64,000 nt of DNA from Thermoplasmatales archaeon BRNA1. GTDB taxonomy: Archaea > Thermoplasmatota > Thermoplasmata > Methanomassiliicoccales > Methanomethylophilaceae. The stretch is from contig CP002916.1 of the NCBI GenBank assembly GCA_000350305.1, positions 372,001 through 436,000 of the forward strand. Direction: 5' to 3'. A model generated the notes under the pieces. The model had not been told where the DNA came from, did no database searches, and saw only the letters and a program-made list of their open reading frames with translations. Of this stretch, positions 1-64,000 are shown piece after piece. The number at the start of each line of letters is the position of its first letter. Within the stretch, counting starts at the first letter, position 1. A program made the translations under genes and the position numbers.

Positions 1-47
1 ATGCGCGTGCGCCCGCCGTGTAATAATATAAGTATGCGCCAGCGCAC

Positions 48-198
48 ATATTATAAAGGATGAGCGAATCGTCCCTTTTACGTAAACTCGGGACCCGCCA
101 TGCATATCATGGCGAAAACCGAGAGCGCATCCCGTATGGGAAAAAGCGCTTGAGCAGTCCCTTCCTGTCGGAGGGGGTCATTTACGGAGGAATGAAAA
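48..198 (+). promoter_or_regulatory. Promoter and structured leader of the rpsM operon
   Basis: A TATA-like box (ATATTATAAA, 48-57) would start transcription near 80, leaving a leader of about 115 nt. The leader holds two small inverted repeats, GTCCC/GGGAC (71-75 with 90-94) and CCATG/CATGG (98-102 with 108-112), then a strong Shine-Dalgarno GGAGG at 186-190. Autogenous control by a ribosomal protein is possible but is inference only. Confidence 0.55.
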
Positions 199-735
199 AT
201 GGCAGCACCTAAAGCAGCTAACCAGAAAGAGGCTGCCGCCCCCGCCGAGAAGAAATCCGGCAAGAAGAAGGGCGGCGCGTCGGCGAAGACCGAGGACGAG
301 AACTTCAACTACATCGTCCGCATGGCAAACACCGACATCGACGGACAGAAGCACGTTGTTATCGGACTCCAGAGCATCAAGGGAGTCGGAAAGAGGGTCG
401 CACAGATCGTCGCCAAGAAGGCCGGCGTCGACCCCGCAGCCAAGATCGGATCCCTCGCTGACGAGGACGTCAAGAAGCTCGAGGAGGATGTCCTCAACTA
501 CGTCGAGTACGCTCCCGTCTGGGCCATCAACAGGCAGAACGACTACGAGAGCGGAGAGGACATGCACCTGTTCGGACAGGACGTCGACATCATCCAGGGC
601 GACGACATCAACAGGATGCAGATGATCCGCTGCTACCGCGGAATCAGGCACGAGACCCACCACAAGGTAAGGGGTCAGAGGACCAGGTCGAACGGAAGGA
701 AGGGACTCGCCGTCGGAGTCCAGAAGAAGTCCTGA
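199..735 (+). CDS. rpsM: Small ribosomal subunit protein uS13 (archaeal S13)
   Basis: This is the head protein of the 30S subunit that contacts P-site tRNA and 16S rRNA. The conserved core begins near residue 36 (FNYIVRMANTDIDG), followed by the IKGVGKRVA helix region and the basic C-terminal GQRTRSNGRKG that enters the decoding centre. At 178 residues it is longer than usual, because about 37 Ala/Lys-rich residues precede the core. The ATG at 199 has GGAGG at 186-190, so the extension is probably real. It is first in rpsM-rpsD-rpsK-rpoD, the standard archaeal order, and ends 10 bp before rpsD. Confidence 0.96.
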   Translation: MAAPKAANQKEAAAPAEKKSGKKKGGASAKTEDENFNYIVRMANTDIDGQKHVVIGLQSIKGVGKRVAQIVAKKAGVDPAAKIGSLADEDVKKLEEDVLNYVEYAPVWAINRQNDYESGEDMHLFGQDVDIIQGDDINRMQMIRCYRGIRHETHHKVRGQRTRSNGRKGLAVGVQKKS

Positions 736-745
736 GGTGAGATAA

Positions 746-1408
746 ATGGGAGATCCTAAATTTTCGAGGAAGACCTACGACACCCCGTCCCACCCGTGGC
801 AGGGCGAGCGCATCCAGAACGAGAACGTCATCGTCCGCGACTTCGGACTGAAGAACAAGACCGAGGTCTGGAAGGCCGACTCCCTCCTGAGGAACTTCAG
901 GAAGCAGTCCCGTGACCTCCAGGCAAAGCTCAGGACCGGGGACGCACAGGCCAAGATCGAGGCGGACGCCCTCATCGGACGCTGCTCCCGCATGGGAATC
1001 CTCCCCGCCACCGGCGGAGACCTGAACGACATCCTGGTTCTCCAGAGCTCCGATGTCCTCAACAGGCGCCTTCAGACCATCGTCTTCCAGAAGGGCCTCG
1101 CCACCACCATCAGGCAGGCAAGGCAGCTCATCAACCACGGACACATCTTCGTCAACGGACACAAGGTCACCGTTCCCGGATACCTCGTCCTCCGCTCCGA
1201 GGAGCCCACTATCGAGTACAACCCCGCATCCCCCTTCACCGACTCCATGCACCCCATGAGGATGTCCGGAGCCAACGCCGGAGCCAACGCCGAGGCCAAG
1301 AGGGCGGCGCGCGAGCAGGCGGAGGCAGAGGATGCCGCGGCCGCACGCGCAGACGCAGAGGAAGCAGGCATCGGAGCCGAAGACGCCGACGCTGTCAAGG
1401 AGGAGTGA
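746..1408 (+). CDS. rpsD: Small ribosomal subunit protein uS4
   Basis: A primary 16S rRNA binder and 30S assembly initiator. The archaeal N-terminus [18 protein letters not shown] is present. An S4 RNA-binding domain spans about residues 104-165, with the motif [14 protein letters not shown]. The last 45 or so residues form a low-complexity Ala/Glu/Asp tail, a common acidic extension in these archaea. It follows rpsM by 10 bp, with an SD-like GAGGTGAG just upstream, and overlaps the possible GTG of rpsK. It very likely shares the rpsM transcript. Confidence 0.96.
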
Positions 1409-1413
1409 GTAAC

Positions 1414-1800
1414 ATGGCAGGAAAAATGGGAATTGCCAACATCTACGCCAGCTACAACAACATCATGATCACCCTCACCGACATCACCGGAGCGGAGACC
1501 CTCGGAAAGGTCACCGGAGGAATGATCGTCAAGCAGGCCAAGGACGAGTCCTCGCCCTACGCCGCACAGAGGGCCGCCGAGAGGATCGCCGAGATTGCCG
1601 CCGAGAAGGAGATCACCGGGATCCACGTCAGGGTCAGGGCACCCGGAGGAAACAAGTCCACCTCGCCCGGACCCGGAGCCCAGGCGGCTATCCGTGCCCT
1701 CGCACGTGCCGGTCTCAGGATCGGACGCATCGAGGACGTCACTCCCGTTCCGCACGACGGAACCAAGCCGAAGGGCGGACGCAGGGGACGCAGGGTCTGA
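1414..1800 (+). CDS. rpsK: Small ribosomal subunit protein uS11
   Basis: An S11 platform protein of 128 residues. It shows the expected [10 protein letters not shown] start, the ASPYAAQ-like block and the C-terminal [18 protein letters not shown], which is diagnostic for archaeal and eukaryotic S11. I chose ATG 1414 over GTG 1405 because AAGGAGG at 1397-1403 is about 10 nt from the ATG and only 1 nt from the GTG. It is third in the ribosomal operon, and rpoD starts 12 bp downstream. Confidence 0.96.
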
Positions 1801-1812
1801 GGAGGCCTCGCA

Positions 1813-2676
1813 ATGCAGATCGAAACCGTCGAAATGGGCGACTGCAAGGCAAAGCTTATCCTCAGGGACTGCACGCCTGCACTGGCCAACGCCCTCAGGC
1901 GCACCATGCTGCAGGACATCCCCAAGATGGCCATCGACAAGGTCGAGTTCCACCTCGGAGAGGTCATGAGTCAGGAGACCGATGAGGCCTCCGAGAGCAT
2001 CACCCCCCTGTTCGACGAGGTCATCGCCCACAGGATCGGGCTGGTCCCCATCCCGACCGACTACGAGTCGTTCACCTTCCAGGACCAGTGCGAGTGCGGC
2101 GGTGTGGGATGCCCCCACTGCAGCATCATGTACTCCCTGAACAAGACCGGCCCCGCCACCGTCCTCTCCGAGGACCTCCAGCCCCTGGGGGACAAGAGCC
2201 TGGCCGTCAAGGACGGGAACATCCCGATCGTCGAGCTGACCAAGGGACAGGCCATCATCGTGTACGGCACCGCCGTCATGGGCACCGCAAGGAAGCATGT
2301 CAAGTGGCAGGCCGCGTTCGGTGTCGGATACTCCTACATGCCGGTCATCACGGTCAAGGAGGACAAAGCAGCCGACCCCGAGGTCATCAAGGCAGCGCTC
2401 GAGAACTACCCCGGACTCTTCGAGGAGAAGAACGGCAAGCTCGTTGTCGCCGACATCTGGAAGGCCCCCGATTTCGGAAAGGGAATCGGTGCCGACCTCC
2501 CGGACACCCCCGATGTCCTGAAGGACTTCGCCACCGTTGACTGGGACGACTCCGAGTTCCTGTTCAAGTACGAGACCGACGGGTCCCTCACCGCGCAGCA
2601 GGTCCTCGACAAGGCAATCGAGATCGTCAAGGCCGAGGCCGCGGACGTCTCCGCCCAGATCGACGCCCTCGCCTGA
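1813..2676 (+). CDS. rpoD: DNA-directed RNA polymerase subunit D (Rpo3)
   Basis: The alpha/Rpb3-like assembly subunit of archaeal RNA polymerase, which pairs with subunit L. The dimerisation domain opens with the block TPALANALRRTML. Cysteines C93, C95, C100 and C103 lie in the inserted domain 3 and form a metal/Fe-S-type cluster site of the kind seen in several archaeal D subunits. The length of 287 residues is normal. It closes the ribosomal operon and is followed by the hairpin at 2694-2713. Confidence 0.95.
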   Translation: MQIETVEMGDCKAKLILRDCTPALANALRRTMLQDIPKMAIDKVEFHLGEVMSQETDEASESITPLFDEVIAHRIGLVPIPTDYESFTFQDQCECGGVGCPHCSIMYSLNKTGPATVLSEDLQPLGDKSLAVKDGNIPIVELTKGQAIIVYGTAVMGTARKHVKWQAAFGVGYSYMPVITVKEDKAADPEVIKAALENYPGLFEEKNGKLVVADIWKAPDFGKGIGADLPDTPDVLKDFATVDWDDSEFLFKYETDGSLTAQQVLDKAIEIVKAEAADVSAQIDALA

Positions 2677-2693
2677 ACGGATACAAATCACTT

Positions 2694-2713
2694 TCCCGGG
2701 AGAGATCCCGGGA
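2694..2713. terminator. Hairpin terminator between convergent rpoD and polC
   Basis: TCCCGGG (2694-2700) pairs with CCCGGGA (2707-2713) around a 6-nt loop, and T-rich sequence follows on the + side. It lies between convergent stops and may serve both directions. A copy of the dispersed TCTGGCAC word follows at 2750. Confidence 0.6.
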
Positions 2714-2749
2714 CACCTTTCTTCTCAGGATTCAACAGAAAACAGAGTG

Positions 2750-2757
2750 TCTGGCAC
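2750..2757 (+). repeat. Dispersed TCTGGCAC word, intergenic copy
   Basis: Exact octamer in the 88-bp convergent gap between rpoD and polC, downstream of the shared terminator hairpin. Confidence 0.5.
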
Positions 2758-2764
2758 GTTTGCG

Positions 2765-5700
2765 TTAGTAGAAGTCCGAGAGCTTGCACTTCTTGATCTT
2801 GTCGTTGTTGAAGAGCGAGTTCATGGAGGTCTCGATGATCTCGATCCTCTCCTTGGTGTAGTAGCCGAGGTCGTACTTCTCGCAGACGTTCTTGGAGACC
2901 TCTAGGTACTTCCTGACGGATGCCTCGTGGACGGTGAGGTTGAGGCTGTGGCCGCACTTTGTGCAGACCCCCTTCAGGGGGACGCGCCTGTACTTCTCGC
3001 CGCACTTGGTGCACCTGACGGTCTGGGTGGCGAACGACCTGAGGTTCCCGATCATGTCGGGCATGAAGTGCTTGTTGATGACCAGCTTCGCCACGTCCTG
3101 GGCGTCCACGGCGCGGCACTTCATCCCCAGCTCCAGCTGGGCGGTCATCTTGTCTGTCATGGAGCCCAGGGTGGTGTAGGCGGACTCCTTCGGGCCCTCG
3201 GAGATGTCGCGGGTGTCGTGGGTGAATCCCAGTCCCTCGTACTGCCTCGGGGTGCCTATCCTTCCTCCCACGAGGTCCATGATCTTGTCGATGTTCTTGG
3301 GGTCCTGCATGTCCATGGCAGCCTCGTAGAACTCCTTGGGGTAGTGCCTTAGGCAGTCTACGTTGTGGGCCTCCTTGTCGATCTCGTTGGGGTCGAGCCT
3401 GGTGGTCAGGACGAGGGGACAGTCCATGAGTCCCCCTCTCTGGCTGGGCAGGAAGGTCCTGGAGAAGTTCAGGAGACCGTCGAGCGCGAGGATGATGCAG
3501 TCCTCGTCGCCGTCGCAGTTCCTCCTCTTGGAGGCGTGATAGAACGGGTGGCCGTAGCAGCCCCTGACGTTGGAGTAGCCGATGATCCTGCAGAGGATGC
3601 ATCCGGAGGTGTGGGGGGCGAGCCCGAAGGCTATGGAGCCGATAAGGTCCTCGCGGATCTTGGCGTTGTAGAAGCGGGGAAGGCCGTAGATCCTCTGGAG
3701 CTCGTCATCCACGAATCCCGCGACGCGGACCATGTAGTCGCCGCAGTCCCTGGAGGGGATGATGTCCTGACATTTCAGCTCCACGATCTGGTCGGGGTCG
3801 GTGAGATCCTTCCCGTCCCAGTCGTGGGTGTACCCGAGGGATTTGGCCTTCTCGACGGAGAGGCCGATCTCCCTGCACTTGAAGTGGGTGAGGGGGATGT
3901 CGGTCATGTCGTACCTGACCGTCCCGTCCCTGAAGATGGAGATGTCGTGGTTGCGCCTTAGGATGCCCTTCTCGAGCATCTCGGGGGTCTTGGTCCTGGA
4001 CTTGAGTTTGTCCATGCACTTGAGCGTCTCCTTCGTGGGAGGCTCGTGGAGGATGGCCATCGCCTCGTTGTACTCCTTCTCGATGTCCACGTCGATGGGG
4101 CTGACCCCTCCCTCGGTCTTGCCGAAGGGGGCGGTGTGCTCCCCGCAGTCGTGACAGTACACCAGGGGAGTGATCTTGCCGCACATGGGGCACTTCCTAG
4201 CACTCATCTCGGGCTTGAGGATGTGGTTCCTGCCCTGGTTGAGCATGGTGGGCTCCTCCCCGAGGGCCTTGATGGCGGAGACGGTGTCCCTGACGGTGTG
4301 CGTGGCGTCGTTGAGCGGGAACAGCGACTGGACCATCGGCGCCCCGGCCCTCTCCTTCGCCTTCTCGGGCCTTCCCATACGGGTCCCGACGCGGGTCATG
4401 GAGCGGGCGCGGACGGTGAATCCCGCCGCGGCGCTCACCGCATCGAGGGACTCCTCGCCAGTGAGCTCGGTCCTCTTGGACATAGCGCCGCCGTCCCATG
4501 AGAGGCCGAGGCAGTCGAGCATGGGCAGGGAGTACTTCGTGTCGATGATGACGCTGCCGCCCCTGCAGACGTGGAGCGCGAGCAGGTCCTCAAGGATGGC
4601 CTTGATCTCCGGATCGCGGGGCATACAGAGGTTGCCCTCGGATATGTGCCCCTTCTCCAGGATGAAGTCGCGGAGCTGTACCAGACGGGGGAGTTTCACG
4701 TCCGACCAGTTGAGATTGAACTTGGGATGGAGGGGGACGCCGAGACTCTTGCACATGGCGACGGCCTCCTCGTAGATGGGGTCCCTCCAGTTGTCGGGGA
4801 GGGTCCCGCCGTTGGCCGCCTTGATCTCCTCCTCGTGCCACTCCGTGCAGTATCCGCAGGGGACGAGGACGTGGTTGTTCTCGCAGAACTCCCCGAAGGG
4901 GACGAGGATCTCCCCGTTGTCGACGACCTCCGCCACCTGTTCCTTGACGGCCAGGTAGTCCTCTTTCCTGTCGCAGTAAACCAGGTCTCCGTTCTTCAGC
5001 AGGACGGTGGGTCCCTCGATGGTGTCCACCGGGGTGACGACGCAGGCCTTCCCGGGCCTCTCGATCTTGAGCTGGGTCCCCAGCGCCATGAATTCGTCCA
5101 TGGCGTACATGCTTGCGGGGTTGTAGGCGAGGGACGCGAGACCGGAGGTCCTGGCCCTCCCGTAGCGGAGACGGAACCCTCCCATGCGGCAGGGGTGGCC
5201 GAAGATGGGCCTTCCCGCGACCATGTCCTTGAGGTACTTGGTGGCGGGCTCGACGACCTTCTTCTTTCCCTTGTCGTCGGTGTCGACGGCCTTGTGGAGG
5301 TCCATGTACTTGTCGATGAAGTCCCATCCCTTGATGCCCAGTTTCTTGACGTGCTTCTGGATCTTGGATGCCTTGAGGCACATCCCCTCGGCGATGACGA
5401 GACATGCCCCTCCCCTGACCCTGTTTGTGTCGATCCTGGGGAGGTCCCTGAATCCGGAGATCTCGACCTGCTCGGTGCCCTCTCCGTCAACCATGACGGG
5501 ACACTCGGAGACGATGGTCCTGATCTCCTCGGAAGAAGGTGTGAACTGAAGGTGCTGGCACTGTTTGTACAGGGGGATCTCCTCGTCGAACCTGGCGATC
5601 TCCCCCTCGGTGGGTTTGTACGCTCCGATGCCCATCGCCTGACGGACGACGTCGCAGATGAGGACGGAGATGGCCTGTCCGGTTCCTCCGGATGCCCTGA

Positions 5701-6151
5701 TGGGTCCCGCGAAGACCAGGTCGGCGAAGTTGGTCCCGTCGTCGTTCTGCCTGATGCGGGTGCACGCGATCCCCTCCAGGGGGGCCACGAGGATGCCCTC
5801 GGTCACGATGGCGAGCCCGATCCTCACCGCCCTGTCGAGGGCCTTCTCCATGCTCTCGGCGGGTTTCTTGGCGTATTCCTCGGCGGCCTTGATGGCGACG
5901 ACCTCGCGGTTCCCGTACTCCTTGGTGAGTCTGCGGATGATCTCCGCCAGGCCCTTGACGTCGTATTCCTCGAGAAGCTTCTCCACACGTGAGGCGAGGT
6001 CTTCCGCGCGGGGGATCTCGACCTCCAGGGTGGGGTCCTTTCCCTCTTTCCTCGCCTTCGCCGCGATCTGATAGAGCCTGTCGGTATCCTCGTTCAATGA
6101 CTCGAAGTACCTGGTCATCTCCTCGCTGACCGCGACGTCCGGCATGTTCAC
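2765..6151 (-). CDS. polC: DNA polymerase D (family D) large catalytic subunit DP2
   Basis: The 1128-residue catalytic subunit of the archaeal replicative polymerase PolD, which partners with the exonuclease subunit DP1 (not in the window). The catalytic acidic motif NCDGDEDC lies near residues 878-884. Zinc-binding clusters include CPMCGK/CHDCGE near residue 650 and CTKCGEKYRR/CTKCGH near the C-terminus. There is no intein at the DGDED site, where many archaeal homologues carry one. The frame opens at GTG 6151, overlapping the upstream GTPase stop (GTGA); ATG 6145 is an alternative start. It ends in TAA, a minority stop here. Confidence 0.95.
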   Translation of the reverse strand: MNMPDVAVSEEMTRYFESLNEDTDRLYQIAAKARKEGKDPTLEVEIPRAEDLASRVEKLLEEYDVKGLAEIIRRLTKEYGNREVVAIKAAEEYAKKPAESMEKALDRAVRIGLAIVTEGILVAPLEGIACTRIRQNDDGTNFADLVFAGPIRASGGTGQAISVLICDVVRQAMGIGAYKPTEGEIARFDEEIPLYKQCQHLQFTPSSEEIRTIVSECPVMVDGEGTEQVEISGFRDLPRIDTNRVRGGACLVIAEGMCLKASKIQKHVKKLGIKGWDFIDKYMDLHKAVDTDDKGKKKVVEPATKYLKDMVAGRPIFGHPCRMGGFRLRYGRARTSGLASLAYNPASMYAMDEFMALGTQLKIERPGKACVVTPVDTIEGPTVLLKNGDLVYCDRKEDYLAVKEQVAEVVDNGEILVPFGEFCENNHVLVPCGYCTEWHEEEIKAANGGTLPDNWRDPIYEEAVAMCKSLGVPLHPKFNLNWSDVKLPRLVQLRDFILEKGHISEGNLCMPRDPEIKAILEDLLALHVCRGGSVIIDTKYSLPMLDCLGLSWDGGAMSKRTELTGEESLDAVSAAAGFTVRARSMTRVGTRMGRPEKAKERAGAPMVQSLFPLNDATHTVRDTVSAIKALGEEPTMLNQGRNHILKPEMSARKCPMCGKITPLVYCHDCGEHTAPFGKTEGGVSPIDVDIEKEYNEAMAILHEPPTKETLKCMDKLKSRTKTPEMLEKGILRRNHDISIFRDGTVRYDMTDIPLTHFKCREIGLSVEKAKSLGYTHDWDGKDLTDPDQIVELKCQDIIPSRDCGDYMVRVAGFVDDELQRIYGLPRFYNAKIREDLIGSIAFGLAPHTSGCILCRIIGYSNVRGCYGHPFYHASKRRNCDGDEDCIILALDGLLNFSRTFLPSQRGGLMDCPLVLTTRLDPNEIDKEAHNVDCLRHYPKEFYEAAMDMQDPKNIDKIMDLVGGRIGTPRQYEGLGFTHDTRDISEGPKESAYTTLGSMTDKMTAQLELGMKCRAVDAQDVAKLVINKHFMPDMIGNLRSFATQTVRCTKCGEKYRRVPLKGVCTKCGHSLNLTVHEASVRKYLEVSKNVCEKYDLGYYTKERIEIIETSMNSLFNNDKIKKCKLSDFY

Positions 6152-7155
6152 TCGACCTCTTCGAGCGGTGTCTGGAGCGCCTTCTGCCTGAAGATCTCGC
6201 GGAGCATCTTCACGAGCTCCTCCTTGAGCTCGGCCATGCCCTCCCCGGACACGGATGATATTCTCCTAGTCTCTCCCTCGGTGCGCATGACGTCGCACTT
6301 GCTCTCGACGACCAAGATGGGGACGTCCTCGAAGTTGGAGCGGATGTTCTCCAGCAGACGGGTCTGCTTCCCCATGTCGTACCCGCAGGTCTCGGAGGGG
6401 TCGAGGATGAACACCATGACGTCGGTGAGATAACGCAGGGCGAGGACCGCCTGCTTCTCGATGTCGTTCCTGTCCTCGAAGTCCCTGTCCAGGAGTCCGG
6501 GGGTGTCCACGATCTGGAATTTCCTCCAGTCGTCGGCGATGTGCCCGATGGTGATCCCCTTGGTGGTGAACGGGTAGGGGGCGACCTCCGGGGCAGCCGA
6601 GCTGATGTATGTCACCAGGCTGCTCTTCCCAACGTTGGGGAACCCTGCGATGACCGCGGTGGGCACCTTGGGGTCGATGGAGGGGAGCTCCCTGAACTTG
6701 TTCTTCGCGTCCTGCAGGAAGAGCAGGTCCTTGGAGATCTGGTTAAGATACGATCCCAGTCTTCCGTAGAAGCTCTTCCTGACGGCGTCTATCCTTGCAG
6801 GGTCCTTGTATCTGCGGACCTCGCGGAGCGCCCCGTTGCGGAGGCGTTCCACCTGTCCTGCGGCCCAGTTGAGGGCGCCGAGGGACTTCTTGTACTGGTC
6901 AATCCCGATGACTAGGTCCACGAGCTGGGGGAAGAAATCGTCGTTCTTCTCCATTCTCGGGAACTTCTGGATGTAGCCGACGAGAGTCGTCTCGACTATG
7001 TCGCCCGAAGCCGTGATGCGGGCCAGTGTCGTCTTCTTCTTGGTATCGAGAGCGTCCGACCCGGTTTTGCTGATCTTATTGGCCCTGCGGAATGCTTTGT
7101 CCATCAGCTCCTCGGCTGACAGGACTGTCGGTATCTGCGTGTTCATTCCGGCCAT
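6148..7155 (-). CDS. NOG1-type GTPase (Obg family), 60S/50S ribosome biogenesis
   Basis: An archaeal homologue of NOG1, a GTPase acting in large-subunit assembly. The N-terminal helical block IPTVLSAEELMDKAFRRA is typical of the family. The G1 loop is GFPNVGKSSL, followed by G2/G3 (TTKGITIGH, DTPGLLDR) and G4-like (ESKCD) motifs. I chose ATG 7155 because an SD-like AGGTGG lies 13 nt upstream; GTG 7176 and ATG 7146 are also possible. The stop overlaps the polC start, so the two are translationally coupled. Confidence 0.9.
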   Translation of the reverse strand: MAGMNTQIPTVLSAEELMDKAFRRANKISKTGSDALDTKKKTTLARITASGDIVETTLVGYIQKFPRMEKNDDFFPQLVDLVIGIDQYKKSLGALNWAAGQVERLRNGALREVRRYKDPARIDAVRKSFYGRLGSYLNQISKDLLFLQDAKNKFRELPSIDPKVPTAVIAGFPNVGKSSLVTYISSAAPEVAPYPFTTKGITIGHIADDWRKFQIVDTPGLLDRDFEDRNDIEKQAVLALRYLTDVMVFILDPSETCGYDMGKQTRLLENIRSNFEDVPILVVESKCDVMRTEGETRRISSVSGEGMAELKEELVKMLREIFRQKALQTPLEEVE

Positions 7156-7251
7156 GATATTCCCAATCCAGTCCACCTAGTTAAACCGTGCGCTGATATT
7201 ACGCGCGACAGTAACGCGCTGTGTGCGGTACAGAAATCCGATTCCCGATCA

Positions 7252-7259
7252 TCTGGCAC
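7252..7259 (+). repeat. Dispersed TCTGGCAC word, intergenic copy
   Basis: Exact octamer a few bases past the 3' end of the giant exported-protein gene, in a 109-bp tandem gap. Confidence 0.5.
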
Positions 7260-7264
7260 AGTCC

Positions 7265-10200
7265 TCATTGCGAGGGGCGGAAGGACATCTTCAGCACCCA
7301 AACGTCGAGAGACTTCGACGGGTCGTCCATGACGTAAGCCGAGCACATCGCCGGGGACATCCCCCTGCAGACTATGCCTATGCGGACCTCGGGGGTGCCC
7401 CTCTCCGAACCAAGCAGATGGCGGATGGAGGAGAGGTTGCATTCCACGTCGATACCGACTTCGACGAGGGAGCCCGAGGCTTTCTTGAATACCGAGGGGG
7501 CGGTCAGCTCGCCGTAGACGGTGACGCCGAGGAAGACGTCGTCGGTGGCAGCGATGTTAAGTTCGATGCCGTACGGGTCCTGGATGTTCAGGAGCATGCT
7601 CTCGGCCCTCCCCACCAGATACTTCAGCACGTCGCTGGCGAGGTCCTTGCCCGCGGTGAGGTAGATCCTGAACCCCCCGTGCGCGGACGACGACATGTCC
7701 GTGATCTCCACCTGGAGGTAGAGGGTGGCCTCGATCAGGCAGCTGGAGATCTGGTCGATGCCCTCGTCTATGGAGTACTGGAAGGTCAGGCGTATGAGCT
7801 TCGACAGGGACTCGGTATCCTTCACTTTCCCCACGTCGTGCAGCGCCTTCTTCGCAGATTCCGCGACGATGTCCTTGACGACGTCCATGAGGATGCCGTT
7901 CTTTTCGAGGATGTCCACGGTGTTCGGGGCACCCATCGTACCGTCGGCGGATTTCCAGGAGGTCCCTCCGTCGATGAACCTCTGGCATGTCCTGCCGTCG
8001 TTGCGACCGTCGGTCATGGTGTCCGTGGTGTCGCGGACGGCACCCTCGGCATCCTTCAGCTGCAGGCGTTCCTTGGAGTTCTTGAGGAAGATCCCGGAGA
8101 ATTCCACCACGGTACGTTCGCCGGGTGCCAGGGATACCGCGTCGAGGACCTTCTTCCCGCCGGAGGAGTTGGTGAGCGTCCATCCCTCCAGGTTCACCGG
8201 GGAACCGGAGAGGTTGATGATCTCCGCCCATTCGTTGTCCCTGTCATCCCCCTCGGGATTGGGTTCGAACTCGTTGATGAGCACCCCGGACTTGATCGGG
8301 GCGTCGTACTTCACCTGGATCCCGGCATCGAGGGAGACCTTGGTTCCCGGGATGACGAACGGGATGTTGTTCAGGGCCGTCCCCAGGGCGGGGACGTCCT
8401 GCAGGCTGAACTCGAGATTCCTGTATTCCACGTACGTCGGGAAGGCTATCGTGAAATCGATCCCGCGAATAGTGCCAGACAGCGAAACGTACGTCTTGCT
8501 GTTCCTCAGGAACGGGTCGATGACCCCGCTGAGCGTCCAGGTCTCGGAGGATGCCGTGAACTTCACGATGAGTATGGGGTCGCCGTTGGATTTCAGCTTC
8601 AGGTCCGCGGTGCACAGGATGTCCACACCGCTCATGCTGCCCTTCAGCGATATGAGGCAGATGTGTTTGGTTGAGCCCAGCAGGGTGGCTAGGTAGAACG
8701 TGAACTTCAGGTCGAATCCCATGTAGCTGATGCCGACGGTCTGAGTCTTGGCGCCCACGTCCACTATCGCCGACATCCCCTCGGCCAGATTCACCGTTAT
8801 GCTGCAGAAGCTCTCGGTCAGCATGGACTTCATGCGTTCGGCGACCTTCTGGATCGGGAGGATGACCTTCTCGTAGATCTCCCTGGCCTTCTCGGTCATG
8901 TAATCCTCCAGATACGACATCACCACGGCGACCCTGGACATGGCCGCCGACGAGATCCCAATGAGTTCGCGGAGGTCGTCCACGAAAGGTGCCAGATGAT
9001 TCAGGAGTGCGAGCTTCGCATCCTCCAGGACATCCGTGCTCACGCCGTACTCCACGCCCGCGAGGGGATAGCCGGAGACCACGGGAACCTCGAGGTACAG
9101 ATGCACGGGGAGGGCCACCCGGTAGTAGGAGTCCGCCATGCCGAAAACCTCAGACATGCTTCCTCTGCCGGTCACCATCAGGGAGAGTTCGTCGTGGGCC
9201 TCCACGGGGATCACCGTGCAGAACGATGCCCCGGTGGAATCGTTGAAGCCGGTCTCGTGTGCGCTCTTGGGGCTTGGGGAGCGCACCATCCCCGTCACGG
9301 CGCTGCGGAGGTTTCCGTCCAGGGACTCGCTGACGGAGGTATCCCCGGAGGCGAATACGAAGGCGGTATCGATGGGGATCTCCATGAGGCCGTCGGCACC
9401 GCTGGAGGCCATGTTCAGCGAGAACTCCCTGCAGACCTTGGAGATCTCGGGGGAGACGTCGAGCAGGACATCCGCCGTGAGCATCCCTCCCCTGAGGATC
9501 CCGATGCACCCCTTCTCGATGATCGAGCTGTTGCTGGTCTCCACCTCGGACAGGACGCTCAGCTGGGAGAGCAGGAGGTCCGCATATGCGCGGTACTCGT
9601 TGTAGATGTGGGCGTTCTCGCCCCTGAACAGGTTGTCCCCGACGCTGTCCGCGACCCTTGCGGCCAGGGCCGCATCGCCGGTCTCTGCGAGGACGTCCTG
9701 CGCCACCCTGTTGCCGAATCCGAAGCCGACGGTGTTGATGATGAACGTGGAGATGCTGTACGAGAAGATCCTGTCCCTGTTCGAGTAGATCGCATCGTAG
9801 ATCGCGGAGTAGAACTGGTCCGGATAGGAGCCGGAATCCACCCTCGATGTCAGACAGTTCCAGAACTCCGTTTCCGCACCGTTCATGGCCTCCATAGCGG
9901 CCGCGCCGAGGGCGGCGGAGAAGTCTCCCGAAGATGTGTCGATCGTCACCGTAGGGAGGCGGTGGGATTCCGCGACATCCGCGACCGCCGCGTTGACCAT
10001 CGAGGTCAGCCACTGTCTGATGAAGTTGGTGTCATCGCGGTAGGTGTCCACGAACGTGGATACCGCCTGCGAGTGCATCAGGTCCACCGGCGGATAGTGG
10101 ATCGTGTAGACCCTGTGGAATCCCTCAACATCCACCACGTACTCGAAGGTCTCTCCCGAGCGGAGGTTCAGGTCCTCTTCGCCGGAGAGCATCTTCTCGA

Positions 10201-11215
10201 TGTACGGCCGGGCGGACATGGTGTCCCTTCCCGTGACGAAGGCGGTCACCGAATCCCACGCATCCTTCAGCCTGTCGGTGACGTAGTCGCAGATCTCCAG
10301 TACCCTGTACCCCATGAAGTAGTCGAACCACTTCAGAACCAGGTCGTCGGCCCTGGCGTAGAGGGCGTTGGCGTACACCGAGCCGAGGTCCAGCTCCACC
10401 TCGCTCCCCATGACGAGGCTTGCGAGGCTGACCGTCCCCGTGGGGCTGCCGTCGGGGTCGCGGATGTACAGCGCCTTGAGGGCGTTCAGGCAGCTCCGGT
10501 AGGAGAGTTCGACATCCTGCGGGGTGAGGATCGCATTGGTCCCCTGGGGGCTGTACGCGGACCTGGCGCCGTAGCCGTTCATCACGCGGAATTGGGCGAG
10601 GGATGTGAGCTGGTGGACCATCATCTGGGAGAGGAGGGTCCCGGAACCGTCAATCGCAGCCGCAAAGAGGGACCCCTGGGTGCTTGCCAGGGGAAGCGCG
10701 CAGCTTCCGTCGGAGACGATCTCCAGGGTGCGCTCGGTCACCCCCGAGGGGCATTCGAATCTCGCGGTCAGCGTCCCCGTGACGGCCACGTACAGGGGGG
10801 TGTAGCCGCCGACATCCGCGGGACCGGAACCGTTGCGCAGCATCCTCTCCCCGACGGACACGTCGTACTCGATGAGTTCCGCCCTGATCCCGGAACTGAC
10901 CATGGGGAACGCGAACTCCAGCCACGACTCGGTGCGTTCCTCGATCCATGCCTTCCGCGACTCGAAATCACCGAGGGAAAAATCGGTACTGGCACTGTAT
11001 ACGATGTCCCCCATCCCCGCGTTCACGTCGGCCCTCACCGCGGCCATCGCGTCGTCGAGGGCGTCGGCGGAATCAGACAGCCCGTCGGAGGAGCATTCGC
11101 TGTCCTCCATGCACGCCGCCGCGACGACGTATGCGGTCACAACCATGAGCATCGCGATCGCCACCGCGGAGAACGGTAGACCTCCCCTGCGGCACCTCTT
11201 CCTGTCCCGAACCAT
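7265..11215 (-). CDS. Giant exported protein with lamin-tail-like domain, function unknown
   Basis: A 1316-residue protein. Basic residues followed by a hydrophobic segment at about 15-35 form a signal or membrane anchor, and a long extracytoplasmic region follows. Residues about 970-1095 resemble a lamin-tail (LTD) beta-sandwich (GVLINEFEPNP, DNEWAEIINLSG, NLEGWTLTN). LTD modules are common in secreted archaeal and bacterial proteins, often next to nucleases or adhesive parts. I recognise no catalytic domain elsewhere. On the minus strand a TATA box (TTTTATATCC) lies about 30 nt before the ATG, so the mRNA is probably leaderless. Three copies of the dispersed TCTGGCAC-type word lie inside it. 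Confidence 0.75.
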   Translation of the reverse strand: MVRDRKRCRRGGLPFSAVAIAMLMVVTAYVVAAACMEDSECSSDGLSDSADALDDAMAAVRADVNAGMGDIVYSASTDFSLGDFESRKAWIEERTESWLEFAFPMVSSGIRAELIEYDVSVGERMLRNGSGPADVGGYTPLYVAVTGTLTARFECPSGVTERTLEIVSDGSCALPLASTQGSLFAAAIDGSGTLLSQMMVHQLTSLAQFRVMNGYGARSAYSPQGTNAILTPQDVELSYRSCLNALKALYIRDPDGSPTGTVSLASLVMGSEVELDLGSVYANALYARADDLVLKWFDYFMGYRVLEICDYVTDRLKDAWDSVTAFVTGRDTMSARPYIEKMLSGEEDLNLRSGETFEYVVDVEGFHRVYTIHYPPVDLMHSQAVSTFVDTYRDDTNFIRQWLTSMVNAAVADVAESHRLPTVTIDTSSGDFSAALGAAAMEAMNGAETEFWNCLTSRVDSGSYPDQFYSAIYDAIYSNRDRIFSYSISTFIINTVGFGFGNRVAQDVLAETGDAALAARVADSVGDNLFRGENAHIYNEYRAYADLLLSQLSVLSEVETSNSSIIEKGCIGILRGGMLTADVLLDVSPEISKVCREFSLNMASSGADGLMEIPIDTAFVFASGDTSVSESLDGNLRSAVTGMVRSPSPKSAHETGFNDSTGASFCTVIPVEAHDELSLMVTGRGSMSEVFGMADSYYRVALPVHLYLEVPVVSGYPLAGVEYGVSTDVLEDAKLALLNHLAPFVDDLRELIGISSAAMSRVAVVMSYLEDYMTEKAREIYEKVILPIQKVAERMKSMLTESFCSITVNLAEGMSAIVDVGAKTQTVGISYMGFDLKFTFYLATLLGSTKHICLISLKGSMSGVDILCTADLKLKSNGDPILIVKFTASSETWTLSGVIDPFLRNSKTYVSLSGTIRGIDFTIAFPTYVEYRNLEFSLQDVPALGTALNNIPFVIPGTKVSLDAGIQVKYDAPIKSGVLINEFEPNPEGDDRDNEWAEIINLSGSPVNLEGWTLTNSSGGKKVLDAVSLAPGERTVVEFSGIFLKNSKERLQLKDAEGAVRDTTDTMTDGRNDGRTCQRFIDGGTSWKSADGTMGAPNTVDILEKNGILMDVVKDIVAESAKKALHDVGKVKDTESLSKLIRLTFQYSIDEGIDQISSCLIEATLYLQVEITDMSSSAHGGFRIYLTAGKDLASDVLKYLVGRAESMLLNIQDPYGIELNIAATDDVFLGVTVYGELTAPSVFKKASGSLVEVGIDVECNLSSIRHLLGSERGTPEVRIGIVCRGMSPAMCSAYVMDDPSKSLDVWVLKMSFRPSQ

Positions 11216-11330
11216 GTGGTGTTCTCGCGGTGCGGGGATATAAAACAGTGAGAGTACAGTTAGTTTCCGCGACTCTGGCTTGTTTCTTTCTGCCTACCTT
11301 ATTATATATTTTAAAGCAGTTCACCAGACC
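11216..11330. promoter_or_regulatory. Divergent leaderless promoters (giant exported protein / radical SAM gene)
   Basis: The minus-strand TATA sits at about 11236-11246 (GGATATAAAAC on the plus strand). The plus-strand TATA, TTATATATTTTA, sits near 11302-11313, about 25 nt before ATG 11331. Both predict transcription starting at or next to the start codon. An AGAGT/ACTCT inverted repeat (11251-11255 with 11272-11276) lies between them and contains the word GTTAGTTTCCGCG, which recurs at 32825. Confidence 0.55.
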
Positions 11331-13037
11331 ATGTGCGCAACCGTTAGACCGTACAGCGCAGCCACTGGCCTGCCGAAGAAAACCAAGTCTCTCTGCCCCG
11401 AGTGCGGAAAGACCCTCGAGGCCACTGTCTACGAGAAGGATGGGAAGGTCTTCATGGACAAAGAGTGTCCTGAGCACGGAAAGTTCTCCGACATCTACTG
11501 GTCGGACGCCAAGAAGTACCTCCAGGCTGAGAAATATGCCAAGGACGGAACCGGTCTGTTCAACCCCATGGACGAGACCCTGAACGGAGAGAACGTCAAC
11601 ATCGTCATCAACGGCGAGAAGATCAACATGCTCTCCCCCACCGCCCTGGCCAACATCGACCTCACCAACAGATGCAACATGCAGTGCCCTATCTGCTTTG
11701 CATCCGCCAACCAGGCGGGTTACGTCTACGAGCCTGACTTCGAGACCATCTGCAAGATGCTCGACACCCTCAGGAACGAGAAGCCCATCCCCTGCACCGC
11801 CGTGCAGTTCTCCGGAGGGGAGCCCACCGTTTATCCCCAGCTCATCGAGGTCATCAGGGCCGCGAAGGAGCGCAAGTTCGCACAGGTGCAGATCGCCACC
11901 AACGGTATCGTCTTCGCCAAGCACTACGACAAACTGAAGGAGTGCGCCGAGGCCGGACTCAACACCATCTACCTGCAGTTCGACGGACTGGACGATAAGA
12001 TCATGATGAGGTCCCGCGGAAGGCCCATGGTCAAGGTCAAGATGGACGTCATCAACAACTGTCTCAAGCTGAAGGAGGAGACCGGCCACAGCCCTTCCAT
12101 CGTCCTCGTCGTCACCACCGTCCGCGGAATGAACGACCAGGCCATCGGAGACATCCTCAAGTTCGCCATCAAGTACCGCAAGGTCATCAGAGGAGTCAAC
12201 TTCCAGCCCGTCGCCTTCACCGGAAGGATGACCAGGGAGGAGGTCGCGGAGGGAAGGATCACCCTCACCGATGTCGCCAAGGCGGTCAACGAGCAGACCG
12301 GATACACCAACATGGACGACTGGTACCCCGTCCCCACCGTCTCGGGGATCTCCAACTACGCGTCCATCATCCTCGGGGAGAACAAGATCACCTTCCCGAC
12401 ACACCCCCACTGCGGTCTGGCGACCTATCTCTTCATCGACGAGAACGACAACGTTTACCCCATGCCCGAGTTCATCGACGTCGACAAGTTCGTCGCCGGA
12501 CTCGAGGAGATCGCCGCCAAGGCGGAGAAGGCCACCTTCAAGAAGCTCACCGCCCTGAAGGTCAGAAAGCTCCTCCTAAGCTGCGCCAAGGAGGAGAACA
12601 TGCCTCCGGGCATGACCAAGAACAACCTCATCTCGGCTCTGATCTCCATCATGAGCAAGAAGAGCAAGGAGTCCCTTGCGAAATTCAGCTGGGGAATGCT
12701 GTACGTCGGAGCCATGCACTTCCAGGACTCCTTCGACTACGACTTCGAGAGGGTCAGGAGGTGCTCCATCCACTACGTCACCCCCGACTGCAAGGTCATC
12801 CCGTTCTGCGCATACAACTCCGGAATCGAGATGCGCGTCGAGACCGAGAAGAAGTTCTCCATGCCCATCGAGGAGTGGAAACAGAAACACAAGGAAGAGG
12901 CCAAGCAGCTCGCCCAGGCCCTCATCGTCCCCAAGGACGTCCCTGTTATGCAGGTCGACAGCAAGGGGGAGACCCTCTCCTCCGAGGAGATGGCCGAGGA
13001 CCTCGACGCCACCGCTGCGGCCGAGAAGAAAGAGTGA
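11331..13037 (+). CDS. Radical SAM protein of the tetraether lipid synthase (Tes)/MJ0619 family
   Basis: Members of this family join two archaeol chains into caldarchaeol by C-C coupling of phytanyl tails, and some have been linked to pterin methylation. The 568-residue protein has an N-terminal Cys-rich segment (CPECGK, KECPEHG) and the radical SAM cluster C115-x3-C119-x2-C122 (CNMQCPIC). It also has the SAM-binding FSGGEPT near residue 160 and further Cys near the C-terminus (CSIHYVTPDC, FCAYN). The ATG at 11331 is leaderless. A ferredoxin and a geranylgeranyl reductase follow, the same neighbourhood as MA1486-MA1485-MA1484 in Methanosarcina acetivorans. This supports Tes over a pterin role. 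Confidence 0.85.
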   Translation: MCATVRPYSAATGLPKKTKSLCPECGKTLEATVYEKDGKVFMDKECPEHGKFSDIYWSDAKKYLQAEKYAKDGTGLFNPMDETLNGENVNIVINGEKINMLSPTALANIDLTNRCNMQCPICFASANQAGYVYEPDFETICKMLDTLRNEKPIPCTAVQFSGGEPTVYPQLIEVIRAAKERKFAQVQIATNGIVFAKHYDKLKECAEAGLNTIYLQFDGLDDKIMMRSRGRPMVKVKMDVINNCLKLKEETGHSPSIVLVVTTVRGMNDQAIGDILKFAIKYRKVIRGVNFQPVAFTGRMTREEVAEGRITLTDVAKAVNEQTGYTNMDDWYPVPTVSGISNYASIILGENKITFPTHPHCGLATYLFIDENDNVYPMPEFIDVDKFVAGLEEIAAKAEKATFKKLTALKVRKLLLSCAKEENMPPGMTKNNLISALISIMSKKSKESLAKFSWGMLYVGAMHFQDSFDYDFERVRRCSIHYVTPDCKVIPFCAYNSGIEMRVETEKKFSMPIEEWKQKHKEEAKQLAQALIVPKDVPVMQVDSKGETLSSEEMAEDLDATAAAEKKE

Positions 13038-13057
13038 ACCCCAACAGAGGAATTGAC

Positions 13058-13231
13058 ATGATCGTCGACCAGAACAAATGCCTGCACTGCGGCGGATGCG
13101 TCGGCTCCTGCCCGCAGAACGCCATATTCCTGCACGACTTCTATCTGACCTTCAGCGACAAGTGCAACAGGTGCAAACGTTGCGTCAACCTGTGCCCCGT
13201 CGGCGCCCTTTCCCTGGAGGAGAAACAATGA
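13058..13231 (+). CDS. Small 2[4Fe-4S]-type ferredoxin
   Basis: A 57-residue ferredoxin with two CX2CX2CX3C clusters: C8, C11, C14 and C18 region (CLHCGGCVGSCP), and CNRCKRCVNLCP. It sits between the Tes-type radical SAM gene (20 bp upstream) and geranylgeranyl reductase (ATGA overlap). It is therefore the probable electron donor for saturating archaeal lipids, as shown for the Methanosarcina ferredoxin next to its reductase, and perhaps for the radical SAM enzyme too. Confidence 0.88.
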   Translation: MIVDQNKCLHCGGCVGSCPQNAIFLHDFYLTFSDKCNRCKRCVNLCPVGALSLEEKQ

Positions 13232-14424
13232 GGACCTACAAGTGCGACGTGCTCGTCGTCGGAGGAGGACCCGCGGGAGGATCCGCTGGGAAGTCCTGCG
13301 CCGAGCGCGGACTCGACACCATCATTATCGAGAAGAAGGCCGAGATTGGAGCACCCCTCAGGTGCGCCGAGGGAGTCTCCAAGAAGATGTTCAAGGAGGT
13401 CGGGATCGAGCCCAGGCCCGAGTGGATCTGCGCCGACATGAAGGGAGCAGTCATCAAGTCCCCCGACGGAACCTCCTTCGAGCTCGACGAGTCCAAGGCC
13501 GGGGCCGAGGTCGGATACGTCCTGAACAGGAACCTCTTCGACAAGGGGATTAACATCCTCGCAACCGAGGCCGGAGCCAAGACCATGCTCCGCACCTGGA
13601 TGTACGACTTCATCCGCAAGGACGGAAAGATCGTCGGGGCCAAGTGCAAACAGATGGGAGAGGACATCGAGATCTACTGCGACGTGGTCGTCGGAGCGGA
13701 CGGTGTCGAGTCCCAGGTCGGACGCTGGGCAGGAATGGACACCAACCTGAAGCTGGCCGACATCGAGCCCTGCCTCCAGTACCGCATGTCCAACTGCGAC
13801 TGCTCCATGGAGTTCTGCGAGTTCATCCTCGGACTGTCCGTCGCCCCCGGAGGATACCTCTGGATCTTCCCCAAGGGGAACGGGATCGCCAACGTCGGTA
13901 TCGGGATCGCCGGTACCTTCGCCAAGAACGGCGTCCGTCCGAAGCAGTTCCTCGACAAGTTCATCGCCGAGGACCCCAGGTTCAAGAACGCCCAGATCAT
14001 CGAGATCGATGCCGGATTCGACTCCACCTGCCCCGGATTGGAGGACGGTTACTCCGTCGACAACGTCCTGCTGGTCGGAGACTCCGCAAGGCTGATCGAC
14101 CCCCTCACCGGAGGAGGTATCGGACACGCCCTCATCTCCGGAATGTATGCCGGAGAGGTCATCGCCGAGTGCAAGAAGAAGGGAGACTTCTCCCGCGAGG
14201 CGCTCAAGGCGTACGACAGGAAGATCCAGGCCCGCATGGAGGATGGACTGTACCGCGACTGGATGGCCAAGGAGCGCCTTGCCACTCTGGACGACGACAC
14301 CATCAACCAGCTCGTCAAGCTGATCTCCACCGCCAACATCGAGCACGTCAATGTCCAGAACCTCCTGATCGCCATCAAGGACAAGTTCCCCAAGGTGGTC
14401 GAGGGATTCGAGGACCTGATCTGA
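13228..14424 (+). CDS. Digeranylgeranylglycerophospholipid reductase (geranylgeranyl reductase)
   Basis: An FAD enzyme of 398 residues that saturates the isoprenoid chains of archaeal ether lipids. The N-terminal dinucleotide-binding motif is VVGGGPAGGSAG. Other family features are the CAEGVSKK substrate-side block, the YLWIFPKG segment and the GD motif LVGDSARLIDPLTGGG that contacts FAD. ATG 13228 overlaps the ferredoxin stop (ATGA), and the N-terminus starts exactly at the Rossmann strand. This is the last gene of the lipid operon; a terminator hairpin follows at 14436. Confidence 0.93.
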   Translation: MRTYKCDVLVVGGGPAGGSAGKSCAERGLDTIIIEKKAEIGAPLRCAEGVSKKMFKEVGIEPRPEWICADMKGAVIKSPDGTSFELDESKAGAEVGYVLNRNLFDKGINILATEAGAKTMLRTWMYDFIRKDGKIVGAKCKQMGEDIEIYCDVVVGADGVESQVGRWAGMDTNLKLADIEPCLQYRMSNCDCSMEFCEFILGLSVAPGGYLWIFPKGNGIANVGIGIAGTFAKNGVRPKQFLDKFIAEDPRFKNAQIIEIDAGFDSTCPGLEDGYSVDNVLLVGDSARLIDPLTGGGIGHALISGMYAGEVIAECKKKGDFSREALKAYDRKIQARMEDGLYRDWMAKERLATLDDDTINQLVKLISTANIEHVNVQNLLIAIKDKFPKVVEGFEDLI

Positions 14425-14435
14425 AACCTTTCAAA

Positions 14436-14461
14436 GGGGCCGGAAGGCCCCTCTTACTTTT
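14436..14461 (+). terminator. Terminator of the lipid operon
   Basis: GGGGCC (14436-14441) and GGCCCC (14446-14451) form a stem around a GGAA loop, followed by the T-rich TCTTACTTTT. The dispersed word follows immediately (14458-14474). Confidence 0.7.
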
Positions 14462-14474
14462 ACAAGTGCCAGAT
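14458..14474 (-). repeat. Dispersed word, extended 17-mer copy beside a terminator
   Basis: Read on the minus strand this is ATCTGGCACTTGTAAAA, identical over 17 bases to 53627-53643, which also abuts a terminator. It overlaps the terminator T-tract. Confidence 0.55.
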
Positions 14475-14734
14475 CGGCAAAGTCGTTTAGGTTTGACCTC
14501 CGTCTGACCATCCAAGTTATACATTTTTATTGATTTTAGATTAATCAACTTAGGCACCAACATACGATAGGGCGACGGTAATCAAAAATGGAATCCAAAA
14601 GGATTGTCTGAAGGGATTCGGAATTATCCTATTTGGAAAAAACGTGGGCCCAGAAAGGCCTGGTTACCTGTTGCGTCTGGGGTCGCAGAAGGATCGGGCA
14701 GACGATGCTGGGCGAAAAGGGCCCCCAGGCAGAA
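14475..14734. other. Gene-free 260 bp: AT-rich half, then GC-rich structured half
   Basis: No credible gene is seen. The first part is AT-rich, with a TATA-like stretch and a TTGATT/AATCAA inverted repeat near 14530-14548. The second part (about 14590-14730) has several potential stems: AATCC/GGATT (14592-14605), TGCG/CGCA near 14682-14697, and GCCTGG/CCAGGC. On the minus strand a stem followed by TTTTTT (14637-14642) could terminate the mevalonate kinase transcript. A small RNA is possible. No RNase P, SRP or C/D-box signature was recognised. Confidence 0.35.
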
Positions 14735-15715
14735 TCACTCCTCTTTCTTAGAGGACCTACGGCATCTGCGTGGCTCGTCGGGCTTCTGCTCGACCTGGAG
14801 TCCGGGCACGCCGGTCTTGACGATGTAGGGGGTTCCGCCGTGCTCGGCGATGACCTCGGCGACCTTCTCCGGCTTGTCGGTGAGTGCGACCATGCACCCT
14901 CCTCCGCCGGAACCGGTGAGCTTCGCGCCGAAAGAGAAAGGCTCCACGGATTCGCAGAGCTTGTTGAGCTCGGGGCAGGACACCCCGAGGATGGACAGGA
15001 GCTTGTGGTCGTAGGTCATCAGTGCGCCGAGTTCCTCCAGATCGTTCTCCTTGATGGCCTTCAGGCCGTCGAGGGTGACGTCGCCGATCTCGTCGACGAT
15101 GCCGGCGGCGAACGGGTCGGAGTCCTTGTACTTCCTGACCTTCTCCACCAGGGGGCCGGTGGCCGCCCTGATACCGGTGTTCCCGATGACGAACGTCATC
15201 TCGGGGACCTCGAACCTGGATATGTCCCAGGCGTTCTCCCCCTTCTCGATGCGCCAGAGGAAGTCCTCCTTCCTGTAGGGGACGTTGAGGGCCACACCTC
15301 CTCCGTTGACGGAGGTGGAGGTGTCCATGGGGCTGCCCCTTCCCTGTGCGTCGTATTCCGCCTCGTATGCCTCCCTTGCCACGGACTCGTTGTCGTAGGG
15401 GAGGTTCTTCATCATCCTCACGGCACCGCTGTATGCGGCAGAGAGGGCGGCGGAGGACCCCAGGCCGGAACCGGTGGGGACCCTGCTGTCGATGAAGATG
15501 GAGACGGGGTCGTTGCCGTGGGCCTGCGAGATGTAGTGCATATGCTGAGACATGGTGAACTTCGTCGCGGGACGGCCGTTCACCCGGAAGGTCTTGGCTG
15601 GTGCCAGACGCATGCTGAAACGCATGTCGATGGCGAGGGTCAGTGCGGGTTTCCCGTACACGACTGCGTGCTCGCCGAGTATAACGAACTTTCCGGGTGC
15701 TGAAGCTGAGATCAT
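14735..15715 (-). CDS. mvk: Mevalonate kinase
   Basis: A GHMP kinase of 326 residues that phosphorylates mevalonate on the route to isoprenoid lipids. The N-terminus MISASAPGKFVILGEHAVVYG is characteristic, the ATP-binding loop is GSGLGSSAALSAA, and the C-terminal GHMP motif is KLTGSGGGGCMVAL. The ATG at 15715 overlaps the stop of the upstream unknown gene by 4 nt (ATGA), and a longer upstream open stretch has no family similarity. It is convergent with the lipid operon that uses its pathway product. Confidence 0.94.
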   Translation of the reverse strand: MISASAPGKFVILGEHAVVYGKPALTLAIDMRFSMRLAPAKTFRVNGRPATKFTMSQHMHYISQAHGNDPVSIFIDSRVPTGSGLGSSAALSAAYSGAVRMMKNLPYDNESVAREAYEAEYDAQGRGSPMDTSTSVNGGGVALNVPYRKEDFLWRIEKGENAWDISRFEVPEMTFVIGNTGIRAATGPLVEKVRKYKDSDPFAAGIVDEIGDVTLDGLKAIKENDLEELGALMTYDHKLLSILGVSCPELNKLCESVEPFSFGAKLTGSGGGGCMVALTDKPEKVAEVIAEHGGTPYIVKTGVPGLQVEQKPDEPRRCRRSSKKEE

Positions 15716-16236
15716 AGGGGCTCGATTCCGTATGTGCGGAGGGTTTCCTTGATCGCGTCGTTGGGGTTCCTCTGCCCGAGGAGAGGCTGGGGGATGTCCC
15801 ACCATGCGTCCTCGGCATCGGACACGGCGCGGGCGTATTCCTCGGTGTCCTTGAACTTGTCGGGGTCGATGCTCTCGAGGGCCTTCTGCTGCTCGCCGAA
15901 GAGGTTGACGTTGAACTTCTTGTTGGTGAGCGCGACGCCCATGAACACGTCGAAGTCGGACATGACGTCGGGGGAGATCTCCGGCGGGAGCGCATCCCCG
16001 AACATGTCGAGGAGTGCCCCGGCGGTGAGCTTGAACACCACTTCCATCTTGGCGGCGGCGTTGGGGAGCTTCATCTCGTCCACCCTCTTCATGAGGTTCT
16101 CGTACCAGAGTTCCTTGAGGGCGCTGACGCGGTTGGGGTTCAGTCCGAAGACGTATGCGAGTGCTTTCTGTTCGTCGGTCTGCTCGGGGGAGTCATCCTC
16201 CCCGGAGAACAGTCTTGCGTTGGGGTCGAGTTCCAT
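15712..16236 (-). CDS. Conserved hypothetical protein
   Basis: 174 residues, soluble, acidic and probably mostly helical, with Trp- and Pro-containing blocks (ELWYENLMKRV, AWWDIPQPLLGQRNP). It has no signal peptide, membrane segment or Cys pattern. It lies 19 bp after an aminotransferase gene and overlaps mevalonate kinase by 4 nt, so the three form one reverse operon. I do not recognise a family. Confidence 0.75.
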   Translation of the reverse strand: MELDPNARLFSGEDDSPEQTDEQKALAYVFGLNPNRVSALKELWYENLMKRVDEMKLPNAAAKMEVVFKLTAGALLDMFGDALPPEISPDVMSDFDVFMGVALTNKKFNVNLFGEQQKALESIDPDKFKDTEEYARAVSDAEDAWWDIPQPLLGQRNPNDAIKETLRTYGIEPL

Positions 16237-16255
16237 GGTGACACGTCCTTGACAG

Positions 16256-17398
16256 TCAGTTCCTGAGTTTCTTCATGGTGGATTCCAGGATGTCCATTCC
16301 CCTGTTGATCTTCTCCTCGTTGGCGGCGTAGGAGAACCTGAGGTGTCCCTCGCCGAAGGTTCCGAAGGCGGATCCGGGGGTGCAGATGAGTCCCGCTTTG
16401 ACCAGTTCGTTGGCAAGGTCCTGCGACTTTATGTCGAGGTCGTAGGAGGGGAAGGCGTAGAACGCTCCCTTCGGAGGGACGATGCTCATGCCCGGGATCT
16501 CGTTGATCCTTCTGGAGATGAGGTCCCTGCGGGCCTTGAAGGTCTTCCTCGCGTTCTCGAGGTAGGGATCTATGGAGGGCAGCGCCTTGAGGATGCCGTA
16601 CATCGCAGGCATCCCCGGGCTGGCACACACGTGGTACTGCATCTTGATGAGCGCCTGGGTGGCCTCCTCGTTGGCGATGGTGAATCCCATCCTCCATCCG
16701 GTGACGGCCATCATCTTGGAGAATCCGGATGCGATGACCGCACGGTCGAGGTAGGGGAGGAAGGAGCTGTGCTTCCCCTCGTAGATGAAAGACTCGTAGA
16801 CCTCGTCGGAGAGGATCATGATGCCCTTGTCTTTGGCGATGTCCGCCAGGGCGTTGCGGGATTCCTCGGTGAGTACCCCGCCGGTGGGGTTGGAGGGGGT
16901 GTTGACCACAATCATCTTGGTCCTGGGGGTGACCCTCTCCAGGATGTAGTCGATGTCGGGCTGGAAGTCTCCCTCGGTGAGCCTGTATTCAACGGGGACT
17001 CCTCCTGCGAGCTTCGCGTGGGGGGCGTATATGACGAAACCGGGACTGGGCACCAGGACCTCGTCGCCGGGGTCGATGAACGACTGGGTGATCTCGAGAA
17101 GTGCGGTGGATCCGCTGGGGGTGACCATGACGTCGGCACCCTTCAGGTCGGGGTTGTAGCGGGCGAACCTCTGGGCGATGGCGTCCCTGAGCTCGGGGAT
17201 GCCTGCGGTGGGGGAATACTTGTTCTTCCCCGCGAGGGCGGCTGCGTTCATTCCTTCGATGGCTTCCTTGGGGGGCTCGAGGTCGGGTTCGCCGAGTCCG
17301 AGGTTGACGGAGTCCGGTTTGGCGAGGTCGAACATCTTCCTGATCCCGGACATGGGAACGGAGTCCAGCCTGTCGGACACTTTCATCCCGCGGTTCAT
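16256..17398 (-). CDS. PLP-dependent class I/II aminotransferase (aspartate aminotransferase-like)
   Basis: A fold-type I aminotransferase of 380 residues. It shows the substrate-side LGLGEPDLEPP block, NPSNPTGGVL, the DEVYE motif that contacts PLP, the Schiff-base lysine in ASGFSKMMAVTGWRMG, and a C-terminal R in HLRFSYA that binds the substrate carboxylate. The exact substrate cannot be read; aspartate, aromatic or alanine types are all possible. On the minus strand a TATA-like stretch about 25 nt before ATG 17398 suggests a leaderless start; ATG 17386 is an alternative. It heads the operon with the unknown gene and mvk. Confidence 0.88.
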   Translation of the reverse strand: MNRGMKVSDRLDSVPMSGIRKMFDLAKPDSVNLGLGEPDLEPPKEAIEGMNAAALAGKNKYSPTAGIPELRDAIAQRFARYNPDLKGADVMVTPSGSTALLEITQSFIDPGDEVLVPSPGFVIYAPHAKLAGGVPVEYRLTEGDFQPDIDYILERVTPRTKMIVVNTPSNPTGGVLTEESRNALADIAKDKGIMILSDEVYESFIYEGKHSSFLPYLDRAVIASGFSKMMAVTGWRMGFTIANEEATQALIKMQYHVCASPGMPAMYGILKALPSIDPYLENARKTFKARRDLISRRINEIPGMSIVPPKGAFYAFPSYDLDIKSQDLANELVKAGLICTPGSAFGTFGEGHLRFSYAANEEKINRGMDILESTMKKLRN

Positions 17399-17493
17399 GG
17401 CCACGGCATGGTCGCCGTAGTTTATTATTTGTATTATCAGAAAAGGGGATTCCAACGGCTAACTTAATATCAAAAGAGAGCGGTCGAGAGGGC

Positions 17494-17814
17494 ATGGAGC
17501 TCCGCAACGGGGAGATAGGGCTGATCGTGCTTCTGGCGGGAATACCCGTCATCATCGCAGGTTTCCTATGTTTCACGGAGATAGTCGGCCTCGGGCTGGC
17601 CGCCCTGTTCTACGTGGGGGTGGCGATGATCATCATCGGTGCGGCGCTGTGCTACATCGACGTGAAGGGCTCCGACGGGGTTTTCGAGCAGTACGACAGT
17701 CTCTGCGCGCTCAGAAAGATGCCCGACGATGATTACATGATCGACCTCACCGGCTCGGAGCAGAAGTACGACCTCCCGGAGGTCACCGACATGACGAAGG
17801 AGGGAGGGCAGTGA
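17494..17814 (+). CDS. Small membrane protein, two TM segments
   Basis: 106 residues with two hydrophobic helices (about 7-26 and 30-52, LIVLLAGIPVIIAGFLCF and AALFYVGVAMIIIGAAL) and a polar C-terminal half of about 50 residues. A TATA-like CTTAATATC near 17463 predicts an almost leaderless mRNA. Its stop overlaps the GTG start of the HD protein, so the two are coupled. Function unknown. Confidence 0.75.
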   Translation: MELRNGEIGLIVLLAGIPVIIAGFLCFTEIVGLGLAALFYVGVAMIIIGAALCYIDVKGSDGVFEQYDSLCALRKMPDDDYMIDLTGSEQKYDLPEVTDMTKEGGQ

Positions 17815-18962
17815 CCGGCAAGGCGCTGAACGCCAGGATGCTCTACTACCTCTTCGACTCCGCCAACATGCACAGGTGGAACGACCACCTCCGCACCCTC
17901 GATCTCACCGAACTCGACAAGCAGGCACACAAGGCAGCCATCGCATGGATGCTCGGAAAGGCCGAGGAGGATGCGGGGAACAGAGTGGATTGGCACGTTC
18001 TCATAGAGCATATGCTGTTCTCGTTCCTGCAGAGGATCGCACTCACCGACCTGAAGCCGCAGATCTTCCACCGCATAGTCGAGGAGAAGTCCGATGACGT
18101 CAGCAGGTACGTGCTGGCACAGTTCGACGAGAACATCCCAGAGACCGATGCCGACTTCAGGGGCCGCTTCGAGAGCTACCTGTTCTCCGAGAAGGATTCC
18201 CGCGAGGACGCCATCGTCCGCGCCGCGCATTACCTTGCAACCAAGTGGGAGTTCGATACCATCTACGACGTCAACCGCTCCGTATACGGCATCGAGACCA
18301 CCAAGGAGGAGATAGACTGCCAGATCGGACAGCATTCAGACCTCGTCGCCGTGAAGGAGATGACCACCCGCGGCAGCGGGCTGTTCAAGTTCATCGACAT
18401 CGTGGGGCAGCTCAGGTTCCAGCAGCGCTGGGCGAGGACCCCCAGGATACCTAAGACCACTGTGCTGGGTCATTCCCTGATGGTGGCAAACATGGTGTAC
18501 CTCAGCGACTGCGACAGGCAGGTCCGCGGGGAGCAGGTGTACTACGATTTCTTCACCGCCCTGTTCCATGACCTGCCCGAGGTGCTGACCAAAGATGTCA
18601 TCACCCCCGTGAAGACCTCCGTCAACGGCCTTCCCGACCTCCTCGAGGGGATCGAGCACGAACTCGTGGAGAACACCATCATGCCCCTGATTCCGGAGTC
18701 CTGGAGGAAGGACTTGGGATTCATGGCATACGACCCGTTCTCCGACAGCGAATCCCCAGTCAGGGACGGACACGCAATCAAGGCATGTGACTGGCTGGCG
18801 GCTTGGATGGAGGCGCACATCTCCATCGTCTACGGGGTGTCCTCGAAGGCCCTCCGCGACGGAAAGGTGGAGATCGGAAGGAAGCTTACCGCGGCGGGAA
18901 GCTACGGGGACGCAATCGGCGCCTCGGACATCCTGTTCGACTTCGAGAAGTTCGAGTTCTGA
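17811..18962 (+). CDS. HD-domain metal-dependent phosphohydrolase
   Basis: A 383-residue protein with an unrecognised N-terminal helical half and a C-terminal HD domain of the YfbR/HDc type. Metal-ligand motifs are the H of LGHSLMVANM, HD in LFHDLPEVLTKD and a downstream D in AIKACDWLAAW. The HDLPE signature is typical of nucleotidase-like HD proteins. It starts at GTG 17811, overlapping the upstream stop, and ends 4 bp before dus. Its substrate cannot be read from sequence; a 5'-nucleotidase is one possibility. Confidence 0.82.
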   Translation: MTGKALNARMLYYLFDSANMHRWNDHLRTLDLTELDKQAHKAAIAWMLGKAEEDAGNRVDWHVLIEHMLFSFLQRIALTDLKPQIFHRIVEEKSDDVSRYVLAQFDENIPETDADFRGRFESYLFSEKDSREDAIVRAAHYLATKWEFDTIYDVNRSVYGIETTKEEIDCQIGQHSDLVAVKEMTTRGSGLFKFIDIVGQLRFQQRWARTPRIPKTTVLGHSLMVANMVYLSDCDRQVRGEQVYYDFFTALFHDLPEVLTKDVITPVKTSVNGLPDLLEGIEHELVENTIMPLIPESWRKDLGFMAYDPFSDSESPVRDGHAIKACDWLAAWMEAHISIVYGVSSKALRDGKVEIGRKLTAAGSYGDAIGASDILFDFEKFEF

Positions 18963-18966
18963 TCCG

Positions 18967-19983
18967 ATGTGGAAGATCGGAGACATCGGGATCGAGGGAC
19001 GCGTGGTCCTGGGGCCGATGTCCGGCTTCACCTCGCGCGCCTACCGCGATTTCATGAAGCCCTTCGGGGCGGCCGTCTCCATCACCGAGATGGCCTCCGC
19101 CACGGGGGTGCTGCACGGCATGGGGAAGACCGGCCCGTACATCCGTTTCGAGGGCAACTACCCTACGGGCGTCCAGCTGTTCGGCGGCGACCCCGATACC
19201 CTGGCATCCGCCGCGGAGAAGGCCCTGGAGGTGAATCCGGAGATCGCGTTCTTCGACGTGAACATGGGGTGTCCCGTCGCCAAGGTCGTACGCAATCAAG
19301 CCGGTTCGTTCCTGATGAAGGAGCCCGGGAGATGCGCCGAGATCGTCAGGAAGATGAAGTCCAAGGTGGACGTCCCGGTCACCGCGAAGATACGTCTAGG
19401 ATGGAGTGCTGGCACTGTTAATTTCAGGGAGATCATCCCGCTCCTGGAGGAGGCGGGAGCGGATGCGGTGATGCTGCATGCGCGCACCCGCGAGGAGCGC
19501 TATGCGGGCGAGCCCCACTACGATATGGTGGAGGGGCTGAGGAAGGAGATGTCGGTCCCGCTGGTGATATCCGGGAACATCTACTCGCTGAACGATGCAA
19601 TCCGCGCCGCGGAGATCACCGGCGCGGAGGGCATCATGGCGGCACGCGGTGCAGTGGGGAATCCCTACCTCATCACTCAGATCGACCGCTACTTCCGCAC
19701 CGGGGAGAGGCTTCCCAACCCCACGGTATCTCAGCAGGTGGAATGGTGCAAGAGGTTCTCCGACGCGATCATCGAGGAGAGCGGCGACGAGGTCGGCATC
19801 CGCAGGCTCCGCACGTACGCTCCCAGGTTCATCGCCGGATGCCACGGCTGCAGGGAGTACAGGAAGAGGCTCGCCACCGAGACATACAGCAGGGAGGCGC
19901 TCTTCGGGATACTCGACGAGATAGATTCCCTGATGAGTGACGACCGCATCTTCACCGAAGGACGCGGACCTTACGAAGAATGA
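18967..19983 (+). CDS. dus: tRNA-dihydrouridine synthase family protein
   Basis: A 338-residue FMN TIM-barrel reductase that converts uridines in tRNA to dihydrouridine. Family motifs are VVLGPMSGFTSRAYR at the N-terminus, DVNMGCPVAKV with the catalytic Cys, the K/R of VTAKIRLGW, the HARTREERYAG block and AARGAVGNPYL for phosphate binding. ATG 18967 follows the HD gene by 4 bp. A copy of the dispersed word (19408-19419) falls in-frame in codons that break the local bias (AGT GCT GGC ACT GTT AAT). Confidence 0.9.
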   Translation: MWKIGDIGIEGRVVLGPMSGFTSRAYRDFMKPFGAAVSITEMASATGVLHGMGKTGPYIRFEGNYPTGVQLFGGDPDTLASAAEKALEVNPEIAFFDVNMGCPVAKVVRNQAGSFLMKEPGRCAEIVRKMKSKVDVPVTAKIRLGWSAGTVNFREIIPLLEEAGADAVMLHARTREERYAGEPHYDMVEGLRKEMSVPLVISGNIYSLNDAIRAAEITGAEGIMAARGAVGNPYLITQIDRYFRTGERLPNPTVSQQVEWCKRFSDAIIEESGDEVGIRRLRTYAPRFIAGCHGCREYRKRLATETYSREALFGILDEIDSLMSDDRIFTEGRGPYEE

Positions 19984-19986
19984 GAT

Positions 19987-20004
19987 CCCGGGGGAATCCC
20001 CGGG
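19987..20004. terminator. Bidirectional terminator between dus and serS
   Basis: CCCGGGG (19987-19993) pairs with CCCCGGG (19998-20004) around a 4-nt loop, between convergent stops only 30 bp apart. Confidence 0.6.
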
Positions 20005-20013
20005 AAATGAGTT

Positions 20014-21303
20014 TCAGAATGCCTTCTTTTCCTTGGGCGGGACTATCTTCTCCTGACCGCCCATGTAGGGCCTGAGGACCTCGGGGATGGTGACGGATCC
20101 GTCGGCATTCTGGTAGTTCTCCAGAACGGCCACCATGGTCCTGGGCAGTGCGAGTCCGGAACCGTTGAGGGTGTGGACGAACTCGCTCTTCAGGTGGGGT
20201 TCGGGCCTGTACTTGATCATGGCCCTGCGTGCCTGGAAGTCCAGGTCGTTGGAGCAGGAGGAGCACTCGAGGTACCTGTCCTCCCCGGGTGCCCAGACCT
20301 CGATGTCGTAGCATTTGGAGCAGGAGAAGCTCTGGTCCCCGGTGCACAGGAGGAGGACGTGGTAGGGGAGTCCTAGGAGCTGCAGGAGTTCCTCGGCGTT
20401 GCCCTTCATCTCCTCGAGGGCGTCCCAGGACTTGGATGGCTCCTCGAACCTGACCATCTCGACCTTGTTGAACTCGTGGACGCGGATGATGCCGGCGGTG
20501 TCGGCGTGCTTCCCCACTTCCCTCCTGAAGGAGGGGAGGTATGCGGTGAGCTTGATGGGAAGGTCCTCTTTCGCGAGGATGTCCCCCTGCAGGAGGTTGG
20601 TGACGGGGACCTCGGCGGTGGGGTTCAGCCACATGTCGTCCCTCTCGAGGTGGTACATGTCGTCCGCCAGGTTGGGGTACTGTCCGGTGCCGGTGACGGC
20701 CGCGGTGTTGACGATGACGGGGGTGAAGACCTCCTTGTAACCCTGTTTCTGATGCATGTCGAGGAAGAAACAGATGAGTGCTCTCTCGAGCCTCGCACCG
20801 TCTCCCTTGAGGCAGTAGAATCCGGAACCGGATATCTTGGTGGCCCTCTCGAAGTCTACAAGGTCCAGGTCCATCATGAGCTCGGAGTGGTTCTTGGGCT
20901 TGAAGTCGAACTTCCTCTTCTCTCCCCAGACCTTGATCTCGACGTTCTCGGTGTCGTCCTTTCCGACGGGGACGTCGTCGGCGGGGATGTTGGGGATGTT
21001 CAGGAGGCAGTCCTTGCGGATCTCCTCCAGCTGGGCCATCTCGTCGTCGTTGGCCTTGATCTTGTCCCCGACCTCGCGCATCTCCCTGATCTTGGCGTCC
21101 TTCTCGGCGCCCTTGGGCATCTTGGAGATCTCCATGGAGACCGCGTTGCGGGTCTTCCTGAGCAGGTTGTTCTCGGCGGTGAGCTGCCTCCACCTGCCGT
21201 CCACCTCAAGGAATTTGTCGAGCCTCTCGGTGGTCTTGTTCCTCTTGATGAGCATGTCCCTGATCTTCTCGGGGTCCGCCCTGATAACGTCGATGTCCAA
21301 CAT
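20014..21303 (-). CDS. serS: Seryl-tRNA synthetase (common type)
   Basis: A class II synthetase of 429 residues that charges tRNA-Ser. An N-terminal long coiled-coil arm (about residues 30-110) binds the tRNA extra arm. Motif 2 contains FRREVGKHADTAG and motif 3 contains GLALPRTMVAVLENYQ. This is the ordinary bacterial/eukaryotic-like form, not the rare zinc-dependent SerRS of some methanogens. It is last in the reverse operon rpr2-yhbY-serS, 20 bp after yhbY. Confidence 0.96.
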   Translation of the reverse strand: MLDIDVIRADPEKIRDMLIKRNKTTERLDKFLEVDGRWRQLTAENNLLRKTRNAVSMEISKMPKGAEKDAKIREMREVGDKIKANDDEMAQLEEIRKDCLLNIPNIPADDVPVGKDDTENVEIKVWGEKRKFDFKPKNHSELMMDLDLVDFERATKISGSGFYCLKGDGARLERALICFFLDMHQKQGYKEVFTPVIVNTAAVTGTGQYPNLADDMYHLERDDMWLNPTAEVPVTNLLQGDILAKEDLPIKLTAYLPSFRREVGKHADTAGIIRVHEFNKVEMVRFEEPSKSWDALEEMKGNAEELLQLLGLPYHVLLLCTGDQSFSCSKCYDIEVWAPGEDRYLECSSCSNDLDFQARRAMIKYRPEPHLKSEFVHTLNGSGLALPRTMVAVLENYQNADGSVTIPEVLRPYMGGQEKIVPPKEKKAF

Positions 21304-21323
21304 CCTCGTTCACCTTGTGATTG

Positions 21324-21620
21324 TCAATCGAATTTCTTCTGGCAGAGGGAGTCCCAGGTGCGCTTGTCCGTCAGGAGGATGACGCCTCCGCGGACGTCGA
21401 CCACCACGGATCCGGTGGCTTCAGCGATCTGCTCCGCGACGTCGGAGGTCTCGGAATCCGCGTTCCTGAGCACCTTGACCTTGATCAGCCTGCGTTTCTT
21501 GAGCTGGGCCACAATCTCGTTGTTGAGGTTCTCGTCGATGCCGTCCTTACCTACGCGTACCGTCGCATCGATGTCCTTAGCACGCCTCATAAGCTCCTTC
21601 TTGGCTTCCCTGTCGGTCAT
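21324..21620 (-). CDS. YhbY/CRM-domain RNA-binding protein
   Basis: A single CRM (CRS1-YhbY) RNA-binding domain of 98 residues, with the basic AKKELMRRAKDID start, a GKDGI turn where the family has GKxGl, and LIKVKVL. Bacterial YhbY associates with pre-50S particles; the archaeal role is inferred to be ribosome or RNA maturation. ATG 21620 overlaps the upstream RNase P subunit stop (ATGA). Confidence 0.85.
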   Translation of the reverse strand: MTDREAKKELMRRAKDIDATVRVGKDGIDENLNNEIVAQLKKRRLIKVKVLRNADSETSDVAEQIAEATGSVVVDVRGGVILLTDKRTWDSLCQKKFD

Positions 21621-21934
21621 TTTCTCTGCTCCTTGAGATACGGCATGCGCCAGACGGTCCCGCAGCATTTGCATCTGGAGACGATCTTGTGGCCGGTCAG
21701 CCTGACCGTGCAGTTCGTCCCTGGGACCAGGGGGAGGTAACATTTTTTGCAGTACCTGAACCCGTCCGGCATGTCCACTCTTGTCTTTCCGCATATCGCA
21801 CGGGAGAGCTCGACGTACCTCCTGGCACGTTCGTCCTTCCCTTCCTTCGCCGCCTTCACGGAAAGGTCGGTGAGGATGGAGACGCGTTCGGAACCGATGT
21901 TCCTGACGACGTTCTTCGGGATATGCTTGGCCAT
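21617..21934 (-). CDS. rnp4: Ribonuclease P protein component 4 (Rpr2/Rpp21)
   Basis: A 105-residue protein subunit of archaeal RNase P, which trims the 5' ends of pre-tRNAs. The N-terminal helices (IPKNVVRNIGSERVSIL, ARRYVELSRAI) are followed by a zinc ribbon with CKKCYLPLVPG and CKCCGTVWRMPY. Length and order of elements match the family. It is first in an operon with a CRM protein and SerRS. Confidence 0.92.
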   Translation of the reverse strand: MAKHIPKNVVRNIGSERVSILTDLSVKAAKEGKDERARRYVELSRAICGKTRVDMPDGFRYCKKCYLPLVPGTNCTVRLTGHKIVSRCKCCGTVWRMPYLKEQRK

Positions 21935-22198
21935 CGGGCGTCCATTTCCCCTTAGATATTAAGGGTTTGTCCCCGTGCGCACGCGCGCGGTCCCAACGGC
22001 CGATCATTCGTTTTCGAAATGTGCCAGATGTCCATAAATGGCAAAATATCGATTCTTCCAGATCCGGAAACGGTGTGCCCGAAACTCTCGCAAGTATTAT
22101 ATTCGGGTCATATATGGGAGCCATAGAAGAAGCGCGACCAAGAGATTATATATCGAATGGCGTTACAACGCTTCATTTAACAGTAAAAGGTGGCAATC
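21935..22198. promoter_or_regulatory. Divergent intergenic region with the L10e promoter
   Basis: No gene is seen in 264 bp. GATTATATATCG at about 22140-22151 is a TATA box that would start L10e transcription near 22174, about 25 nt before the ATG. Another TATA-like TATTATATT lies near 22095. A purine/pyrimidine-alternating GTGCGCACGCGCGCG stretch sits near 21976. A dispersed-word copy is at 22021. Confidence 0.5.
22021..22028 (-). repeat. Dispersed TCTGGCAC word, intergenic copy
   Basis: Exact octamer on the minus strand in the divergent gap upstream of L10e. Confidence 0.5.
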
Positions 22199-22720
22199 AT
22201 GGTCAGAAAGCCAGCATCGATGTACAGGAGAATCACGGGAATGGCCTATACTCGCCGCGAGTATATGGGTGGAGTTCCCGCAGTCAGGATCAGCCAGTTC
22301 GACATGGGAACCCTCAACAGGGACGACTCTTTCCCCGTCGTTCTGACCCTCAAAGTCAAAAACCGCGTCCAGGTCAGGCACACCGCCATCGAGGCCGGAC
22401 GTATCGCAGCCAACAGGGTTCTCTCCGGAATCGGAGTCGACAACTACCACTTCAAGGTAAGGGCCTACCCCCACGTCGTCCTCAGGGAGAACAAGCTCGC
22501 GACCGGCGCAGGAGCGGACCGTGTGTCCAGCGGAATGCGCCGCGCATTCGGAAAGACCGTCGGAACCGCAGCCCGTCTCGAGTGCAACCAGGCGATCTAC
22601 ACCGTCTACACCACCGCTGAGAAGGCCACCCAGGTCAAGGAAGCCCTCTGGAGGGCCTCCATGAAGCTCCCTTCCCCCTGCTACATCGATGTCGAGAGGG
22701 GTCAGGAGCTCATCCTCTGA
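22199..22720 (+). CDS. rpl10e: Large ribosomal subunit protein uL16 (archaeal L10e)
   Basis: A 173-residue 50S protein near the A-site and peptidyl-transferase centre. The N-terminus MVRKPASMYRRITGMAYTRR and the block HFKVRAYPHVVLRENKLATGAGADR are diagnostic. I chose ATG 22199 because AGGTGG lies 6-11 nt upstream. The stop overlaps the dph2 start, so the two are coupled. Confidence 0.95.
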   Translation: MVRKPASMYRRITGMAYTRREYMGGVPAVRISQFDMGTLNRDDSFPVVLTLKVKNRVQVRHTAIEAGRIAANRVLSGIGVDNYHFKVRAYPHVVLRENKLATGAGADRVSSGMRRAFGKTVGTAARLECNQAIYTVYTTAEKATQVKEALWRASMKLPSPCYIDVERGQELIL

Positions 22721-23700
22721 TGCTGTTCGATCTGCAGATTGATACCATCGAGAGCTGGATCCGCGGCAGGGGTTTCACCTCTGTCGCCCTCCAGCTTCCC
22801 GAGGGCCTCAAGATCAGGGCGACCGAGCTGTCCGACCGCATTTTCAAGGACACCGGTTCAAAAGTCGTTATCCTCGGTTATCCGTGCTACGGCGCGTGCG
22901 ACCTCTTCGTGGATTACAAGAGGTATGCGCAGGGATTGGTCCATTTCGGCCATTCCCCCATCCCCAACCTCCCCCGGGACGACGATGTCCTGTATGTGGA
23001 GGCCCGTGCGGACGTCGACATCTCTTCCCTCGCGGATTCCATTTCCGAACTTCCCTCTAAGATAGGCCTCCTAGCCTCCGTGCAGTACGTCCACCTTCTG
23101 CCCGAGGCGAAGAGGATCCTGGAGGAATCCGGAAGGACCGCGGTCATTGGGAAGGGGGATGACAGGATATTCTATCCCGGGCAGGTCCTGGGATGCAACT
23201 GCTCCTCCGCCATATCCGTGCAGGAGGACGTCGAGGCATTCCTGTTCCTCGGCGAGGGTGATTTCCACCCCCTTGCAGCCACCTTCGGCGTCGCGAAGCA
23301 CGTCTTCATCTACAACCCCGTCACCAAGGAGATGCGCTCCGTGGACGACGTGAAGGACAGGATCCTGCGCAGGAGATTCGCTGCCATAGAAAGTGCCAGA
23401 TCCGCGCAGTCGTTCCTGGTCATCGTCTGCGGGAAGATCGGTCAGTGCCGCATGGACGCCGCCGACAGGATAGAGCAGCAGCTCAGGGATGCCGGCAAGA
23501 CCGTGTACCGCCTGGTGACCGACGAGATCACTCCAAACGCCCTCATCCCCTTTAAGGTGGATGCCTATGTGAGCACCGCCTGCCCCCGCGTCGCAATGGA
23601 CGACCAGGCGAAGTACCAGCACCCGATGCTCACGATCCCGGAGGCCGAGACCGTGCTGGGTCTCCGCACCTGGGACGATTACGTTTTCGATTCCATCTGA
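22720..23700 (+). CDS. dph2: 2-(3-amino-3-carboxypropyl)histidine synthase Dph2 (diphthamide synthesis)
   Basis: A non-classical radical SAM enzyme that transfers the aminocarboxypropyl group of SAM to the diphthamide histidine of elongation factor 2. The three [4Fe-4S] ligand cysteines of the family are recognisable in PCYGACDLF, LGCNCSS and STACPRVAMDDQ. The length of 326 residues is typical of the archaeal homodimeric enzyme. ATG 22720 overlaps the L10e stop (TGATG). The link to translation fits its neighbour. Confidence 0.92.
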   Translation: MLFDLQIDTIESWIRGRGFTSVALQLPEGLKIRATELSDRIFKDTGSKVVILGYPCYGACDLFVDYKRYAQGLVHFGHSPIPNLPRDDDVLYVEARADVDISSLADSISELPSKIGLLASVQYVHLLPEAKRILEESGRTAVIGKGDDRIFYPGQVLGCNCSSAISVQEDVEAFLFLGEGDFHPLAATFGVAKHVFIYNPVTKEMRSVDDVKDRILRRRFAAIESARSAQSFLVIVCGKIGQCRMDAADRIEQQLRDAGKTVYRLVTDEITPNALIPFKVDAYVSTACPRVAMDDQAKYQHPMLTIPEAETVLGLRTWDDYVFDSI

Positions 23701-23723
23701 GTCGCGCGTGCGCGATAAAAGTG

Positions 23724-23753
23724 TTAAATAAATCGCAGAAGATAGAACGGGCT
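23724..23753 (+). promoter_or_regulatory. Leaderless promoter of mtxX-queDCE
   Basis: TTAAATAAAT (23724-23733) is a TATA box about 25 nt before ATG 23754, predicting transcription starting at the start codon. Confidence 0.5.
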
Positions 23754-24503
23754 ATGTTGACGTCTGAAGCCCTGTTGGGCGGAGAACTGCCGGACGTGAA
23801 AGTGGGGATCGGCTGTGCTCCCGATTCCAAGTTCGTCGAGGTCAGCGTACGCGCAATGAACAACCCCAATGTGACCATCTACAGCGACCCCCAGAAGCTC
23901 GCCGACGATCTCGCATCCGGGAAGATAGATGCCGCCGTGCGCGGGGACATGTCCTCATCGAAGCTCCTGCCCCTCATCAAGCAGGCCCTCAATCTGGACC
24001 ACCTCGACAGGATCGTCATGTACGGCATCCGCGACAAGGTCGTCCTCTCCGCACCCGTCGGTATCGACGAGGGCTGGACCGTGGAGGACAAGGCCTACAT
24101 GGCAAGGGCGTCGGTCGCCCTGCTGAAGAAACTGGGGGTGGACTCTCCCAGGATAGCAGTCATGTCCGGAGGACGCAGCGAGGACATGGGACGCAACGAG
24201 AACGTCGACAGGACGATCAGGGATGCCGAGGAGGTAACCGGCCTCCTGGTCAGCGAAGGCTACGACGCCTACCACGCGCAGATCCTCATCGAGGATGCGG
24301 TGGACGACGCGGACGTCATCATCGCGCCCGACGGCATCTCCGGCAACATCATCTTCAGGGTGCTCCACTTCATCGGGGACGTCCCCGCGTTCGGGGCTCC
24401 CGTCATCAACACCGACAAGGTCTTCGTGGACACCTCTAGGGTGAAGACCGACTATTCAGATTCCATCACGCTTGCAATGAAGCTCGCGGGGCTGAGACAA
24501 TGA
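23754..24503 (+). CDS. mtxX: Methanogenesis marker protein 4 (MtxX, putative methyltransferase-like)
   Basis: A 249-residue protein of the methanogen-restricted MtxX family, which resembles phosphate acetyl/butyryltransferase folds. It shows GIGCAPDSKFVEVSV, AAVRGDMSSSKLLP and the glycine-rich APDGISGNIIFRVLHFIG block. The biochemical role is unproven. I preferred ATG 23754 to an in-frame GTG 23721 because the TATA box overlaps the latter. Its stop overlaps queD (ATGA), so it heads the archaeosine operon, an association worth noting. Confidence 0.85.
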   Translation: MLTSEALLGGELPDVKVGIGCAPDSKFVEVSVRAMNNPNVTIYSDPQKLADDLASGKIDAAVRGDMSSSKLLPLIKQALNLDHLDRIVMYGIRDKVVLSAPVGIDEGWTVEDKAYMARASVALLKKLGVDSPRIAVMSGGRSEDMGRNENVDRTIRDAEEVTGLLVSEGYDAYHAQILIEDAVDDADVIIAPDGISGNIIFRVLHFIGDVPAFGAPVINTDKVFVDTSRVKTDYSDSITLAMKLAGLRQ

Positions 24504-24976
24504 GCATACTGGAGATTGACGGGGGATACGGCGGCATCCGCTACAGCGCCTGCCATTTCATCCCCAACCACGAGAAGTGTTCCCGTCTCCACGGCCACAG
24601 CTACATCATCCACCTGAGGCTGGAGGGGGACATCGGCGAGAACGGCATGGTCATGGATTTCGTGGAGCTCAAGAGGGAGCTCAAGAAGATCGTCGAGGAG
24701 ATGGACCACGCGGTCCTCCTCCCCGCGAAGTCAGATGTCGTGCACATAACCGAAGAGGGCGGCGACGTCCACGTGGAATGCCTCGGGAAGAGGTACATGT
24801 TCCCCAAGTGCGACGTGAGGATGCTCGACGTCCCCACCACCACCGCCGAGGAGATGACCAAGATGATGGCAGAGAGGATGGTCCGCGAGGTTAACATCCC
24901 CTCCAACGTCCGCTCTCTCTCCATCGGGCTCGACGAGGAGCGCGGACAGACCGCATGGTACACGGTGGACCTATGA
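24500..24976 (+). CDS. queD: 6-carboxytetrahydropterin synthase (QueD/PTPS family)
   Basis: A 158-residue T-fold enzyme that converts dihydroneopterin triphosphate to 6-carboxy-tetrahydropterin in 7-deazaguanine synthesis. Zinc ligands are in SACHFIPNH and HGH, and the catalytic Cys lies in CSRLHGH, the spacing of QueD rather than animal PTPS. The central block MDFVELKRELKKIVEEMDH is typical. It overlaps both mtxX and queC by ATGA junctions, forming a tightly coupled operon for the preQ0 precursor of archaeosine. Confidence 0.92.
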   Translation: MSILEIDGGYGGIRYSACHFIPNHEKCSRLHGHSYIIHLRLEGDIGENGMVMDFVELKRELKKIVEEMDHAVLLPAKSDVVHITEEGGDVHVECLGKRYMFPKCDVRMLDVPTTTAEEMTKMMAERMVREVNIPSNVRSLSIGLDEERGQTAWYTVDL

Positions 24977-25656
24977 AGAAGGCCGTCGTCCTCCTGTCCG
25001 GGGGATTGGATTCAACCACCACTCTGGCACAGGCCATCGACGACGGTTATTCATGCACCGCGATCAGCTTCAGGTACGGGCAGAAGCACACCAGGGAGCT
25101 GGAGTCCGCGGACAGGGTCTGCAGGCACTACGGGATAGCCCACGCGGTCATCGACCTCGACCTTTCATCATTCCGCTCGGCCCTCACCAGGGACGACCTG
25201 GAGGTCCCCATGGACAGGGAGGGCGACCTGGCCGAGGAGATCCCCATCACCTACGTTCCCGCCAGGAACATCGTGTTCCTGAGCATAGCCGCCGGACTGG
25301 CGGAATCCATCGACGCCGAGAGGATCTACCTCGGCGCGAACGCCGTCGACTACTCCGGATACCCGGACGACCGCCCCGACTTCCTGGAGGCATTCCAGAA
25401 GATGCTCGACAAGGGCACCAAGGCCGGTGTCGAGGGACACACCGTCCAGGTGACCGCACCCCTCCTGTATCTCACCAAGGCGCAGATCGTGGAGCTGGGG
25501 ATGAAGCTGAAAGCCCCCCTGGAGCTCACCTGGTCCTGCTACAACGGCGGGGAGAGGGCATGCGGGCACTGCGACTCCTGCCGCCTGAGGCTGGAGGGAT
25601 TCCGCAAGGCGGGATTCAGGGATCCGATCGCCTACGAGGAAGGGATCCAGCAATGA
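24973..25656 (+). CDS. queC: 7-cyano-7-deazaguanine (preQ0) synthase QueC
   Basis: A 227-residue ATP-dependent ligase that makes preQ0 from 7-carboxy-7-deazaguanine and ammonia. The N-terminal PP-loop is LLSGGLDSTT. The C-terminal zinc site has four cysteines, CYNGGERACGHCDSCRLR. The motif YVPARNIVFLSIA is conserved. ATG 24973 overlaps the queD stop. In archaea preQ0 is inserted at tRNA position 15 by TgtA (not in the window). Confidence 0.94.
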   Translation: MKKAVVLLSGGLDSTTTLAQAIDDGYSCTAISFRYGQKHTRELESADRVCRHYGIAHAVIDLDLSSFRSALTRDDLEVPMDREGDLAEEIPITYVPARNIVFLSIAAGLAESIDAERIYLGANAVDYSGYPDDRPDFLEAFQKMLDKGTKAGVEGHTVQVTAPLLYLTKAQIVELGMKLKAPLELTWSCYNGGERACGHCDSCRLRLEGFRKAGFRDPIAYEEGIQQ

Positions 25657-26282
25657 AGGTCGTCGAGCACTTCCTTTCGCTCCAGGGGGAGGGCCTCATG
25701 ATCGGCCGTCTCACCTACTTCATCCGCACCGCGGGATGCAGCCTCCGCTGTGCCTGGTGCGATACCGCATGGTCGAGGAGATTCGACCAGGGCGAGGAGA
25801 TGTCCGTTTCCCAGATACTGGCACTTGTGAAGGACGTTCGGAACGTTTGCGTCACCGGAGGGGAGCCCCTCGAGCAGGAGGAGATGCCCAAGCTTCTGCA
25901 GGCGCTCGCGGACGCGGGCAAGACCGTGGTCCTGGAGACCAACGGATCCATGGACATCTCGGTGGTCCCCCATTCGGAGAACATCATAATCAGCATGGAC
26001 ATCAAGTGCCCCTCCTCCGGGATGCAGGACAGGATGTACCTGGGCAACATGCTCTCACTTACTGCGAAGGACCAGCTGAAGTTCGTCATCGCCGACAGGC
26101 AGGACCTGGATTACGCCGAGAACTTCATCAGGGAACACCCTACCGACGCCAACGTGATCTTCTCGGCAGTCGGCGGACTGGACATCAGGACCCTCGCTGA
26201 GGAAGTGGTCTCGAAGGGACTCGACGTGAGGGTGCTCCCCCAGCTCCACAAGCTTATCTGGGGAGATAAGAAAGGGGTGTGA
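25653..26282 (+). CDS. queE: 7-carboxy-7-deazaguanine synthase QueE
   Basis: A 209-residue radical SAM enzyme that contracts 6-carboxytetrahydropterin to 7-carboxy-7-deazaguanine. It has the short QueE cluster motif C-x3-C-x2-C in CSLRCAWCDT, the upstream HFLSLQGEGLMIG and the SAM-site CVTGGEPLEQ. ATG 25653 overlaps the queC stop. It completes queD-queC-queE, with QueD and QueE acting before QueC in the pathway. Its stop is one base from the convergent nifX-like gene. Confidence 0.93.
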   Translation: MKVVEHFLSLQGEGLMIGRLTYFIRTAGCSLRCAWCDTAWSRRFDQGEEMSVSQILALVKDVRNVCVTGGEPLEQEEMPKLLQALADAGKTVVLETNGSMDISVVPHSENIIISMDIKCPSSGMQDRMYLGNMLSLTAKDQLKFVIADRQDLDYAENFIREHPTDANVIFSAVGGLDIRTLAEEVVSKGLDVRVLPQLHKLIWGDKKGV

Positions 26283-26283
26283 G

Positions 26284-26622
26284 TCACTCGAACTTCCTCT
26301 CGTGGCCGATACGGCCCACGACATATTCCGCGGCTTCCTGGACAGTGTACTCGTCCATGTCGTACCACACGCGGATCCCGGCATCCTGCAGGATCTTTAT
26401 CCCGTGAGTGCCGATGCCGCCGCAGATGACGTGCTCCACACCCAGGGGGACGATGGAGTTGGCGACCTTGTAGCCGGCACCCTCGCCGCTGGCATACTCG
26501 TTCTCGACCACGGTGTAGTCGAGGTTCTCGGAATCCACGATCAGGAAGAAGGGGGCGTGGCCGAAGTCCTCGGCCACAAGGGATTCCAGGGTGTCCCCTT
26601 CCGCAAGGACGCCCATTTTCAT
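26284..26622 (-). CDS. NifX/NifB-associated (dinitrogenase FeMo-cofactor type) small protein
   Basis: A 112-residue single domain of the NifX/NifY/C-terminal NifB superfamily, which carries iron-sulfur cluster precursors. It shows KMGVLAEGDTLES, GHAPFFLIVD, VICGGIGTHGIKILQDAGIRV and VQEAAEYV. It overlaps the Mrp ATPase gene by 4 nt (ATGA), so the pair probably works together in Fe-S cluster delivery. In methanogens such proteins occur outside nitrogen fixation; no nif gene is in view. Confidence 0.85.
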   Translation of the reverse strand: MKMGVLAEGDTLESLVAEDFGHAPFFLIVDSENLDYTVVENEYASGEGAGYKVANSIVPLGVEHVICGGIGTHGIKILQDAGIRVWYDMDEYTVQEAAEYVVGRIGHERKFE

Positions 26623-27497
26623 TGTTTCTTGTCCTCGACGGCGGTGCGCTGGGCCTCGAGGTACGCCTGCTCGTTCTCGATGGTGCGGATGACCTTGTTG
26701 ACGATCTCCCTGAATGATTTGGCGGACGCGGAGGCGGGGTCGGCCTCGACGATGGGCAGACCGGAGTCCCCTGACTCGGCGACGGCTGCCTCCATGGGGA
26801 CCCTTCCGAGGAACTGGACGCCCATGTCCTTGGCGGCTGCCTCTCCCCCGCCGGACTTGAAGATGTTGACGACCTCCCCGCAGTGGGGGCAGACGAACCC
26901 GCTCATGTTCTCGATGATTCCGATGACGGGGATGTGGGTCTGGAGTGCGAAGGTCACGCTCTTCCTGGAGTCGAGGATGGCGACGTCCTGGGGGGTGGTG
27001 ACGACGATGGCACCGTCGGCTTTCGGGATGAGCTGGACGATGGAAAGCGCCTCGTCCCCGGTTCCCGGGGGCATGTCGATGACCAGGTAATCGAGGTTGC
27101 CCCACTGGACATCCTCGATGAACTGCCTGACGGCACCCATCTTGACGGGGCCCCTCCACATGATGGCGGAGTCCTTGTCGGGAAGGAGGAACGCCATGGA
27201 CATGATCTTGAGGGACGGGGGGTACATGACGGGGATGAGTTTGTCGTTCTCGACAAGGAGTTTCTCGTCCTCGACGTGGAACATCTTGGGGATGTTGGGT
27301 CCGGTGATATCGATATCCATGATCCCGGTCTGGTATCCTTCCTTGGAAAGTGCGACGGCAAGGTTGGAGGAGACGGTGGACTTCCCCACTCCTCCCTTTC
27401 CGGAGATGACGATGATGACGTGCTTGATGTTGGAGAGGGTCTCCCTCAGCTTGGTCTCTTCCTCGATGTCTTCTGCGCTCATCATTGGTTTAGACAT
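26619..27497 (-). CDS. Mrp/NBP35-family Fe-S cluster carrier P-loop ATPase
   Basis: A 292-residue ATP-binding iron-sulfur carrier (ApbC/Mrp). The deviant Walker A is SGKGGVGKST and switch regions are DIDITGPNIPKMF and VIDMPPGTGDE. A CPHC motif (VCPHCGE) near residue 215 is the bridging cluster site of the dimer. It is translationally coupled to the NifX-like gene, suggesting a cluster assembly or transfer module. Its divergent neighbour is the VOC protein. Confidence 0.92.
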   Translation of the reverse strand: MSKPMMSAEDIEEETKLRETLSNIKHVIIVISGKGGVGKSTVSSNLAVALSKEGYQTGIMDIDITGPNIPKMFHVEDEKLLVENDKLIPVMYPPSLKIMSMAFLLPDKDSAIMWRGPVKMGAVRQFIEDVQWGNLDYLVIDMPPGTGDEALSIVQLIPKADGAIVVTTPQDVAILDSRKSVTFALQTHIPVIGIIENMSGFVCPHCGEVVNIFKSGGGEAAAKDMGVQFLGRVPMEAAVAESGDSGLPIVEADPASASAKSFREIVNKVIRTIENEQAYLEAQRTAVEDKKQ

Positions 27498-27577
27498 GAT
27501 TCACTCCTCTAATGGCGCCAGAATCTCAACCGTCCGATATAACCGTTCGCTTGGCCTAGGTTAACGGATATTGGGAA

Positions 27578-28042
27578 ATGTTGAAAAGAGGGGCATGCCA
27601 TCCACTGCCCATGCCCATAGGAGACCCCCACGGAGGCCTGTTCACGTACACGGACGAGGGTCTTCCCCGTTCGTCTTTCATGTGCAGCGTGCCGACCCCC
27701 GATCCGCTCAGGGCCGTGGGATTCTACCGCGACACCCTGATGATGAAGGTCCTGTACTCCGGGCCGGAGGAAGCGGTCGTCAGGAGGGAGAGGTGCACAA
27801 TCCGCCTGTTCAGATCCGAGAATTACGGGATCGACACGGGCATCTTCATCGGCGTCGACGACCCCTACGATTTCCACCGCAGGATGATCGACGAGGGGGT
27901 TAGGTTCAAGATGGACCCCAGGCGCCTGCCCATGGGTGTGGCGACGTCCTTCTTCGATTGCGACGGGAACATCCTGTACGTCATGGAGACGGGAGCCGTG
28001 CCCGAAGATGATAATAACGAGACGGGAGATTCCCACTCATGA
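27578..28042 (+). CDS. VOC-superfamily (glyoxalase-like) protein
   Basis: A 154-residue vicinal oxygen chelate fold protein with repeated beta-alpha-beta units: TPDPLRAVGFYRDTLMMKVLY, then a second half ending FFDCDGNILYVME, where the C-terminal Glu of VME is a typical metal ligand. Substrate unknown. Its stop overlaps the Fe-S flavoprotein start by ATGA. Confidence 0.8.
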   Translation: MLKRGACHPLPMPIGDPHGGLFTYTDEGLPRSSFMCSVPTPDPLRAVGFYRDTLMMKVLYSGPEEAVVRRERCTIRLFRSENYGIDTGIFIGVDDPYDFHRRMIDEGVRFKMDPRRLPMGVATSFFDCDGNILYVMETGAVPEDDNNETGDSHS

Positions 28043-28614
28043 AGGTCATCCTCCTGGACGGAAGCGCGAAGCCTATCGGCAACACCAGCAACATCCTCGC
28101 CGATTTCGCCGACGAGCTCGAGAGGGAGGGTATCGAGACCGAGCACATCCAGCTCTACGCCTACGACTTCACCAGCTGCAACGACTGCCGCACCTGTGAG
28201 GTCCGCGGCGACGGAAGGTGCATCGACGAAGCGGACGGCTTCAACGACATCCTCGATGTCATGAGGGAGGCCGACGGGATCGTGCTCGCATCCCCCGGGT
28301 ACGCGGGAAGTGCCAGCGGCAGGATGAGGACCTTCCTCGAGCGTGCAGCCCTCGTCCTGGAGAAGGGGGACCGCGGGCTCCGCGGGAAGGTCGGTGCGGC
28401 GATTGCCGTCTCCGAGCATGACGGTGCCGAGAGCACCTACATGCAGCTCGTATGGTGGATGCTCAAGAGCGAGATGCATGTCGTCGGGACCTGCCCCATG
28501 CCGATTTTCCATGCCCTCGGACAGTACGAGGACGATACCAAGGCCATGAAGGGGCTCAAGAGGCTTGCCGAGAACATGACCGAACTCATCATGCTCAAAA
28601 CTGGCGAGTTGTAA
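28039..28614 (+). CDS. Iron-sulfur flavoprotein (Isf) family NAD(P)H/ferredoxin-linked reductase
   Basis: A 191-residue flavodoxin-fold protein. The FMN-binding loop near the N-terminus is LDGSAKPIGNTSNI. The compact cluster motif C47-x2-C50-x2-C53-x7-C61 is the CX2CX2CX4-7C arrangement of methanogen Isf proteins. A second FMN-contact loop is SPGYAGSASGRMRTFLER. Isf proteins move electrons between ferredoxin and small acceptors, and one was found with the MCR activation fraction of Methanothermobacter. It is coupled to the VOC gene. It ends in TAA. Confidence 0.85.
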   Translation: MKVILLDGSAKPIGNTSNILADFADELEREGIETEHIQLYAYDFTSCNDCRTCEVRGDGRCIDEADGFNDILDVMREADGIVLASPGYAGSASGRMRTFLERAALVLEKGDRGLRGKVGAAIAVSEHDGAESTYMQLVWWMLKSEMHVVGTCPMPIFHALGQYEDDTKAMKGLKRLAENMTELIMLKTGEL

Positions 28615-28668
28615 ACATCAATTCATACATCTTACATTTTTTGTCGATGTTTTTACACATTTAACAAA

Positions 28669-28766
28669 TTGGATTTATCTCGATTACTTACAATTGGATT
28701 AATCGTCCGATACATTAAATATAGAACTTCCGTTTTTGAATTGGATTAATAATCCAGGAATTAATC
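28669..28766 (+). promoter_or_regulatory. Promoter with repeated palindromic operator of the ABC importer operon
   Basis: The TATA-like CATTAAATATAG (about 28713-28724) lies upstream of the ATG. TGGATTAATAATCCA (28742-28756) is a perfect 7-1-7 palindrome at the expected transcription start. A close half-match, TTGGATTAATCGTCCG, is at 28694-28709, and a weaker TTGGATTTATC begins at 28669, all spaced 25-48 bp apart. This suggests repression by a metal-responsive dimer such as a DtxR/MntR-type protein; the regulator is not identified. Confidence 0.6.
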
Positions 28767-29834
28767 ATGGAAAAGACTCAGATGCTTGCTCTCGCAGCCG
28801 TCGCCATTATCGCGGTCGCTGCGATCGGTGCAGGAGCGTACTTCCTCACCAAGGATGATGGAGATTCCGGAGAGGTTACCGATTCCGTCGGCAACGTCAT
28901 CGATACCACCAAAACCTACTCGAAAATCGCATCCACCACCGCCGTCGGAACCGAGGTCGTTTGTGATCTCGGTCTGAGGGCCAATATCGTCGGTGCCACC
29001 AACAGTGCGCACATCTACGACATGACCACCCACGTCAGCGGTGTCGCCCTCGAGTTCGACTACCCCTCCACCATGAAAGCAGACATCGACTCCGGCAAGA
29101 TCGCCAAGTTCAAGTGGAACTGGTCCTCCGAGACCGTCGCGGCAACCAACCCCGACCTGGTCCTCCTCGACCCCAGCAGCGTCGCCACCGACGACTCCAA
29201 GATGAAGCAGCTCCAGGCTCTCGGAATCACCTGCTTCGTCCTCTGGGACGAGAACAACTGGGAGGACATCGGAAAGAACTACAAGGTTCTCGGAAAGGTC
29301 CTCGACAAGTACGACCGCGCCAAGGAGATCGTGAAGGCCGGTGAGAAGGCAGACGCCAAGATCATGGAGAAGTTCAAGGACCAGCCTTCCAAGAAGATCG
29401 CATACGTCTGCTACTGCTACGGCACCTACTACATCTACGACTCCTCCGGTCTGATGGATGCTGCCCTCAAGCTCGGATGCACCAACGCAATGGCTTCCGA
29501 CAAGACATCCACCATCACCGCAGAGCAGATCCTCTCGGCGAACCCCGACTTCATCATCTTCGACGACATGGGAACCAGTCTCGACTGGAACGCCGTCATC
29601 GCAGAGTGGAAGGCCGACCCCGTCATGAACAGCATCCCCGCGATCGCCAACAACAAGTTCTACTGCATGGAGGCAACCCCCTTCCAGGCAACCTCCTACC
29701 CCACCATCCACTACGTCATGGGAGAGGGACTTGTCGCGACCATGATCTACCCCGATGTCGCTGGCGTCACCATCACCGGTAACGTCATCACCGAGGCAAA
29801 CTACGTCGGATACCTTAGCTGGCTCGATGCCTGA
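28767..29834 (+). CDS. ABC transporter substrate-binding protein (iron complex/cobamide type)
   Basis: A 355-residue exported binding protein of the TroA/BtuF-FepB superfamily. The N-terminal hydrophobic segment (about 7-30) lacks a lipobox Cys, so it is probably a membrane anchor. The binding lobes are joined by a long helix, with motifs such as VTDSVGNVIDTTKTYSKIAS and NPDLVLLDPSS. It is first of three genes for a FecCD-type importer. Whether the cargo is iron complex, haem or cobamide cannot be read; methyl-reducing methanogens need much of both iron and corrinoid. Confidence 0.88.
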   Translation: MEKTQMLALAAVAIIAVAAIGAGAYFLTKDDGDSGEVTDSVGNVIDTTKTYSKIASTTAVGTEVVCDLGLRANIVGATNSAHIYDMTTHVSGVALEFDYPSTMKADIDSGKIAKFKWNWSSETVAATNPDLVLLDPSSVATDDSKMKQLQALGITCFVLWDENNWEDIGKNYKVLGKVLDKYDRAKEIVKAGEKADAKIMEKFKDQPSKKIAYVCYCYGTYYIYDSSGLMDAALKLGCTNAMASDKTSTITAEQILSANPDFIIFDDMGTSLDWNAVIAEWKADPVMNSIPAIANNKFYCMEATPFQATSYPTIHYVMGEGLVATMIYPDVAGVTITGNVITEANYVGYLSWLDA

Positions 29835-29841
29835 ACAAACA

Positions 29842-29859
29842 GCCGGGCTTCGGCCCGGC
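29842..29859 (+). terminator. UUCG hairpin between binding protein and permease
   Basis: GCCGGGC (29842-29848), TTCG loop, GCCCGGC (29853-29859): a perfect 7-bp stem with an extra-stable UUCG tetraloop in the 43-bp gap. It has no T-run. It could protect the upstream mRNA 3' end or partly reduce downstream expression, giving excess binding protein. Confidence 0.6.
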
Positions 29860-29877
29860 CAACATCGATGTGAGACA

Positions 29878-30963
29878 ATGTCGGACGACAACGAGAGACT
29901 GGCCAACGAGGTCCACGGAAGGACCGTCGGGACGCGTGCCATCAGGCACAGGGCCACGGTCATAGTCGTTCTCGGAATCGTTGGGATAGTGGTCCTGTAT
30001 ATCTTCTCCCTCACGATGGGTGCCTACCACATCGGATTCTTCGAGGCCTTCGACCAGATGAAGGAGGTCATCACGTCCTGGGGAAAGCCCGAAGACGTCA
30101 GCGGGAAGGTCATCTACCATCTCCGTATGCCCCGTTCCATCGCAGTACTCCTCGTCGGAGGGGGACTCGCCGTGGCCGGAGCCGTCATGCAGGCCCTCAT
30201 CCACAACCCCCTGGTCGACCCGTACGTCACCGGAGTCTCCTCCGGAGCATCCTTCGGTGTCGTGGTCATGACCCTCGGCGGTGCGATCACCGTCGGAAGC
30301 CTGGCCACCATGTGGCTGATCCCCGTGGGAGCCATCATCGGTGCGGTCGGAGCGTTCCTCCTGACCATGAGCGTCGCCGAGGCTGCCGGCGGGAAGGCCA
30401 TGAGCTACGTCCTAGGAGGAACCATCATGGCCTCCGGACTTAGCGCCGGCACCACGCTGATCATGTACTACAACGCAGACAAGATCCAGCACATCACCGC
30501 ATGGATGTTCGGAAGCTTCTCCAGCATCCAGTGGGACGACGTGTACGTCATGACCATCCCGATAGTCGCGATCATCGCGTTCATCATCTACCAGGCGCGC
30601 AACCTGAATGTCATGCTCCTCGGAGAGACCCAGGCGCAGTATCTAGGAATGAACGCCCGCACCTACAAGCGCAACATGCTGATCCTCACGGCGATCCTCA
30701 CCGCATTCTGCGTCGCATACTGCGGAGTCATCGGATTCCTGGGACTCATCATCCCCCACCTCTGCCGTATGGTCGTCGGAGGGGACCACCGCGTCCTCAT
30801 CCCCACCAGCGTCGTCGTGGGAGGCCTTGTTCTGCTCGTGGCGGACATCGTCTGCAAGAGCAATACGGGAGGAGAGCTGCCGATCGGTGCGATTATTTCG
30901 GTCATCGGAGTGCCGTTCTTCATCTTCCTGATGGTCAAGGAGGGAAAGAAGTATGTCATGTGA
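29878..30963 (+). CDS. ABC transporter permease, FecCD/BtuC family
   Basis: A 361-residue polytopic membrane protein. The first TM is near 28-50, followed by the conserved LRMPRSIAVLLVGGGLAVAG and NPLVDPYVTGVSSGASFGVV blocks of FecCD permeases. The cytoplasmic coupling region is FLGLIIPHLCRMVVGGDHR, which meets the ATPase. ATG 29878 follows the hairpin, and the last codons overlap the ATPase start. It moves the cargo delivered by the binding protein. Confidence 0.92.
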   Translation: MSDDNERLANEVHGRTVGTRAIRHRATVIVVLGIVGIVVLYIFSLTMGAYHIGFFEAFDQMKEVITSWGKPEDVSGKVIYHLRMPRSIAVLLVGGGLAVAGAVMQALIHNPLVDPYVTGVSSGASFGVVVMTLGGAITVGSLATMWLIPVGAIIGAVGAFLLTMSVAEAAGGKAMSYVLGGTIMASGLSAGTTLIMYYNADKIQHITAWMFGSFSSIQWDDVYVMTIPIVAIIAFIIYQARNLNVMLLGETQAQYLGMNARTYKRNMLILTAILTAFCVAYCGVIGFLGLIIPHLCRMVVGGDHRVLIPTSVVVGGLVLLVADIVCKSNTGGELPIGAIISVIGVPFFIFLMVKEGKKYVM

Positions 30964-31774
30964 CGGTGAGCCGGTTCTCCGCGTAAGCGACATGGTGTTC
31001 GGATACGCGAAGAAGAACAACCTGGAGGACATAACGTTCGACATCTCCCCCGGGGAATTCGTCGCCGTGATGGGACAGAACGGTTCCGGAAAGACCACTC
31101 TGATGAGGTGTATCAACAAGATCCTCAAGATCAGGTCCGGGGAGATCCTCGTGGACGACAACAGCGTCAAGACCATGACGATGGAGGAGATCGCCCGCCT
31201 GTGCACGACGGTGCCGGCAGATACCTCTCTGGACTTCTCCCTGACCGTCAGGGACTTCGTCTCCCTCGGACGCTCCCCCTTCCTCAAATCCGTATGGTGG
31301 GAGGACGCCGAGGACGAGAGGATCATCGACCAGGCGCTTTGGGATTTCGGGATCACGCAGTACGCCGGACGCAGGCTCCACGAACTCTCCAGCGGAGAGC
31401 GCGCCCGTGTCCTGCTCGCGAAGGGAGTGGTCCAGACCCCCAAGCTGATGCTCGTGGACGAGCCATCCGCCCACCTGGATATCAAGTACAAGGTCCAGGT
31501 CATGGAGCTCCTGAGGATGCTCGCCGATAAGGGGATGGCCATCCTGATGGCCAACCACGACATCAACCTCCTGACCCGTTTCTGCGACAGGATCCTCCTG
31601 CTGCACGAGGGCCATATCATCGGAGACGGCACTCCGCGCGAGGTCATCAACGAGGAGAACATCCGCAAGGTGTTCGGCATCGAGGTGGACATGGTGGAAG
31701 CCCAGGGCGTCCCATATGTACTCCCGACCGGAAGCACCGAGTGGAGCAGCGATTCAAAACAGTCCGCCGAATGA
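30953..31774 (+). CDS. ABC transporter ATP-binding protein, FecE/BtuD family
   Basis: A 273-residue ATPase with Walker A GQNGSGKTTL, signature LSSGERARVLLAKG and Walker B KLMLVDEPSAHLD. The H-loop is in LMANHDINLL. ATG 30953 overlaps the permease stop by 11 nt, so synthesis is coupled. It completes the importer. A long hairpin follows at 31781. Confidence 0.93.
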   Translation: MSCDGEPVLRVSDMVFGYAKKNNLEDITFDISPGEFVAVMGQNGSGKTTLMRCINKILKIRSGEILVDDNSVKTMTMEEIARLCTTVPADTSLDFSLTVRDFVSLGRSPFLKSVWWEDAEDERIIDQALWDFGITQYAGRRLHELSSGERARVLLAKGVVQTPKLMLVDEPSAHLDIKYKVQVMELLRMLADKGMAILMANHDINLLTRFCDRILLLHEGHIIGDGTPREVINEENIRKVFGIEVDMVEAQGVPYVLPTGSTEWSSDSKQSAE

Positions 31775-31780
31775 GGCGGC

Positions 31781-31808
31781 TCCGCAGGTCTTCTTCCGGA
31801 CCTGCGGA
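31781..31808 (+). terminator. Terminator of the ABC importer operon
   Basis: TCCGCAGGTC (31781-31790) pairs perfectly with GACCTGCGGA (31799-31808) around an 8-nt loop, followed by ATTAATTTCC. Confidence 0.7.
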
Positions 31809-31847
31809 ATTAATTTCCATTCGGGTAAGATTGCCCGAAAAAGATTA

Positions 31848-31855
31848 TCTGGCAC
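31848..31855 (+). repeat. Dispersed TCTGGCAC word, intergenic copy
   Basis: Exact octamer in the 84-bp convergent gap, 40 bp past the importer terminator and 3 bp from the next stop. Confidence 0.5.
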
Positions 31856-31858
31856 TTC

Positions 31859-32578
31859 TCAGAAGAAGTAGAACCCGCAGTTGTTGTCGACGCAGGTCTT
31901 GGCCATGGCCTCGAGTCTGTCGAGTACCCCGCTGTAGCGGTGGACAGCCATCTTCCCGTCGGCAACGAGGGCGGGACGGAGGATCTCCACCTCCTTCAGG
32001 AGGGCCTCGGCATCGGCGGAGGCGAACTTCCTGCCGGATTCGGCGGACTGTGGGACGGATGCCACGATGGCGCATCCGCACCTCTGGGCGATCTCGGGGA
32101 GCTTGCTGTTGGAGGGGCCGAAGGTCTCCAGGCAGTTCTTGCCCTTGTTCCACGCCAGGGGGCAGTTCTCGCACATGGCGGTCGCCTCCTCGAAATCGGT
32201 CTCCTGCCACTCGGTGACCTCGTTGTAGTGGTCCCCGGCGGCGAGGACCTCATCCCTCTGCGAGGGGTCGATCTTGTCCAGATCCACCCATCCGGTGGCC
32301 ACGCTCTTGGCGAGGGGTCCGAGTATCGCAACATCCTCATCCTTCTTGACCTTGTCAAGGTAGATGCAGGTGGACTCGGGGTTGATGCGGTTCCTGGAGA
32401 GGAAGGCCTCGAAGTCGGGGAAGGCCTTCTTGGCATCGCCGAGGGAGACGACCATGTCATGCCCCTGGAGTTCCTCGAACTTCCCGTCGGGCATCTTGAT
32501 CCTGATGATGTGCAGTTTCTTCGCCCTGCACGGCGCGTTCTCCGCCTCGGTCTCGCAGATCGCAATCTCGTATCCCAT
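31859..32578 (-). CDS. Conserved hypothetical protein with Cys cluster
   Basis: A 239-residue soluble protein. The N-terminus MGYEIAICETEAENAPCRAKK and a central CENCPLAWNKGKNC contain cysteines that could bind a metal or cluster, and two more lie near the C-terminus (RCGCAIVAS, CVDNNCGFYFF). I chose ATG 32578 because AAAGGTGA lies just upstream; an in-frame ATG at 32644 would add an unlikely extension. I do not recognise a named family. The Cys spacing suggests redox or metal binding, as inference. Confidence 0.75.
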   Translation of the reverse strand: MGYEIAICETEAENAPCRAKKLHIIRIKMPDGKFEELQGHDMVVSLGDAKKAFPDFEAFLSRNRINPESTCIYLDKVKKDEDVAILGPLAKSVATGWVDLDKIDPSQRDEVLAAGDHYNEVTEWQETDFEEATAMCENCPLAWNKGKNCLETFGPSNSKLPEIAQRCGCAIVASVPQSAESGRKFASADAEALLKEVEILRPALVADGKMAVHRYSGVLDRLEAMAKTCVDNNCGFYFF

Positions 32579-32671
32579 TTCAGTCACCTTTGCGATGCAT
32601 TTCGTGCATCCCTGCTGTCGAATCGGAGAGACCGATAATAACACTTACGTTTATGATTCTGGACGGCACAG

Positions 32672-32847
32672 TTAAATATGCGCCAAGAAAACCGCTTGAA
32701 CAGACCTTGGCCCGCCGCCTCTCGGCTACGACAGAGGTTTCATAGTACTAGTTTGGCTGTCAGCCGGACTCCCTGCCTGGCACGATTGTTTCTCACTGTC
32801 GGAACAAAAAACGAGCAGACCACGGTTAGTTTCCGCGGTCCCTTTTT
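32672..32847 (+). ncRNA. Possible small RNA transcript, unidentified
   Basis: TATA-like TTAAATATG (32672-32680) is followed, with no coding gene, by small stems: CCTCT/AGAGG near 32731-32750, GGCT/AGCC near 32755-32765, and GACCACGG/CCGCGGTC (32818-32825 with 32833-32840, one mismatch). The last is followed by TTTTT (32843-32847). A promoter and a terminator-like hairpin without a gene between them suggest a short RNA of about 145 nt. No tRNA, C/D or H/ACA signature was found. Confidence 0.3.
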
Positions 32848-32872
32848 GTATATTCAGACCATATGGGGACTT

Positions 32873-33364
32873 ATGGCAGACATCAGGGTCCGCAAGAGGA
32901 AGAGACTCAGAAACAAGGAAGCGAAGGCTCTAGCCGATGCTATCTCCGCGGACATCGGAGTACCTGTTTTCGGCGACGACGAGCCTGTGGACCGTGCGGA
33001 GAGCTCGGAGTACGATCTCATCTTCGTGGGGAACGACATCCTCGGCCTCATAATCAACGAGAAGCCCATGCTGACCCTCAGGGGGGTCCTGAAGTACCTG
33101 CCTCAGAAGCGTTTCGTGACCGTGGACATGGGTGCCGTGCCGTTCATCGCGAACGGTGCGGACTGCATGGGCCCCGGAATCGTGGATGCCGACCCCGAGA
33201 TCAAGGAGGGGGACTTCGTCTGGATCCGCGACATCAAGAACCTCCGTCCCCTGGCCGTGGGGATATCCTCCCGCTCCGGAACGGAGCTCCTGGAGAAGAA
33301 GACCGGCAAGGCCATCAAGACGCTGAACAGCGTCGGCGACAAGCTCTGGAAGGCAGGCGAATGA
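32873..33364 (+). CDS. PUA-domain RNA-binding protein
   Basis: A 163-residue protein with a basic N-terminus (MADIRVRKRKRLRNKEAKAL), a central strand-rich segment and a C-terminal PUA domain from about residue 70: KRFVTVDMGAVPFIANGADCMGPGIVDAD, then EGDFVWIRD. The family in archaea is thought to bind tRNA or rRNA. A TATA box (TTTGTATATTC, about 32845) about 25 nt upstream predicts a leaderless start at ATG 32873. The stop overlaps the HD gene start by 4 nt. Confidence 0.85.
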   Translation: MADIRVRKRKRLRNKEAKALADAISADIGVPVFGDDEPVDRAESSEYDLIFVGNDILGLIINEKPMLTLRGVLKYLPQKRFVTVDMGAVPFIANGADCMGPGIVDADPEIKEGDFVWIRDIKNLRPLAVGISSRSGTELLEKKTGKAIKTLNSVGDKLWKAGE

Positions 33365-34686
33365 GCCGTTCCGAGCGCGTGAAGACCGTACACGACCCCG
33401 TCCACGGCGGGATCACCGTGGACGGTTTCTTCCTGGACATCCTGGACCGCCACGAGATGCAGAGGCTCAGAGGGATCAAGCAGCTGGGTTACAGCAATCT
33501 GATCTTCCCCGGAGCGAACCACACCCGTTTCGAGCACTGCCTCGGCACATATCATCTCGCGGGGAAGATGGCCAAAGCCATCGGCCTCACCGAGTGCGAC
33601 TCCATGGTAGTCCGCACCGCCGCGCTCATGCACGACATCTGCCACGCCCCCTTCTCCCATACCCTGGAGGGCCTCATGGAGGAGTCCACCGGACTCGACC
33701 ACATGGAACTGGCCAGGAATCTCATCATGGGGAAGTCGCGCACATACAGGAAGAGGGATTCCGACCTCTTCTCCGACGAGCCTCCGATCTGTGAGATCCT
33801 GGAGGACAACGGGGTGGATCCCGTCACGGTATGCGACCTCATCGCCTTCCCGGAGACCACCGATAAGGAGAACGACGAGCTTCAGATGTCCCTCGACGGC
33901 CCCGTGGACCACTTCCCTTCCAAGGACTACATCCACCAGATCATCCACGGACCCGTGGACGCCGACCAGATGGACTACCTCATGAGGGATGCCCACTACA
34001 CCGGCGTGGTGATGGGACACATCGATGTGGACAGGATACTGGCCACCCTGAGGGTGATCAACGACAGGATGTGCATCGAGAGGAGCGGTGCCCCGGCGGC
34101 GGAGGGGCTGATGGTCTCCCGTTCGCTGATGTACTCCTCCGTCTACTTCCACCAGTCCGTGAGGATCGTCAACAGGATGGTGGTGAAGGCCGCGGAGGCT
34201 TCCGGAATGGACATGTCGGACCTCTACCTCCTGGACGACAGCGATCTCCAGCAGGCGCTCCTGTCATGCGGAGGCGTTTCCTCGAGGATCATGAGGCTGA
34301 TACAGAACAGGCTGTTCTACAGGAAGGCCCTGACCGTCGGGACCGTGGACACGGACGAAGATCTGGCACTGTTGCTTTCCAAGTACACTTCGAGGAAGAA
34401 GAGGGCGGAGTTGGAGAAGGACATCGCCGACAGGGCAGGCATCGACGAGAGCGAGGTCTGCGTCGAGATGCCCTCGTCTTCTACACTGCTCTCCAAGATA
34501 CAGATCGGCAAGACAGACGTCTCGATTCTCGACAAGGACGGGAAGATACGCACGCTGTCGAAATCCTCGCCCATCGCCAAGTCCCTTCAGTCCAGGGACC
34601 CGTTCGGATGGAGCGTCGTCGTGGCGTGTCCGCCCGAGCACAGGGAATCCGTCAGCAAGGCGGCTACGAAGATCCTGGGGATCTGA
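33361..34686 (+). CDS. HD-domain phosphohydrolase, SAMHD1/dGTPase-like
   Basis: A 441-residue protein with the family start VKTVHDPVHGGITVDGFFLDILD and the LRGIKQLGYSNLIFPGANHTRFEHCLGTYHLA region that supplies the first histidine. The HD pair is in ALMHDICHAPFSHTLEG and a downstream D in DADQMDYLMRDAHYTGV. Such proteins usually hydrolyse dNTPs or related nucleotides. It overlaps the PUA gene (ATGA). An in-frame dispersed-word copy at 34362 is encoded with uncommon Leu codons (CTG GCA CTG TTG CTT). Confidence 0.88.
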   Translation: MSRSERVKTVHDPVHGGITVDGFFLDILDRHEMQRLRGIKQLGYSNLIFPGANHTRFEHCLGTYHLAGKMAKAIGLTECDSMVVRTAALMHDICHAPFSHTLEGLMEESTGLDHMELARNLIMGKSRTYRKRDSDLFSDEPPICEILEDNGVDPVTVCDLIAFPETTDKENDELQMSLDGPVDHFPSKDYIHQIIHGPVDADQMDYLMRDAHYTGVVMGHIDVDRILATLRVINDRMCIERSGAPAAEGLMVSRSLMYSSVYFHQSVRIVNRMVVKAAEASGMDMSDLYLLDDSDLQQALLSCGGVSSRIMRLIQNRLFYRKALTVGTVDTDEDLALLLSKYTSRKKRAELEKDIADRAGIDESEVCVEMPSSSTLLSKIQIGKTDVSILDKDGKIRTLSKSSPIAKSLQSRDPFGWSVVVACPPEHRESVSKAATKILGI

Positions 34687-36138
34687 TCATCCCTTGACGA
34701 CGCCGAACGGGACGAGCTTGGCGACCTTTGCGGTAAGGCCTGCGTTGCAGACGACGTCGATGATCTGGTTGACATCCTTGTAAGCGTCGGGGGCCTCCTC
34801 GAGGATGCCCTCGTCGGAACCGGATCTGAGGTAGATTCCCTGATCGGACATCTTCTTGCGTATCGCATCGACGTTGAGGTTCTCGATGGCGGCCTTCCTG
34901 GACATCTGTCTGCCGGCACCGTGGCAGGTGGAACCGAAGGTCTCCTGCATCGCACCCTTCCTTCCGGCGAGGACGTAGGTCCCGGTGCTCATATCGCCGG
35001 GGATGAGGACGGGCTGCCCGTAATCCCTGTATTTCTGGGTGATCTCGGACCTTCCGGGCGCGAAGGCGCGGGTGGCGCCCTTGCGGTGAACGAGGACATC
35101 TACGGAGTGGCCCTCGTAATCATGTCTCTCCTTCTTCGCGATGTTATGGGCGACGTCGTAGACGACGTCCATGCCGAGGTCCTCGGCGGATTCCCCGAGC
35201 ACCTGCTCGAAGGACTCCCTGGCCCAGTGGGTGATCATCTGCCTGTTGGTCCAGGCGTAGTTGGCTCCGCAGCACATGGCACCGAAGTACTCCTCGCCGA
35301 GCCTGTCCTTGAGGGGGGCGCAGGCGAGCTGTCTGTCCGGGAGATCCACCGACCGGGTCTTGATGTAGTGCTCCATCTTCTGGAGGTAGTCGGTGGCGAT
35401 CTGGTGTCCCACGCCGCGGGAACCGCAGTGGATGGTGATGGTGACTGTTCCTTTCTTCAGGCCGTAGGCCTTGGCGGTGGCCTCGTCGAAGACCTCGTCG
35501 ACGACGTCCAGTTCGAGGAAGTGGTTGCCCGATCCCAGGGAGCCGAGCTCGGGGAGACCCCTCTTGCGGGATTTCTCGCCGACTCCGGTTTGATCGGCTT
35601 CCTTCATGCAGCCCTCCTCCTCGGTGGCCTTGAGGTCCTCCTCCCAGCCGTAGCCGTTCTCTATGGCCCATCTGGAACCTATGTCCAGGATGTCGGAGAG
35701 ATCTTTCTGGGTGACTCTGGTGAGCCCCTTGGAACCCAGGCCGGAGGGGACGTTCCTGTACAGGGCGTCCATGAGGGGTCTGATTCTGTCCCCGATGTCC
35801 CCGAGGGTGATGTCTGTCTTGATCAGGCGGACGCCGCAGTTGATGTCGAAACCGATTCCCCCGGGGGAGATGGAGCCCTCGTTGACGTCCACGGCCGCGA
35901 CGCCGCCGATGGGGAAGCCGTAGCCCCAGTGGATGTCCGGCATCGCCATGGAGTTGCCGACGATCTCGGGGAGGCAGGCCACGTTGGCCGCCTGCTGCGG
36001 GGAATTGTCCTGAACGACATGTGCCAGGAGCTGCTCGTTGGAGTAGATGACAGCGTTCGTGCGCATTCCCGGGAACTCGTCCTTGGGGATCATCCATCTG
36101 TTGTCGTCGATCTTCTCGAGCCTTCCCTGCCACGTCAT
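34687..36138 (-). CDS. rtcB: RtcB-type 3'-phosphate/5'-OH RNA ligase
   Basis: A 483-residue GTP- and Mn-dependent RNA ligase that seals tRNA exons after intron removal and repairs RNA. Family blocks are QAANVACLPEIVG, MPDIHWGYGFPIGG, the Mn-binding Cys in GIGFDINCGVRLI, GSGNHFLELD, HCGSRGVGHQIA and the GMP-attachment HGAGRQMSR region near the C-terminus. No intein is present. It lies directly downstream of the tRNA-His gene on the same strand. Confidence 0.96.
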   Translation of the reverse strand: MTWQGRLEKIDDNRWMIPKDEFPGMRTNAVIYSNEQLLAHVVQDNSPQQAANVACLPEIVGNSMAMPDIHWGYGFPIGGVAAVDVNEGSISPGGIGFDINCGVRLIKTDITLGDIGDRIRPLMDALYRNVPSGLGSKGLTRVTQKDLSDILDIGSRWAIENGYGWEEDLKATEEEGCMKEADQTGVGEKSRKRGLPELGSLGSGNHFLELDVVDEVFDEATAKAYGLKKGTVTITIHCGSRGVGHQIATDYLQKMEHYIKTRSVDLPDRQLACAPLKDRLGEEYFGAMCCGANYAWTNRQMITHWARESFEQVLGESAEDLGMDVVYDVAHNIAKKERHDYEGHSVDVLVHRKGATRAFAPGRSEITQKYRDYGQPVLIPGDMSTGTYVLAGRKGAMQETFGSTCHGAGRQMSRKAAIENLNVDAIRKKMSDQGIYLRSGSDEGILEEAPDAYKDVNQIIDVVCNAGLTAKVAKLVPFGVVKG

Positions 36139-36214
36139 GGTGATTGCCCCTAGGCCTCGGTTTTAGATAAAAGATGGCATGGTCGGACGGAGGACGGACT
36201 GAAAAGAAAAGAGG

Positions 36215-36289
36215 GGCCGGGACCGAGATTTGAACCCGAGTCAAGAGATCCACAGTCTCCTAGGATAACCAAGCTACCCCATCCCAGCC
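36215..36289 (-). tRNA. tRNA-His (GTG anticodon)
   Basis: Read on the minus strand: acceptor GCTGGGA/TCCCGGC with one G:U, a G at -1 (36289) facing discriminator C (36215), D arm GGGTAGCTTGGTTATCC, anticodon loop CTGTGGA and T loop TTCAAAT. The encoded G-1:C73 pair is the identity element of tRNA-His. No intron is seen and CCA is not encoded. A TATA-like stretch lies about 45 bp upstream (36331-36341). Confidence 0.95.
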
Positions 36290-36357
36290 AATTGTTTTGG
36301 TAATGTGGATAGACGGTCAATCTGGTCGTCGTTAATAAAAGTTATCATAAAAAGTGA

Positions 36358-36377
36358 TCCCGCCCATGGGGGCGGGA
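36358..36377 (-). terminator. Terminator of the CoM methyltransferase gene
   Basis: TCCCGCCC (36358-36365) pairs with GGGCGGGA (36370-36377). On the minus strand it is followed by CACTTTTTAT. It lies 27 bp beyond the methyltransferase stop. Confidence 0.65.
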
Positions 36378-36404
36378 AGTAGTTTTAGGAGTCTTCTTCC
36401 GGAA

Positions 36405-37454
36405 TCAGCGGGAGAAAGCCTTGACGGCGTCGACGAAGGCCTGCATGTTCTCGTCAGCGGTTGCGGGGGCGATACCGCATCCGGAGGAGATGATGTGGAA
36501 GCCTGCGTCGCAGGACCTGAAGACACCCTCCTTGACTTCCTCGGGGGTTCCCTGGAAGAGGGGCTTAACGGATCCGACGTTTCCGACGAGGACGCACTTG
36601 TCTCCGACGGCCTTGACAGCCTCGTAGGAGTCGACCTTCTCCTCGATGGAGATTCCCTTGACAGATCCGCCGACGACGGCCATCTGGTCGAGGATGGGGG
36701 TGGTGTCTCCGCAGATGTGGAGGATGTTTCCGAGTCCGCCCTTGGTGGATCCGAGGGATCCGAGGACGGCCTTTCCAGCTGCCTCCTGGAACATGTCGGG
36801 GGCGAGCATGTCGGTGGACGCGGAGGGCTCGGACATCTGGATGATGTCTGCTCCGGCGTCGATGACTGCCTGTCCGTATGCCTTGCAGATGGGGGTGACT
36901 GCGTCGACCCACTTGTCGACCATCTCAGGAGCCATCATCATTCCGAAGATGAGGTTCTCGGTGGAGACCATGTGTCCGGCGAGGGTGAAGGGTCCGGTGG
37001 TTCCGGCGACGACGCAGTAGTCCTTGCCCATGTCGTTCTTGAGGATCTCGCAGGATTTGATGACCTCGGCGACGCGTCCTCCCTTGAGGAACTCGTCGAC
37101 GGACATCATGGCGGAGGGATCGTCGTAGACACCCTCCATGCAGTCGAACTTGAAGGGGTGGCTCTTGATCATAGGAGCGGCGTCCCTCTTGTCGACGGCG
37201 ACGGTGCATCCGAGCCTCTCGGCCTCAGCGGTGAGGCAGAAGGAGGTCCTGACGCACTCGAATCCGAAAACGGTGGCCTGTGCAGCTGCGAGCTTCGCCA
37301 TGATCTTGGCGTCCTTGTGGGCCTCGGGCCATGCGGCGCCGGTCTTGTCCATCTGTCCGAGGGTAGCGGACTGGGTGAAGATAGCTGCCGGAGGGCGGTC
37401 GAGGTTCTCTTTGTTCATAGCTGCGGTTACTCTTTCCCTGGGAGTCATTGCCAT
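36405..37454 (-). CDS. Methylcobamide:CoM methyltransferase, MtaA/MtbA family
   Basis: A 349-residue zinc enzyme of the uroporphyrinogen-decarboxylase fold that moves the methyl group from a methylated corrinoid protein to coenzyme M, making the MCR substrate. It shows MTPRERVTAAMNKEN, ECVRTSFCLTAEAERLGC and the zinc-site HICGDTTPILD with a later SSGCGIAP Cys (His-x-Cys...Cys). MtaA (methanol) and MtbA (methylamine) cannot be separated by eye. The minus-strand promoter has a TATA box (about 37489-37501) and SD AAGGAGA. As a stand-alone gene it may serve several methyl donors. Confidence 0.93.
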   Translation of the reverse strand: MAMTPRERVTAAMNKENLDRPPAAIFTQSATLGQMDKTGAAWPEAHKDAKIMAKLAAAQATVFGFECVRTSFCLTAEAERLGCTVAVDKRDAAPMIKSHPFKFDCMEGVYDDPSAMMSVDEFLKGGRVAEVIKSCEILKNDMGKDYCVVAGTTGPFTLAGHMVSTENLIFGMMMAPEMVDKWVDAVTPICKAYGQAVIDAGADIIQMSEPSASTDMLAPDMFQEAAGKAVLGSLGSTKGGLGNILHICGDTTPILDQMAVVGGSVKGISIEEKVDSYEAVKAVGDKCVLVGNVGSVKPLFQGTPEEVKEGVFRSCDAGFHIISSGCGIAPATADENMQAFVDAVKAFSR

Positions 37455-37510
37455 GGTAATATTCTCCTTGGAACTCGTAATTAGGATTAAGGTATAAAAC
37501 GTTAAGGCGA
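37455..37510 (-). promoter_or_regulatory. Promoter and SD of the CoM methyltransferase gene
   Basis: On the minus strand CGTTTTATACCTT (about 37489-37501) is the TATA box, giving a leader of about 20 nt with AAGGAGA 8-14 nt before the ATG. This is one of the few strong SD starts in the window, as for mcrB. Confidence 0.55.
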
Positions 37511-37559
37511 ACGGTTGGCGACTACCAATCCAATTATGAGCGGAAATGGACTGATTCGT

Positions 37560-38288
37560 TCAGATTGTGAGCCTTGTGATGTCCTCCAGACGCCCCAGGT
37601 CGATGAGGCCGAGGTCGGAGACGCCGTAGATGTCCGCCTCCTCCAGGTCGCAGGACCTGAGGGCGGGGGCCATGACGGCGTCCGGCCCGGGGTTCAGGTC
37701 GTTGCCGGAGGCGAAGGGGCTGAACGGGGGGATGACGATGACGCCCTCGTTCTTCGCCACAACGTAGCACTGGAGCTTGACTCCCCCGGAGAGCTCGCCG
37801 GGGATCTTCACCGAGGGGTGCTCGTGGCCGATGATGACCGGGCGGATGCCCGAATCCACGTGGCCGTGCTCCAGATGATATCCGCCGATGTCGATGGACT
37901 CCATGGCGGTAAGGCCGACGTCGGCCAGGATGTTCTGGAGGTAGTTGTCGTGGTTCCCCCTGATGACGACGGTCTCGGCGGCGTCGGAGACCAGCTTCAT
38001 GATGGAACGCACCTCCTCCCGGGCCCCGTAGCTGGAGCGGCGGAAGTCGTGCTTGATGTCCCCCAGGAGAACGATCCTGGAGGGCTCGTAGGTGTCGAGG
38101 ATGCGGTTGAGGGAGTCCCTCACCGAATCGGTGTTGATGCGGGGGATGAACATCCCGTCCGCCTCGAGGGCGCTCTCGTAGCCGAGATGCAGGTCGCCGA
38201 TCACCGCGGTGGGGCCGTCGTCGAGGACGAGGCAGCGGTCGTTGGTGATGGTGACGCCCGGGAGGACCCGGAGCTTTCTGACGCCCAT
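37560..38288 (-). CDS. Calcineurin-like metallophosphoesterase
   Basis: A 242-residue phosphoesterase with the full metal-binding series: GDLHLGYESALEADG, VLLGDIKHDF, VIRGNHDNYL, the His of GHVDSG and GHEHPS. The family is usually found beside DNA repair helicases or nucleases. Here it is divergent from a RecJ-like nuclease, which supports a nucleic-acid role (inference). Substrate unknown. Confidence 0.88.
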   Translation of the reverse strand: MGVRKLRVLPGVTITNDRCLVLDDGPTAVIGDLHLGYESALEADGMFIPRINTDSVRDSLNRILDTYEPSRIVLLGDIKHDFRRSSYGAREEVRSIMKLVSDAAETVVIRGNHDNYLQNILADVGLTAMESIDIGGYHLEHGHVDSGIRPVIIGHEHPSVKIPGELSGGVKLQCYVVAKNEGVIVIPPFSPFASGNDLNPGPDAVMAPALRSCDLEEADIYGVSDLGLIDLGRLEDITRLTI

Positions 38289-38326
38289 GGGGGCCCATGG
38301 GCTTTCGGGTTATCATTGTTTTTGGC

Positions 38327-38361
38327 GGTCTTTTATAGTGCAAAATCCATCTAGACATATC
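38327..38361 (+). promoter_or_regulatory. Leaderless promoter of the RecJ-like gene
   Basis: TCTTTTATAGTG (about 38327-38338) is a TATA box about 27 nt before ATG 38362. Confidence 0.5.
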
Positions 38362-39792
38362 ATGCAAGACGTAACGTATCCTGCCGGCATGTCCCCGAAG
38401 CTCGTGGACGAGCTCCGGAGGGCCGCCTCCCTCCTGAGGAAGGCGGGCAGCGTACGCATCGTCACACACATCGATGCCGACGGGATCTCCGCGGGATCCA
38501 TAGCCGCCTTGGCGGTGCAGAGGCTCGGGATCCCCCACACCCTGGTCTTCGAGAAGAAGATCACCGACCCCGTGATTGAGGGGATAAATTCCTGCCCGGA
38601 GGACGTAGTGTGGATCTGCGACCTGGGGTCCGCATACATGTCCCAGTTTACCAGGAACGGGATAGTCGTGACCGACCACCACGTCCCCGACGGAAAGTGG
38701 AGGTCTGGACAGTCGTTCCTGGATTCCTTCAGGGCATCCTACCAGATGAACCCCCACCTCTACGGCCTGAACGGCTCGTACGAGGTCTGCGGTGCGGGGA
38801 TGACCTATCTCCTGGCGAAGGAGATCGACCCCCGGAACATCGACCTGGCGTACCTGGCGGTCGTGGGTGCCGTGGGGGACTTCCAGGACACCCGCGAATC
38901 CAGGCTGGTGAGCTGGAACCGCATGATCCTGGAGGATGCCGTCTCCAACGGCGACGTCTCCGTGGAGAAGGGGATCCGCTACTTCGGGAGGGAATCCCGC
39001 CCAATCGCACAGTTCCTTGAGCACGGGGAGGACCCCCGTGCGGAGGGGTTATCCGACGACAGGGACGGATGTCTGGCACTGTTGGAGGGATACGGCATAG
39101 AGCAGTTCGCCGAGGACGGTACGAGGCGCACCTGGGCCGATCTGGATGCCTCCGAGAGGGCGGTACTGACGGACGCCGTCTCGGAGAGGATCCCCGACGA
39201 GGCGGACCGCGCCCGTCTGGTGGGCGAGGTGTACACCGTCAACCGCTACGAGCTCCATTCAGGACTGCATGACGTGAAGGAATTCTCGACGGTCCTGAAT
39301 TCATGCGGGAGATACGACGACGCGGAGACCGGCGCCAGGCTCTGCATGGGGGACCTATCAGCCCTCAAGGATGCCGAGAGGAACCGCCGCGACCACCGTA
39401 AGAACATCTCCGTCGCCCTGCAGATGGTGAAGGACAACCACCTGATCCGCAGGAGGAAGTACCTCCAGTACTTCGATGCTGGCACTGATATAAGGGAAAC
39501 CGTCGTGGGCATCGTGGCGGGGATGGTCCTGAGCTCGGACGAGGCAGACCCCTACCTCCCCATAATCGCTTTCGCAGCCGCCGACGACGGCATCAAGGTC
39601 TCCGCCAGGGCTTCCCGCCCGCTGATCTCGAAGGGACTGGACCTCTCCCAGATCATGAAGGATGCCGCCGAGGCCGTGGGAGGCCTGGGCGGAGGCCACA
39701 GCGTGGCAGCCGGGGCCACCATCCCCGAGGGTACCCAGGAGAGGTTCCTGGACGAGGTCGAGAAGCTGGTCTCCAGGCAGATCTCGTCGTGA
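38362..39792 (+). CDS. RecJ-like DHH/DHHA1 phosphoesterase (GAN-type single-strand nuclease)
   Basis: A 476-residue archaeal RecJ homologue. DHH motifs are VTHIDADGISAGS, WICDLGSAY, VTDHHVPDG and AVGDFQD. The C-terminal DHHA1 domain has GGLGGGHSVAAGATIP. Archaeal members act with GINS/CMG at forks or as RNA/DNA 5'-3' exonucleases. Two copies of the dispersed word lie in-frame at 39072 and 39478; the second spells GCT GGC ACT GAT ATA, all unusual codons here. Confidence 0.9.
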   Translation: MQDVTYPAGMSPKLVDELRRAASLLRKAGSVRIVTHIDADGISAGSIAALAVQRLGIPHTLVFEKKITDPVIEGINSCPEDVVWICDLGSAYMSQFTRNGIVVTDHHVPDGKWRSGQSFLDSFRASYQMNPHLYGLNGSYEVCGAGMTYLLAKEIDPRNIDLAYLAVVGAVGDFQDTRESRLVSWNRMILEDAVSNGDVSVEKGIRYFGRESRPIAQFLEHGEDPRAEGLSDDRDGCLALLEGYGIEQFAEDGTRRTWADLDASERAVLTDAVSERIPDEADRARLVGEVYTVNRYELHSGLHDVKEFSTVLNSCGRYDDAETGARLCMGDLSALKDAERNRRDHRKNISVALQMVKDNHLIRRRKYLQYFDAGTDIRETVVGIVAGMVLSSDEADPYLPIIAFAAADDGIKVSARASRPLISKGLDLSQIMKDAAEAVGGLGGGHSVAAGATIPEGTQERFLDEVEKLVSRQISS

Positions 39793-39807
39793 TTATCAGA
39801 AAAAGAG

Positions 39808-39825
39808 GCCGGGGCGTTCCCCGGC
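39808..39825. terminator. Bidirectional terminator between recJ-like gene and argF
   Basis: GCCGGGG (39808-39814) pairs with CCCCGGC (39819-39825) around CGTT, between convergent stops. Confidence 0.6.
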
Positions 39826-39833
39826 TAAGAGTT

Positions 39834-40751
39834 TCAGTCCTTCATCAGGGTGTACAGCACGGCCTTCTGGGCGTGGAGCCTGTTCTCGGCCTGGTCGAAG
39901 ACGACGCTGTGCGGACCCTCGATGACCTCGTTGGTGATCTCCTGCCCGCGGTGTGCGGGGAGGCAGTGCATCACGATGCAGTCGGGCTTCGCGATGGACA
40001 GGAGGTCGTCGTTGATCTGGTACTTGTGGAAGAGTTTGACTGCCGCCTCCACGGGGGTGTTGTCGCCCATGGAGATCCAGGTGTCGGTGTACAGGACGTC
40101 GGCGTCCACGCACGCTTCCGTGGGTTCGTGGGAGGCGATGATCTTGCTACCGTTGGCATCGGCGATCCTCGCCGCTCCGAGCATGATCTCCGCGTTGGGC
40201 ATCCTGGTCGCGGGGCAGCATGCCACCATGTCGACACCGAGGATGGCGCAGGCGTACAGGAGGGAGTTGCAGACGTTGTTTCCGTCCCCGAGGTAGACGA
40301 GCTTCTTCCCCCTGAGCTCTCCTTTCTTCTCCTTGATGGTGACCATGTCCGCCAGGGCCTGGCAGGGATGCTCGAGGTCGTCGAGACCGGAGATGACTGG
40401 CACAGTTGTCCACTCGCCGAGCTTGTCCATCATCTTGTAGTCGAAGGCGCGGTACATGATGCCGTGGACGAAGCGGGAGAGGACCCTGGCGGTGTCCTCC
40501 ACGGTCTCGCCGTGCCCCATCTGCATCTTGGTAACGTCGAGGTAGAGGGCGTGTCCCCCCAGCTCGGTGATCGCCACGTCGAAGGATGTCCTGGTCCTGG
40601 TGGAGGGCTTCTCGAACATCATGGCGAGGGTCTTGCCCGCGAGGGGGTCGCCGTGGTGCCCGCGCCCTTTCTTGAGCTTGATTGCGAGATCGACGAGCGC
40701 CGGCCACTCGTCCTTCATGTCTAGTACGGAAATAAGGTTCCTCTTTCCCAT
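39834..40751 (-). CDS. argF: Ornithine carbamoyltransferase
   Basis: A 305-residue enzyme of arginine synthesis that makes citrulline from ornithine and carbamoyl phosphate. The carbamoyl-phosphate motif is STRTRTSFDVA, followed by FVHGIMYRAF, HPCQALADM and the ornithine-side HCLPAHRG. I chose ATG 40751 because the family starts at about MGKRNLISVLDM and a TATA-like TACTTTATCA sits roughly 30 nt upstream with no SD, suggesting a leaderless mRNA. Longer in-frame starts exist but show no similarity. Confidence 0.95.
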   Translation of the reverse strand: MGKRNLISVLDMKDEWPALVDLAIKLKKGRGHHGDPLAGKTLAMMFEKPSTRTRTSFDVAITELGGHALYLDVTKMQMGHGETVEDTARVLSRFVHGIMYRAFDYKMMDKLGEWTTVPVISGLDDLEHPCQALADMVTIKEKKGELRGKKLVYLGDGNNVCNSLLYACAILGVDMVACCPATRMPNAEIMLGAARIADANGSKIIASHEPTEACVDADVLYTDTWISMGDNTPVEAAVKLFHKYQINDDLLSIAKPDCIVMHCLPAHRGQEITNEVIEGPHSVVFDQAENRLHAQKAVLYTLMKD

Positions 40752-41306
40752 GGGGAGGTGATGGGAGAGAATGATAAAGTAACTTGCTACCGATTGCTTG
40801 ATTGGTGAATCGGGAAGGAGCATGATTTCGGGTTTCAGGTGTCCTATCATGGGAGGAGAATCAACGTTCTATGCAACGACATCGGTGTTTGGTGTATGCA
40901 CAATTCTGCAGGTTCAGAATTTTGATTGAAATATTCTATAACCCGATTATGTTAGTCGCAATATGTTTTATATCCTATGCATCCGATATATCCCGACAAG
41001 GTAGAATCAGACGAAATGACGTCTGTCTCTCCGGTGGGACTTTGGGAGAGCGGTCGATGATGAAAGCGACCGGCGGATTCTGCAGATCCGTACTACCAGC
41101 GTGAACAGAGAAGGTGGTCAGTACGGTCCGCATACGCCCTGATGTCTTTTCGGCAGGATTTGCCAGTTGTTCTAGCAACGGCTCTGACGGAATCGGGCTG
41201 ATGCGTCCTCTTGAACATGCCTTCATCAGATCATCCGGCCTTTTTTCCCATCCTTTCGCAAGAATGATTGCACGGTCGGAACCTTTGATCATAAAAGAGT
41301 GATTAT
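40752..41306 (+). promoter_or_regulatory. 555-bp gene-free region upstream of the large surface protein
   Basis: Base composition is clearly more AT-rich than its neighbours. TTTTATATCC near 40968-40977 is a good TATA box, implying a leader of about 300 nt before ATG 41307. The putative leader contains stems such as GGTCG/CGACC near 41053-41074; ATTCTG/CAGAAT (about 40902-40919) is upstream of the box. A second TATA-like stretch lies close to the ATG (near 41290). No coding sequence or known riboswitch is recognised. Confidence 0.4.
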
Positions 41307-44300
41307 ATGATTGAACACAAGAAAGCAAGACTATTTGCAGTCCTGGCCGTTCTGGCTATGGCCGTTGCAGTCGTTGCTGTCGTCTCCGACTCCGATGAGT
41401 CTGCGGCAGTTTCACGTACTGTAACTGTTACTGCAGATCAGGAGATCCCTTACACGGGATCCGCTCCCGAACCTGTGGTCACTGTCAGTGATGGTGGCTT
41501 AGGCACTGTAACTTACACATTCTATAATGAGGATGGAAGTATAGAACTAGGCGAAGCGCCAGTTAATGTGGGAACATACCAGGTAGTAGCGCATGACGGC
41601 GGTAGTGGCGATTACGATGCTGCAGATTCTGCAAAGACCCCGTTCCAAATCGTTAAGGCCAACCCGACCATCACTGCGCCCGCACCTGTCGGGGATCTCG
41701 TCTACAACGGAGGGTCCCAGGACCTGATCACCGCAGGTTCAAACACCACTGCCGGTACGTTCACCTACTGTGCTACGTCTGACGGAGAGTACACCACATC
41801 CCTCGTATCCGCTGTCAATGCAGGAAACACTTACACGGCGTACTACACCTTCACTCCGACCGACACCACCAACTACAACACCGTTTCCGCACAGGCAGTG
41901 GCCGGAACCCTCCAGATTGCCAAGGCCAACCCGACCATCACTGCGCCCGCACCTGTCGGGGATCTCGTCTACAACGGAGGGTCCCAGGACCTGATCACCG
42001 CAGGTTCAAACACCACTGCCGGTACGTTCACCTACTGTGCTACGTCTGACGGAGAGTACACCACATCCCTCGTATCCGCTGTCAATGCAGGAAACACTTA
42101 CACGGCGTACTACACCTTCACTCCGACCGACACCACCAACTACAACACCGTTTCCGCACAGGCAGTGGCCGGAACCCTCCAGATTGCCAAGGCCAACCCG
42201 ACCATCACTGCGCCTGTCGCAGCAACCCCGACTTACTCCGGTTCTGCACAGGACCTGGTCACTGCGGGATCCTCCGAGCACGGAAGCTTCACATACTCCA
42301 CCACCGAGAGCGGAGATTACGACGCATCTGTGCCCCAGGGAACCAATGCAGGCAATTACACTGTCTGGTACAAGTTCACCGGAGATGCCAACCACAATGA
42401 CATCGCTGCAACCCAGGTCGCAAGCGTCACCATCGCCAAGGCCAACCCGACCATCACTGCGCCTGTCGCAGCAACCCCGACTTACTCCGGTTCTGCACAG
42501 GACCTGGTCACTGCGGGATCCTCCGAGCACGGAAGCTTCACATACTCCACCACCGAGAGCGGAGATTACGACGCATCTGTGCCCCAGGGAACCAATGCAG
42601 GCAATTACACTGTCTGGTACAAGTTCACCGGAGATGCCAACCACAATGACATCGCTGCAACCCAGGTCGCAAGCGTCACCATCGCCAAGGCCACGGATTC
42701 ATGGGCCACCGGCCCCGCCGTCTCCAAGGCATGGGGATCCGATGTATCCGCGACCGGAACCCTGGTGTCCGGAACCGCACCCGTCTTTAGGTATTACACA
42801 ACTGGTGAGCGTGACGAAGAGATTCCCAACTGGGAATGGGCAACTGCCGGCTCGACTGTTTATGTGAAGGTCACCACGGAGGCATCCGATAACTATCTGG
42901 CTTTCACCGATGCAACGATTTCCTTTGTTGTTGCAAAGGGCACTCCAGCTGTTACCGCGCCCACCGCAGCCGTCGGTCTTATCTACAACAATTCAGCACT
43001 TACGCTGGTATCGGCCGGAAGCACAACGGCAGGAACCCTCCAGTACAGTCTCGACAACAGTTCTTGGGATGCAGCTCTGCCGACCGCAACCAATGCAGGA
43101 TCCTACACCGTCTACTACAGGGTGCTCGGAAATACCAACTGGGATGATGTCGCATCAGATAACATCTCAGCATCCATCGCTAAGAAGGAAGTCACTGTTG
43201 CTGCTGATGACAAGGACCGCCCGTATGGGGATGCCGATCCTGAATTGACCGCAACCGTTACCGGCAAGCTGGATGACGGTTCGACCATCGTATATGAGGT
43301 TTCGAGAGAAGCAGGGGATAATGTCGGAAGTTATGACATAACTCCCACCGGTGAAGAGAACCAGGGCAATTACCATGTCACTTACACACCTGGTACTTTC
43401 ATAATTGCTGTGGCTTCCAACACCTTCACCACTCCTGCGACCGTTGCCGACACAACCTATGGAGTTGCACCGGTCACTGGCGGTGCTGCTAGATTCGGAG
43501 GAGACATAACTTTCCAGTATTATTCCAACTCCGAATGTACCGCTAGCGTGCCGGTTATTACATCCGCGCCTGTAGGCAACTACTGGGCAAAGGCAAGCAC
43601 TGCGTCCTCTGGCAACTACAGCACCGTTGTGAGCGATCCGATTCCCTTTACCATCGCCACTGCTGCAGCAGAGTTTACTACTGCCCCCGCACCGGCTGAT
43701 GGACTCGTGTACAACGGCGCCGACAATGATCTCATCGGGAACGTTCCCGCTGCTAATGCAGGCGTCATTAAGTACGCAATTATGCTAACCTCGGACGCTC
43801 CTGCCGACGGCGAGGCGTTCGCAACCGCCGTTACGGGATTCACCTGGAACACTGAAGCTACTGCCGTCAATGCCGGTGCATATACCGTGTTCTACTACAT
43901 CGACGCATCTGCGGAAGGCAACTACTCACACCTTGCCCCCGCATTCTTGAACAAGTTCACCGTGTCTATTGCCAAGGCTACCGATTCCTGGAGCACGGTG
44001 GCATCCGTTGCCGACACCGTCTATGGTGTTGCACCCGTGACTGCAGGAGCTGCTGCATCCGGCGGAACTGTCGTCTTCACTTACTACAGTGATAGCGCCC
44101 GCACCGTAGCGATCGACAACATCCTGACTCAGAATGTAGGAACAGTCTACGCCAAGGCAACCGTAGCCGAGAGCGCCAACTATAACGCACTCGTCAACGA
44201 TGCCCTGTCCTTCACCATCGCCAAGGCAGACGGATCCGTGACCGTCGCGGCAGACCAGGTGCTTTCTTACACCGGCGTTGACCCCGTGATTGAGTACTCC

Positions 44301-45863
44301 GGCAATACCGGAGCTGTGTCTTTCGCATGGTTCAGCTCCGCTGAGGTATCGATTGCCGCTCCTACTGACCCTGGTTCCTATAAGGTGAAGGTTACCGTGG
44401 CTGAGAGCACCAACTACAATGCGTACACCACCGATTTCGTAGCATTCAGCATTGCCTTTGGCGAGAATGACTATGCCGTGGATCTCTTCTTCCACGACAG
44501 CGGAGATGCTTCCGACGAGGTGGTTATCCTCGGTTCGATGCTGCCTTACACAATTCCCGCTCTGAACAGCGGCGAGTACGACGGGCTTGTACTCGACCAT
44601 AAGCACATGGTCGGGTTCAATACTGCCGCCGACGGCAGCGGTACCGCATTCGCGTTCGAACAGGTGCTCAACGCAGCCGATTTCGCAGCTGTCGCTCAGA
44701 ACCACCACGTCACCCTGCACATGATCTGGGCATGGGACCAGTACACCGTCACAATCTCCGGAACCGGAGCAGCGGGCGTGACCGTCACCGCCGGACAGAC
44801 CGTCATCGCCAGCGGATCGCTGGTCGACTACGGAACGACCCTCACCGCGGTCATCGCGGACAAGACTGGATACGTCAAGTCCGTCACCCCCGCAGAGGTC
44901 GTCGTCGCAGCCAATGTCGAGTTCGTCGGAACCTACACTCCGGCCGCCTACACCATCACGTTCAATAAGAACGCCGATGCCGCAACCGGAGATATGGCCG
45001 TCCTCAACGCAACCTACGACGTTGACGTCATTCTCACCGAGAACGCGTTCGTCCGCACCGGATTCGTGTTCGGAGGCTGGGCAACCGCCGCCGACGGAGC
45101 CGCAGTCTACAACGACAAGGCGACCGTGAAGAACCTCATCGCGACCGATGGCGGAAACGTCAACCTTTACGTTGTCTGGGTCGAGGTCAAGACCGAGGGC
45201 GGAACCGCATCCATCGACATCGACACCGATGCCGTCTCCGACCAGGCTGCCCAGCAGCTCGTCGACGGAGCGATCGCCGATGCCAACGTCAACACCGTTG
45301 ACATCAGCGCATCCAAGACCGATTCGGTCAGCATCAAGTCCGATGCGATCAAGGCGGCCAGCGACGCCAACCTCAACGTCAACATCGAGACCAAGAACGG
45401 AACCATGGAGTTCCCCTCAGCCGCCCTCAAGGACAAGGTTGCGGCAGGAACCACCGTTAAGTCCGAGATCAAGGAGGTCGCGATCCCCGACGCATACGTG
45501 AACCAGGTCCCCGCGGGAACCAAGGTGTTCAGCATCACCCTGACCGCAGGCGACACTGCCATCACCCAGTTCGGAGATGTCTTCACCGTCAAGGTGAAGT
45601 ACGACCCTGCCGGAGCCACCGACGGACTGTACGTCGCATACCTGGCAAACGACGGAACCCTGCAGAAGATGGAGGGTAGCTACTACGAGAACGGTTACAT
45701 GGTCTTCACCACCAACCACCTCTCCGAGTACGCCATCCTCGACGAGCACGTCGACAGCGCGAGCAGCACCTTCGTGCTCCTCATGGCTGCCATCGTCGCC
45801 ATCTGCGTCGTTCTTGTCGCAGTCGCAGTCTCGATGCCTCTGACCAAGAAGGACGACGAGTGA
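41307..45863 (+). CDS. Large repetitive surface protein (MBG-type and Listeria-Bacteroides repeats)
   Basis: A 1518-residue predicted adhesin-like protein. A signal peptide (about 8-28) is followed by about ten bacterial-Ig/MBG-like units of 80-90 residues, each ending near a VxIAKA joint. Residues about 1210-1290 are a Listeria-Bacteroides repeat (YTITFNKNADA, FVRTGFVFGGWATA). A C-terminal domain precedes one TM helix (about 1488-1510) with the charged tail TKKDDE, so the protein is anchored with its bulk outside. Two repeat pairs are identical at DNA level. Such proteins are typical of gut Methanomethylophilaceae. Confidence 0.88.
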   Translation: MIEHKKARLFAVLAVLAMAVAVVAVVSDSDESAAVSRTVTVTADQEIPYTGSAPEPVVTVSDGGLGTVTYTFYNEDGSIELGEAPVNVGTYQVVAHDGGSGDYDAADSAKTPFQIVKANPTITAPAPVGDLVYNGGSQDLITAGSNTTAGTFTYCATSDGEYTTSLVSAVNAGNTYTAYYTFTPTDTTNYNTVSAQAVAGTLQIAKANPTITAPAPVGDLVYNGGSQDLITAGSNTTAGTFTYCATSDGEYTTSLVSAVNAGNTYTAYYTFTPTDTTNYNTVSAQAVAGTLQIAKANPTITAPVAATPTYSGSAQDLVTAGSSEHGSFTYSTTESGDYDASVPQGTNAGNYTVWYKFTGDANHNDIAATQVASVTIAKANPTITAPVAATPTYSGSAQDLVTAGSSEHGSFTYSTTESGDYDASVPQGTNAGNYTVWYKFTGDANHNDIAATQVASVTIAKATDSWATGPAVSKAWGSDVSATGTLVSGTAPVFRYYTTGERDEEIPNWEWATAGSTVYVKVTTEASDNYLAFTDATISFVVAKGTPAVTAPTAAVGLIYNNSALTLVSAGSTTAGTLQYSLDNSSWDAALPTATNAGSYTVYYRVLGNTNWDDVASDNISASIAKKEVTVAADDKDRPYGDADPELTATVTGKLDDGSTIVYEVSREAGDNVGSYDITPTGEENQGNYHVTYTPGTFIIAVASNTFTTPATVADTTYGVAPVTGGAARFGGDITFQYYSNSECTASVPVITSAPVGNYWAKASTASSGNYSTVVSDPIPFTIATAAAEFTTAPAPADGLVYNGADNDLIGNVPAANAGVIKYAIMLTSDAPADGEAFATAVTGFTWNTEATAVNAGAYTVFYYIDASAEGNYSHLAPAFLNKFTVSIAKATDSWSTVASVADTVYGVAPVTAGAAASGGTVVFTYYSDSARTVAIDNILTQNVGTVYAKATVAESANYNALVNDALSFTIAKADGSVTVAADQVLSYTGVDPVIEYSGNTGAVSFAWFSSAEVSIAAPTDPGSYKVKVTVAESTNYNAYTTDFVAFSIAFGENDYAVDLFFHDSGDASDEVVILGSMLPYTIPALNSGEYDGLVLDHKHMVGFNTAADGSGTAFAFEQVLNAADFAAVAQNHHVTLHMIWAWDQYTVTISGTGAAGVTVTAGQTVIASGSLVDYGTTLTAVIADKTGYVKSVTPAEVVVAANVEFVGTYTPAAYTITFNKNADAATGDMAVLNATYDVDVILTENAFVRTGFVFGGWATAADGAAVYNDKATVKNLIATDGGNVNLYVVWVEVKTEGGTASIDIDTDAVSDQAAQQLVDGAIADANVNTVDISASKTDSVSIKSDAIKAASDANLNVNIETKNGTMEFPSAALKDKVAAGTTVKSEIKEVAIPDAYVNQVPAGTKVFSITLTAGDTAITQFGDVFTVKVKYDPAGATDGLYVAYLANDGTLQKMEGSYYENGYMVFTTNHLSEYAILDEHVDSASSTFVLLMAAIVAICVVLVAVAVSMPLTKKDDE
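41655..42188 (+). repeat. Exact tandem duplication, 2 x 267 bp (unit A)
   Basis: Units 41655-41921 and 41922-42188 appear identical base for base. Each encodes 89 residues of the surface protein, starting KANPTITAPAPVGDL. Period 267 keeps the frame. The lack of silent differences points to very recent duplication or ongoing gene conversion. Confidence 0.92.
42189..42686 (+). repeat. Exact tandem duplication, 2 x 249 bp (unit B)
   Basis: Units 42189-42437 and 42438-42686 appear identical. Each encodes 83 residues, starting KANPTITAPVAATPT. Unit B shares its first 27 or so bases with unit A and directly follows it, so the block is A-A-B-B. Confidence 0.92.
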
Positions 45864-45877
45864 ACTAAACCCTAAAG

Positions 45878-45895
45878 CCCTCCCGTGAGGGAGGG
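45878..45895 (+). terminator. Terminator of the surface-protein gene
   Basis: CCCTCCC (45878-45884), GTGA loop, GGGAGGG (45889-45895), 15 bp past the stop and followed by pyrimidine-rich sequence. Confidence 0.65.
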
Positions 45896-45959
45896 TCAAA
45901 CCCCTTTCCCTTTCTTCTCACCCACTTAACATATATTGTGCGAGTGCAATATCCGACCC

Positions 45960-46670
45960 ATGTCCAAGATCCTCGAAGACAATAAGGCATTCGCCGAGAA
46001 GCTCAAGAGCACCGTCAGATTCGCCCGCGAGCCCGTAGCCATCAAACTGATCAGGGAGGGGGAGGAGTTCCCCGCCTGCTGCAAGCGTCCCGCCGAGCAG
46101 ATGAGCCACTGCCAGGCAGTATTCGCCGCCAGCAGGGGAGAGTGCCTCAACATGTACGCCGAGGACCAGGCCTGCCACGTCGGATCCTCTGCGCTCGGCA
46201 TGGCCGAGACCCCGGAGAAGGTCGCCACCGGCGAGTTCCACTCCAAGATGGGCATGCACGACTCCGCCGAGGCCGCGGCCAAGATGATCTCCGACAGGGC
46301 GGTCGTCCCCTTCAAGACCCTCGGAGAGGCCGTATGCCCGCTGAAGGATGCGGATTTCGTCCCCGACGTGGTCGCCTTCATCGACATCCCCGAGCGCTGC
46401 TATTGGTTCGTCCCCCTCGAGACCGCAGAGACCGGCGGACGCGCACAATTCTCCACCTCTCCGTTCCAGTGCGCATGCGAGGATGTCACCGCCCAGCCCG
46501 TCTGCACCGGGAAGCCCAACATCTCCATGGGATGCTTCGGTTGCCGCAAGAAGACCGACATGAAGCCGGAGGAGATGGCCGTTGGAATCCCCTACGCCCG
46601 CATCCCCGCATATGTGTCCCGTCTCGACCGTTACGCGGAAGGCCCCATGGCGAAGGCCAAGAGGGACTGA
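45960..46670 (+). CDS. DUF169-family protein
   Basis: A 236-residue DUF169 protein with many cysteines (FPACCKRPAEQMSHCQ, PFQCACEDV, MGCFGCRKK). The family is common in methanogens and anaerobes, and its biochemical role is unknown. The Cys pattern would suit haem, corrinoid or cluster binding. A TATA-like ACATATATTG near 45929 gives a short leader before ATG 45960. It sits alone between the surface protein and mcr and has its own hairpin at 46682. Confidence 0.85.
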   Translation: MSKILEDNKAFAEKLKSTVRFAREPVAIKLIREGEEFPACCKRPAEQMSHCQAVFAASRGECLNMYAEDQACHVGSSALGMAETPEKVATGEFHSKMGMHDSAEAAAKMISDRAVVPFKTLGEAVCPLKDADFVPDVVAFIDIPERCYWFVPLETAETGGRAQFSTSPFQCACEDVTAQPVCTGKPNISMGCFGCRKKTDMKPEEMAVGIPYARIPAYVSRLDRYAEGPMAKAKRD

Positions 46671-46681
46671 TCAAATTCCAT

Positions 46682-46719
46682 TCCCGGCCGGTCGGATGAT
46701 TAGTCCAATACGGCCGGGA
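46682..46719 (+). terminator. Terminator after the DUF169 gene
   Basis: TCCCGGCCG (46682-46690) pairs with CGGCCGGGA (46711-46719) around a 20-nt loop that itself can pair (GGA/TCC), then CACTTTATTTCG. Confidence 0.6.
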
Positions 46720-46986
46720 CACTTTATTTCGTTTCCGTATATTCGCTTTTTATGCGTTTTTGTACCAATTCTTATTACCGATGCAAATAATTAAATAAAA
46801 CCGCCCTCCGCCGGAACGGAATCCGGCGACGGATTTCGGCACAGAAATGTGAGTTTTAAAGTGAAAATTGCAAAAAAACGGCGTTTATCCGTTGCCTTTA
46901 TATTATAATCAGATATTCTGAAGGGTGCAAGGGAAGCCATGGGAGATTCATTTTTCCTGTGGATTAGAACAAAAAGGAGGTATAAA
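46720..46986 (+). promoter_or_regulatory. mcr operon promoter region and leader
   Basis: No gene is seen. The region is very AT-rich compared with the rest of the window. The best TATA box is TTTATATTA (46897-46905), predicting a start near 46928 and a leader of about 58 nt ending in AAAGGAGG just before ATG 46987. An AACGG/CCGTT inverted repeat (46777+100: 46877-46881 with 46889-46893) lies immediately upstream of the TATA box, where an activator or repressor could act. A second TATA-like ATTAAATAAAA is near 46790. Confidence 0.6.
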
Positions 46987-48318
46987 ATGCCAAAATACAA
47001 GGACGTAATAGACCTGTATGATGACTACGGAAAGCGCATCGCTAAAGGTGTGCCTCTGGAAGCCATCAGCCCTCTGCGCAACAAGGCAATCCAGAAAATT
47101 GCCTCTCTGACCAAGAGGACCGTCGTCGTCAGCCTTGCCGGAATTGAGAAAGCTCTCAAGACCGGAGCGGTCGGTGGAAACAACTGGATCGCTGGAAAAG
47201 AGATCGACGCACCCATCGTCGCCGACGCCGAGAAGCTCGCAAAGGACATCAAAGCCATGGTTCAGGTCACCGAGGATGACGGAACCCAGGTTATCGTTAA
47301 GGACGGAGGCAAGAGCCTGACCGTCATCGTGCCCGAGGCAAGGACCGACGCTGGAATCGAGTACACCACCGGATTCACCACCGTCGCCGCAGCCACCACC
47401 GAGGCTATCATCGACAGGTACAAAGTCCCGATGTACAAGGCCAACATGGTTAAGGCCGCAGTCTGGGGACGCTACCCGCAGACCATCAACTTCGTTGGAT
47501 CCAACATCAAATCCATCCTTGAGGTTCCCCAGAACAACGAGGGTGCCGGATTTGCACTCAGGAACATCATGTCCAACCACGTTGTCGCTCTCGTCCAGAG
47601 GAACGCCATGCAGGGAACCGCCCTGTCCGCGATCTTCGAGACCTGCGCTGCATACGAGATGGGAGACGCAGTCGGACCCTTCGAGAGGCAGCACCTTCTG
47701 TCCCTCGCATACCAGGGACTGAACGCCAACAACGTCGTCTACTCCCTCGTCAAGAAGAACGGAAAGACCGGAACCGTCGGTACCGTCGTCGAGTCCCTCA
47801 TGGCCCGCGCCATCGAGGACGGCGTCATCCGCGTGAAGGAGACCCTCCCCAGCGGATACAAGGTCTACACCACCGACGACCTGCCGCTCTGGAACGCCTA
47901 CGCAGCCGCCGGAGAGGTCGCCGCCGTTATGGTCAACGTCGGAGCCGCCCGTGCAGCCCAGGGAGTTCCCTCCACTGTTCTGTACTACAACGACCTGCTT
48001 GAGCACGAGTCCGGCCTGCCCGGAACCGACTACGGACGTGCTGAGGGAGTCGGAGTCGGAATGTCCTTCTTCTCTCACTCCATCTACGGAGGAGGTGGAC
48101 CTGGACTGTTCCACGGAAACCACGTCGTTACCAGGCACGCTAAGGGAACTCTGATCCCCGCAGTCACCGCAGGAAACTGCCTTGACGGTGGAACCCAGAC
48201 CTTCTCTGCTGAGGCCACCTCTGGTGTCTTCAACACCGCGTTTGGTGGAATGCCCGAGTTCAACGCCCCGATGCAGTTCGTCGGTGCCGAGGCTAAGAAG
48301 ATTAAGAACAAGCTCTGA
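46987..48318 (+). CDS. mcrB: Methyl-coenzyme M reductase beta subunit
   Basis: The 443-residue beta subunit of MCR, the enzyme that releases methane from methyl-CoM and coenzyme B. It starts [15 protein letters not shown] and carries the conserved [23 protein letters not shown] region near the active site. ATG 46987 has SD AAAGGAGG with ideal spacing. It is the first gene of mcrB-mcrD-mcrG-mcrA, a single transcription unit of about 4.5 kb. Confidence 0.97.
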
Positions 48319-48337
48319 GGAAGCAAGAGGTCTGAAC

Positions 48338-48763
48338 ATGCCGAAGCCACCGGTCGATTATGCAAACGTTCCGCTACCGGAAGTCCGCATCATGACCAAC
48401 AGGCTGCTCAGCGCACAGTCGACTGAGGCAGTCCTGAACGCGATCGACGACATCGAGCACATCAGGCAGGTGAACATGTCTGGAGAGAACCTTCCCGCGA
48501 CCATCAACAGCGGTCCCGCGAAGGGCATGTCCAACAACCACACCGAGCGCCAGATCATCCACGTAGGGCAGCAGGAGGTCGAGCTCCACTGCCTGGTAGG
48601 TGCATTCTACATCGAACTCGAAGTCGATGACAAGGATATGCTCGAGGCAACCGTCGATAAGATCAAGGCCGCCTGCGATGAACACATCAAGGACGGATAC
48701 TCCCTTGAGATCGGCAGATATTCGAAATACAGACCTTCCCTCACTGATTACAGGAGTGCTTAA
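48338..48763 (+). CDS. mcrD: MCR operon protein D (assembly factor)
   Basis: A 141-residue McrD, non-structural in mature MCR but bound to the apo-enzyme and thought to assist assembly or F430 insertion. Conserved features are PEVRIMTNRLLS, VNMSGENLPATINSGPAKG and HTERQIIHVGQQEVEL. It lies 19 bp after mcrB and 2 bp before mcrG. mcrC does not follow it here, unlike in mcrBDCGA operons. It ends in TAA. Confidence 0.94.
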   Translation: MPKPPVDYANVPLPEVRIMTNRLLSAQSTEAVLNAIDDIEHIRQVNMSGENLPATINSGPAKGMSNNHTERQIIHVGQQEVELHCLVGAFYIELEVDDKDMLEATVDKIKAACDEHIKDGYSLEIGRYSKYRPSLTDYRSA

Positions 48764-48765
48764 TT

Positions 48766-49545
48766 ATGGCAGTTAAATACAAGAGACAGTTCTATCCCGG
48801 ACAGTCCATCCCCGCCCAGAACAGGCGCAGGTACCTGGACCCCAAGGTTAAACTGAAGAAACTCAGGGACGTCCCCATGGATGACGTCGTCAGGCTTATG
48901 GGCCACAGGGCCCCCGGAGAGGCATACAAGAGCATCCACCCCCCGATCGAGGAGGGCAAGGAGCCCAAGTGCCCCATCAGGGAGCTCGTCGTTCCCATCG
49001 AGGGAGCAAAGCACGGAGACCGTGTCAGGTACATCCAGTTCACCGACTCCGTCTACTTCGCGCCCATCTCCCCCTACCAGAGGGCATGGATGTACATGTC
49101 CAGGTGGAGAGGAGTCGACACCGGAACCCTTTCCGGAAGGCAGATCATCGAGGTCCGCGAGAGGGACCTTGAGGTCTACGCGAAAGAGCTCATCGACGAT
49201 GAGACCTTCGACCCCGCCCTCACCGGAATCAGGGGATCCACCGTCCACGGACACGCATGCAGGCTTGATGAGAACGGACTCATGTTCGACGGCTGGCAGA
49301 GGTACGTCTGGGACGCAAAGAAGAAAGAAGTTGTTTACAAGAAGGACCAGGTCGCGCTGCCCCTCGACAAGGACATCTACGTCGGAAAGCCCGCGTCCAT
49401 GGAGAACCTCAAGAAGCGCACCACCATCTTCAGGGCTGACGGTGTCGACATGAGGGATGACAAAGAAGTGACGGACTTCTACATCAGGGTACACTGGCTC
49501 AGAACCCTCGGTGGATACAGGCCGTTCGATGTAAAGGGTGAGTGA
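48766..49545 (+). CDS. mcrG: Methyl-coenzyme M reductase gamma subunit
   Basis: The 259-residue gamma subunit. It begins [21 protein letters not shown], has the conserved [17 protein letters not shown] block and ends [17 protein letters not shown]. These match the family throughout, with no insertion. It starts 2 bp after the mcrD stop and ends 1 bp before the mcrA ATG, so translation is tightly linked. Confidence 0.97.
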
Positions 49546-49546
49546 A

Positions 49547-51205
49547 ATGGCTCAGAAAGAGAAGCTGTTCCTTGAAGCATGCAAGAAGAAGTTCAAGGAG
49601 GAACCCACCTCGATGGAGACCAAGTACTACTGCTACGGCGGATGGAAACAGTCCAAATCCAAGGTCGAGTTCCAGAAAGAGGCAATGGAGATCGCCAAGA
49701 AGCGTGGCTTCCCCATGATGAACGAGGACGTCGGAGTTCCGCTCGGACAGAGGTCCTGGATGCCCTACCAGCTGTCCCACACGGACATCTTCGTAGAGCC
49801 CGATGACCTCCACTGCATCAACAACCCCGCCATCCAGCAGGCTTGGGACGACATCAGGAGGACCGTCCTCGTCGGACTCGACTCCCCTCACCAGACCATC
49901 GAGAAGAGGCTTGGAAAAGAGGTCACCCCCGAGACCATCAACGCATACCTCGAGGCCGTCAACCACACCATCCCCGGAGGAGCAATCGTTCAGGAGCACA
50001 TGGCAGAGTGCAACCCCGCACTCGTCTACGACTCCTACGTCAAGGTCTTCTCCGGAAACGATGAGCTGATCGACGAGATCGACCCCAGGTTCGTCATCGA
50101 CATCAACAAGAACTTCCCCAAGGACCAGGCTGAGAAGCTCAAGAAGGCAATGGGCAAGACCGTCATGCAGGCTGTCCGCGTCCCGACCATGGTCGGACGT
50201 GTCATGGATGGAGCAACCGTCTCCAGGCACGCTGCAATGCAGATCTCCATGTCCTTCATCTCCTCCTACAAACTCGCAGCAGGAGAGGCAGCCATCGCCG
50301 ACTTCGCATACTCCGCGAAGCACCTGTCCATCAACATGGGAACCATGATGCCCGCCAGGCGTGCCCGTGGACCCAACGAGCCCGGAGGAATCACCTTCGG
50401 ATACCTCGGTGACATGGTCCAGTCCGACCGCGTCTACCCCGATGACCCCGCCAGGTCTGTCCTCGAGACCGTTGCTCTCGGAGCAATCATCTACGACCAG
50501 ATCTACCTCGGCGGATACATGTCCGGAGGAGTCGGATTCACCCAGTACGCAACCGCAGCCTACACCGACAACATCCTTGAGGACTACGTCTACCACGCAG
50601 TCGACATCATCAAGGACAAGTACGGCGGATTCTGCGGCGTCAAGGCCGACGACTACAAGAAGCAGCTCCAGCTCGGAGACGAGATCTCCTCGTACGCCCT
50701 CGAGATGTACGAGAGGTACCCCGCCGTCATGGAGACCCACTTCGGTGGATCCCAGAGGGCAACCGTCACCGCCGCCTCCACCGGTATCGCCGGTGCTATG
50801 GCAACCGGAGTCGCCGACAACGGTCTGAACCTCTGGTACCAGTCCATGCTCCAGCACAAGGAAAGGACCGGAAGGCTCGGATTCTACGGCTTCGACCTCC
50901 AGGACCAGTGCGGATCCTCGAACTCCTACTCCTACAGGTCCGATGAGGGTCTGCCCATGGAGCTCCGCGGTCCGAACTACCCCAACTACGCGATGAACGT
51001 CGGACACCTGTCCGGATACGCGGGAATCCCCAAGGCAGCTCACGTTGCCCGCGGAGACGCCTTCGTTGCCAACCCGTTCGTCAAGGTCGCCTTCTCCGAC
51101 AAGTCCCTGATCTTCGACTTCGCGAACATCACGAAGGAGATCGGACGCGGTGGACTCAGGGAGTTCCAGCCCGCCGGAGAGAGGACCGCAGTCATCAAGG
51201 GATGA
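49547..51205 (+). CDS. mcrA: Methyl-coenzyme M reductase alpha subunit
   Basis: The 552-residue catalytic alpha subunit holding F430. All residues known to be modified in characterised MCRs are kept: H259 (N-methyl-His site in AKHL), the [11 protein letters not shown] arginine, Q403 (GGSQRA), G448 (thioglycine in [11 protein letters not shown]), D453 and C455. F449 replaces the Tyr seen in Methanothermobacter. I chose ATG 49547 over in-frame GTG 49538, which overlaps mcrG. The stop overlaps the DUF2098 gene. The thioamidating YcaO gene lies just beyond, convergent. Confidence 0.98.
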
Positions 51206-51492
51206 ACGCGAAGATGGAAAAAGGAGAGATCGTCAAATACATGCCGACCTCCACCGTCGGGAAGATCGTGGACGTCAGGGAAGAGGACGGATCCGTCTGG
51301 GTCAAACTGGATGTTTCCAACCTCTACTACAGGGCGTCCACTGTCGAGCCGTGCGATGCATCGGAGTACAAGGCGACCTCCTTCAAGGAGCGCAAGGCCA
51401 AGGAATACGGCAGTGCACAGGACATCGAGGACCTGAAGCGCATGCAGAAGGAAGTCGATATCACTGACATGAGCCCGACCGGAGGCGGATAA
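51202..51492 (+). CDS. DUF2098 protein coupled to mcrA
   Basis: A 96-residue methanogen-type DUF2098 protein with a small SH3-like beta-barrel ([40 protein letters not shown]) and a charged helical C-terminus. ATG 51202 overlaps the mcrA stop (ATGA), so it is translated from the mcr message. Position suggests a part in MCR assembly or message control, but the function is unknown. It is followed by the operon terminator. It ends in TAA. Confidence 0.85.
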
Positions 51493-51521
51493 GCGCTCCT
51501 TACGGTCCAACAAACCATTTC

Positions 51522-51549
51522 CCCGCCCTTCGGGGCGGGTGCTTTTTTA
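51522..51549 (+). terminator. Terminator of the mcr operon
   Basis: CCCGCCC (51522-51528), TTCG loop, GGGCGGG (51533-51539), then TGCTTTTTTAT. A classic stem plus T-run, 30 bp past the DUF2098 stop. Confidence 0.8.
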
Positions 51550-51575
51550 TAAGGATTTCAAACGAAAAGACCGGG

Positions 51576-51583
51576 TCTGGCAC
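51576..51583 (+). repeat. Dispersed TCTGGCAC word, intergenic copy
   Basis: Exact octamer (extended TCTGGCACTTGTTC) 26 bp past the mcr terminator in the convergent gap with ycaO. Confidence 0.5.
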
Positions 51584-51628
51584 TTGTTCGGAAAATACCC
51601 GCGGATGCCCATCGAGAACAAGGGAAGA

Positions 51629-52855
51629 TCAGACGTACCTGGGGGGCCACATGCCGACCAGTCTCGCGCCCTCGCGCTCTGGATCCATGGTGAAGACCTC
51701 CAGGCCCGGCACCGTCATCCTGACGACAGGGACACCTGTCTCCGGACGGGTCAGGTCGTTGCAGACGACCATGTCGAATCCGGCATCCATGAGGTGCTGA
51801 AGGACGACCTCTATATCGTCCAGGACGTAGTCTGTGGCGAGATTGGGCATATCCTCGAGCAGTTTCGACTTGTTGCTCTTCCTGTACCACAGAGGGTTCT
51901 GTTTCTTCACACCCTCGTAACCGAGCTCGAGGTTCTTCTTCACGAGCTGGGCGTTGATCTTGGTCCCGTCCTTGTGGGTCGCCCTGCTCTGAGCGACCTC
52001 AGTAAGTGCACGGATGCAGGCGATCTGGGGATCGAGGTGGGTCCCCACACCGATGGTGAGCATCTCGGGATCCTTCGTCTCGACATCGTCCGCGGCGGCA
52101 CCGATGGTGGTTATCCCGATGTCGGTGGTGATATCCTTGAGGTGGACCTCCACCCCCGCATCGCGGAACTTCTTCAGGAGCTTCCCCGGGACGGAGTTCT
52201 CGTCTCCGATGATGACGTCGGCGTTGGCGGTCTCGTTGTATTCGGCGATGGACCACGCATCCCTTTCGATATCCTCGAGAAGTGCGTGAAGGATGGCCTC
52301 TTCCATGGTGTTCCCAGCGGCGATACCGTTGGTGTGGGACCTGAACAGCTGGAAGTCCTCGTCGGGTTTGTAAACGTGGTAAACGGCACAGGCGGGTACC
52401 CAGACCGGGCATCCCCTGAACATCTCGTACCCTTCGCACCATGCGATTTGCTGTCCCATCCATGCACCGCGGTGGGGCATGGGGAGGATGAGGCTCTCGG
52501 GATTCACCGTCAGTCCGATGTCCGACGCCTGCTCATAGGTCCCGTAGGCGATCTCATCGTCCTCGCGGGGCTCGGCGGCATACCTCTCCATGGCCTCCAT
52601 GATGCCGGAGGCCTCGGCCTGCTCCGGGGTGGGGCCCTTGCCGTTGTAGAAGTGGTTCTTCTCCCCCTCGCGGGTGGCGGGCCTGTCGACGGAGAACACA
52701 GGGATGCCTAAGCGGTCGAGACCGGTGATATCCCTGGGCTTCTCCATTCCGGCCCTCTCCATGAGGGGCCTGATCCGTGCCAGGGTCTCTCCGGTGGGCA
52801 TCACCCTGATTCCGGTCTCCTTCGAGACCTTCGGGCAGCGGTTCAGTTCTAACAT
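51629..52855 (-). CDS. ycaO: YcaO-family protein, McrA-glycine thioamidation (methanogenesis marker 1)
   Basis: A 408-residue YcaO ATP-dependent cyclodehydratase/thioamidase. In methanogens this family, with TfuA, converts an McrA glycine backbone amide to thioglycine. Visible blocks are AEASGIMEAMERYAAEP, NGIAAGNTMEEAILHALLEDIERDA and DPQIACIRALTEVAQSR, holding the Glu residues that bind Mg-ATP, and a Pro-rich end GMWPPRYV. It is convergent with mcrA across 136 bp. No tfuA gene is beside it. Confidence 0.93.
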   Translation of the reverse strand: MLELNRCPKVSKETGIRVMPTGETLARIRPLMERAGMEKPRDITGLDRLGIPVFSVDRPATREGEKNHFYNGKGPTPEQAEASGIMEAMERYAAEPREDDEIAYGTYEQASDIGLTVNPESLILPMPHRGAWMGQQIAWCEGYEMFRGCPVWVPACAVYHVYKPDEDFQLFRSHTNGIAAGNTMEEAILHALLEDIERDAWSIAEYNETANADVIIGDENSVPGKLLKKFRDAGVEVHLKDITTDIGITTIGAAADDVETKDPEMLTIGVGTHLDPQIACIRALTEVAQSRATHKDGTKINAQLVKKNLELGYEGVKKQNPLWYRKSNKSKLLEDMPNLATDYVLDDIEVVLQHLMDAGFDMVVCNDLTRPETGVPVVRMTVPGLEVFTMDPEREGARLVGMWPPRYV

Positions 52856-52903
52856 AAACTATCGTTATGTCCGAGGACATAATAAGACTTGCTGGTGTCT
52901 GGG

Positions 52904-53563
52904 TCATTTCAGGAGACGGTCGAACGCACCGCCCAGATATTTTCTGTAGAACCCGATGACGAATCCCAGGGCGATAGCCGCGAAGATGGTGCCTTCCCTC
53001 ACGCCGCGGAGAGTCCCGAGGGTGGAGACTGCGAGTATCGCACCCAGCGTTACCATGGTGACGTCGTTGATGACCTTCATTTTCGGGAAGGGGATGTGAT
53101 ACTTCGAGACCACGGCCATGACGAATCCCTCCCCCGGAGCCACCAATGTGTCTGCGCGGACCTCCATGAAAACCCCGAAAGCCAGGATGACGGCCGACAG
53201 GATGCACCAGAACCACTGTGCGGCATATGTCTGGGGGTCCACGAAGGATAGCAGTTCAACCCAAATGTCCACGAAGATCCCGAGGATGAAAGCGACCGCC
53301 AGCTGGAGGACCTGGAAGATCCGGAAATCCTTCCTTAGGATGAGGGCCTCCAGGACGATCAGTATCGCGTTGACGATGATGGTCCATGCCCCGATGGTCA
53401 GCCAGGAATAGCTCAGAACCGCAGGTATGCAGGAGATCGGGGTGGTGCCAAGCTCCGCCAACTTGGACATTGCGATTCCGCATGCCATGAAGAAGAGGGC
53501 TATTACGAGCAGGCAGTAGCGCTTCGCAAGCTGCCTCCCCGTGTACTCGTAACCATCTTCCAT
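52904..53563 (-). CDS. YczE/YitT-type integral membrane protein
   Basis: A 219-residue membrane protein with about five or six TM helices, starting with YCLLVIALFFMACGIAMSKLAELGTTPISCIPAVLSY-type sequence split by short loops. The GTTPIS and VAPGEGFVMAVV turns are typical of the DUF161/DUF6198 membrane family. Substrate and role are unknown. It lies 48 bp upstream of ycaO on the same strand; co-transcription is possible. Confidence 0.8.
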   Translation of the reverse strand: MEDGYEYTGRQLAKRYCLLVIALFFMACGIAMSKLAELGTTPISCIPAVLSYSWLTIGAWTIIVNAILIVLEALILRKDFRIFQVLQLAVAFILGIFVDIWVELLSFVDPQTYAAQWFWCILSAVILAFGVFMEVRADTLVAPGEGFVMAVVSKYHIPFPKMKVINDVTMVTLGAILAVSTLGTLRGVREGTIFAAIALGFVIGFYRKYLGGAFDRLLK

Positions 53564-53626
53564 GGTGCTCGGAAAAGTGACGAAGTATTTGTTCTTTCAG
53601 TGTCCCGACGGCACGATATTTCATAT

Positions 53627-53643
53627 ATCTGGCACTTGTAAAA
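53627..53643 (+). repeat. Dispersed word, extended 17-mer copy beside a terminator
   Basis: ATCTGGCACTTGTAAAA, identical over 17 bases to the reverse complement of 14458-14474. It overlaps the T-tract (minus strand) of the terminator at 53649-53664. Confidence 0.55.
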
Positions 53644-53648
53644 AGGAA

Positions 53649-53664
53649 GGGGGACGGATCCCCC
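53649..53664 (-). terminator. Terminator of the 53676-54314 gene
   Basis: GGGGGA (53649-53654), CGGA loop, TCCCCC (53659-53664). On the minus strand it is followed by CTTCCTTTTTAC. Confidence 0.65.
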
Positions 53665-53675
53665 GGTGGAGGGTT

Positions 53676-54314
53676 TCAGTAAGGGTGTCCGGGATGCTCT
53701 CCGGGAGGGAGCGGCACGTAGACGAAGTCCGGGTCCTCGGGGCACTCGTTGAACGCGATGAGGACGGACGCCAGCTTCGGGTCGTCCTTGTAATCGTAGT
53801 ATGTCCTCATCAGCAGGTCGACGGTGGGTGCGGGGCTGCACGAGATGACGTCCTTGCATCCGTTGGAGGGGTTCAGCTCCGGGAAGCTGACAGGGGGCAT
53901 GACGAACTTCTCCCCGCCGGACGCGCTGATGTCGGGGAACATGACGAAAGCATCGGAAAGCCAGACGACGTCGTCCCTCTTGAGGTACTGGTCCGCGGTG
54001 AAGGGGAAGACCTCCACTCCCAGGACCTTCCCGTCGGTGGAATGGAGCTCCACGGTGGGTTCCGGCGGGGGCCTGAACCTGGGGTCCTTAATGATCGCGA
54101 TGATGTGCTCGTGCTCGAGGGCCTGGGAGAATCCCTGGTTGTCGACACCGACGTTGCCGCCGATGGCCTTCACCTTGTCCTCCTCCGCCTTCATCCTTCT
54201 GAGCACTTCCACGTCCAGATAGAATGCGTGGACGACTCCCCTGAGTCCTTTCACGATCTCCAGGGGCTTGGCCGGTCCGTCCGCGCCGACTTTCCCGTTG
54301 TTGTTCTCGGCCAT
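53676..54314 (-). CDS. Conserved hypothetical protein
   Basis: A 212-residue soluble protein with no signal peptide or membrane helix. Features are a proline-rich central segment (KDPRFRPPPEPTVELHS), VVWLSDAFVMFPD, two nearby cysteines (NGCKDVISCSPAP) and a proline-rich C-terminus. I recognise no family. It is in tandem with the DNA-binding/DUF2111 gene (48 bp) and near the MCR maturation genes, so a link to methanogenesis is possible but only by position. Confidence 0.75.
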   Translation of the reverse strand: MAENNNGKVGADGPAKPLEIVKGLRGVVHAFYLDVEVLRRMKAEEDKVKAIGGNVGVDNQGFSQALEHEHIIAIIKDPRFRPPPEPTVELHSTDGKVLGVEVFPFTADQYLKRDDVVWLSDAFVMFPDISASGGEKFVMPPVSFPELNPSNGCKDVISCSPAPTVDLLMRTYYDYKDDPKLASVLIAFNECPEDPDFVYVPLPPGEHPGHPY

Positions 54315-54362
54315 GTTCTCACTATGTCCTTTCCTAATCCTATCCCCTATAAATACCCGTCC

Positions 54363-55328
54363 TCAGAGCTCGTCGTCTTCGTGGAGGCGGATGGGATTGT
54401 TGATTCCGGCCATGGTCCTGATGTCCACGACGCCGATGGCGGCGATGACGCTGTTGTTCATCTCCAGCGGCGTCACGATGACCCTGATGCCCTTGTAGGG
54501 TCCGGAGGTCGCGATACGTCTGATGGTGGTCCCCACCTTGAGGACCTCCTCCAAGACAGCTCCGGTGTATGCGTTGTCGATGACCTTGCCGTCCTCGATC
54601 CTGATTCCGAGGTTGTCCCTGCTCTTGGCGCAAACGGGGAGCCCTCCGACCAGGTCGTGTACCATGAAAGCCAGGGCGATGAGCTCGTTGGTGCTCGACA
54701 TGGAGGAGATGACCTCCCCTCCGTTCTGCTTGATGTTGAGTCCGCCGATGAGCTCCAGTCCGGCGGTGACCGCTCCCTCCTCCGCCTGTTCGGGGGTGTC
54801 GGCGGTACCGATGATGATGACGTCCTCGTTGTTCAGGGAGAACGCGTTCCTGATGGCCTTCTCAGCCTTGGCGGACACGGGATACTCGTTGCCGGGGAAC
54901 ATCAGCATGCCATTGGAGCAGATCAGGGTGGTCGCCCCGGTGGCACCGGACTTGATCGCGCTGTCCCTCTCCTCGCACCCGTACTTCACGCGGAAGGCGG
55001 CGCGGGGGACCTGGACGGCGCAGTTGTAATGCCCGATGGTGAGGGAATCGTCATAATAGGGCGAGATGTTCATAGATGCGGCCGACCATACCTTCTTTCC
55101 TTCGGGGGTGAGGGTGACACCGTTCTTCTTGACGGAGATAAGGTTGCTCTCCTGAAGAAGTGCCAGGATGGTCCTTGTGCTACCTTCTCCTACACCGAGT
55201 AGTACGGCGAGTTTCTTCCTCCCGATAGGCGCCTCGTGGGTGAGGCAGTAGAGTGCCTTCCAGACGTGGTAAGGTTTGAACTTCGGTATGGGTCCGCCCA
55301 TGCGCGGACGGCCGTCTGCGATTCCCAT
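54363..55328 (-). CDS. Winged-helix (DUF4443-like) fused to DUF2111, putative regulator
   Basis: A 321-residue protein. Residues about 15-80 form a winged-helix-like module (HVWKALYCLTHEAPIGRKK, LLGVGEGSTRTILALLQ). A middle region has GATGATTLICSNG and EDVIIIGTADTPEQ. The last 100 or so residues (TNELIALAFMVHDLVGGLP, TIRRIATSGPYKG) match DUF2111, a small methanogen-specific domain usually found alone. On the minus strand TTTAATATT is about 25 nt before the ATG (leaderless), and an inverted repeat lies over the start. It is divergent from atwA, suggesting control of the MCR activation operon. Confidence 0.75.
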   Translation of the reverse strand: MGIADGRPRMGGPIPKFKPYHVWKALYCLTHEAPIGRKKLAVLLGVGEGSTRTILALLQESNLISVKKNGVTLTPEGKKVWSAASMNISPYYDDSLTIGHYNCAVQVPRAAFRVKYGCEERDSAIKSGATGATTLICSNGMLMFPGNEYPVSAKAEKAIRNAFSLNNEDVIIIGTADTPEQAEEGAVTAGLELIGGLNIKQNGGEVISSMSSTNELIALAFMVHDLVGGLPVCAKSRDNLGIRIEDGKVIDNAYTGAVLEEVLKVGTTIRRIATSGPYKGIRVIVTPLEMNNSVIAAIGVVDIRTMAGINNPIRLHEDDEL

Positions 55329-55485
55329 AGGTTGGATATATCATTCATCCAATATTAAATGTGCGACAATCTTGGAAGGTGCCAGACAATCACTTTCAGT
55401 CAAATGCGTGTGCATGGTGCGTCCGGGGCTCTCACGCGCCCGCGCACACAACCTATTATAAGAGGCCCGAGCGATACCCGCCACC
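55329..55485. promoter_or_regulatory. Divergent promoters of the DUF2111 regulator and atwA
   Basis: TTGGAT (55332-55337) and ATCCAA (55347-55352) form a 6-bp inverted repeat spaced 9 bp, between the minus-strand TATA and the regulator's ATG. A dispersed-word copy is at 55379-55386. The plus-strand TATA CTATTATAAG (about 55451-55460) is 25-30 nt before ATG 55486, so atwA is nearly leaderless. Confidence 0.55.
55379..55386 (-). repeat. Dispersed TCTGGCAC word, intergenic copy
   Basis: Exact octamer on the minus strand in the divergent regulator/atwA spacer. Confidence 0.5.
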
Positions 55486-57126
55486 ATGTCAAGATCGGTA
55501 GAACTCATCACCATCGACAACGTATCCAAGGTCTTCGACGGCAACGTGGTTCTAAAGGACTTCAGCACCACCATCAAAACCGGCGAGATCATCGGACTCA
55601 TAGGACGTTCCGGCTCCGGAAAATCAGTCCTCCTCCACATGCTCAGGGGGAATGCTGACTACAAGCCAGACAAGGGACGCGTCATCTACCACGTGAACCG
55701 CTGCTGCAGCTGCGGAAACCTCGATGTCCCCATCGAGGGCCAGCCCTGCACCAAGTGCGGCGGCGACACCCAGGTCCAGAATATCGACTACTGGGCCCTC
55801 GGACAGCACGATCCCGTCCGCGAGGAGGTCCGTGACCGCATCGCCATCATGCTCCAGAGGACCTTCGCCCTCTTCGGTGACAACTCCGTCATCGAGAACG
55901 TCATGGAGGCACTTCCCGACAATACCCCGAAGAAGATCGAGGCCGCGTTCAGTCTCCTCGAGTTCGTCAACATGACCCACCGCACCATGCACATCGCCCG
56001 CGACCTCTCCGGAGGGGAGAAGCAGAGGGTCGTCATGGCGAGGCAGCTGGCGAAGAACCCCCTGTTCTTCCTGGCCGACGAACCTACCGGGACCCTGGAC
56101 CCCTACACCGCCGAGATCATCCACACCAAGCTGGTCAAGTACGTCAAGGAGCACAACATCTGCATGATATTCGCCAGCCACTGGCCGGAGGCCATCGAGT
56201 CCATGGCAGACAGGGCCTATTGGCTCGACGGAGGGGAGGTCAAGATGGAGGGCTCCCCCAAGGAGATCGCCCAGAAGTTCATGGAGGGCTACCACTTCGA
56301 GAAGGCCGAGAGGAACGTCGACGTCGGACAGCCCATGATCAGGCTCACCGACGCCGAGAAGCACTTCTTCTCTGTCGTCAGGGGAGTCGTCAAGGCCGTC
56401 GACGGAGTCACCTTCGACATCGGCGAGAGGGAGGTCTTCGCCATCATCGGTCTCTCCGGAGCCGGGAAGACCACGGTCTCAAGGATGATCGCGGGACTCT
56501 CGTCCGCCACCGAGGGCAAGGTCGAGGTCCGCATCGGAGACGATTGGGTCGACATGGGGAAGGAGGGAGTCGAGGGACGCGGACGCGCCACCCCCTACAT
56601 CGGAATCCTCCACCAGGAGTACACGCTGTACCCCTTCGACACCGTCCTCGAGAACCTCACCACCTGCATTGGCGTGAACATGCCCGCCGAGCTGGCCAGG
56701 ATGAAGGCGATCCAGGTCCTCATGAGCGTCGGATTCGACAAGAAGGAGGTCAACAGAATCCTCGAGGCATACCCCGACACTCTGTCGGTGGGAGAGTGCC
56801 AGAGGATCGCATTCGCACAGGTTCTGATCAAGGAGCCCAGGCTGGTCATACTCGACGAGCCCACCGGGACCATGGACCCCATCACCAAGGCGATCGTCGC
56901 CAAGTCCGTCCTCCGCGCCAGGGACACCCTCGGGGAGACCTTCGTGGTCGTCTCACACGACATGGACTTCATCCTCAACTGCTGCGACCGCTCCGTCTAC
57001 ATGAAGGGCGGGAAGGTCATCGCCCAGGGACTCCCGGCGGACATCATCAAGCAGTTCGACTTCGAGGGCAACGACGACGAGGACTCCATGCGCGCCAAGG
57101 AAGAGGCGGCAGCAGCGAAGAAGTGA
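55486..57126 (+). CDS. atwA: MCR activation component A2 (tandem ABC-type ATPase)
   Basis: A 546-residue soluble protein with two ABC nucleotide-binding domains and no membrane part; it provides ATP-driven activation of MCR (Ni reduction). Domain 1 has Walker [11 protein letters not shown], signature LSGGEKQR and Walker [13 protein letters not shown]. Domain 2 has Walker [11 protein letters not shown], signature LSVGECQR and [11 protein letters not shown]. Domain 1 holds a metal-binding-type insertion CCSCGNL/CTKCGG, a hallmark of A2. It is the first gene of an eight-gene methanogenesis-marker operon. Confidence 0.95.
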
Positions 57127-57138
57127 ATGTGATAACCT

Positions 57139-57759
57139 ATGAAGCAGCAGATTGGAAGGCATCTGAGCTTCGTGGAGTGCAGGGACGCCCAGGGACTGGG
57201 CGTCGGCGGCGGTCTTGCGCAGCGCGCCACCATCTCCGAGAGCGGGAGGGACGTGTGCGTCATCGCCATGGGCCCCGGACGCAGGCACATCACCAAGCCG
57301 GTATGCGAGATCACGTACGCCCTGCGCGAGGACGGCATCGATGCGTCCGTTCTCGTCGTCAACGCCGGATCCGGCGTCCCCACCGACGCCCCCGACGTGA
57401 CCACGGGCACAAGGTTCGGTCTCGATCCCATCGAGGTCGAACGCATCAGACAGTACAAGGTCATCCTCATCCACCTCGGCAACGTGAGGAACCACATCAT
57501 CTACAAGGCGAGGCTCATCCTCAGGAACGTGGACCTGCCCGCGGTCGTGGTATCCCAGTGCCCCGTGGACTTCGAGGACTTCGCCGCCATCGGCGTGAAG
57601 ACCCGCGACGTCATGCCCGCGCCGGAGGACATCGGGACCAAGGGTACGATCATGGAGATTGTCACGGGCGTCGTCAGGGGGGTCACCTGTCCCCAGGAGA
57701 AGCTCGACGAGATCGCGTCCAAGCTCCAGAAGCTCCTTCCGAAGGAGGGCGGCGCATGA
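57139..57759 (+). CDS. mcrC: McrC, MCR activation complex protein
   Basis: A 206-residue McrC, a subunit of the ATP-dependent MCR activation complex (component A3a). The diagnostic run is [27 protein letters not shown] split by [15 protein letters not shown], then [12 protein letters not shown]. It lies 12 bp after atwA and overlaps mmp3 (ATGA). In many methanogens mcrC sits inside the mcr operon; here it is in the activation cluster, leaving mcrBDGA. Confidence 0.94.
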
Positions 57760-59270
57760 AGGTCACCGTCAACGGGAAGGAGAAGACCCTCAAGGAGGGT
57801 GCCACCCTCAAGGACGCGCTCGCCGGCGAGCACTACATCGACGGCACCGCGGTCTCGATCCATCTCTCCACCGAGAAGGTCACCCAGGTCTCCAACGACT
57901 TCGAAATCGTGACCTCCAGGGGGATCATGGTCCTGCACCTGGCGGACACCGATGACGCGAAGGTGTTCCGCTCCAACATCGGGAAGATCAAAGGCATCAA
58001 CACCCGCTGGGTGACCAGCGACATCGTCGCCTTCGGTTCCTTCCCCACCGACCTCCCCAAGGGAGACGCCGCCGGCGTATACCGCCGCTTCGACGCCTTC
58101 TTCTCCCTCGGAGGGAACGACAACGCCACCACATACATTATGGTGGCCCGCGACAACATGACCCGTTCCAACGGCGCCGGCGGGAACAAGATCGGGAGGA
58201 TTACCGTCGGAAGGCACCTGCTGTCCGCCATAAGGGAGGGGGACACCGTCGACGATATCCGCCCCGTGGTCTCCGAGACCAGCAGGGAGAACGTCGTCGT
58301 CACCGAGGACCTCTCGTTCAGGATGGAGGAGGGCTACACCGTCAACTCCAACGTCCTAATCAAGCTGGACCACGACTCCCCGGTGTCCGCGGAGCAGATC
58401 CTCGTGGTCGGTTCCAAGGGCTACCTGAACGTCTCCGAGGACACCGGCACCTTCATGGGATGCCGCGACGACCTTGACGTGGACATGGTGGACGAGGAGA
58501 CCGCCGTCAGGGACGTCGGATGCGTCATGGTTAGGTCCCAGGGGGCGGGGCACGGCCACATCATGATCTACAGGGAGAGGAGGCAGCTCGCTCCCGGCGT
58601 CAACTTCGCCGGAAAGGTGGAGAGGGGAATGGCCCTAGTCTCCCACGCCAAGGCGGGGGAGAAGGTCGCCATCATCACCGATCCCCCCAGGGCCCTGGCC
58701 GTCGGAATGACCCAGAAGGCCGGGGCGGAGTTCCTGGCCCGGTTCGGCATCAGGCAGGTCAGGACCGGGGACGAGAGCGACGACGCAATCATCGTCGACC
58801 AGACCCCCGAGCACACCATGAACGCCCTGTCGTCCGGACAGGCGGAGACCTTCGGGGTCCCGAAGGACCAGATCAAGAGGATCGAGATCACCGTCACCGA
58901 CGACTGCACCGTCCACTACTTCAAGAAGGTCACCGGACTCAGCCACAAGCCCATAGGCCAGCTGAAGACACAGTTCTCGTTCCCGGGAACCCCCATGGTC
59001 ACCTTCTTCGGCGACGAGGCTAGGTCCCAGGACCTGTACCCCCAGGACGAGCTGTTCAAGACCTGCAAGAAGGGTGACATCGGCGTCACCAACCAGTCCC
59101 GTCCGCACCACGGTCTGATCGGTATTAGGCTGTCCAACAACAAGCAGTACGGACCCACCGGGGAGGAGAACTACGGTACGAACATGGTCGGGAAGTTCCT
59201 CGACAAGCTCGACGGCCTGGACTCCCTGGACGACAACGAGATCATCTACATCACGGAGGAGAAACTATGA
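57756..59270 (+). CDS. mmp3: Methanogenesis marker protein 3 (Mmp3)
   Basis: A 504-residue UPF0288 protein specific to methanogens and found with the MCR activation complex. The N-terminus is a ubiquitin-like fold ([22 protein letters not shown]). Later blocks include RTNGAGGN-like [34 protein letters not shown] and a C-terminal cyclophilin-like region ([34 protein letters not shown]). ATG 57756 overlaps the mcrC stop, and its end overlaps mmp6. Confidence 0.93.
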
Positions 59271-59692
59271 GCACCGCAAGGGAGACCAGGCTTCTCATGA
59301 TATCGCCCGACTCCAACATCACGCCGGACGTGCTGGCACGTGCGGTCCATACCATGGCCGAGAACCTCAGCGTCAAGGAGACCTGCTACGGCTGCCTCGT
59401 GGAGGCGGACGCCGAGGTCATGAAGACCATCATCTCCAAGGTCAGGGCGGACTACCGCAACGAGGTCTTCACCAAGCGCAGGGGATACCCCGCCGGGGAC
59501 CCCCGCAGGTGCCGCGCACAGCACGGAACCAGGCCGGGATTCGCACAGCTAGAGGCAGAATGGGAGTGCCTCCCCCTGATCCAGCACGCGCTTGACGATA
59601 TCGACGCGGGCAACACCTCCTACAGCGAGACCGTCCGCAAGAAACCCCTTCCCGTATCCGAACTCAAGAAAATTTGCGAGGAATTCCAATGA
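59267..59692 (+). CDS. mmp6: Methanogenesis marker protein 6 (Mmp6)
   Basis: A 141-residue methanogen-specific protein, with VKETCYGCLVEADAEVM near residue 40 and the arginine-rich RRGYPAGDPRRCRAQHGTRPGF. Its role in MCR activation is inferred from the conserved cluster. It overlaps mmp3 and mmp5 by ATGA junctions. Confidence 0.9.
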   Translation: MSTARETRLLMISPDSNITPDVLARAVHTMAENLSVKETCYGCLVEADAEVMKTIISKVRADYRNEVFTKRRGYPAGDPRRCRAQHGTRPGFAQLEAEWECLPLIQHALDDIDAGNTSYSETVRKKPLPVSELKKICEEFQ

Positions 59693-60138
59693 AGGTCTTC
59701 ATAGATCCACCGAACAGCATGATCCTGTTCGACCTGGTCGAGAGGTTCGGCCACGAGCCCCTGAGCTCCATGGCCGTCATCCAGGAGAAGGTAGACAACA
59801 TCGAGGTCGACATGCCCCCCATGAACGTCACCCTGGAGGATGTCATCAAAGGGCTCAAGTACGCAGGAATCGAGGTCCCCTCCGGAATCCGCGGGCGTCT
59901 CGCCCTGTGGGGACCGATGATTGATGCCGCCGACGCGGCCATCGTCATCGAGAACCCCCCGTTCAGCTTCGGATGCGTGGGATGCGACAGGTCCAACGAG
60001 CTCACCAAGTACCTCCTGCAGCGCAGGGGGATCCCGATGCTCACCGTCGCCTACCCCAACGACGCGGAGGGCGCGAAGAGCATGGTCGGACAGATCAAGG
60101 AGTTCCTCGACAACCTCGGAAAGGGGGCGAAGGCATGA
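59689..60138 (+). CDS. mmp5: Methanogenesis marker protein 5 (Mmp5)
   Basis: A 149-residue methanogen-specific protein. Features are [22 protein letters not shown], the Cys-containing [21 protein letters not shown] and [11 protein letters not shown]. The CVGC pair could bind a cluster. ATG 59689 overlaps the mmp6 stop, and the end overlaps mmp15. The molecular role is not known. Confidence 0.9.
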
Positions 60139-61364
60139 CCATCAGGATCGCACAGCTGTCCTGCGGTACCGAGTACAGCGGCATCCAGTTCGAGATCGAG
60201 TCCGCCGCCCGCGCGGTCGGCGCCAAGATCGTCTACCCTGACGTCTCCTACGACCAGGTCCAGGAGGCCCTCGACAGGTTCGGATTCCGTCCCAAGTCCC
60301 AGCAGCTCCAGCTCATGATCGCCAGGGCGGTCTCCCTGGCCGACGAGAAGTACGATGCGGACGCCGTCTTCATCACCACCTGCTTCCGCTGCGCCGAGGC
60401 CGCACTCGTCAGGAACGAGCTCAGGAGGTTCATCCAGGAGCACACCAGGCTCCCGGTCGTCACATACTCCTTCACCGAGAGGCTGAAGGCATCCCAGCTC
60501 CTGACCAGGATGGAGGCCCTCGTCACCATCGTCACCAGGAAGGAGCTCCTCGCGAGGGAGAGGCAGACCGGACTCACCGCCGGTCTCGACTCCGGATCCT
60601 CCACCACCAAGGCCGTCGTCATGCAGGACAACAAGATCATCGGAAAGTCCTGGACGGCTTCGGGAGATGTCGTGCAGTCCGCCACCCAGGTCCTCGAGGA
60701 GGCCATGAAACAGGCGGGGGTCGAGCTCAAGGACATCGAGGCCATCGGAACCACCGGATACGGAAGGTTCACCCTCGGCAAGCACTTCAACGCCAAGCTG
60801 GTCCAGGAGGAGCTCACCGTCAACTCCAAGGGAGCGGTGTGGCTCGCCGACCGCCAGAGGGGGGAGGCCACCATCATCGATATCGGCGGAATGGACAACA
60901 AGGCCATCACCGTCCGCGACGGTGTCCCGGACAACTTCACCATGGGAGGGATCTGCGCCGGAGCGTCCGGAAGGTTCCTGGAGATGACCGCCAGGCGTCT
61001 CAAGGTGGAGATCGGGGAACTGGGCGACTACGCCGTGAGGGGAGACTGGAGGAACGCCAAGATGAACTCCTACTGTTCCGTCTTCGGTATCCAGGACCTC
61101 GTCACCAACCTCGGAGCCGGAAAGGTCTTCGAGGACGTCGCCGCTGCGGCCTGCCGTTCCGTCGCCGAGCAGGTCTACGAGCAGCAGCTGCAGGAGATCG
61201 ACGTAAGGCACCCGATCATCCAGGTCGGCGGTACGTCCCTGAACAAGGGACTGGTCAAGGCCGTCGGAGAGGTACTCGGAGAGGAGCCGATCGTCCCGAA
61301 GGACTCCCAATACATCGGAGCCGTCGGAGGCGCCCTGCTCAGCTCCGGATTCCTGGGAGACTGA
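60135..61364 (+). CDS. mmp15: Methanogenesis marker protein 15 (ASKHA ATPase, BadF/HgdC type)
   Basis: A 409-residue protein. The N-terminal 150 residues contain [12 protein letters not shown]. The C-terminal two thirds are an acetate/sugar-kinase-like ATPase of the 2-hydroxyacyl-CoA-dehydratase activator family: phosphate 1 loop [13 protein letters not shown], cluster-type Cys in [15 protein letters not shown] and NSYCSVFG, and adenosine motif [13 protein letters not shown]. Relatives use ATP to drive low-potential electron transfer, the task needed to reduce Ni in MCR. Confidence 0.92.
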
Positions 61365-61366
61365 AG

Positions 61367-61948
61367 ATGGCACAGGACATCGGAGTGACCGGGACCGACC
61401 AGTTCGGCAACGACGCGTACAAGCTCCTCTACCAGGAGATCATGTACGACATCGGTAAGCTAGCATCCGTCGAGAGGTCAACCATCGTCCTCAAGCCGGA
61501 GGTCCCCCTGTTCATCATCTCCGTGAAGATGAAGGCCCGCCCTTCCGCCAGGAAGATCGGCGATATCGCCGCCACCCGTGCGGAGAAGGGGGTGGTCTAC
61601 GTCAGTATCTCCGACGAGATGTACGCCCCCGGCACCCTCGCACGCCTGTGGGAGGAGTACGGCAGGGACAACGTCCAGCAGACCGACCGTCTCGACATCA
61701 CCGTCCGCGGAGCGGACACCTCCGCCGAGGTCGACTCCCTGGAGGTGGAATCGTCCGAACAGCCCGTCAGGGAGATCCTGGGGGCGCTCTGGAGGGTGCT
61801 GCCCGAGGGCATCCGCGTCAGGCGCGAGTTCGAGAACCAGGGCGTCATCACCGTGGTCGCCACCGAGGAGATCATGCGGTCCGAGTTCCTCGAGGAGGGG
61901 AAGAAGGTCGAGGACGCCATGGTGAAGGGGGTGGATTACCGTGTATGA
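61367..61948 (+). CDS. mmp17: Methanogenesis marker protein 17 (Mmp17)
   Basis: A 193-residue methanogen-specific protein associated with the MCR activation complex in other methanogens. No Cys cluster is visible. It shows YGxDAYKLLYQEIMYDIG-type start, ARKIGDIAATRAEKGVVYVSI and a charged C-terminus. ATG 61367 is 2 bp after the mmp15 stop; the end overlaps mmp7 by 8 nt. Confidence 0.9.
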   Translation: MAQDIGVTGTDQFGNDAYKLLYQEIMYDIGKLASVERSTIVLKPEVPLFIISVKMKARPSARKIGDIAATRAEKGVVYVSISDEMYAPGTLARLWEEYGRDNVQQTDRLDITVRGADTSAEVDSLEVESSEQPVREILGALWRVLPEGIRVRREFENQGVITVVATEEIMRSEFLEEGKKVEDAMVKGVDYRV

Positions 61949-62885
61949 GGTCATAATGTACGACGGAGGGATCTACCGTTCCGACGAGCTCTTCGAGCTC
62001 ATCGAGGACGTGGGAGGCGTAGTCCTCCTGAAGAACCGTTCCTCCCAGATGCTCACAGTCACCATGTCAATCCCGGAGGAGGACCGTCCCATGGTGGAGG
62101 CCTTCTGCAAGGAGATCGGCGGCCAGGTCAGGGACGTCCCCCTGGCAGGAACCGAGATCGCCGTCATCGGTCCCACCCTCGGGAGGCACCACATGCCCCA
62201 CCCGATCTGCGATATAGCGGAGTACCTCAGGAGATGCGGTGCCGTCACCGTCGTCATGGGACTCGCCCGCGGAAGGGGGAAGCACACGTCCCAGATCTCC
62301 CTCGAGGAGACCAAGATCATCGACGAGTACGACGCCTGCGTGTTCATGCTCGGCAACTTCAAGCCCTGCGTGGAGACCAAGGCCGAGCTCCTGCTGAGCA
62401 ACATCAACATCCCCACCGTCCTTGTGTGCGGGCCCGTGCCCGAGGGCATCGAGGGAACCTGCGACGCCATCGTCACCGGCGTCGGCAGGAAAGCGTCCCG
62501 CATGAGGGAGCCCGGAGACCGTGCCAAGCTCGAGGAGGTCGGAGACCGCGTCGAGGAGGTCCTGGACGACAAGAAGAAGGCCATCGAGGAGGACCCTCCC
62601 TTCGTCCATCCGTCGGAGATCAAGGCCCTGCTGGAGAACTTCGAACCCATCGACATGTGCCTCAGGCCGGCCCCGCTGGTCATGCACCTGGACGGTCTCA
62701 GGGCGAAGATCTCCTACGACGAGTACCACGAGCAGATCGAGAACATGGAGGTCTACGGCCGCCGTCTGGGAGACGTGTGCGTCATCACCCCCTCCAAGAT
62801 CAACGACAGCTCCATGCTCATCCGCATCAAGAGCCGTTCCCAGGTGGCCTACGAGGACGCCGAGAAGGCCAAGAAGGCCGCATGA
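61941..62885 (+). CDS. mmp7: Methanogenesis marker protein 7 (Mmp7)
   Basis: A 314-residue protein of the MCR activation complex. Motifs are GPTLGRHHMPHPICDIAEYLR, VVMGLARGRGKHTSQISLEE, FMLGNFKPCVETKAELL and VMHLDGLRAKISYDEYH. The start is GTG 61941, overlapping mmp17; no better ATG is in frame nearby. It closes the marker cluster proper and overlaps the DUF123 gene (ATGA). Confidence 0.92.
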   Translation: MYEVIMYDGGIYRSDELFELIEDVGGVVLLKNRSSQMLTVTMSIPEEDRPMVEAFCKEIGGQVRDVPLAGTEIAVIGPTLGRHHMPHPICDIAEYLRRCGAVTVVMGLARGRGKHTSQISLEETKIIDEYDACVFMLGNFKPCVETKAELLLSNINIPTVLVCGPVPEGIEGTCDAIVTGVGRKASRMREPGDRAKLEEVGDRVEEVLDDKKKAIEEDPPFVHPSEIKALLENFEPIDMCLRPAPLVMHLDGLRAKISYDEYHEQIENMEVYGRRLGDVCVITPSKINDSSMLIRIKSRSQVAYEDAEKAKKAA

Positions 62886-63298
62886 GCGTGAGGAAGGGGA
62901 CGTACGTCCTCGCGGTCGTTTTCGACCGCGACGTAAACATCACCGTGGGGGCCAAGGGCCCCCATCTTTTCCACGCTGGCACATATGTCTATGTGGGCAG
63001 TGCCATGGGCGGTCTGGATCAGCGTCTTTCAAGGCATCTGGCACATGTCAAGAAAATCAGATGGCACATCGATCATCTGACCACCGTCTGCGATTCCGCC
63101 AGGGCATGGGAATCCTATCCCGACTCGATTCCAGAATGCGGACTCGCCAGGATGGCCGAGGAGTGCGGAATGGTGCCAGAGATGGACGGATTCGGGTGTT
63201 CGGACTGCAGCTGCCGCACCCACCTTTTTAAAGCCGATGAGGAAACCATCGGAAAATTGGTAGCCAGAGGTTGTTTGCTGCCGTCTACTTCACGGTAA
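62882..63298 (+). CDS. DUF123 GIY-YIG-type nuclease domain protein
   Basis: A 138-residue stand-alone DUF123 domain of the GIY-YIG fold: TYVYVGSAMGGLDQRLSRHL holds the GIY-YIG-like and catalytic Arg region, HIDHLTT the middle, and GFGCSDCSCRTHLF a Cys-rich end. In other archaea it is often fused to endonuclease III or sugar-fermentation regulators; the activity is unproven. Base use is less GC-biased than upstream genes, and three dispersed-word copies lie within 210 bp of it. It overlaps mmp7. It ends in TAA. Confidence 0.88.
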   Translation: MSVRKGTYVLAVVFDRDVNITVGAKGPHLFHAGTYVYVGSAMGGLDQRLSRHLAHVKKIRWHIDHLTTVCDSARAWESYPDSIPECGLARMAEECGMVPEMDGFGCSDCSCRTHLFKADEETIGKLVARGCLLPSTSR

Positions 63299-63368
63299 CC
63301 ATTATAAAATAAGAACCGCTACCCATGGCCATAGACTACACTGTCTGTACAGTGGAGGATTGAAAAAA
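63299..63368 (+). promoter_or_regulatory. Promoter and SD of the FAD-linked oxidase gene
   Basis: ATTATAAAATAAG (63301-63313) is a TATA box. The inverted repeat ACTGT/ACAGT near 63340-63353 is followed by SD GGAGG (63355-63359) about 9 nt before ATG 63369. Confidence 0.55.
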
Positions 63369-64000
63369 ATGGATTCGGACAAACTATCCCGTGAAGTGAC
63401 TCCCGAGATCATCAGCAAACTCGAGTCTGCTATCGGAAAGGACAACGTCAACACCCACCCCGAGGAGAGGCTCCTTTACAGCCACGACCTCGCACCGCTG
63501 CCCGGAGTCGCCGGAATCGCGTTCAAGAACATCCCCGATGTCGTCGTCAGGCCCACCTGCACCGAGGACGTCGCCGCTGTCATGAGAATCGCGTACGAGA
63601 ACGGCGTCGCAGTCACCCCCCGCGGAAACTCCACCTGGGGACTCGGCGGATGCCAGCCCGTCTTCGCAGGGATCGTCGTCGACTTCTCCTCGAAGATGAA
63701 CAAGATCATCAAGCTCGACCCTGAGCACCTCTGCGTCAAGGTCCAGGCAGGAATCACTTTCAAAGAGGTCCTCGACGCCTGCATGGCGAAGGGCTTCATC
63801 ATCGGATCCTACCCCTCCTCATTCCCCGCAGCCACCATCGGCGGCTGGTACGGAACCAACGGAATGGGAATCGGAACCTACAAGTTCGGAAGCGTCAAGG
63901 ACAACGTCCTCAACATGGAGGTTGTCCTCCCCGACGGATCCGTCATCGAGACCGGATACGACAACATCGGTGCGTTCATGTCCGGCTACAACCTCAACCA
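63369..64000 (+). CDS. FAD-linked oxidase, GlcD/D-lactate dehydrogenase-like (partial)
   Basis: The first 210 or so residues of a PCMH-type FAD-binding protein, cut by the window end. Visible are VVVRPTCTEDVAAVMRIAYENG, VTPRGNSTWGLGG and FPAATIGGWYGTNGMGIGTYKFGSVKDNV, the FAD-contact loops of the glycolate oxidase GlcD/D-lactate dehydrogenase group. In Methanomassiliicoccales such GlcD proteins may act with HdrD-like subunits; the partner would be downstream and cannot be seen. Confidence 0.88.
   Translation, partial: MDSDKLSREVTPEIISKLESAIGKDNVNTHPEERLLYSHDLAPLPGVAGIAFKNIPDVVVRPTCTEDVAAVMRIAYENGVAVTPRGNSTWGLGGCQPVFAGIVVDFSSKMNKIIKLDPEHLCVKVQAGITFKEVLDACMAKGFIIGSYPSSFPAATIGGWYGTNGMGIGTYKFGSVKDNVLNMEVVLPDGSVIETGYDNIGAFMSGYNLN

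Follow-up and report, generated by a model that had tools for sequence, protein, structure and literature searches.

A rigid, abundant DNA word in gut archaea of the Methanomethylophilaceae and its possible relation to a bacterial-type AddAB enzyme

In the dus gene of the rumen methanogen Thermoplasmatales archaeon BRNA1 the heptamer CTGGCAC is spelled in codons that the gene otherwise avoids, and further copies of the same string lie in other genes, in different reading frames. What maintains such a string, and whether it is the DNA or the encoded peptide that is being maintained, is the question this locus raises. The window studied here is the whole 64,000-nucleotide stretch at positions 372001-436000 of the single contig (C1) of this genome (G000; 1,461,105 bp), which has been described as measuring 1.46 Mb with 58% G+C (PMC5011839).

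CTGGCAC occurs 35 times in the 64-kb window against 8.6 expected, and none of 100 shuffles reached as high a count. For 464 kb sampled across the genome a third-order Markov model predicts 60 copies where 184 are found, and the same model gives 13.4 for TCTGGCAC and 8.7 for CTGGCACT where 112 and 107 are observed. The genome as a whole contains TCTGGCACWT 188 times and the same pattern in reversed reading 12 times. The full word is approximately T-CTGGCAC-(T/A)-T-N-T, that is the short form TCTGGCAC followed by T/A-rich bases; a logo of 183 copies reads T (0.61), CTGGCAC, T/A (0.83), T (0.55), T (0.42), T (0.62), with nothing strong farther out. The word is rigid, as nearly any swap of a core letter brings the count to background or lower. 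Copies are found on both strands, within and between genes (Table 1), and TCTGGCAC is met about once per 4.1 kb with random gap lengths (CV 0.99). Strong copies are sense in 33 and antisense in 30 cases, and a signal at the RNA level was rejected on account of this equality. Intergenic DNA, 13% of the bases, holds 46 of the 184 CTGGCAC copies of the 464-kb sample, and several intergenic copies lie right after stop codons or just ahead of terminator-like hairpins.

Table 1. Copies of the word and of its sister word in the window (window positions; gene coordinates with strand in brackets), and the AddAB locus (genome positions).
Feature	Position	Strand	Context
CTGGCAC	2751..2757	+	intergenic
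CTGGCAC	5555..5561	+	antisense in gene 2765-6151(-)
CTGGCAC	7253..7259	+	intergenic, adjoins end of gene 7265-11164(-)
CTGGCAC, weak, no flank preference	8125..8131	-	sense in 7265-11164(-)
Earlier-noted copy TCT GGC ACT ATT	8472..8478	-	sense frame 1 in 7265-11164(-)
Earlier-noted copy CAT CTG GCA CCT	8989..8995	-	sense frame 0 in 7265-11164(-)
CTGGCAC	10989..10995	+	antisense in 7265-11164(-)
Full consensus ATCTGGCACTTGT	14466..14472	-	intergenic, ahead of terminator-like hairpin
CTGGCAC	15601..15607	-	sense in 14735-15715(-); different peptide without word in G001
CTGGCAC	16620..16626	+	antisense in 16256-17404(-); peptide and word common to G001
CTGGCAC	18114..18120	+	sense in 17811-18962(+); no counterpart in G001
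AGT GCT GGC ACT GTT AAT	19409..19415	+	sense frame 1 in dus 18967-19983(+)
CTGGCAC	21822..21828	+	antisense in 21617-21934(-)
Full consensus	22021..22027	-	intergenic
CTGGCAC	23393..23399	-	antisense in 22720-23700(+)
CTGGCAC	25024..25030	+	sense in 24973-25656(+); G001 keeps Leu-Ala as CTC GCG, without word
CTGGCAC	25818..25824	+	sense in 25653-26282(+) (radical SAM)
CTGGCAC	28310..28316	-	antisense in 28039-28614(+)
Full consensus	31849..31855	+	intergenic
CTGGCAC, weak	32777..32783	+	intergenic
Earlier-noted copy CTG GCA CTG TTG CTT	34363..34369	+	sense frame 0 in 33361-34686(+) (HD domain)
CTGGCAC	36021..36027	-	sense in 34687-36138(-)
CTGGCAC	39073..39079	+	sense in 38389-39792(+) (DHH/DHHA1)
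Earlier-noted copy GAT GCT GGC ACT GAT ATA	39479..39485	+	sense frame 1 in 38389-39792(+)
Earlier-noted copy ACA ACT GTG CCA	40397..40403	+	antisense in 39834-40751(-) (carbamoyltransferase)
Full consensus GTCTGGCACTTGT	51577..51583	+	intergenic
CTGGCAC, weak	52777..52783	-	sense in 51629-52855(-)
Sister word GTCTGGGTCATTTC	52899..52905	+	intergenic
Full consensus ATCTGGCACTTGT	53629..53635	+	intergenic
CTGGCAC	55160..55166	-	sense in 54363-55301(-)
CTGGCAC	55379..55385	-	intergenic
CTGGCAC	56796..56802	-	antisense in 55486-57126(+); peptide and word common to G001
Sister word TTCTGGGTCATT	58709..58715	-	antisense in 57756-59270(+)
CTGGCAC, weak	59333..59339	+	sense in 59267-59692(+)
CTGGCAC	62976..62982	+	intergenic
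Full consensus	63038..63044	+	intergenic
CTGGCAC	63173..63179	-	intergenic
AddAB pair	G000:C1:929843-935753		two adjacent genes

Two further readings of the string were rejected. The heptamer matches a sigma-54 -24 box (YTGGCAC) by chance, there being no -12 TTGC signal at +12 to +15 and the host being archaeal; and copies are not the ends of repeats or MITEs, since similarity stops at the word and paired inverted copies are not in excess. Apart from the word, the window holds eight copies of the palindrome ACGGATCCGT (0.3 expected), some of which resemble terminator stems, and seven of TGAGGTTCTC (0.3 expected). It also holds a large surface-protein-like ORF (41568-45863), inside which tandem repeats of 267 and 249 bp are 97-99% identical; this ORF sits in a word-free stretch of 11 kb.

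The original prediction held that in-gene copies are written in avoided codons. Re-read in the frame of their genes, the six places concerned bear this out. Mean ln relative adaptiveness of the word codons is -2.06 for the dus copy at 19409 (gene mean -0.46), -1.58 at 39479 (gene -0.43), -1.83 at 8472 on the minus strand (gene -0.45), -1.28 for the antisense copy at 40397, ACT GTG CCA (gene -0.26), and -1.18 at 8989 on the minus strand, CTG GCA CCT (gene -0.45); the three word codons at 34363 are slightly rare (-0.62 vs. -0.41), the rarity residing in the 3' codons. Taken over the 138 copies in genes, the codons of the word stand at -0.42 ln units relative to their own genes, the two codons next on the 3' side at -0.39 and the outer flanks at -0.11; for eight other 7-mers the same test gave values between -0.26 and +0.18. 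The test is in part circular, as rare codons are unavoidable for a word with a T/A end in a G+C-rich genome.

Shuffling of synonymous codons, performed 60 times within each of the 481 called genes of the G000 sample, provides a stronger and non-circular test. Genes contain 138 copies of CTGGCAC against 54 +/- 5 upon shuffling (maximum 72 among the 60 shuffles) and 37 copies of CTGGCAC.T.T against 4.6, which corresponds to an in-gene excess of 2.5 to 8 times; three control heptamers showed no excess in the same genes. Sense frame 0 (CTG GCA C) holds 61 copies (10.6 in shuffles), antisense frame 1 holds 27 (4.4) and antisense frame 2 holds 9 (2.1), with an excess in sense frame 1 as well, and the frames with an excess encode different peptides. 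Since the excess appears in several frames, on both strands and in intergenic DNA, the inference that maintenance acts on the DNA string rather than on the peptide can be upheld. Selection and biased transmission (drive) are indistinguishable with the present data. In samples of G000, G001 and G012, the heptamers GGATGCC, CCGCATC, GATGCGA and GAATCCC also exceed synonymous shuffles, which perhaps reflects context-dependent codon choice.

The same prediction had expected that an alignment of orthologues would show the word persisting in place while peptides change, and between G000 and G001 this was in general not borne out. Comparison with the word-rich relative G001 comprised 107 pairs with a median identity of 71%. 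G001 has the word at the same place in 5 of 35 sites, fewer than the 27 of 114 for control words, and an identical peptide at 6 of the 35 word sites against 49 of the 114 control sites; word-free G007 has the word at none of 33 sites. Word density is constant between G000 and G001 despite this turnover. Copies thus sit at variable peptides and turn over between species; density is kept and not position. At the dus site, word-rich G004 and G006 write Ser-Gly-Thr as TCT GGC AC(A/T), which contains the word; G009, in which TCTGGCAC is near background (12 copies) and CTGGCACWT about threefold up, writes the identical tripeptide as TCC GGC ACC, without it; and G007, G010, G005 and G002, all word-free, have other residues there.

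Relatives retrieved with the dus protein are genomes of Methanomethylophilus and Methanomassiliicoccales. Across the order, 24 genomes from outside Methanomethylophilaceae have the word at background. It is confined to this family and patchy even within genera: every g7 genome, most genomes of g1, g6 and g12 and a single g4 genome (G084) show strong enrichment of CTGGCACWT, which is weak or absent in close relatives within several of those genera. There are dialects, CACTT being preferred in G000, CACAT in G001 and GTCTT in G012, and a sister word, TCTGGGTC, is enriched in the same genomes as the main word. We regard the word, its maintenance at DNA level, its turnover and its patchiness as real beyond reasonable doubt. 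Word scans of word-free G007 found no strong replacement, and no other word convincingly dominates in G007, G017 or G023. The G001 sample contains two further abundant words, CTGGGTAT and TGGCTATG, each present 38 times where about 5 copies would be expected; G007 has 22-24 exact copies of GCTTACGCGGGG with its surroundings, which resembles a CRISPR array repeat.

Within G000 the word is missing from one large region. No consensus copy was found over the 130,865 bp between 689,989 and 820,854, and the largest consensus gap in 2000 random draws is 87.5 kb. CTGGCAC is at expectation in the 690-820 kb region (12 vs. 13.9) and far above it in the remainder of the sample (218 vs. 57.5). The region includes a segment of 47.7% G+C without matches in relatives and encodes a resolvase, a phage integrase, BspA-type repeats and two FecCD transporters; it is a mosaic, partly a genomic island, and parts of it hold ordinary genes. 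Genes with matches in the sampled relatives show the same word density as those without (3.14 and 3.23 per 10 kb).

Break resection in archaea is attributed to Mre11-Rad50 and HerA-NurA, with no stop signal of the Chi type (PMC12977600). When nucleases of the RecB type were sought, nearly every family member searched proved to encode two long proteins in tandem. In G000, the first combines the UvrD N and C domains of a helicase with a PDDEXK nuclease at its C-terminus, its best NCBIfam is addA (below cut-off) and AddA is among its PDB matches. The second ends in a PDDEXK nuclease and has cysteines C534 and C890-x2-C893-x5-C899, invariant or nearly so, an arrangement which we take to be the four-cysteine Fe-S set of AddB. 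Its predicted structure is of middling quality (mean pLDDT 79, pTM 0.51); AddB chains are the five best PDB matches in a fold search with this model (4ceh_B, E 7e-14), followed by AdnA, UvrD-type helicases and RecC. The criteria for AddB, namely a helicase-like N-terminus, the nuclease, the cysteine set and adjoining AddA, are thus met, and on the basis of domains, cysteines and fold search we are highly confident that an AddAB helicase-nuclease is encoded in this archaeon. As in Bacillus subtilis, the subunits are adjacent, AddA combines an SF1 helicase with a RecB-type nuclease, and AddB shows a helicase-like fold, a C-terminal nuclease and the C...C-x2-C-x5-C set; unlike in B. subtilis, the host is archaeal, AddB is shorter (914 aa vs. 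about 1,150 aa in PDB chains) and evolves fast, mostly at 31-40% identity between species of one family. No sequence (profile) match of the archaeal AddB to PDB or to B. subtilis AddB was detectable. Full-length AddAB matches occur in family f1, with divergent and somewhat shorter ones in one further family of the class (f11), and other long RecB-type pairs exist in some f2 and f6 genomes. No literature on AddAB or Chi in Methanomassiliicoccales was found among open-access papers.

Chi of E. coli is GCTGGTGG, and firmicutes have their own species-specific Chi words. Bacterial AddAB degrades ends until the helicase-like domain of AddB binds Chi, upon which degradation is attenuated and recombination begins (PMC4824097). 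Chi is over-represented, recurs in E. coli at intervals of about 5 kb, is more frequent in core than in acquired DNA and differs among species (PMC8022716), the words being species-specific (PMC1193525). The archaeal word shows these traits: a single short, rigid, non-palindromic string with exceptional over-representation, among the most over-represented octamers, it is species-specific, occurs about once per 4-5 kb over the core chromosome and is missing from acquired DNA, i.e. the 690-820 kb island region, in genomes that encode AddAB. We give an even chance to the proposal that the word is a Chi-like hotspot of the family's AddAB, since enzyme and word are both observed and the link between them is inferred. 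Recognition is untested; reading by AddAB and every later step, including a change of enzyme activity, are inferences. Such a hotspot would be, as far as we could find, the first for archaea. Rather more tentatively, at somewhat less than an even chance, the whole may form a first archaeal Chi system, in which AddAB and species-specific words TCTGGCAC and TCTGGGTC are gained, lost and respelled among relatives alongside a fast-evolving AddB.

By this proposal, archaeal AddAB would enter at broken DNA ends and degrade DNA until the word moves past AddB's dead-helicase domain and the enzyme changes state, from then on leaving a 3' single strand that would be passed to the recombinase. The word-rich core chromosome would be repaired and word-poor foreign DNA degraded, so that density would be selected and position not. 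Copies might then settle wherever they are tolerated, between genes, at the ends of genes and in peptide segments that lack conservation, forcing rare codons there.

Several features differ from bacterial Chi. The host is archaeal, and the word has a T/A-rich 3' tail, which is unusual for a Chi word. Two words (CAC and GTC) coexist, which counts against a Chi function. Replication polarity is not significant (37+/42- for right-moving and 63+/46- for left-moving forks, p = 0.14, on the assumption that Cdc6 genes mark the origins). Close relatives without the word, namely G007, G005, G010 and most g4 genomes searched, also bear AddAB, and would then have to read another word, a shorter one or none. 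The word behaves like Chi; its membership among Chi sequences is not established.

An alternative reader is a chromosome-organising or segregation protein (a nucleoid protein, an SMC loader or an FtsK/KOPS-like guide) with many sites at a fixed density. Numerous, randomly spaced copies on both strands and a density that stays constant as positions turn over would suit such a protein, and absence from the island is expected if the island arrived recently. Sites bound by proteins tend to be degenerate, and yet variants of the word that differ by one letter are not in excess; moreover there is no significant KOPS-like polarity and no clustering, macrodomain or palindrome, and no candidate protein was identified, so that we consider this reading unlikely.

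A DNA-transfer or uptake signal accumulated by biased transmission is quite unlikely, even if the likeness to Neisseria DUS and Pasteurellaceae (Haemophilus) USS is evident: a rigid string, abundant and ending in a T/A tail, with dialects that distinguish relatives (CAC/GTC, TT/AT), copies enriched between genes and tolerated at unconserved peptides, and absence from the island. Drive plus mutation should leave an excess of near-miss copies, of which there is none. ComEC/Rec2 (PF03772) was detected in 0 of 61 relatives and in 10 of 14 controls, and because of this absence a bacterial-type uptake sequence is improbable. We know of no archaeal uptake word, nor of competence in the host. The word also resembles cyanobacterial HIP1 in being short, highly iterated, patchy and present in genes in any frame; HIP1 is a palindrome, unlike the archaeal word.

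A role of the word as a mark of self DNA within some defence or modification system, for instance through its methylation, would agree with patchiness within genera and absence from the island; we deem it very unlikely, as words of restriction systems are normally avoided rather than accumulated and no linked system was found. An artefact of composition, codon usage or peptides, to which the commonest frame might point since it encodes the frequent dipeptide Leu-Ala, can practically be dismissed, because it is refuted by shuffles that keep peptides and codon usage, by control 7-mers at expectation, by the intergenic excess and by G007, which has similar G+C and proteins and no excess.

Whatever its reader, the word shapes proteins: in hundreds of genes it dictates rare codons, and residues too, where the peptide is not conserved. 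Should it be a Chi-like hotspot of AddAB, a gut-archaeal family that combines a bacterial-type enzyme with an abundant rigid word would provide a Chi system beyond Bacteria that is open to direct testing, and since words change inside genera, one could trace how Chi specificity evolves.

As regards AddB itself, identity to the G000 orthologue is mostly 31-40% across family f1 (same-genus Dus 55-66%), and G000 forms the longest branch of the AddB tree. Word status clusters on this tree, with 11 changes against 16.8 for shuffled labels. When AddB columns were compared with word status and with permuted labels, none was conspicuous by itself; all segments are slightly raised, the N-terminal one weakly and like most others. 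Chi-reading residues that track the word were rejected, as the best-separated segment, 720-914, is the variable C-terminus and not the Chi-reading N-terminus. Two g4 genomes, G084 and G104, have a second AddB of a separate lineage; that of word-rich G084 was dismissed as a lead, its closest relative being in word-poor G104. G013 has a broken or short AddB frame, and those of G002 and G089 have an in-frame TAG, possibly pyrrolysine.
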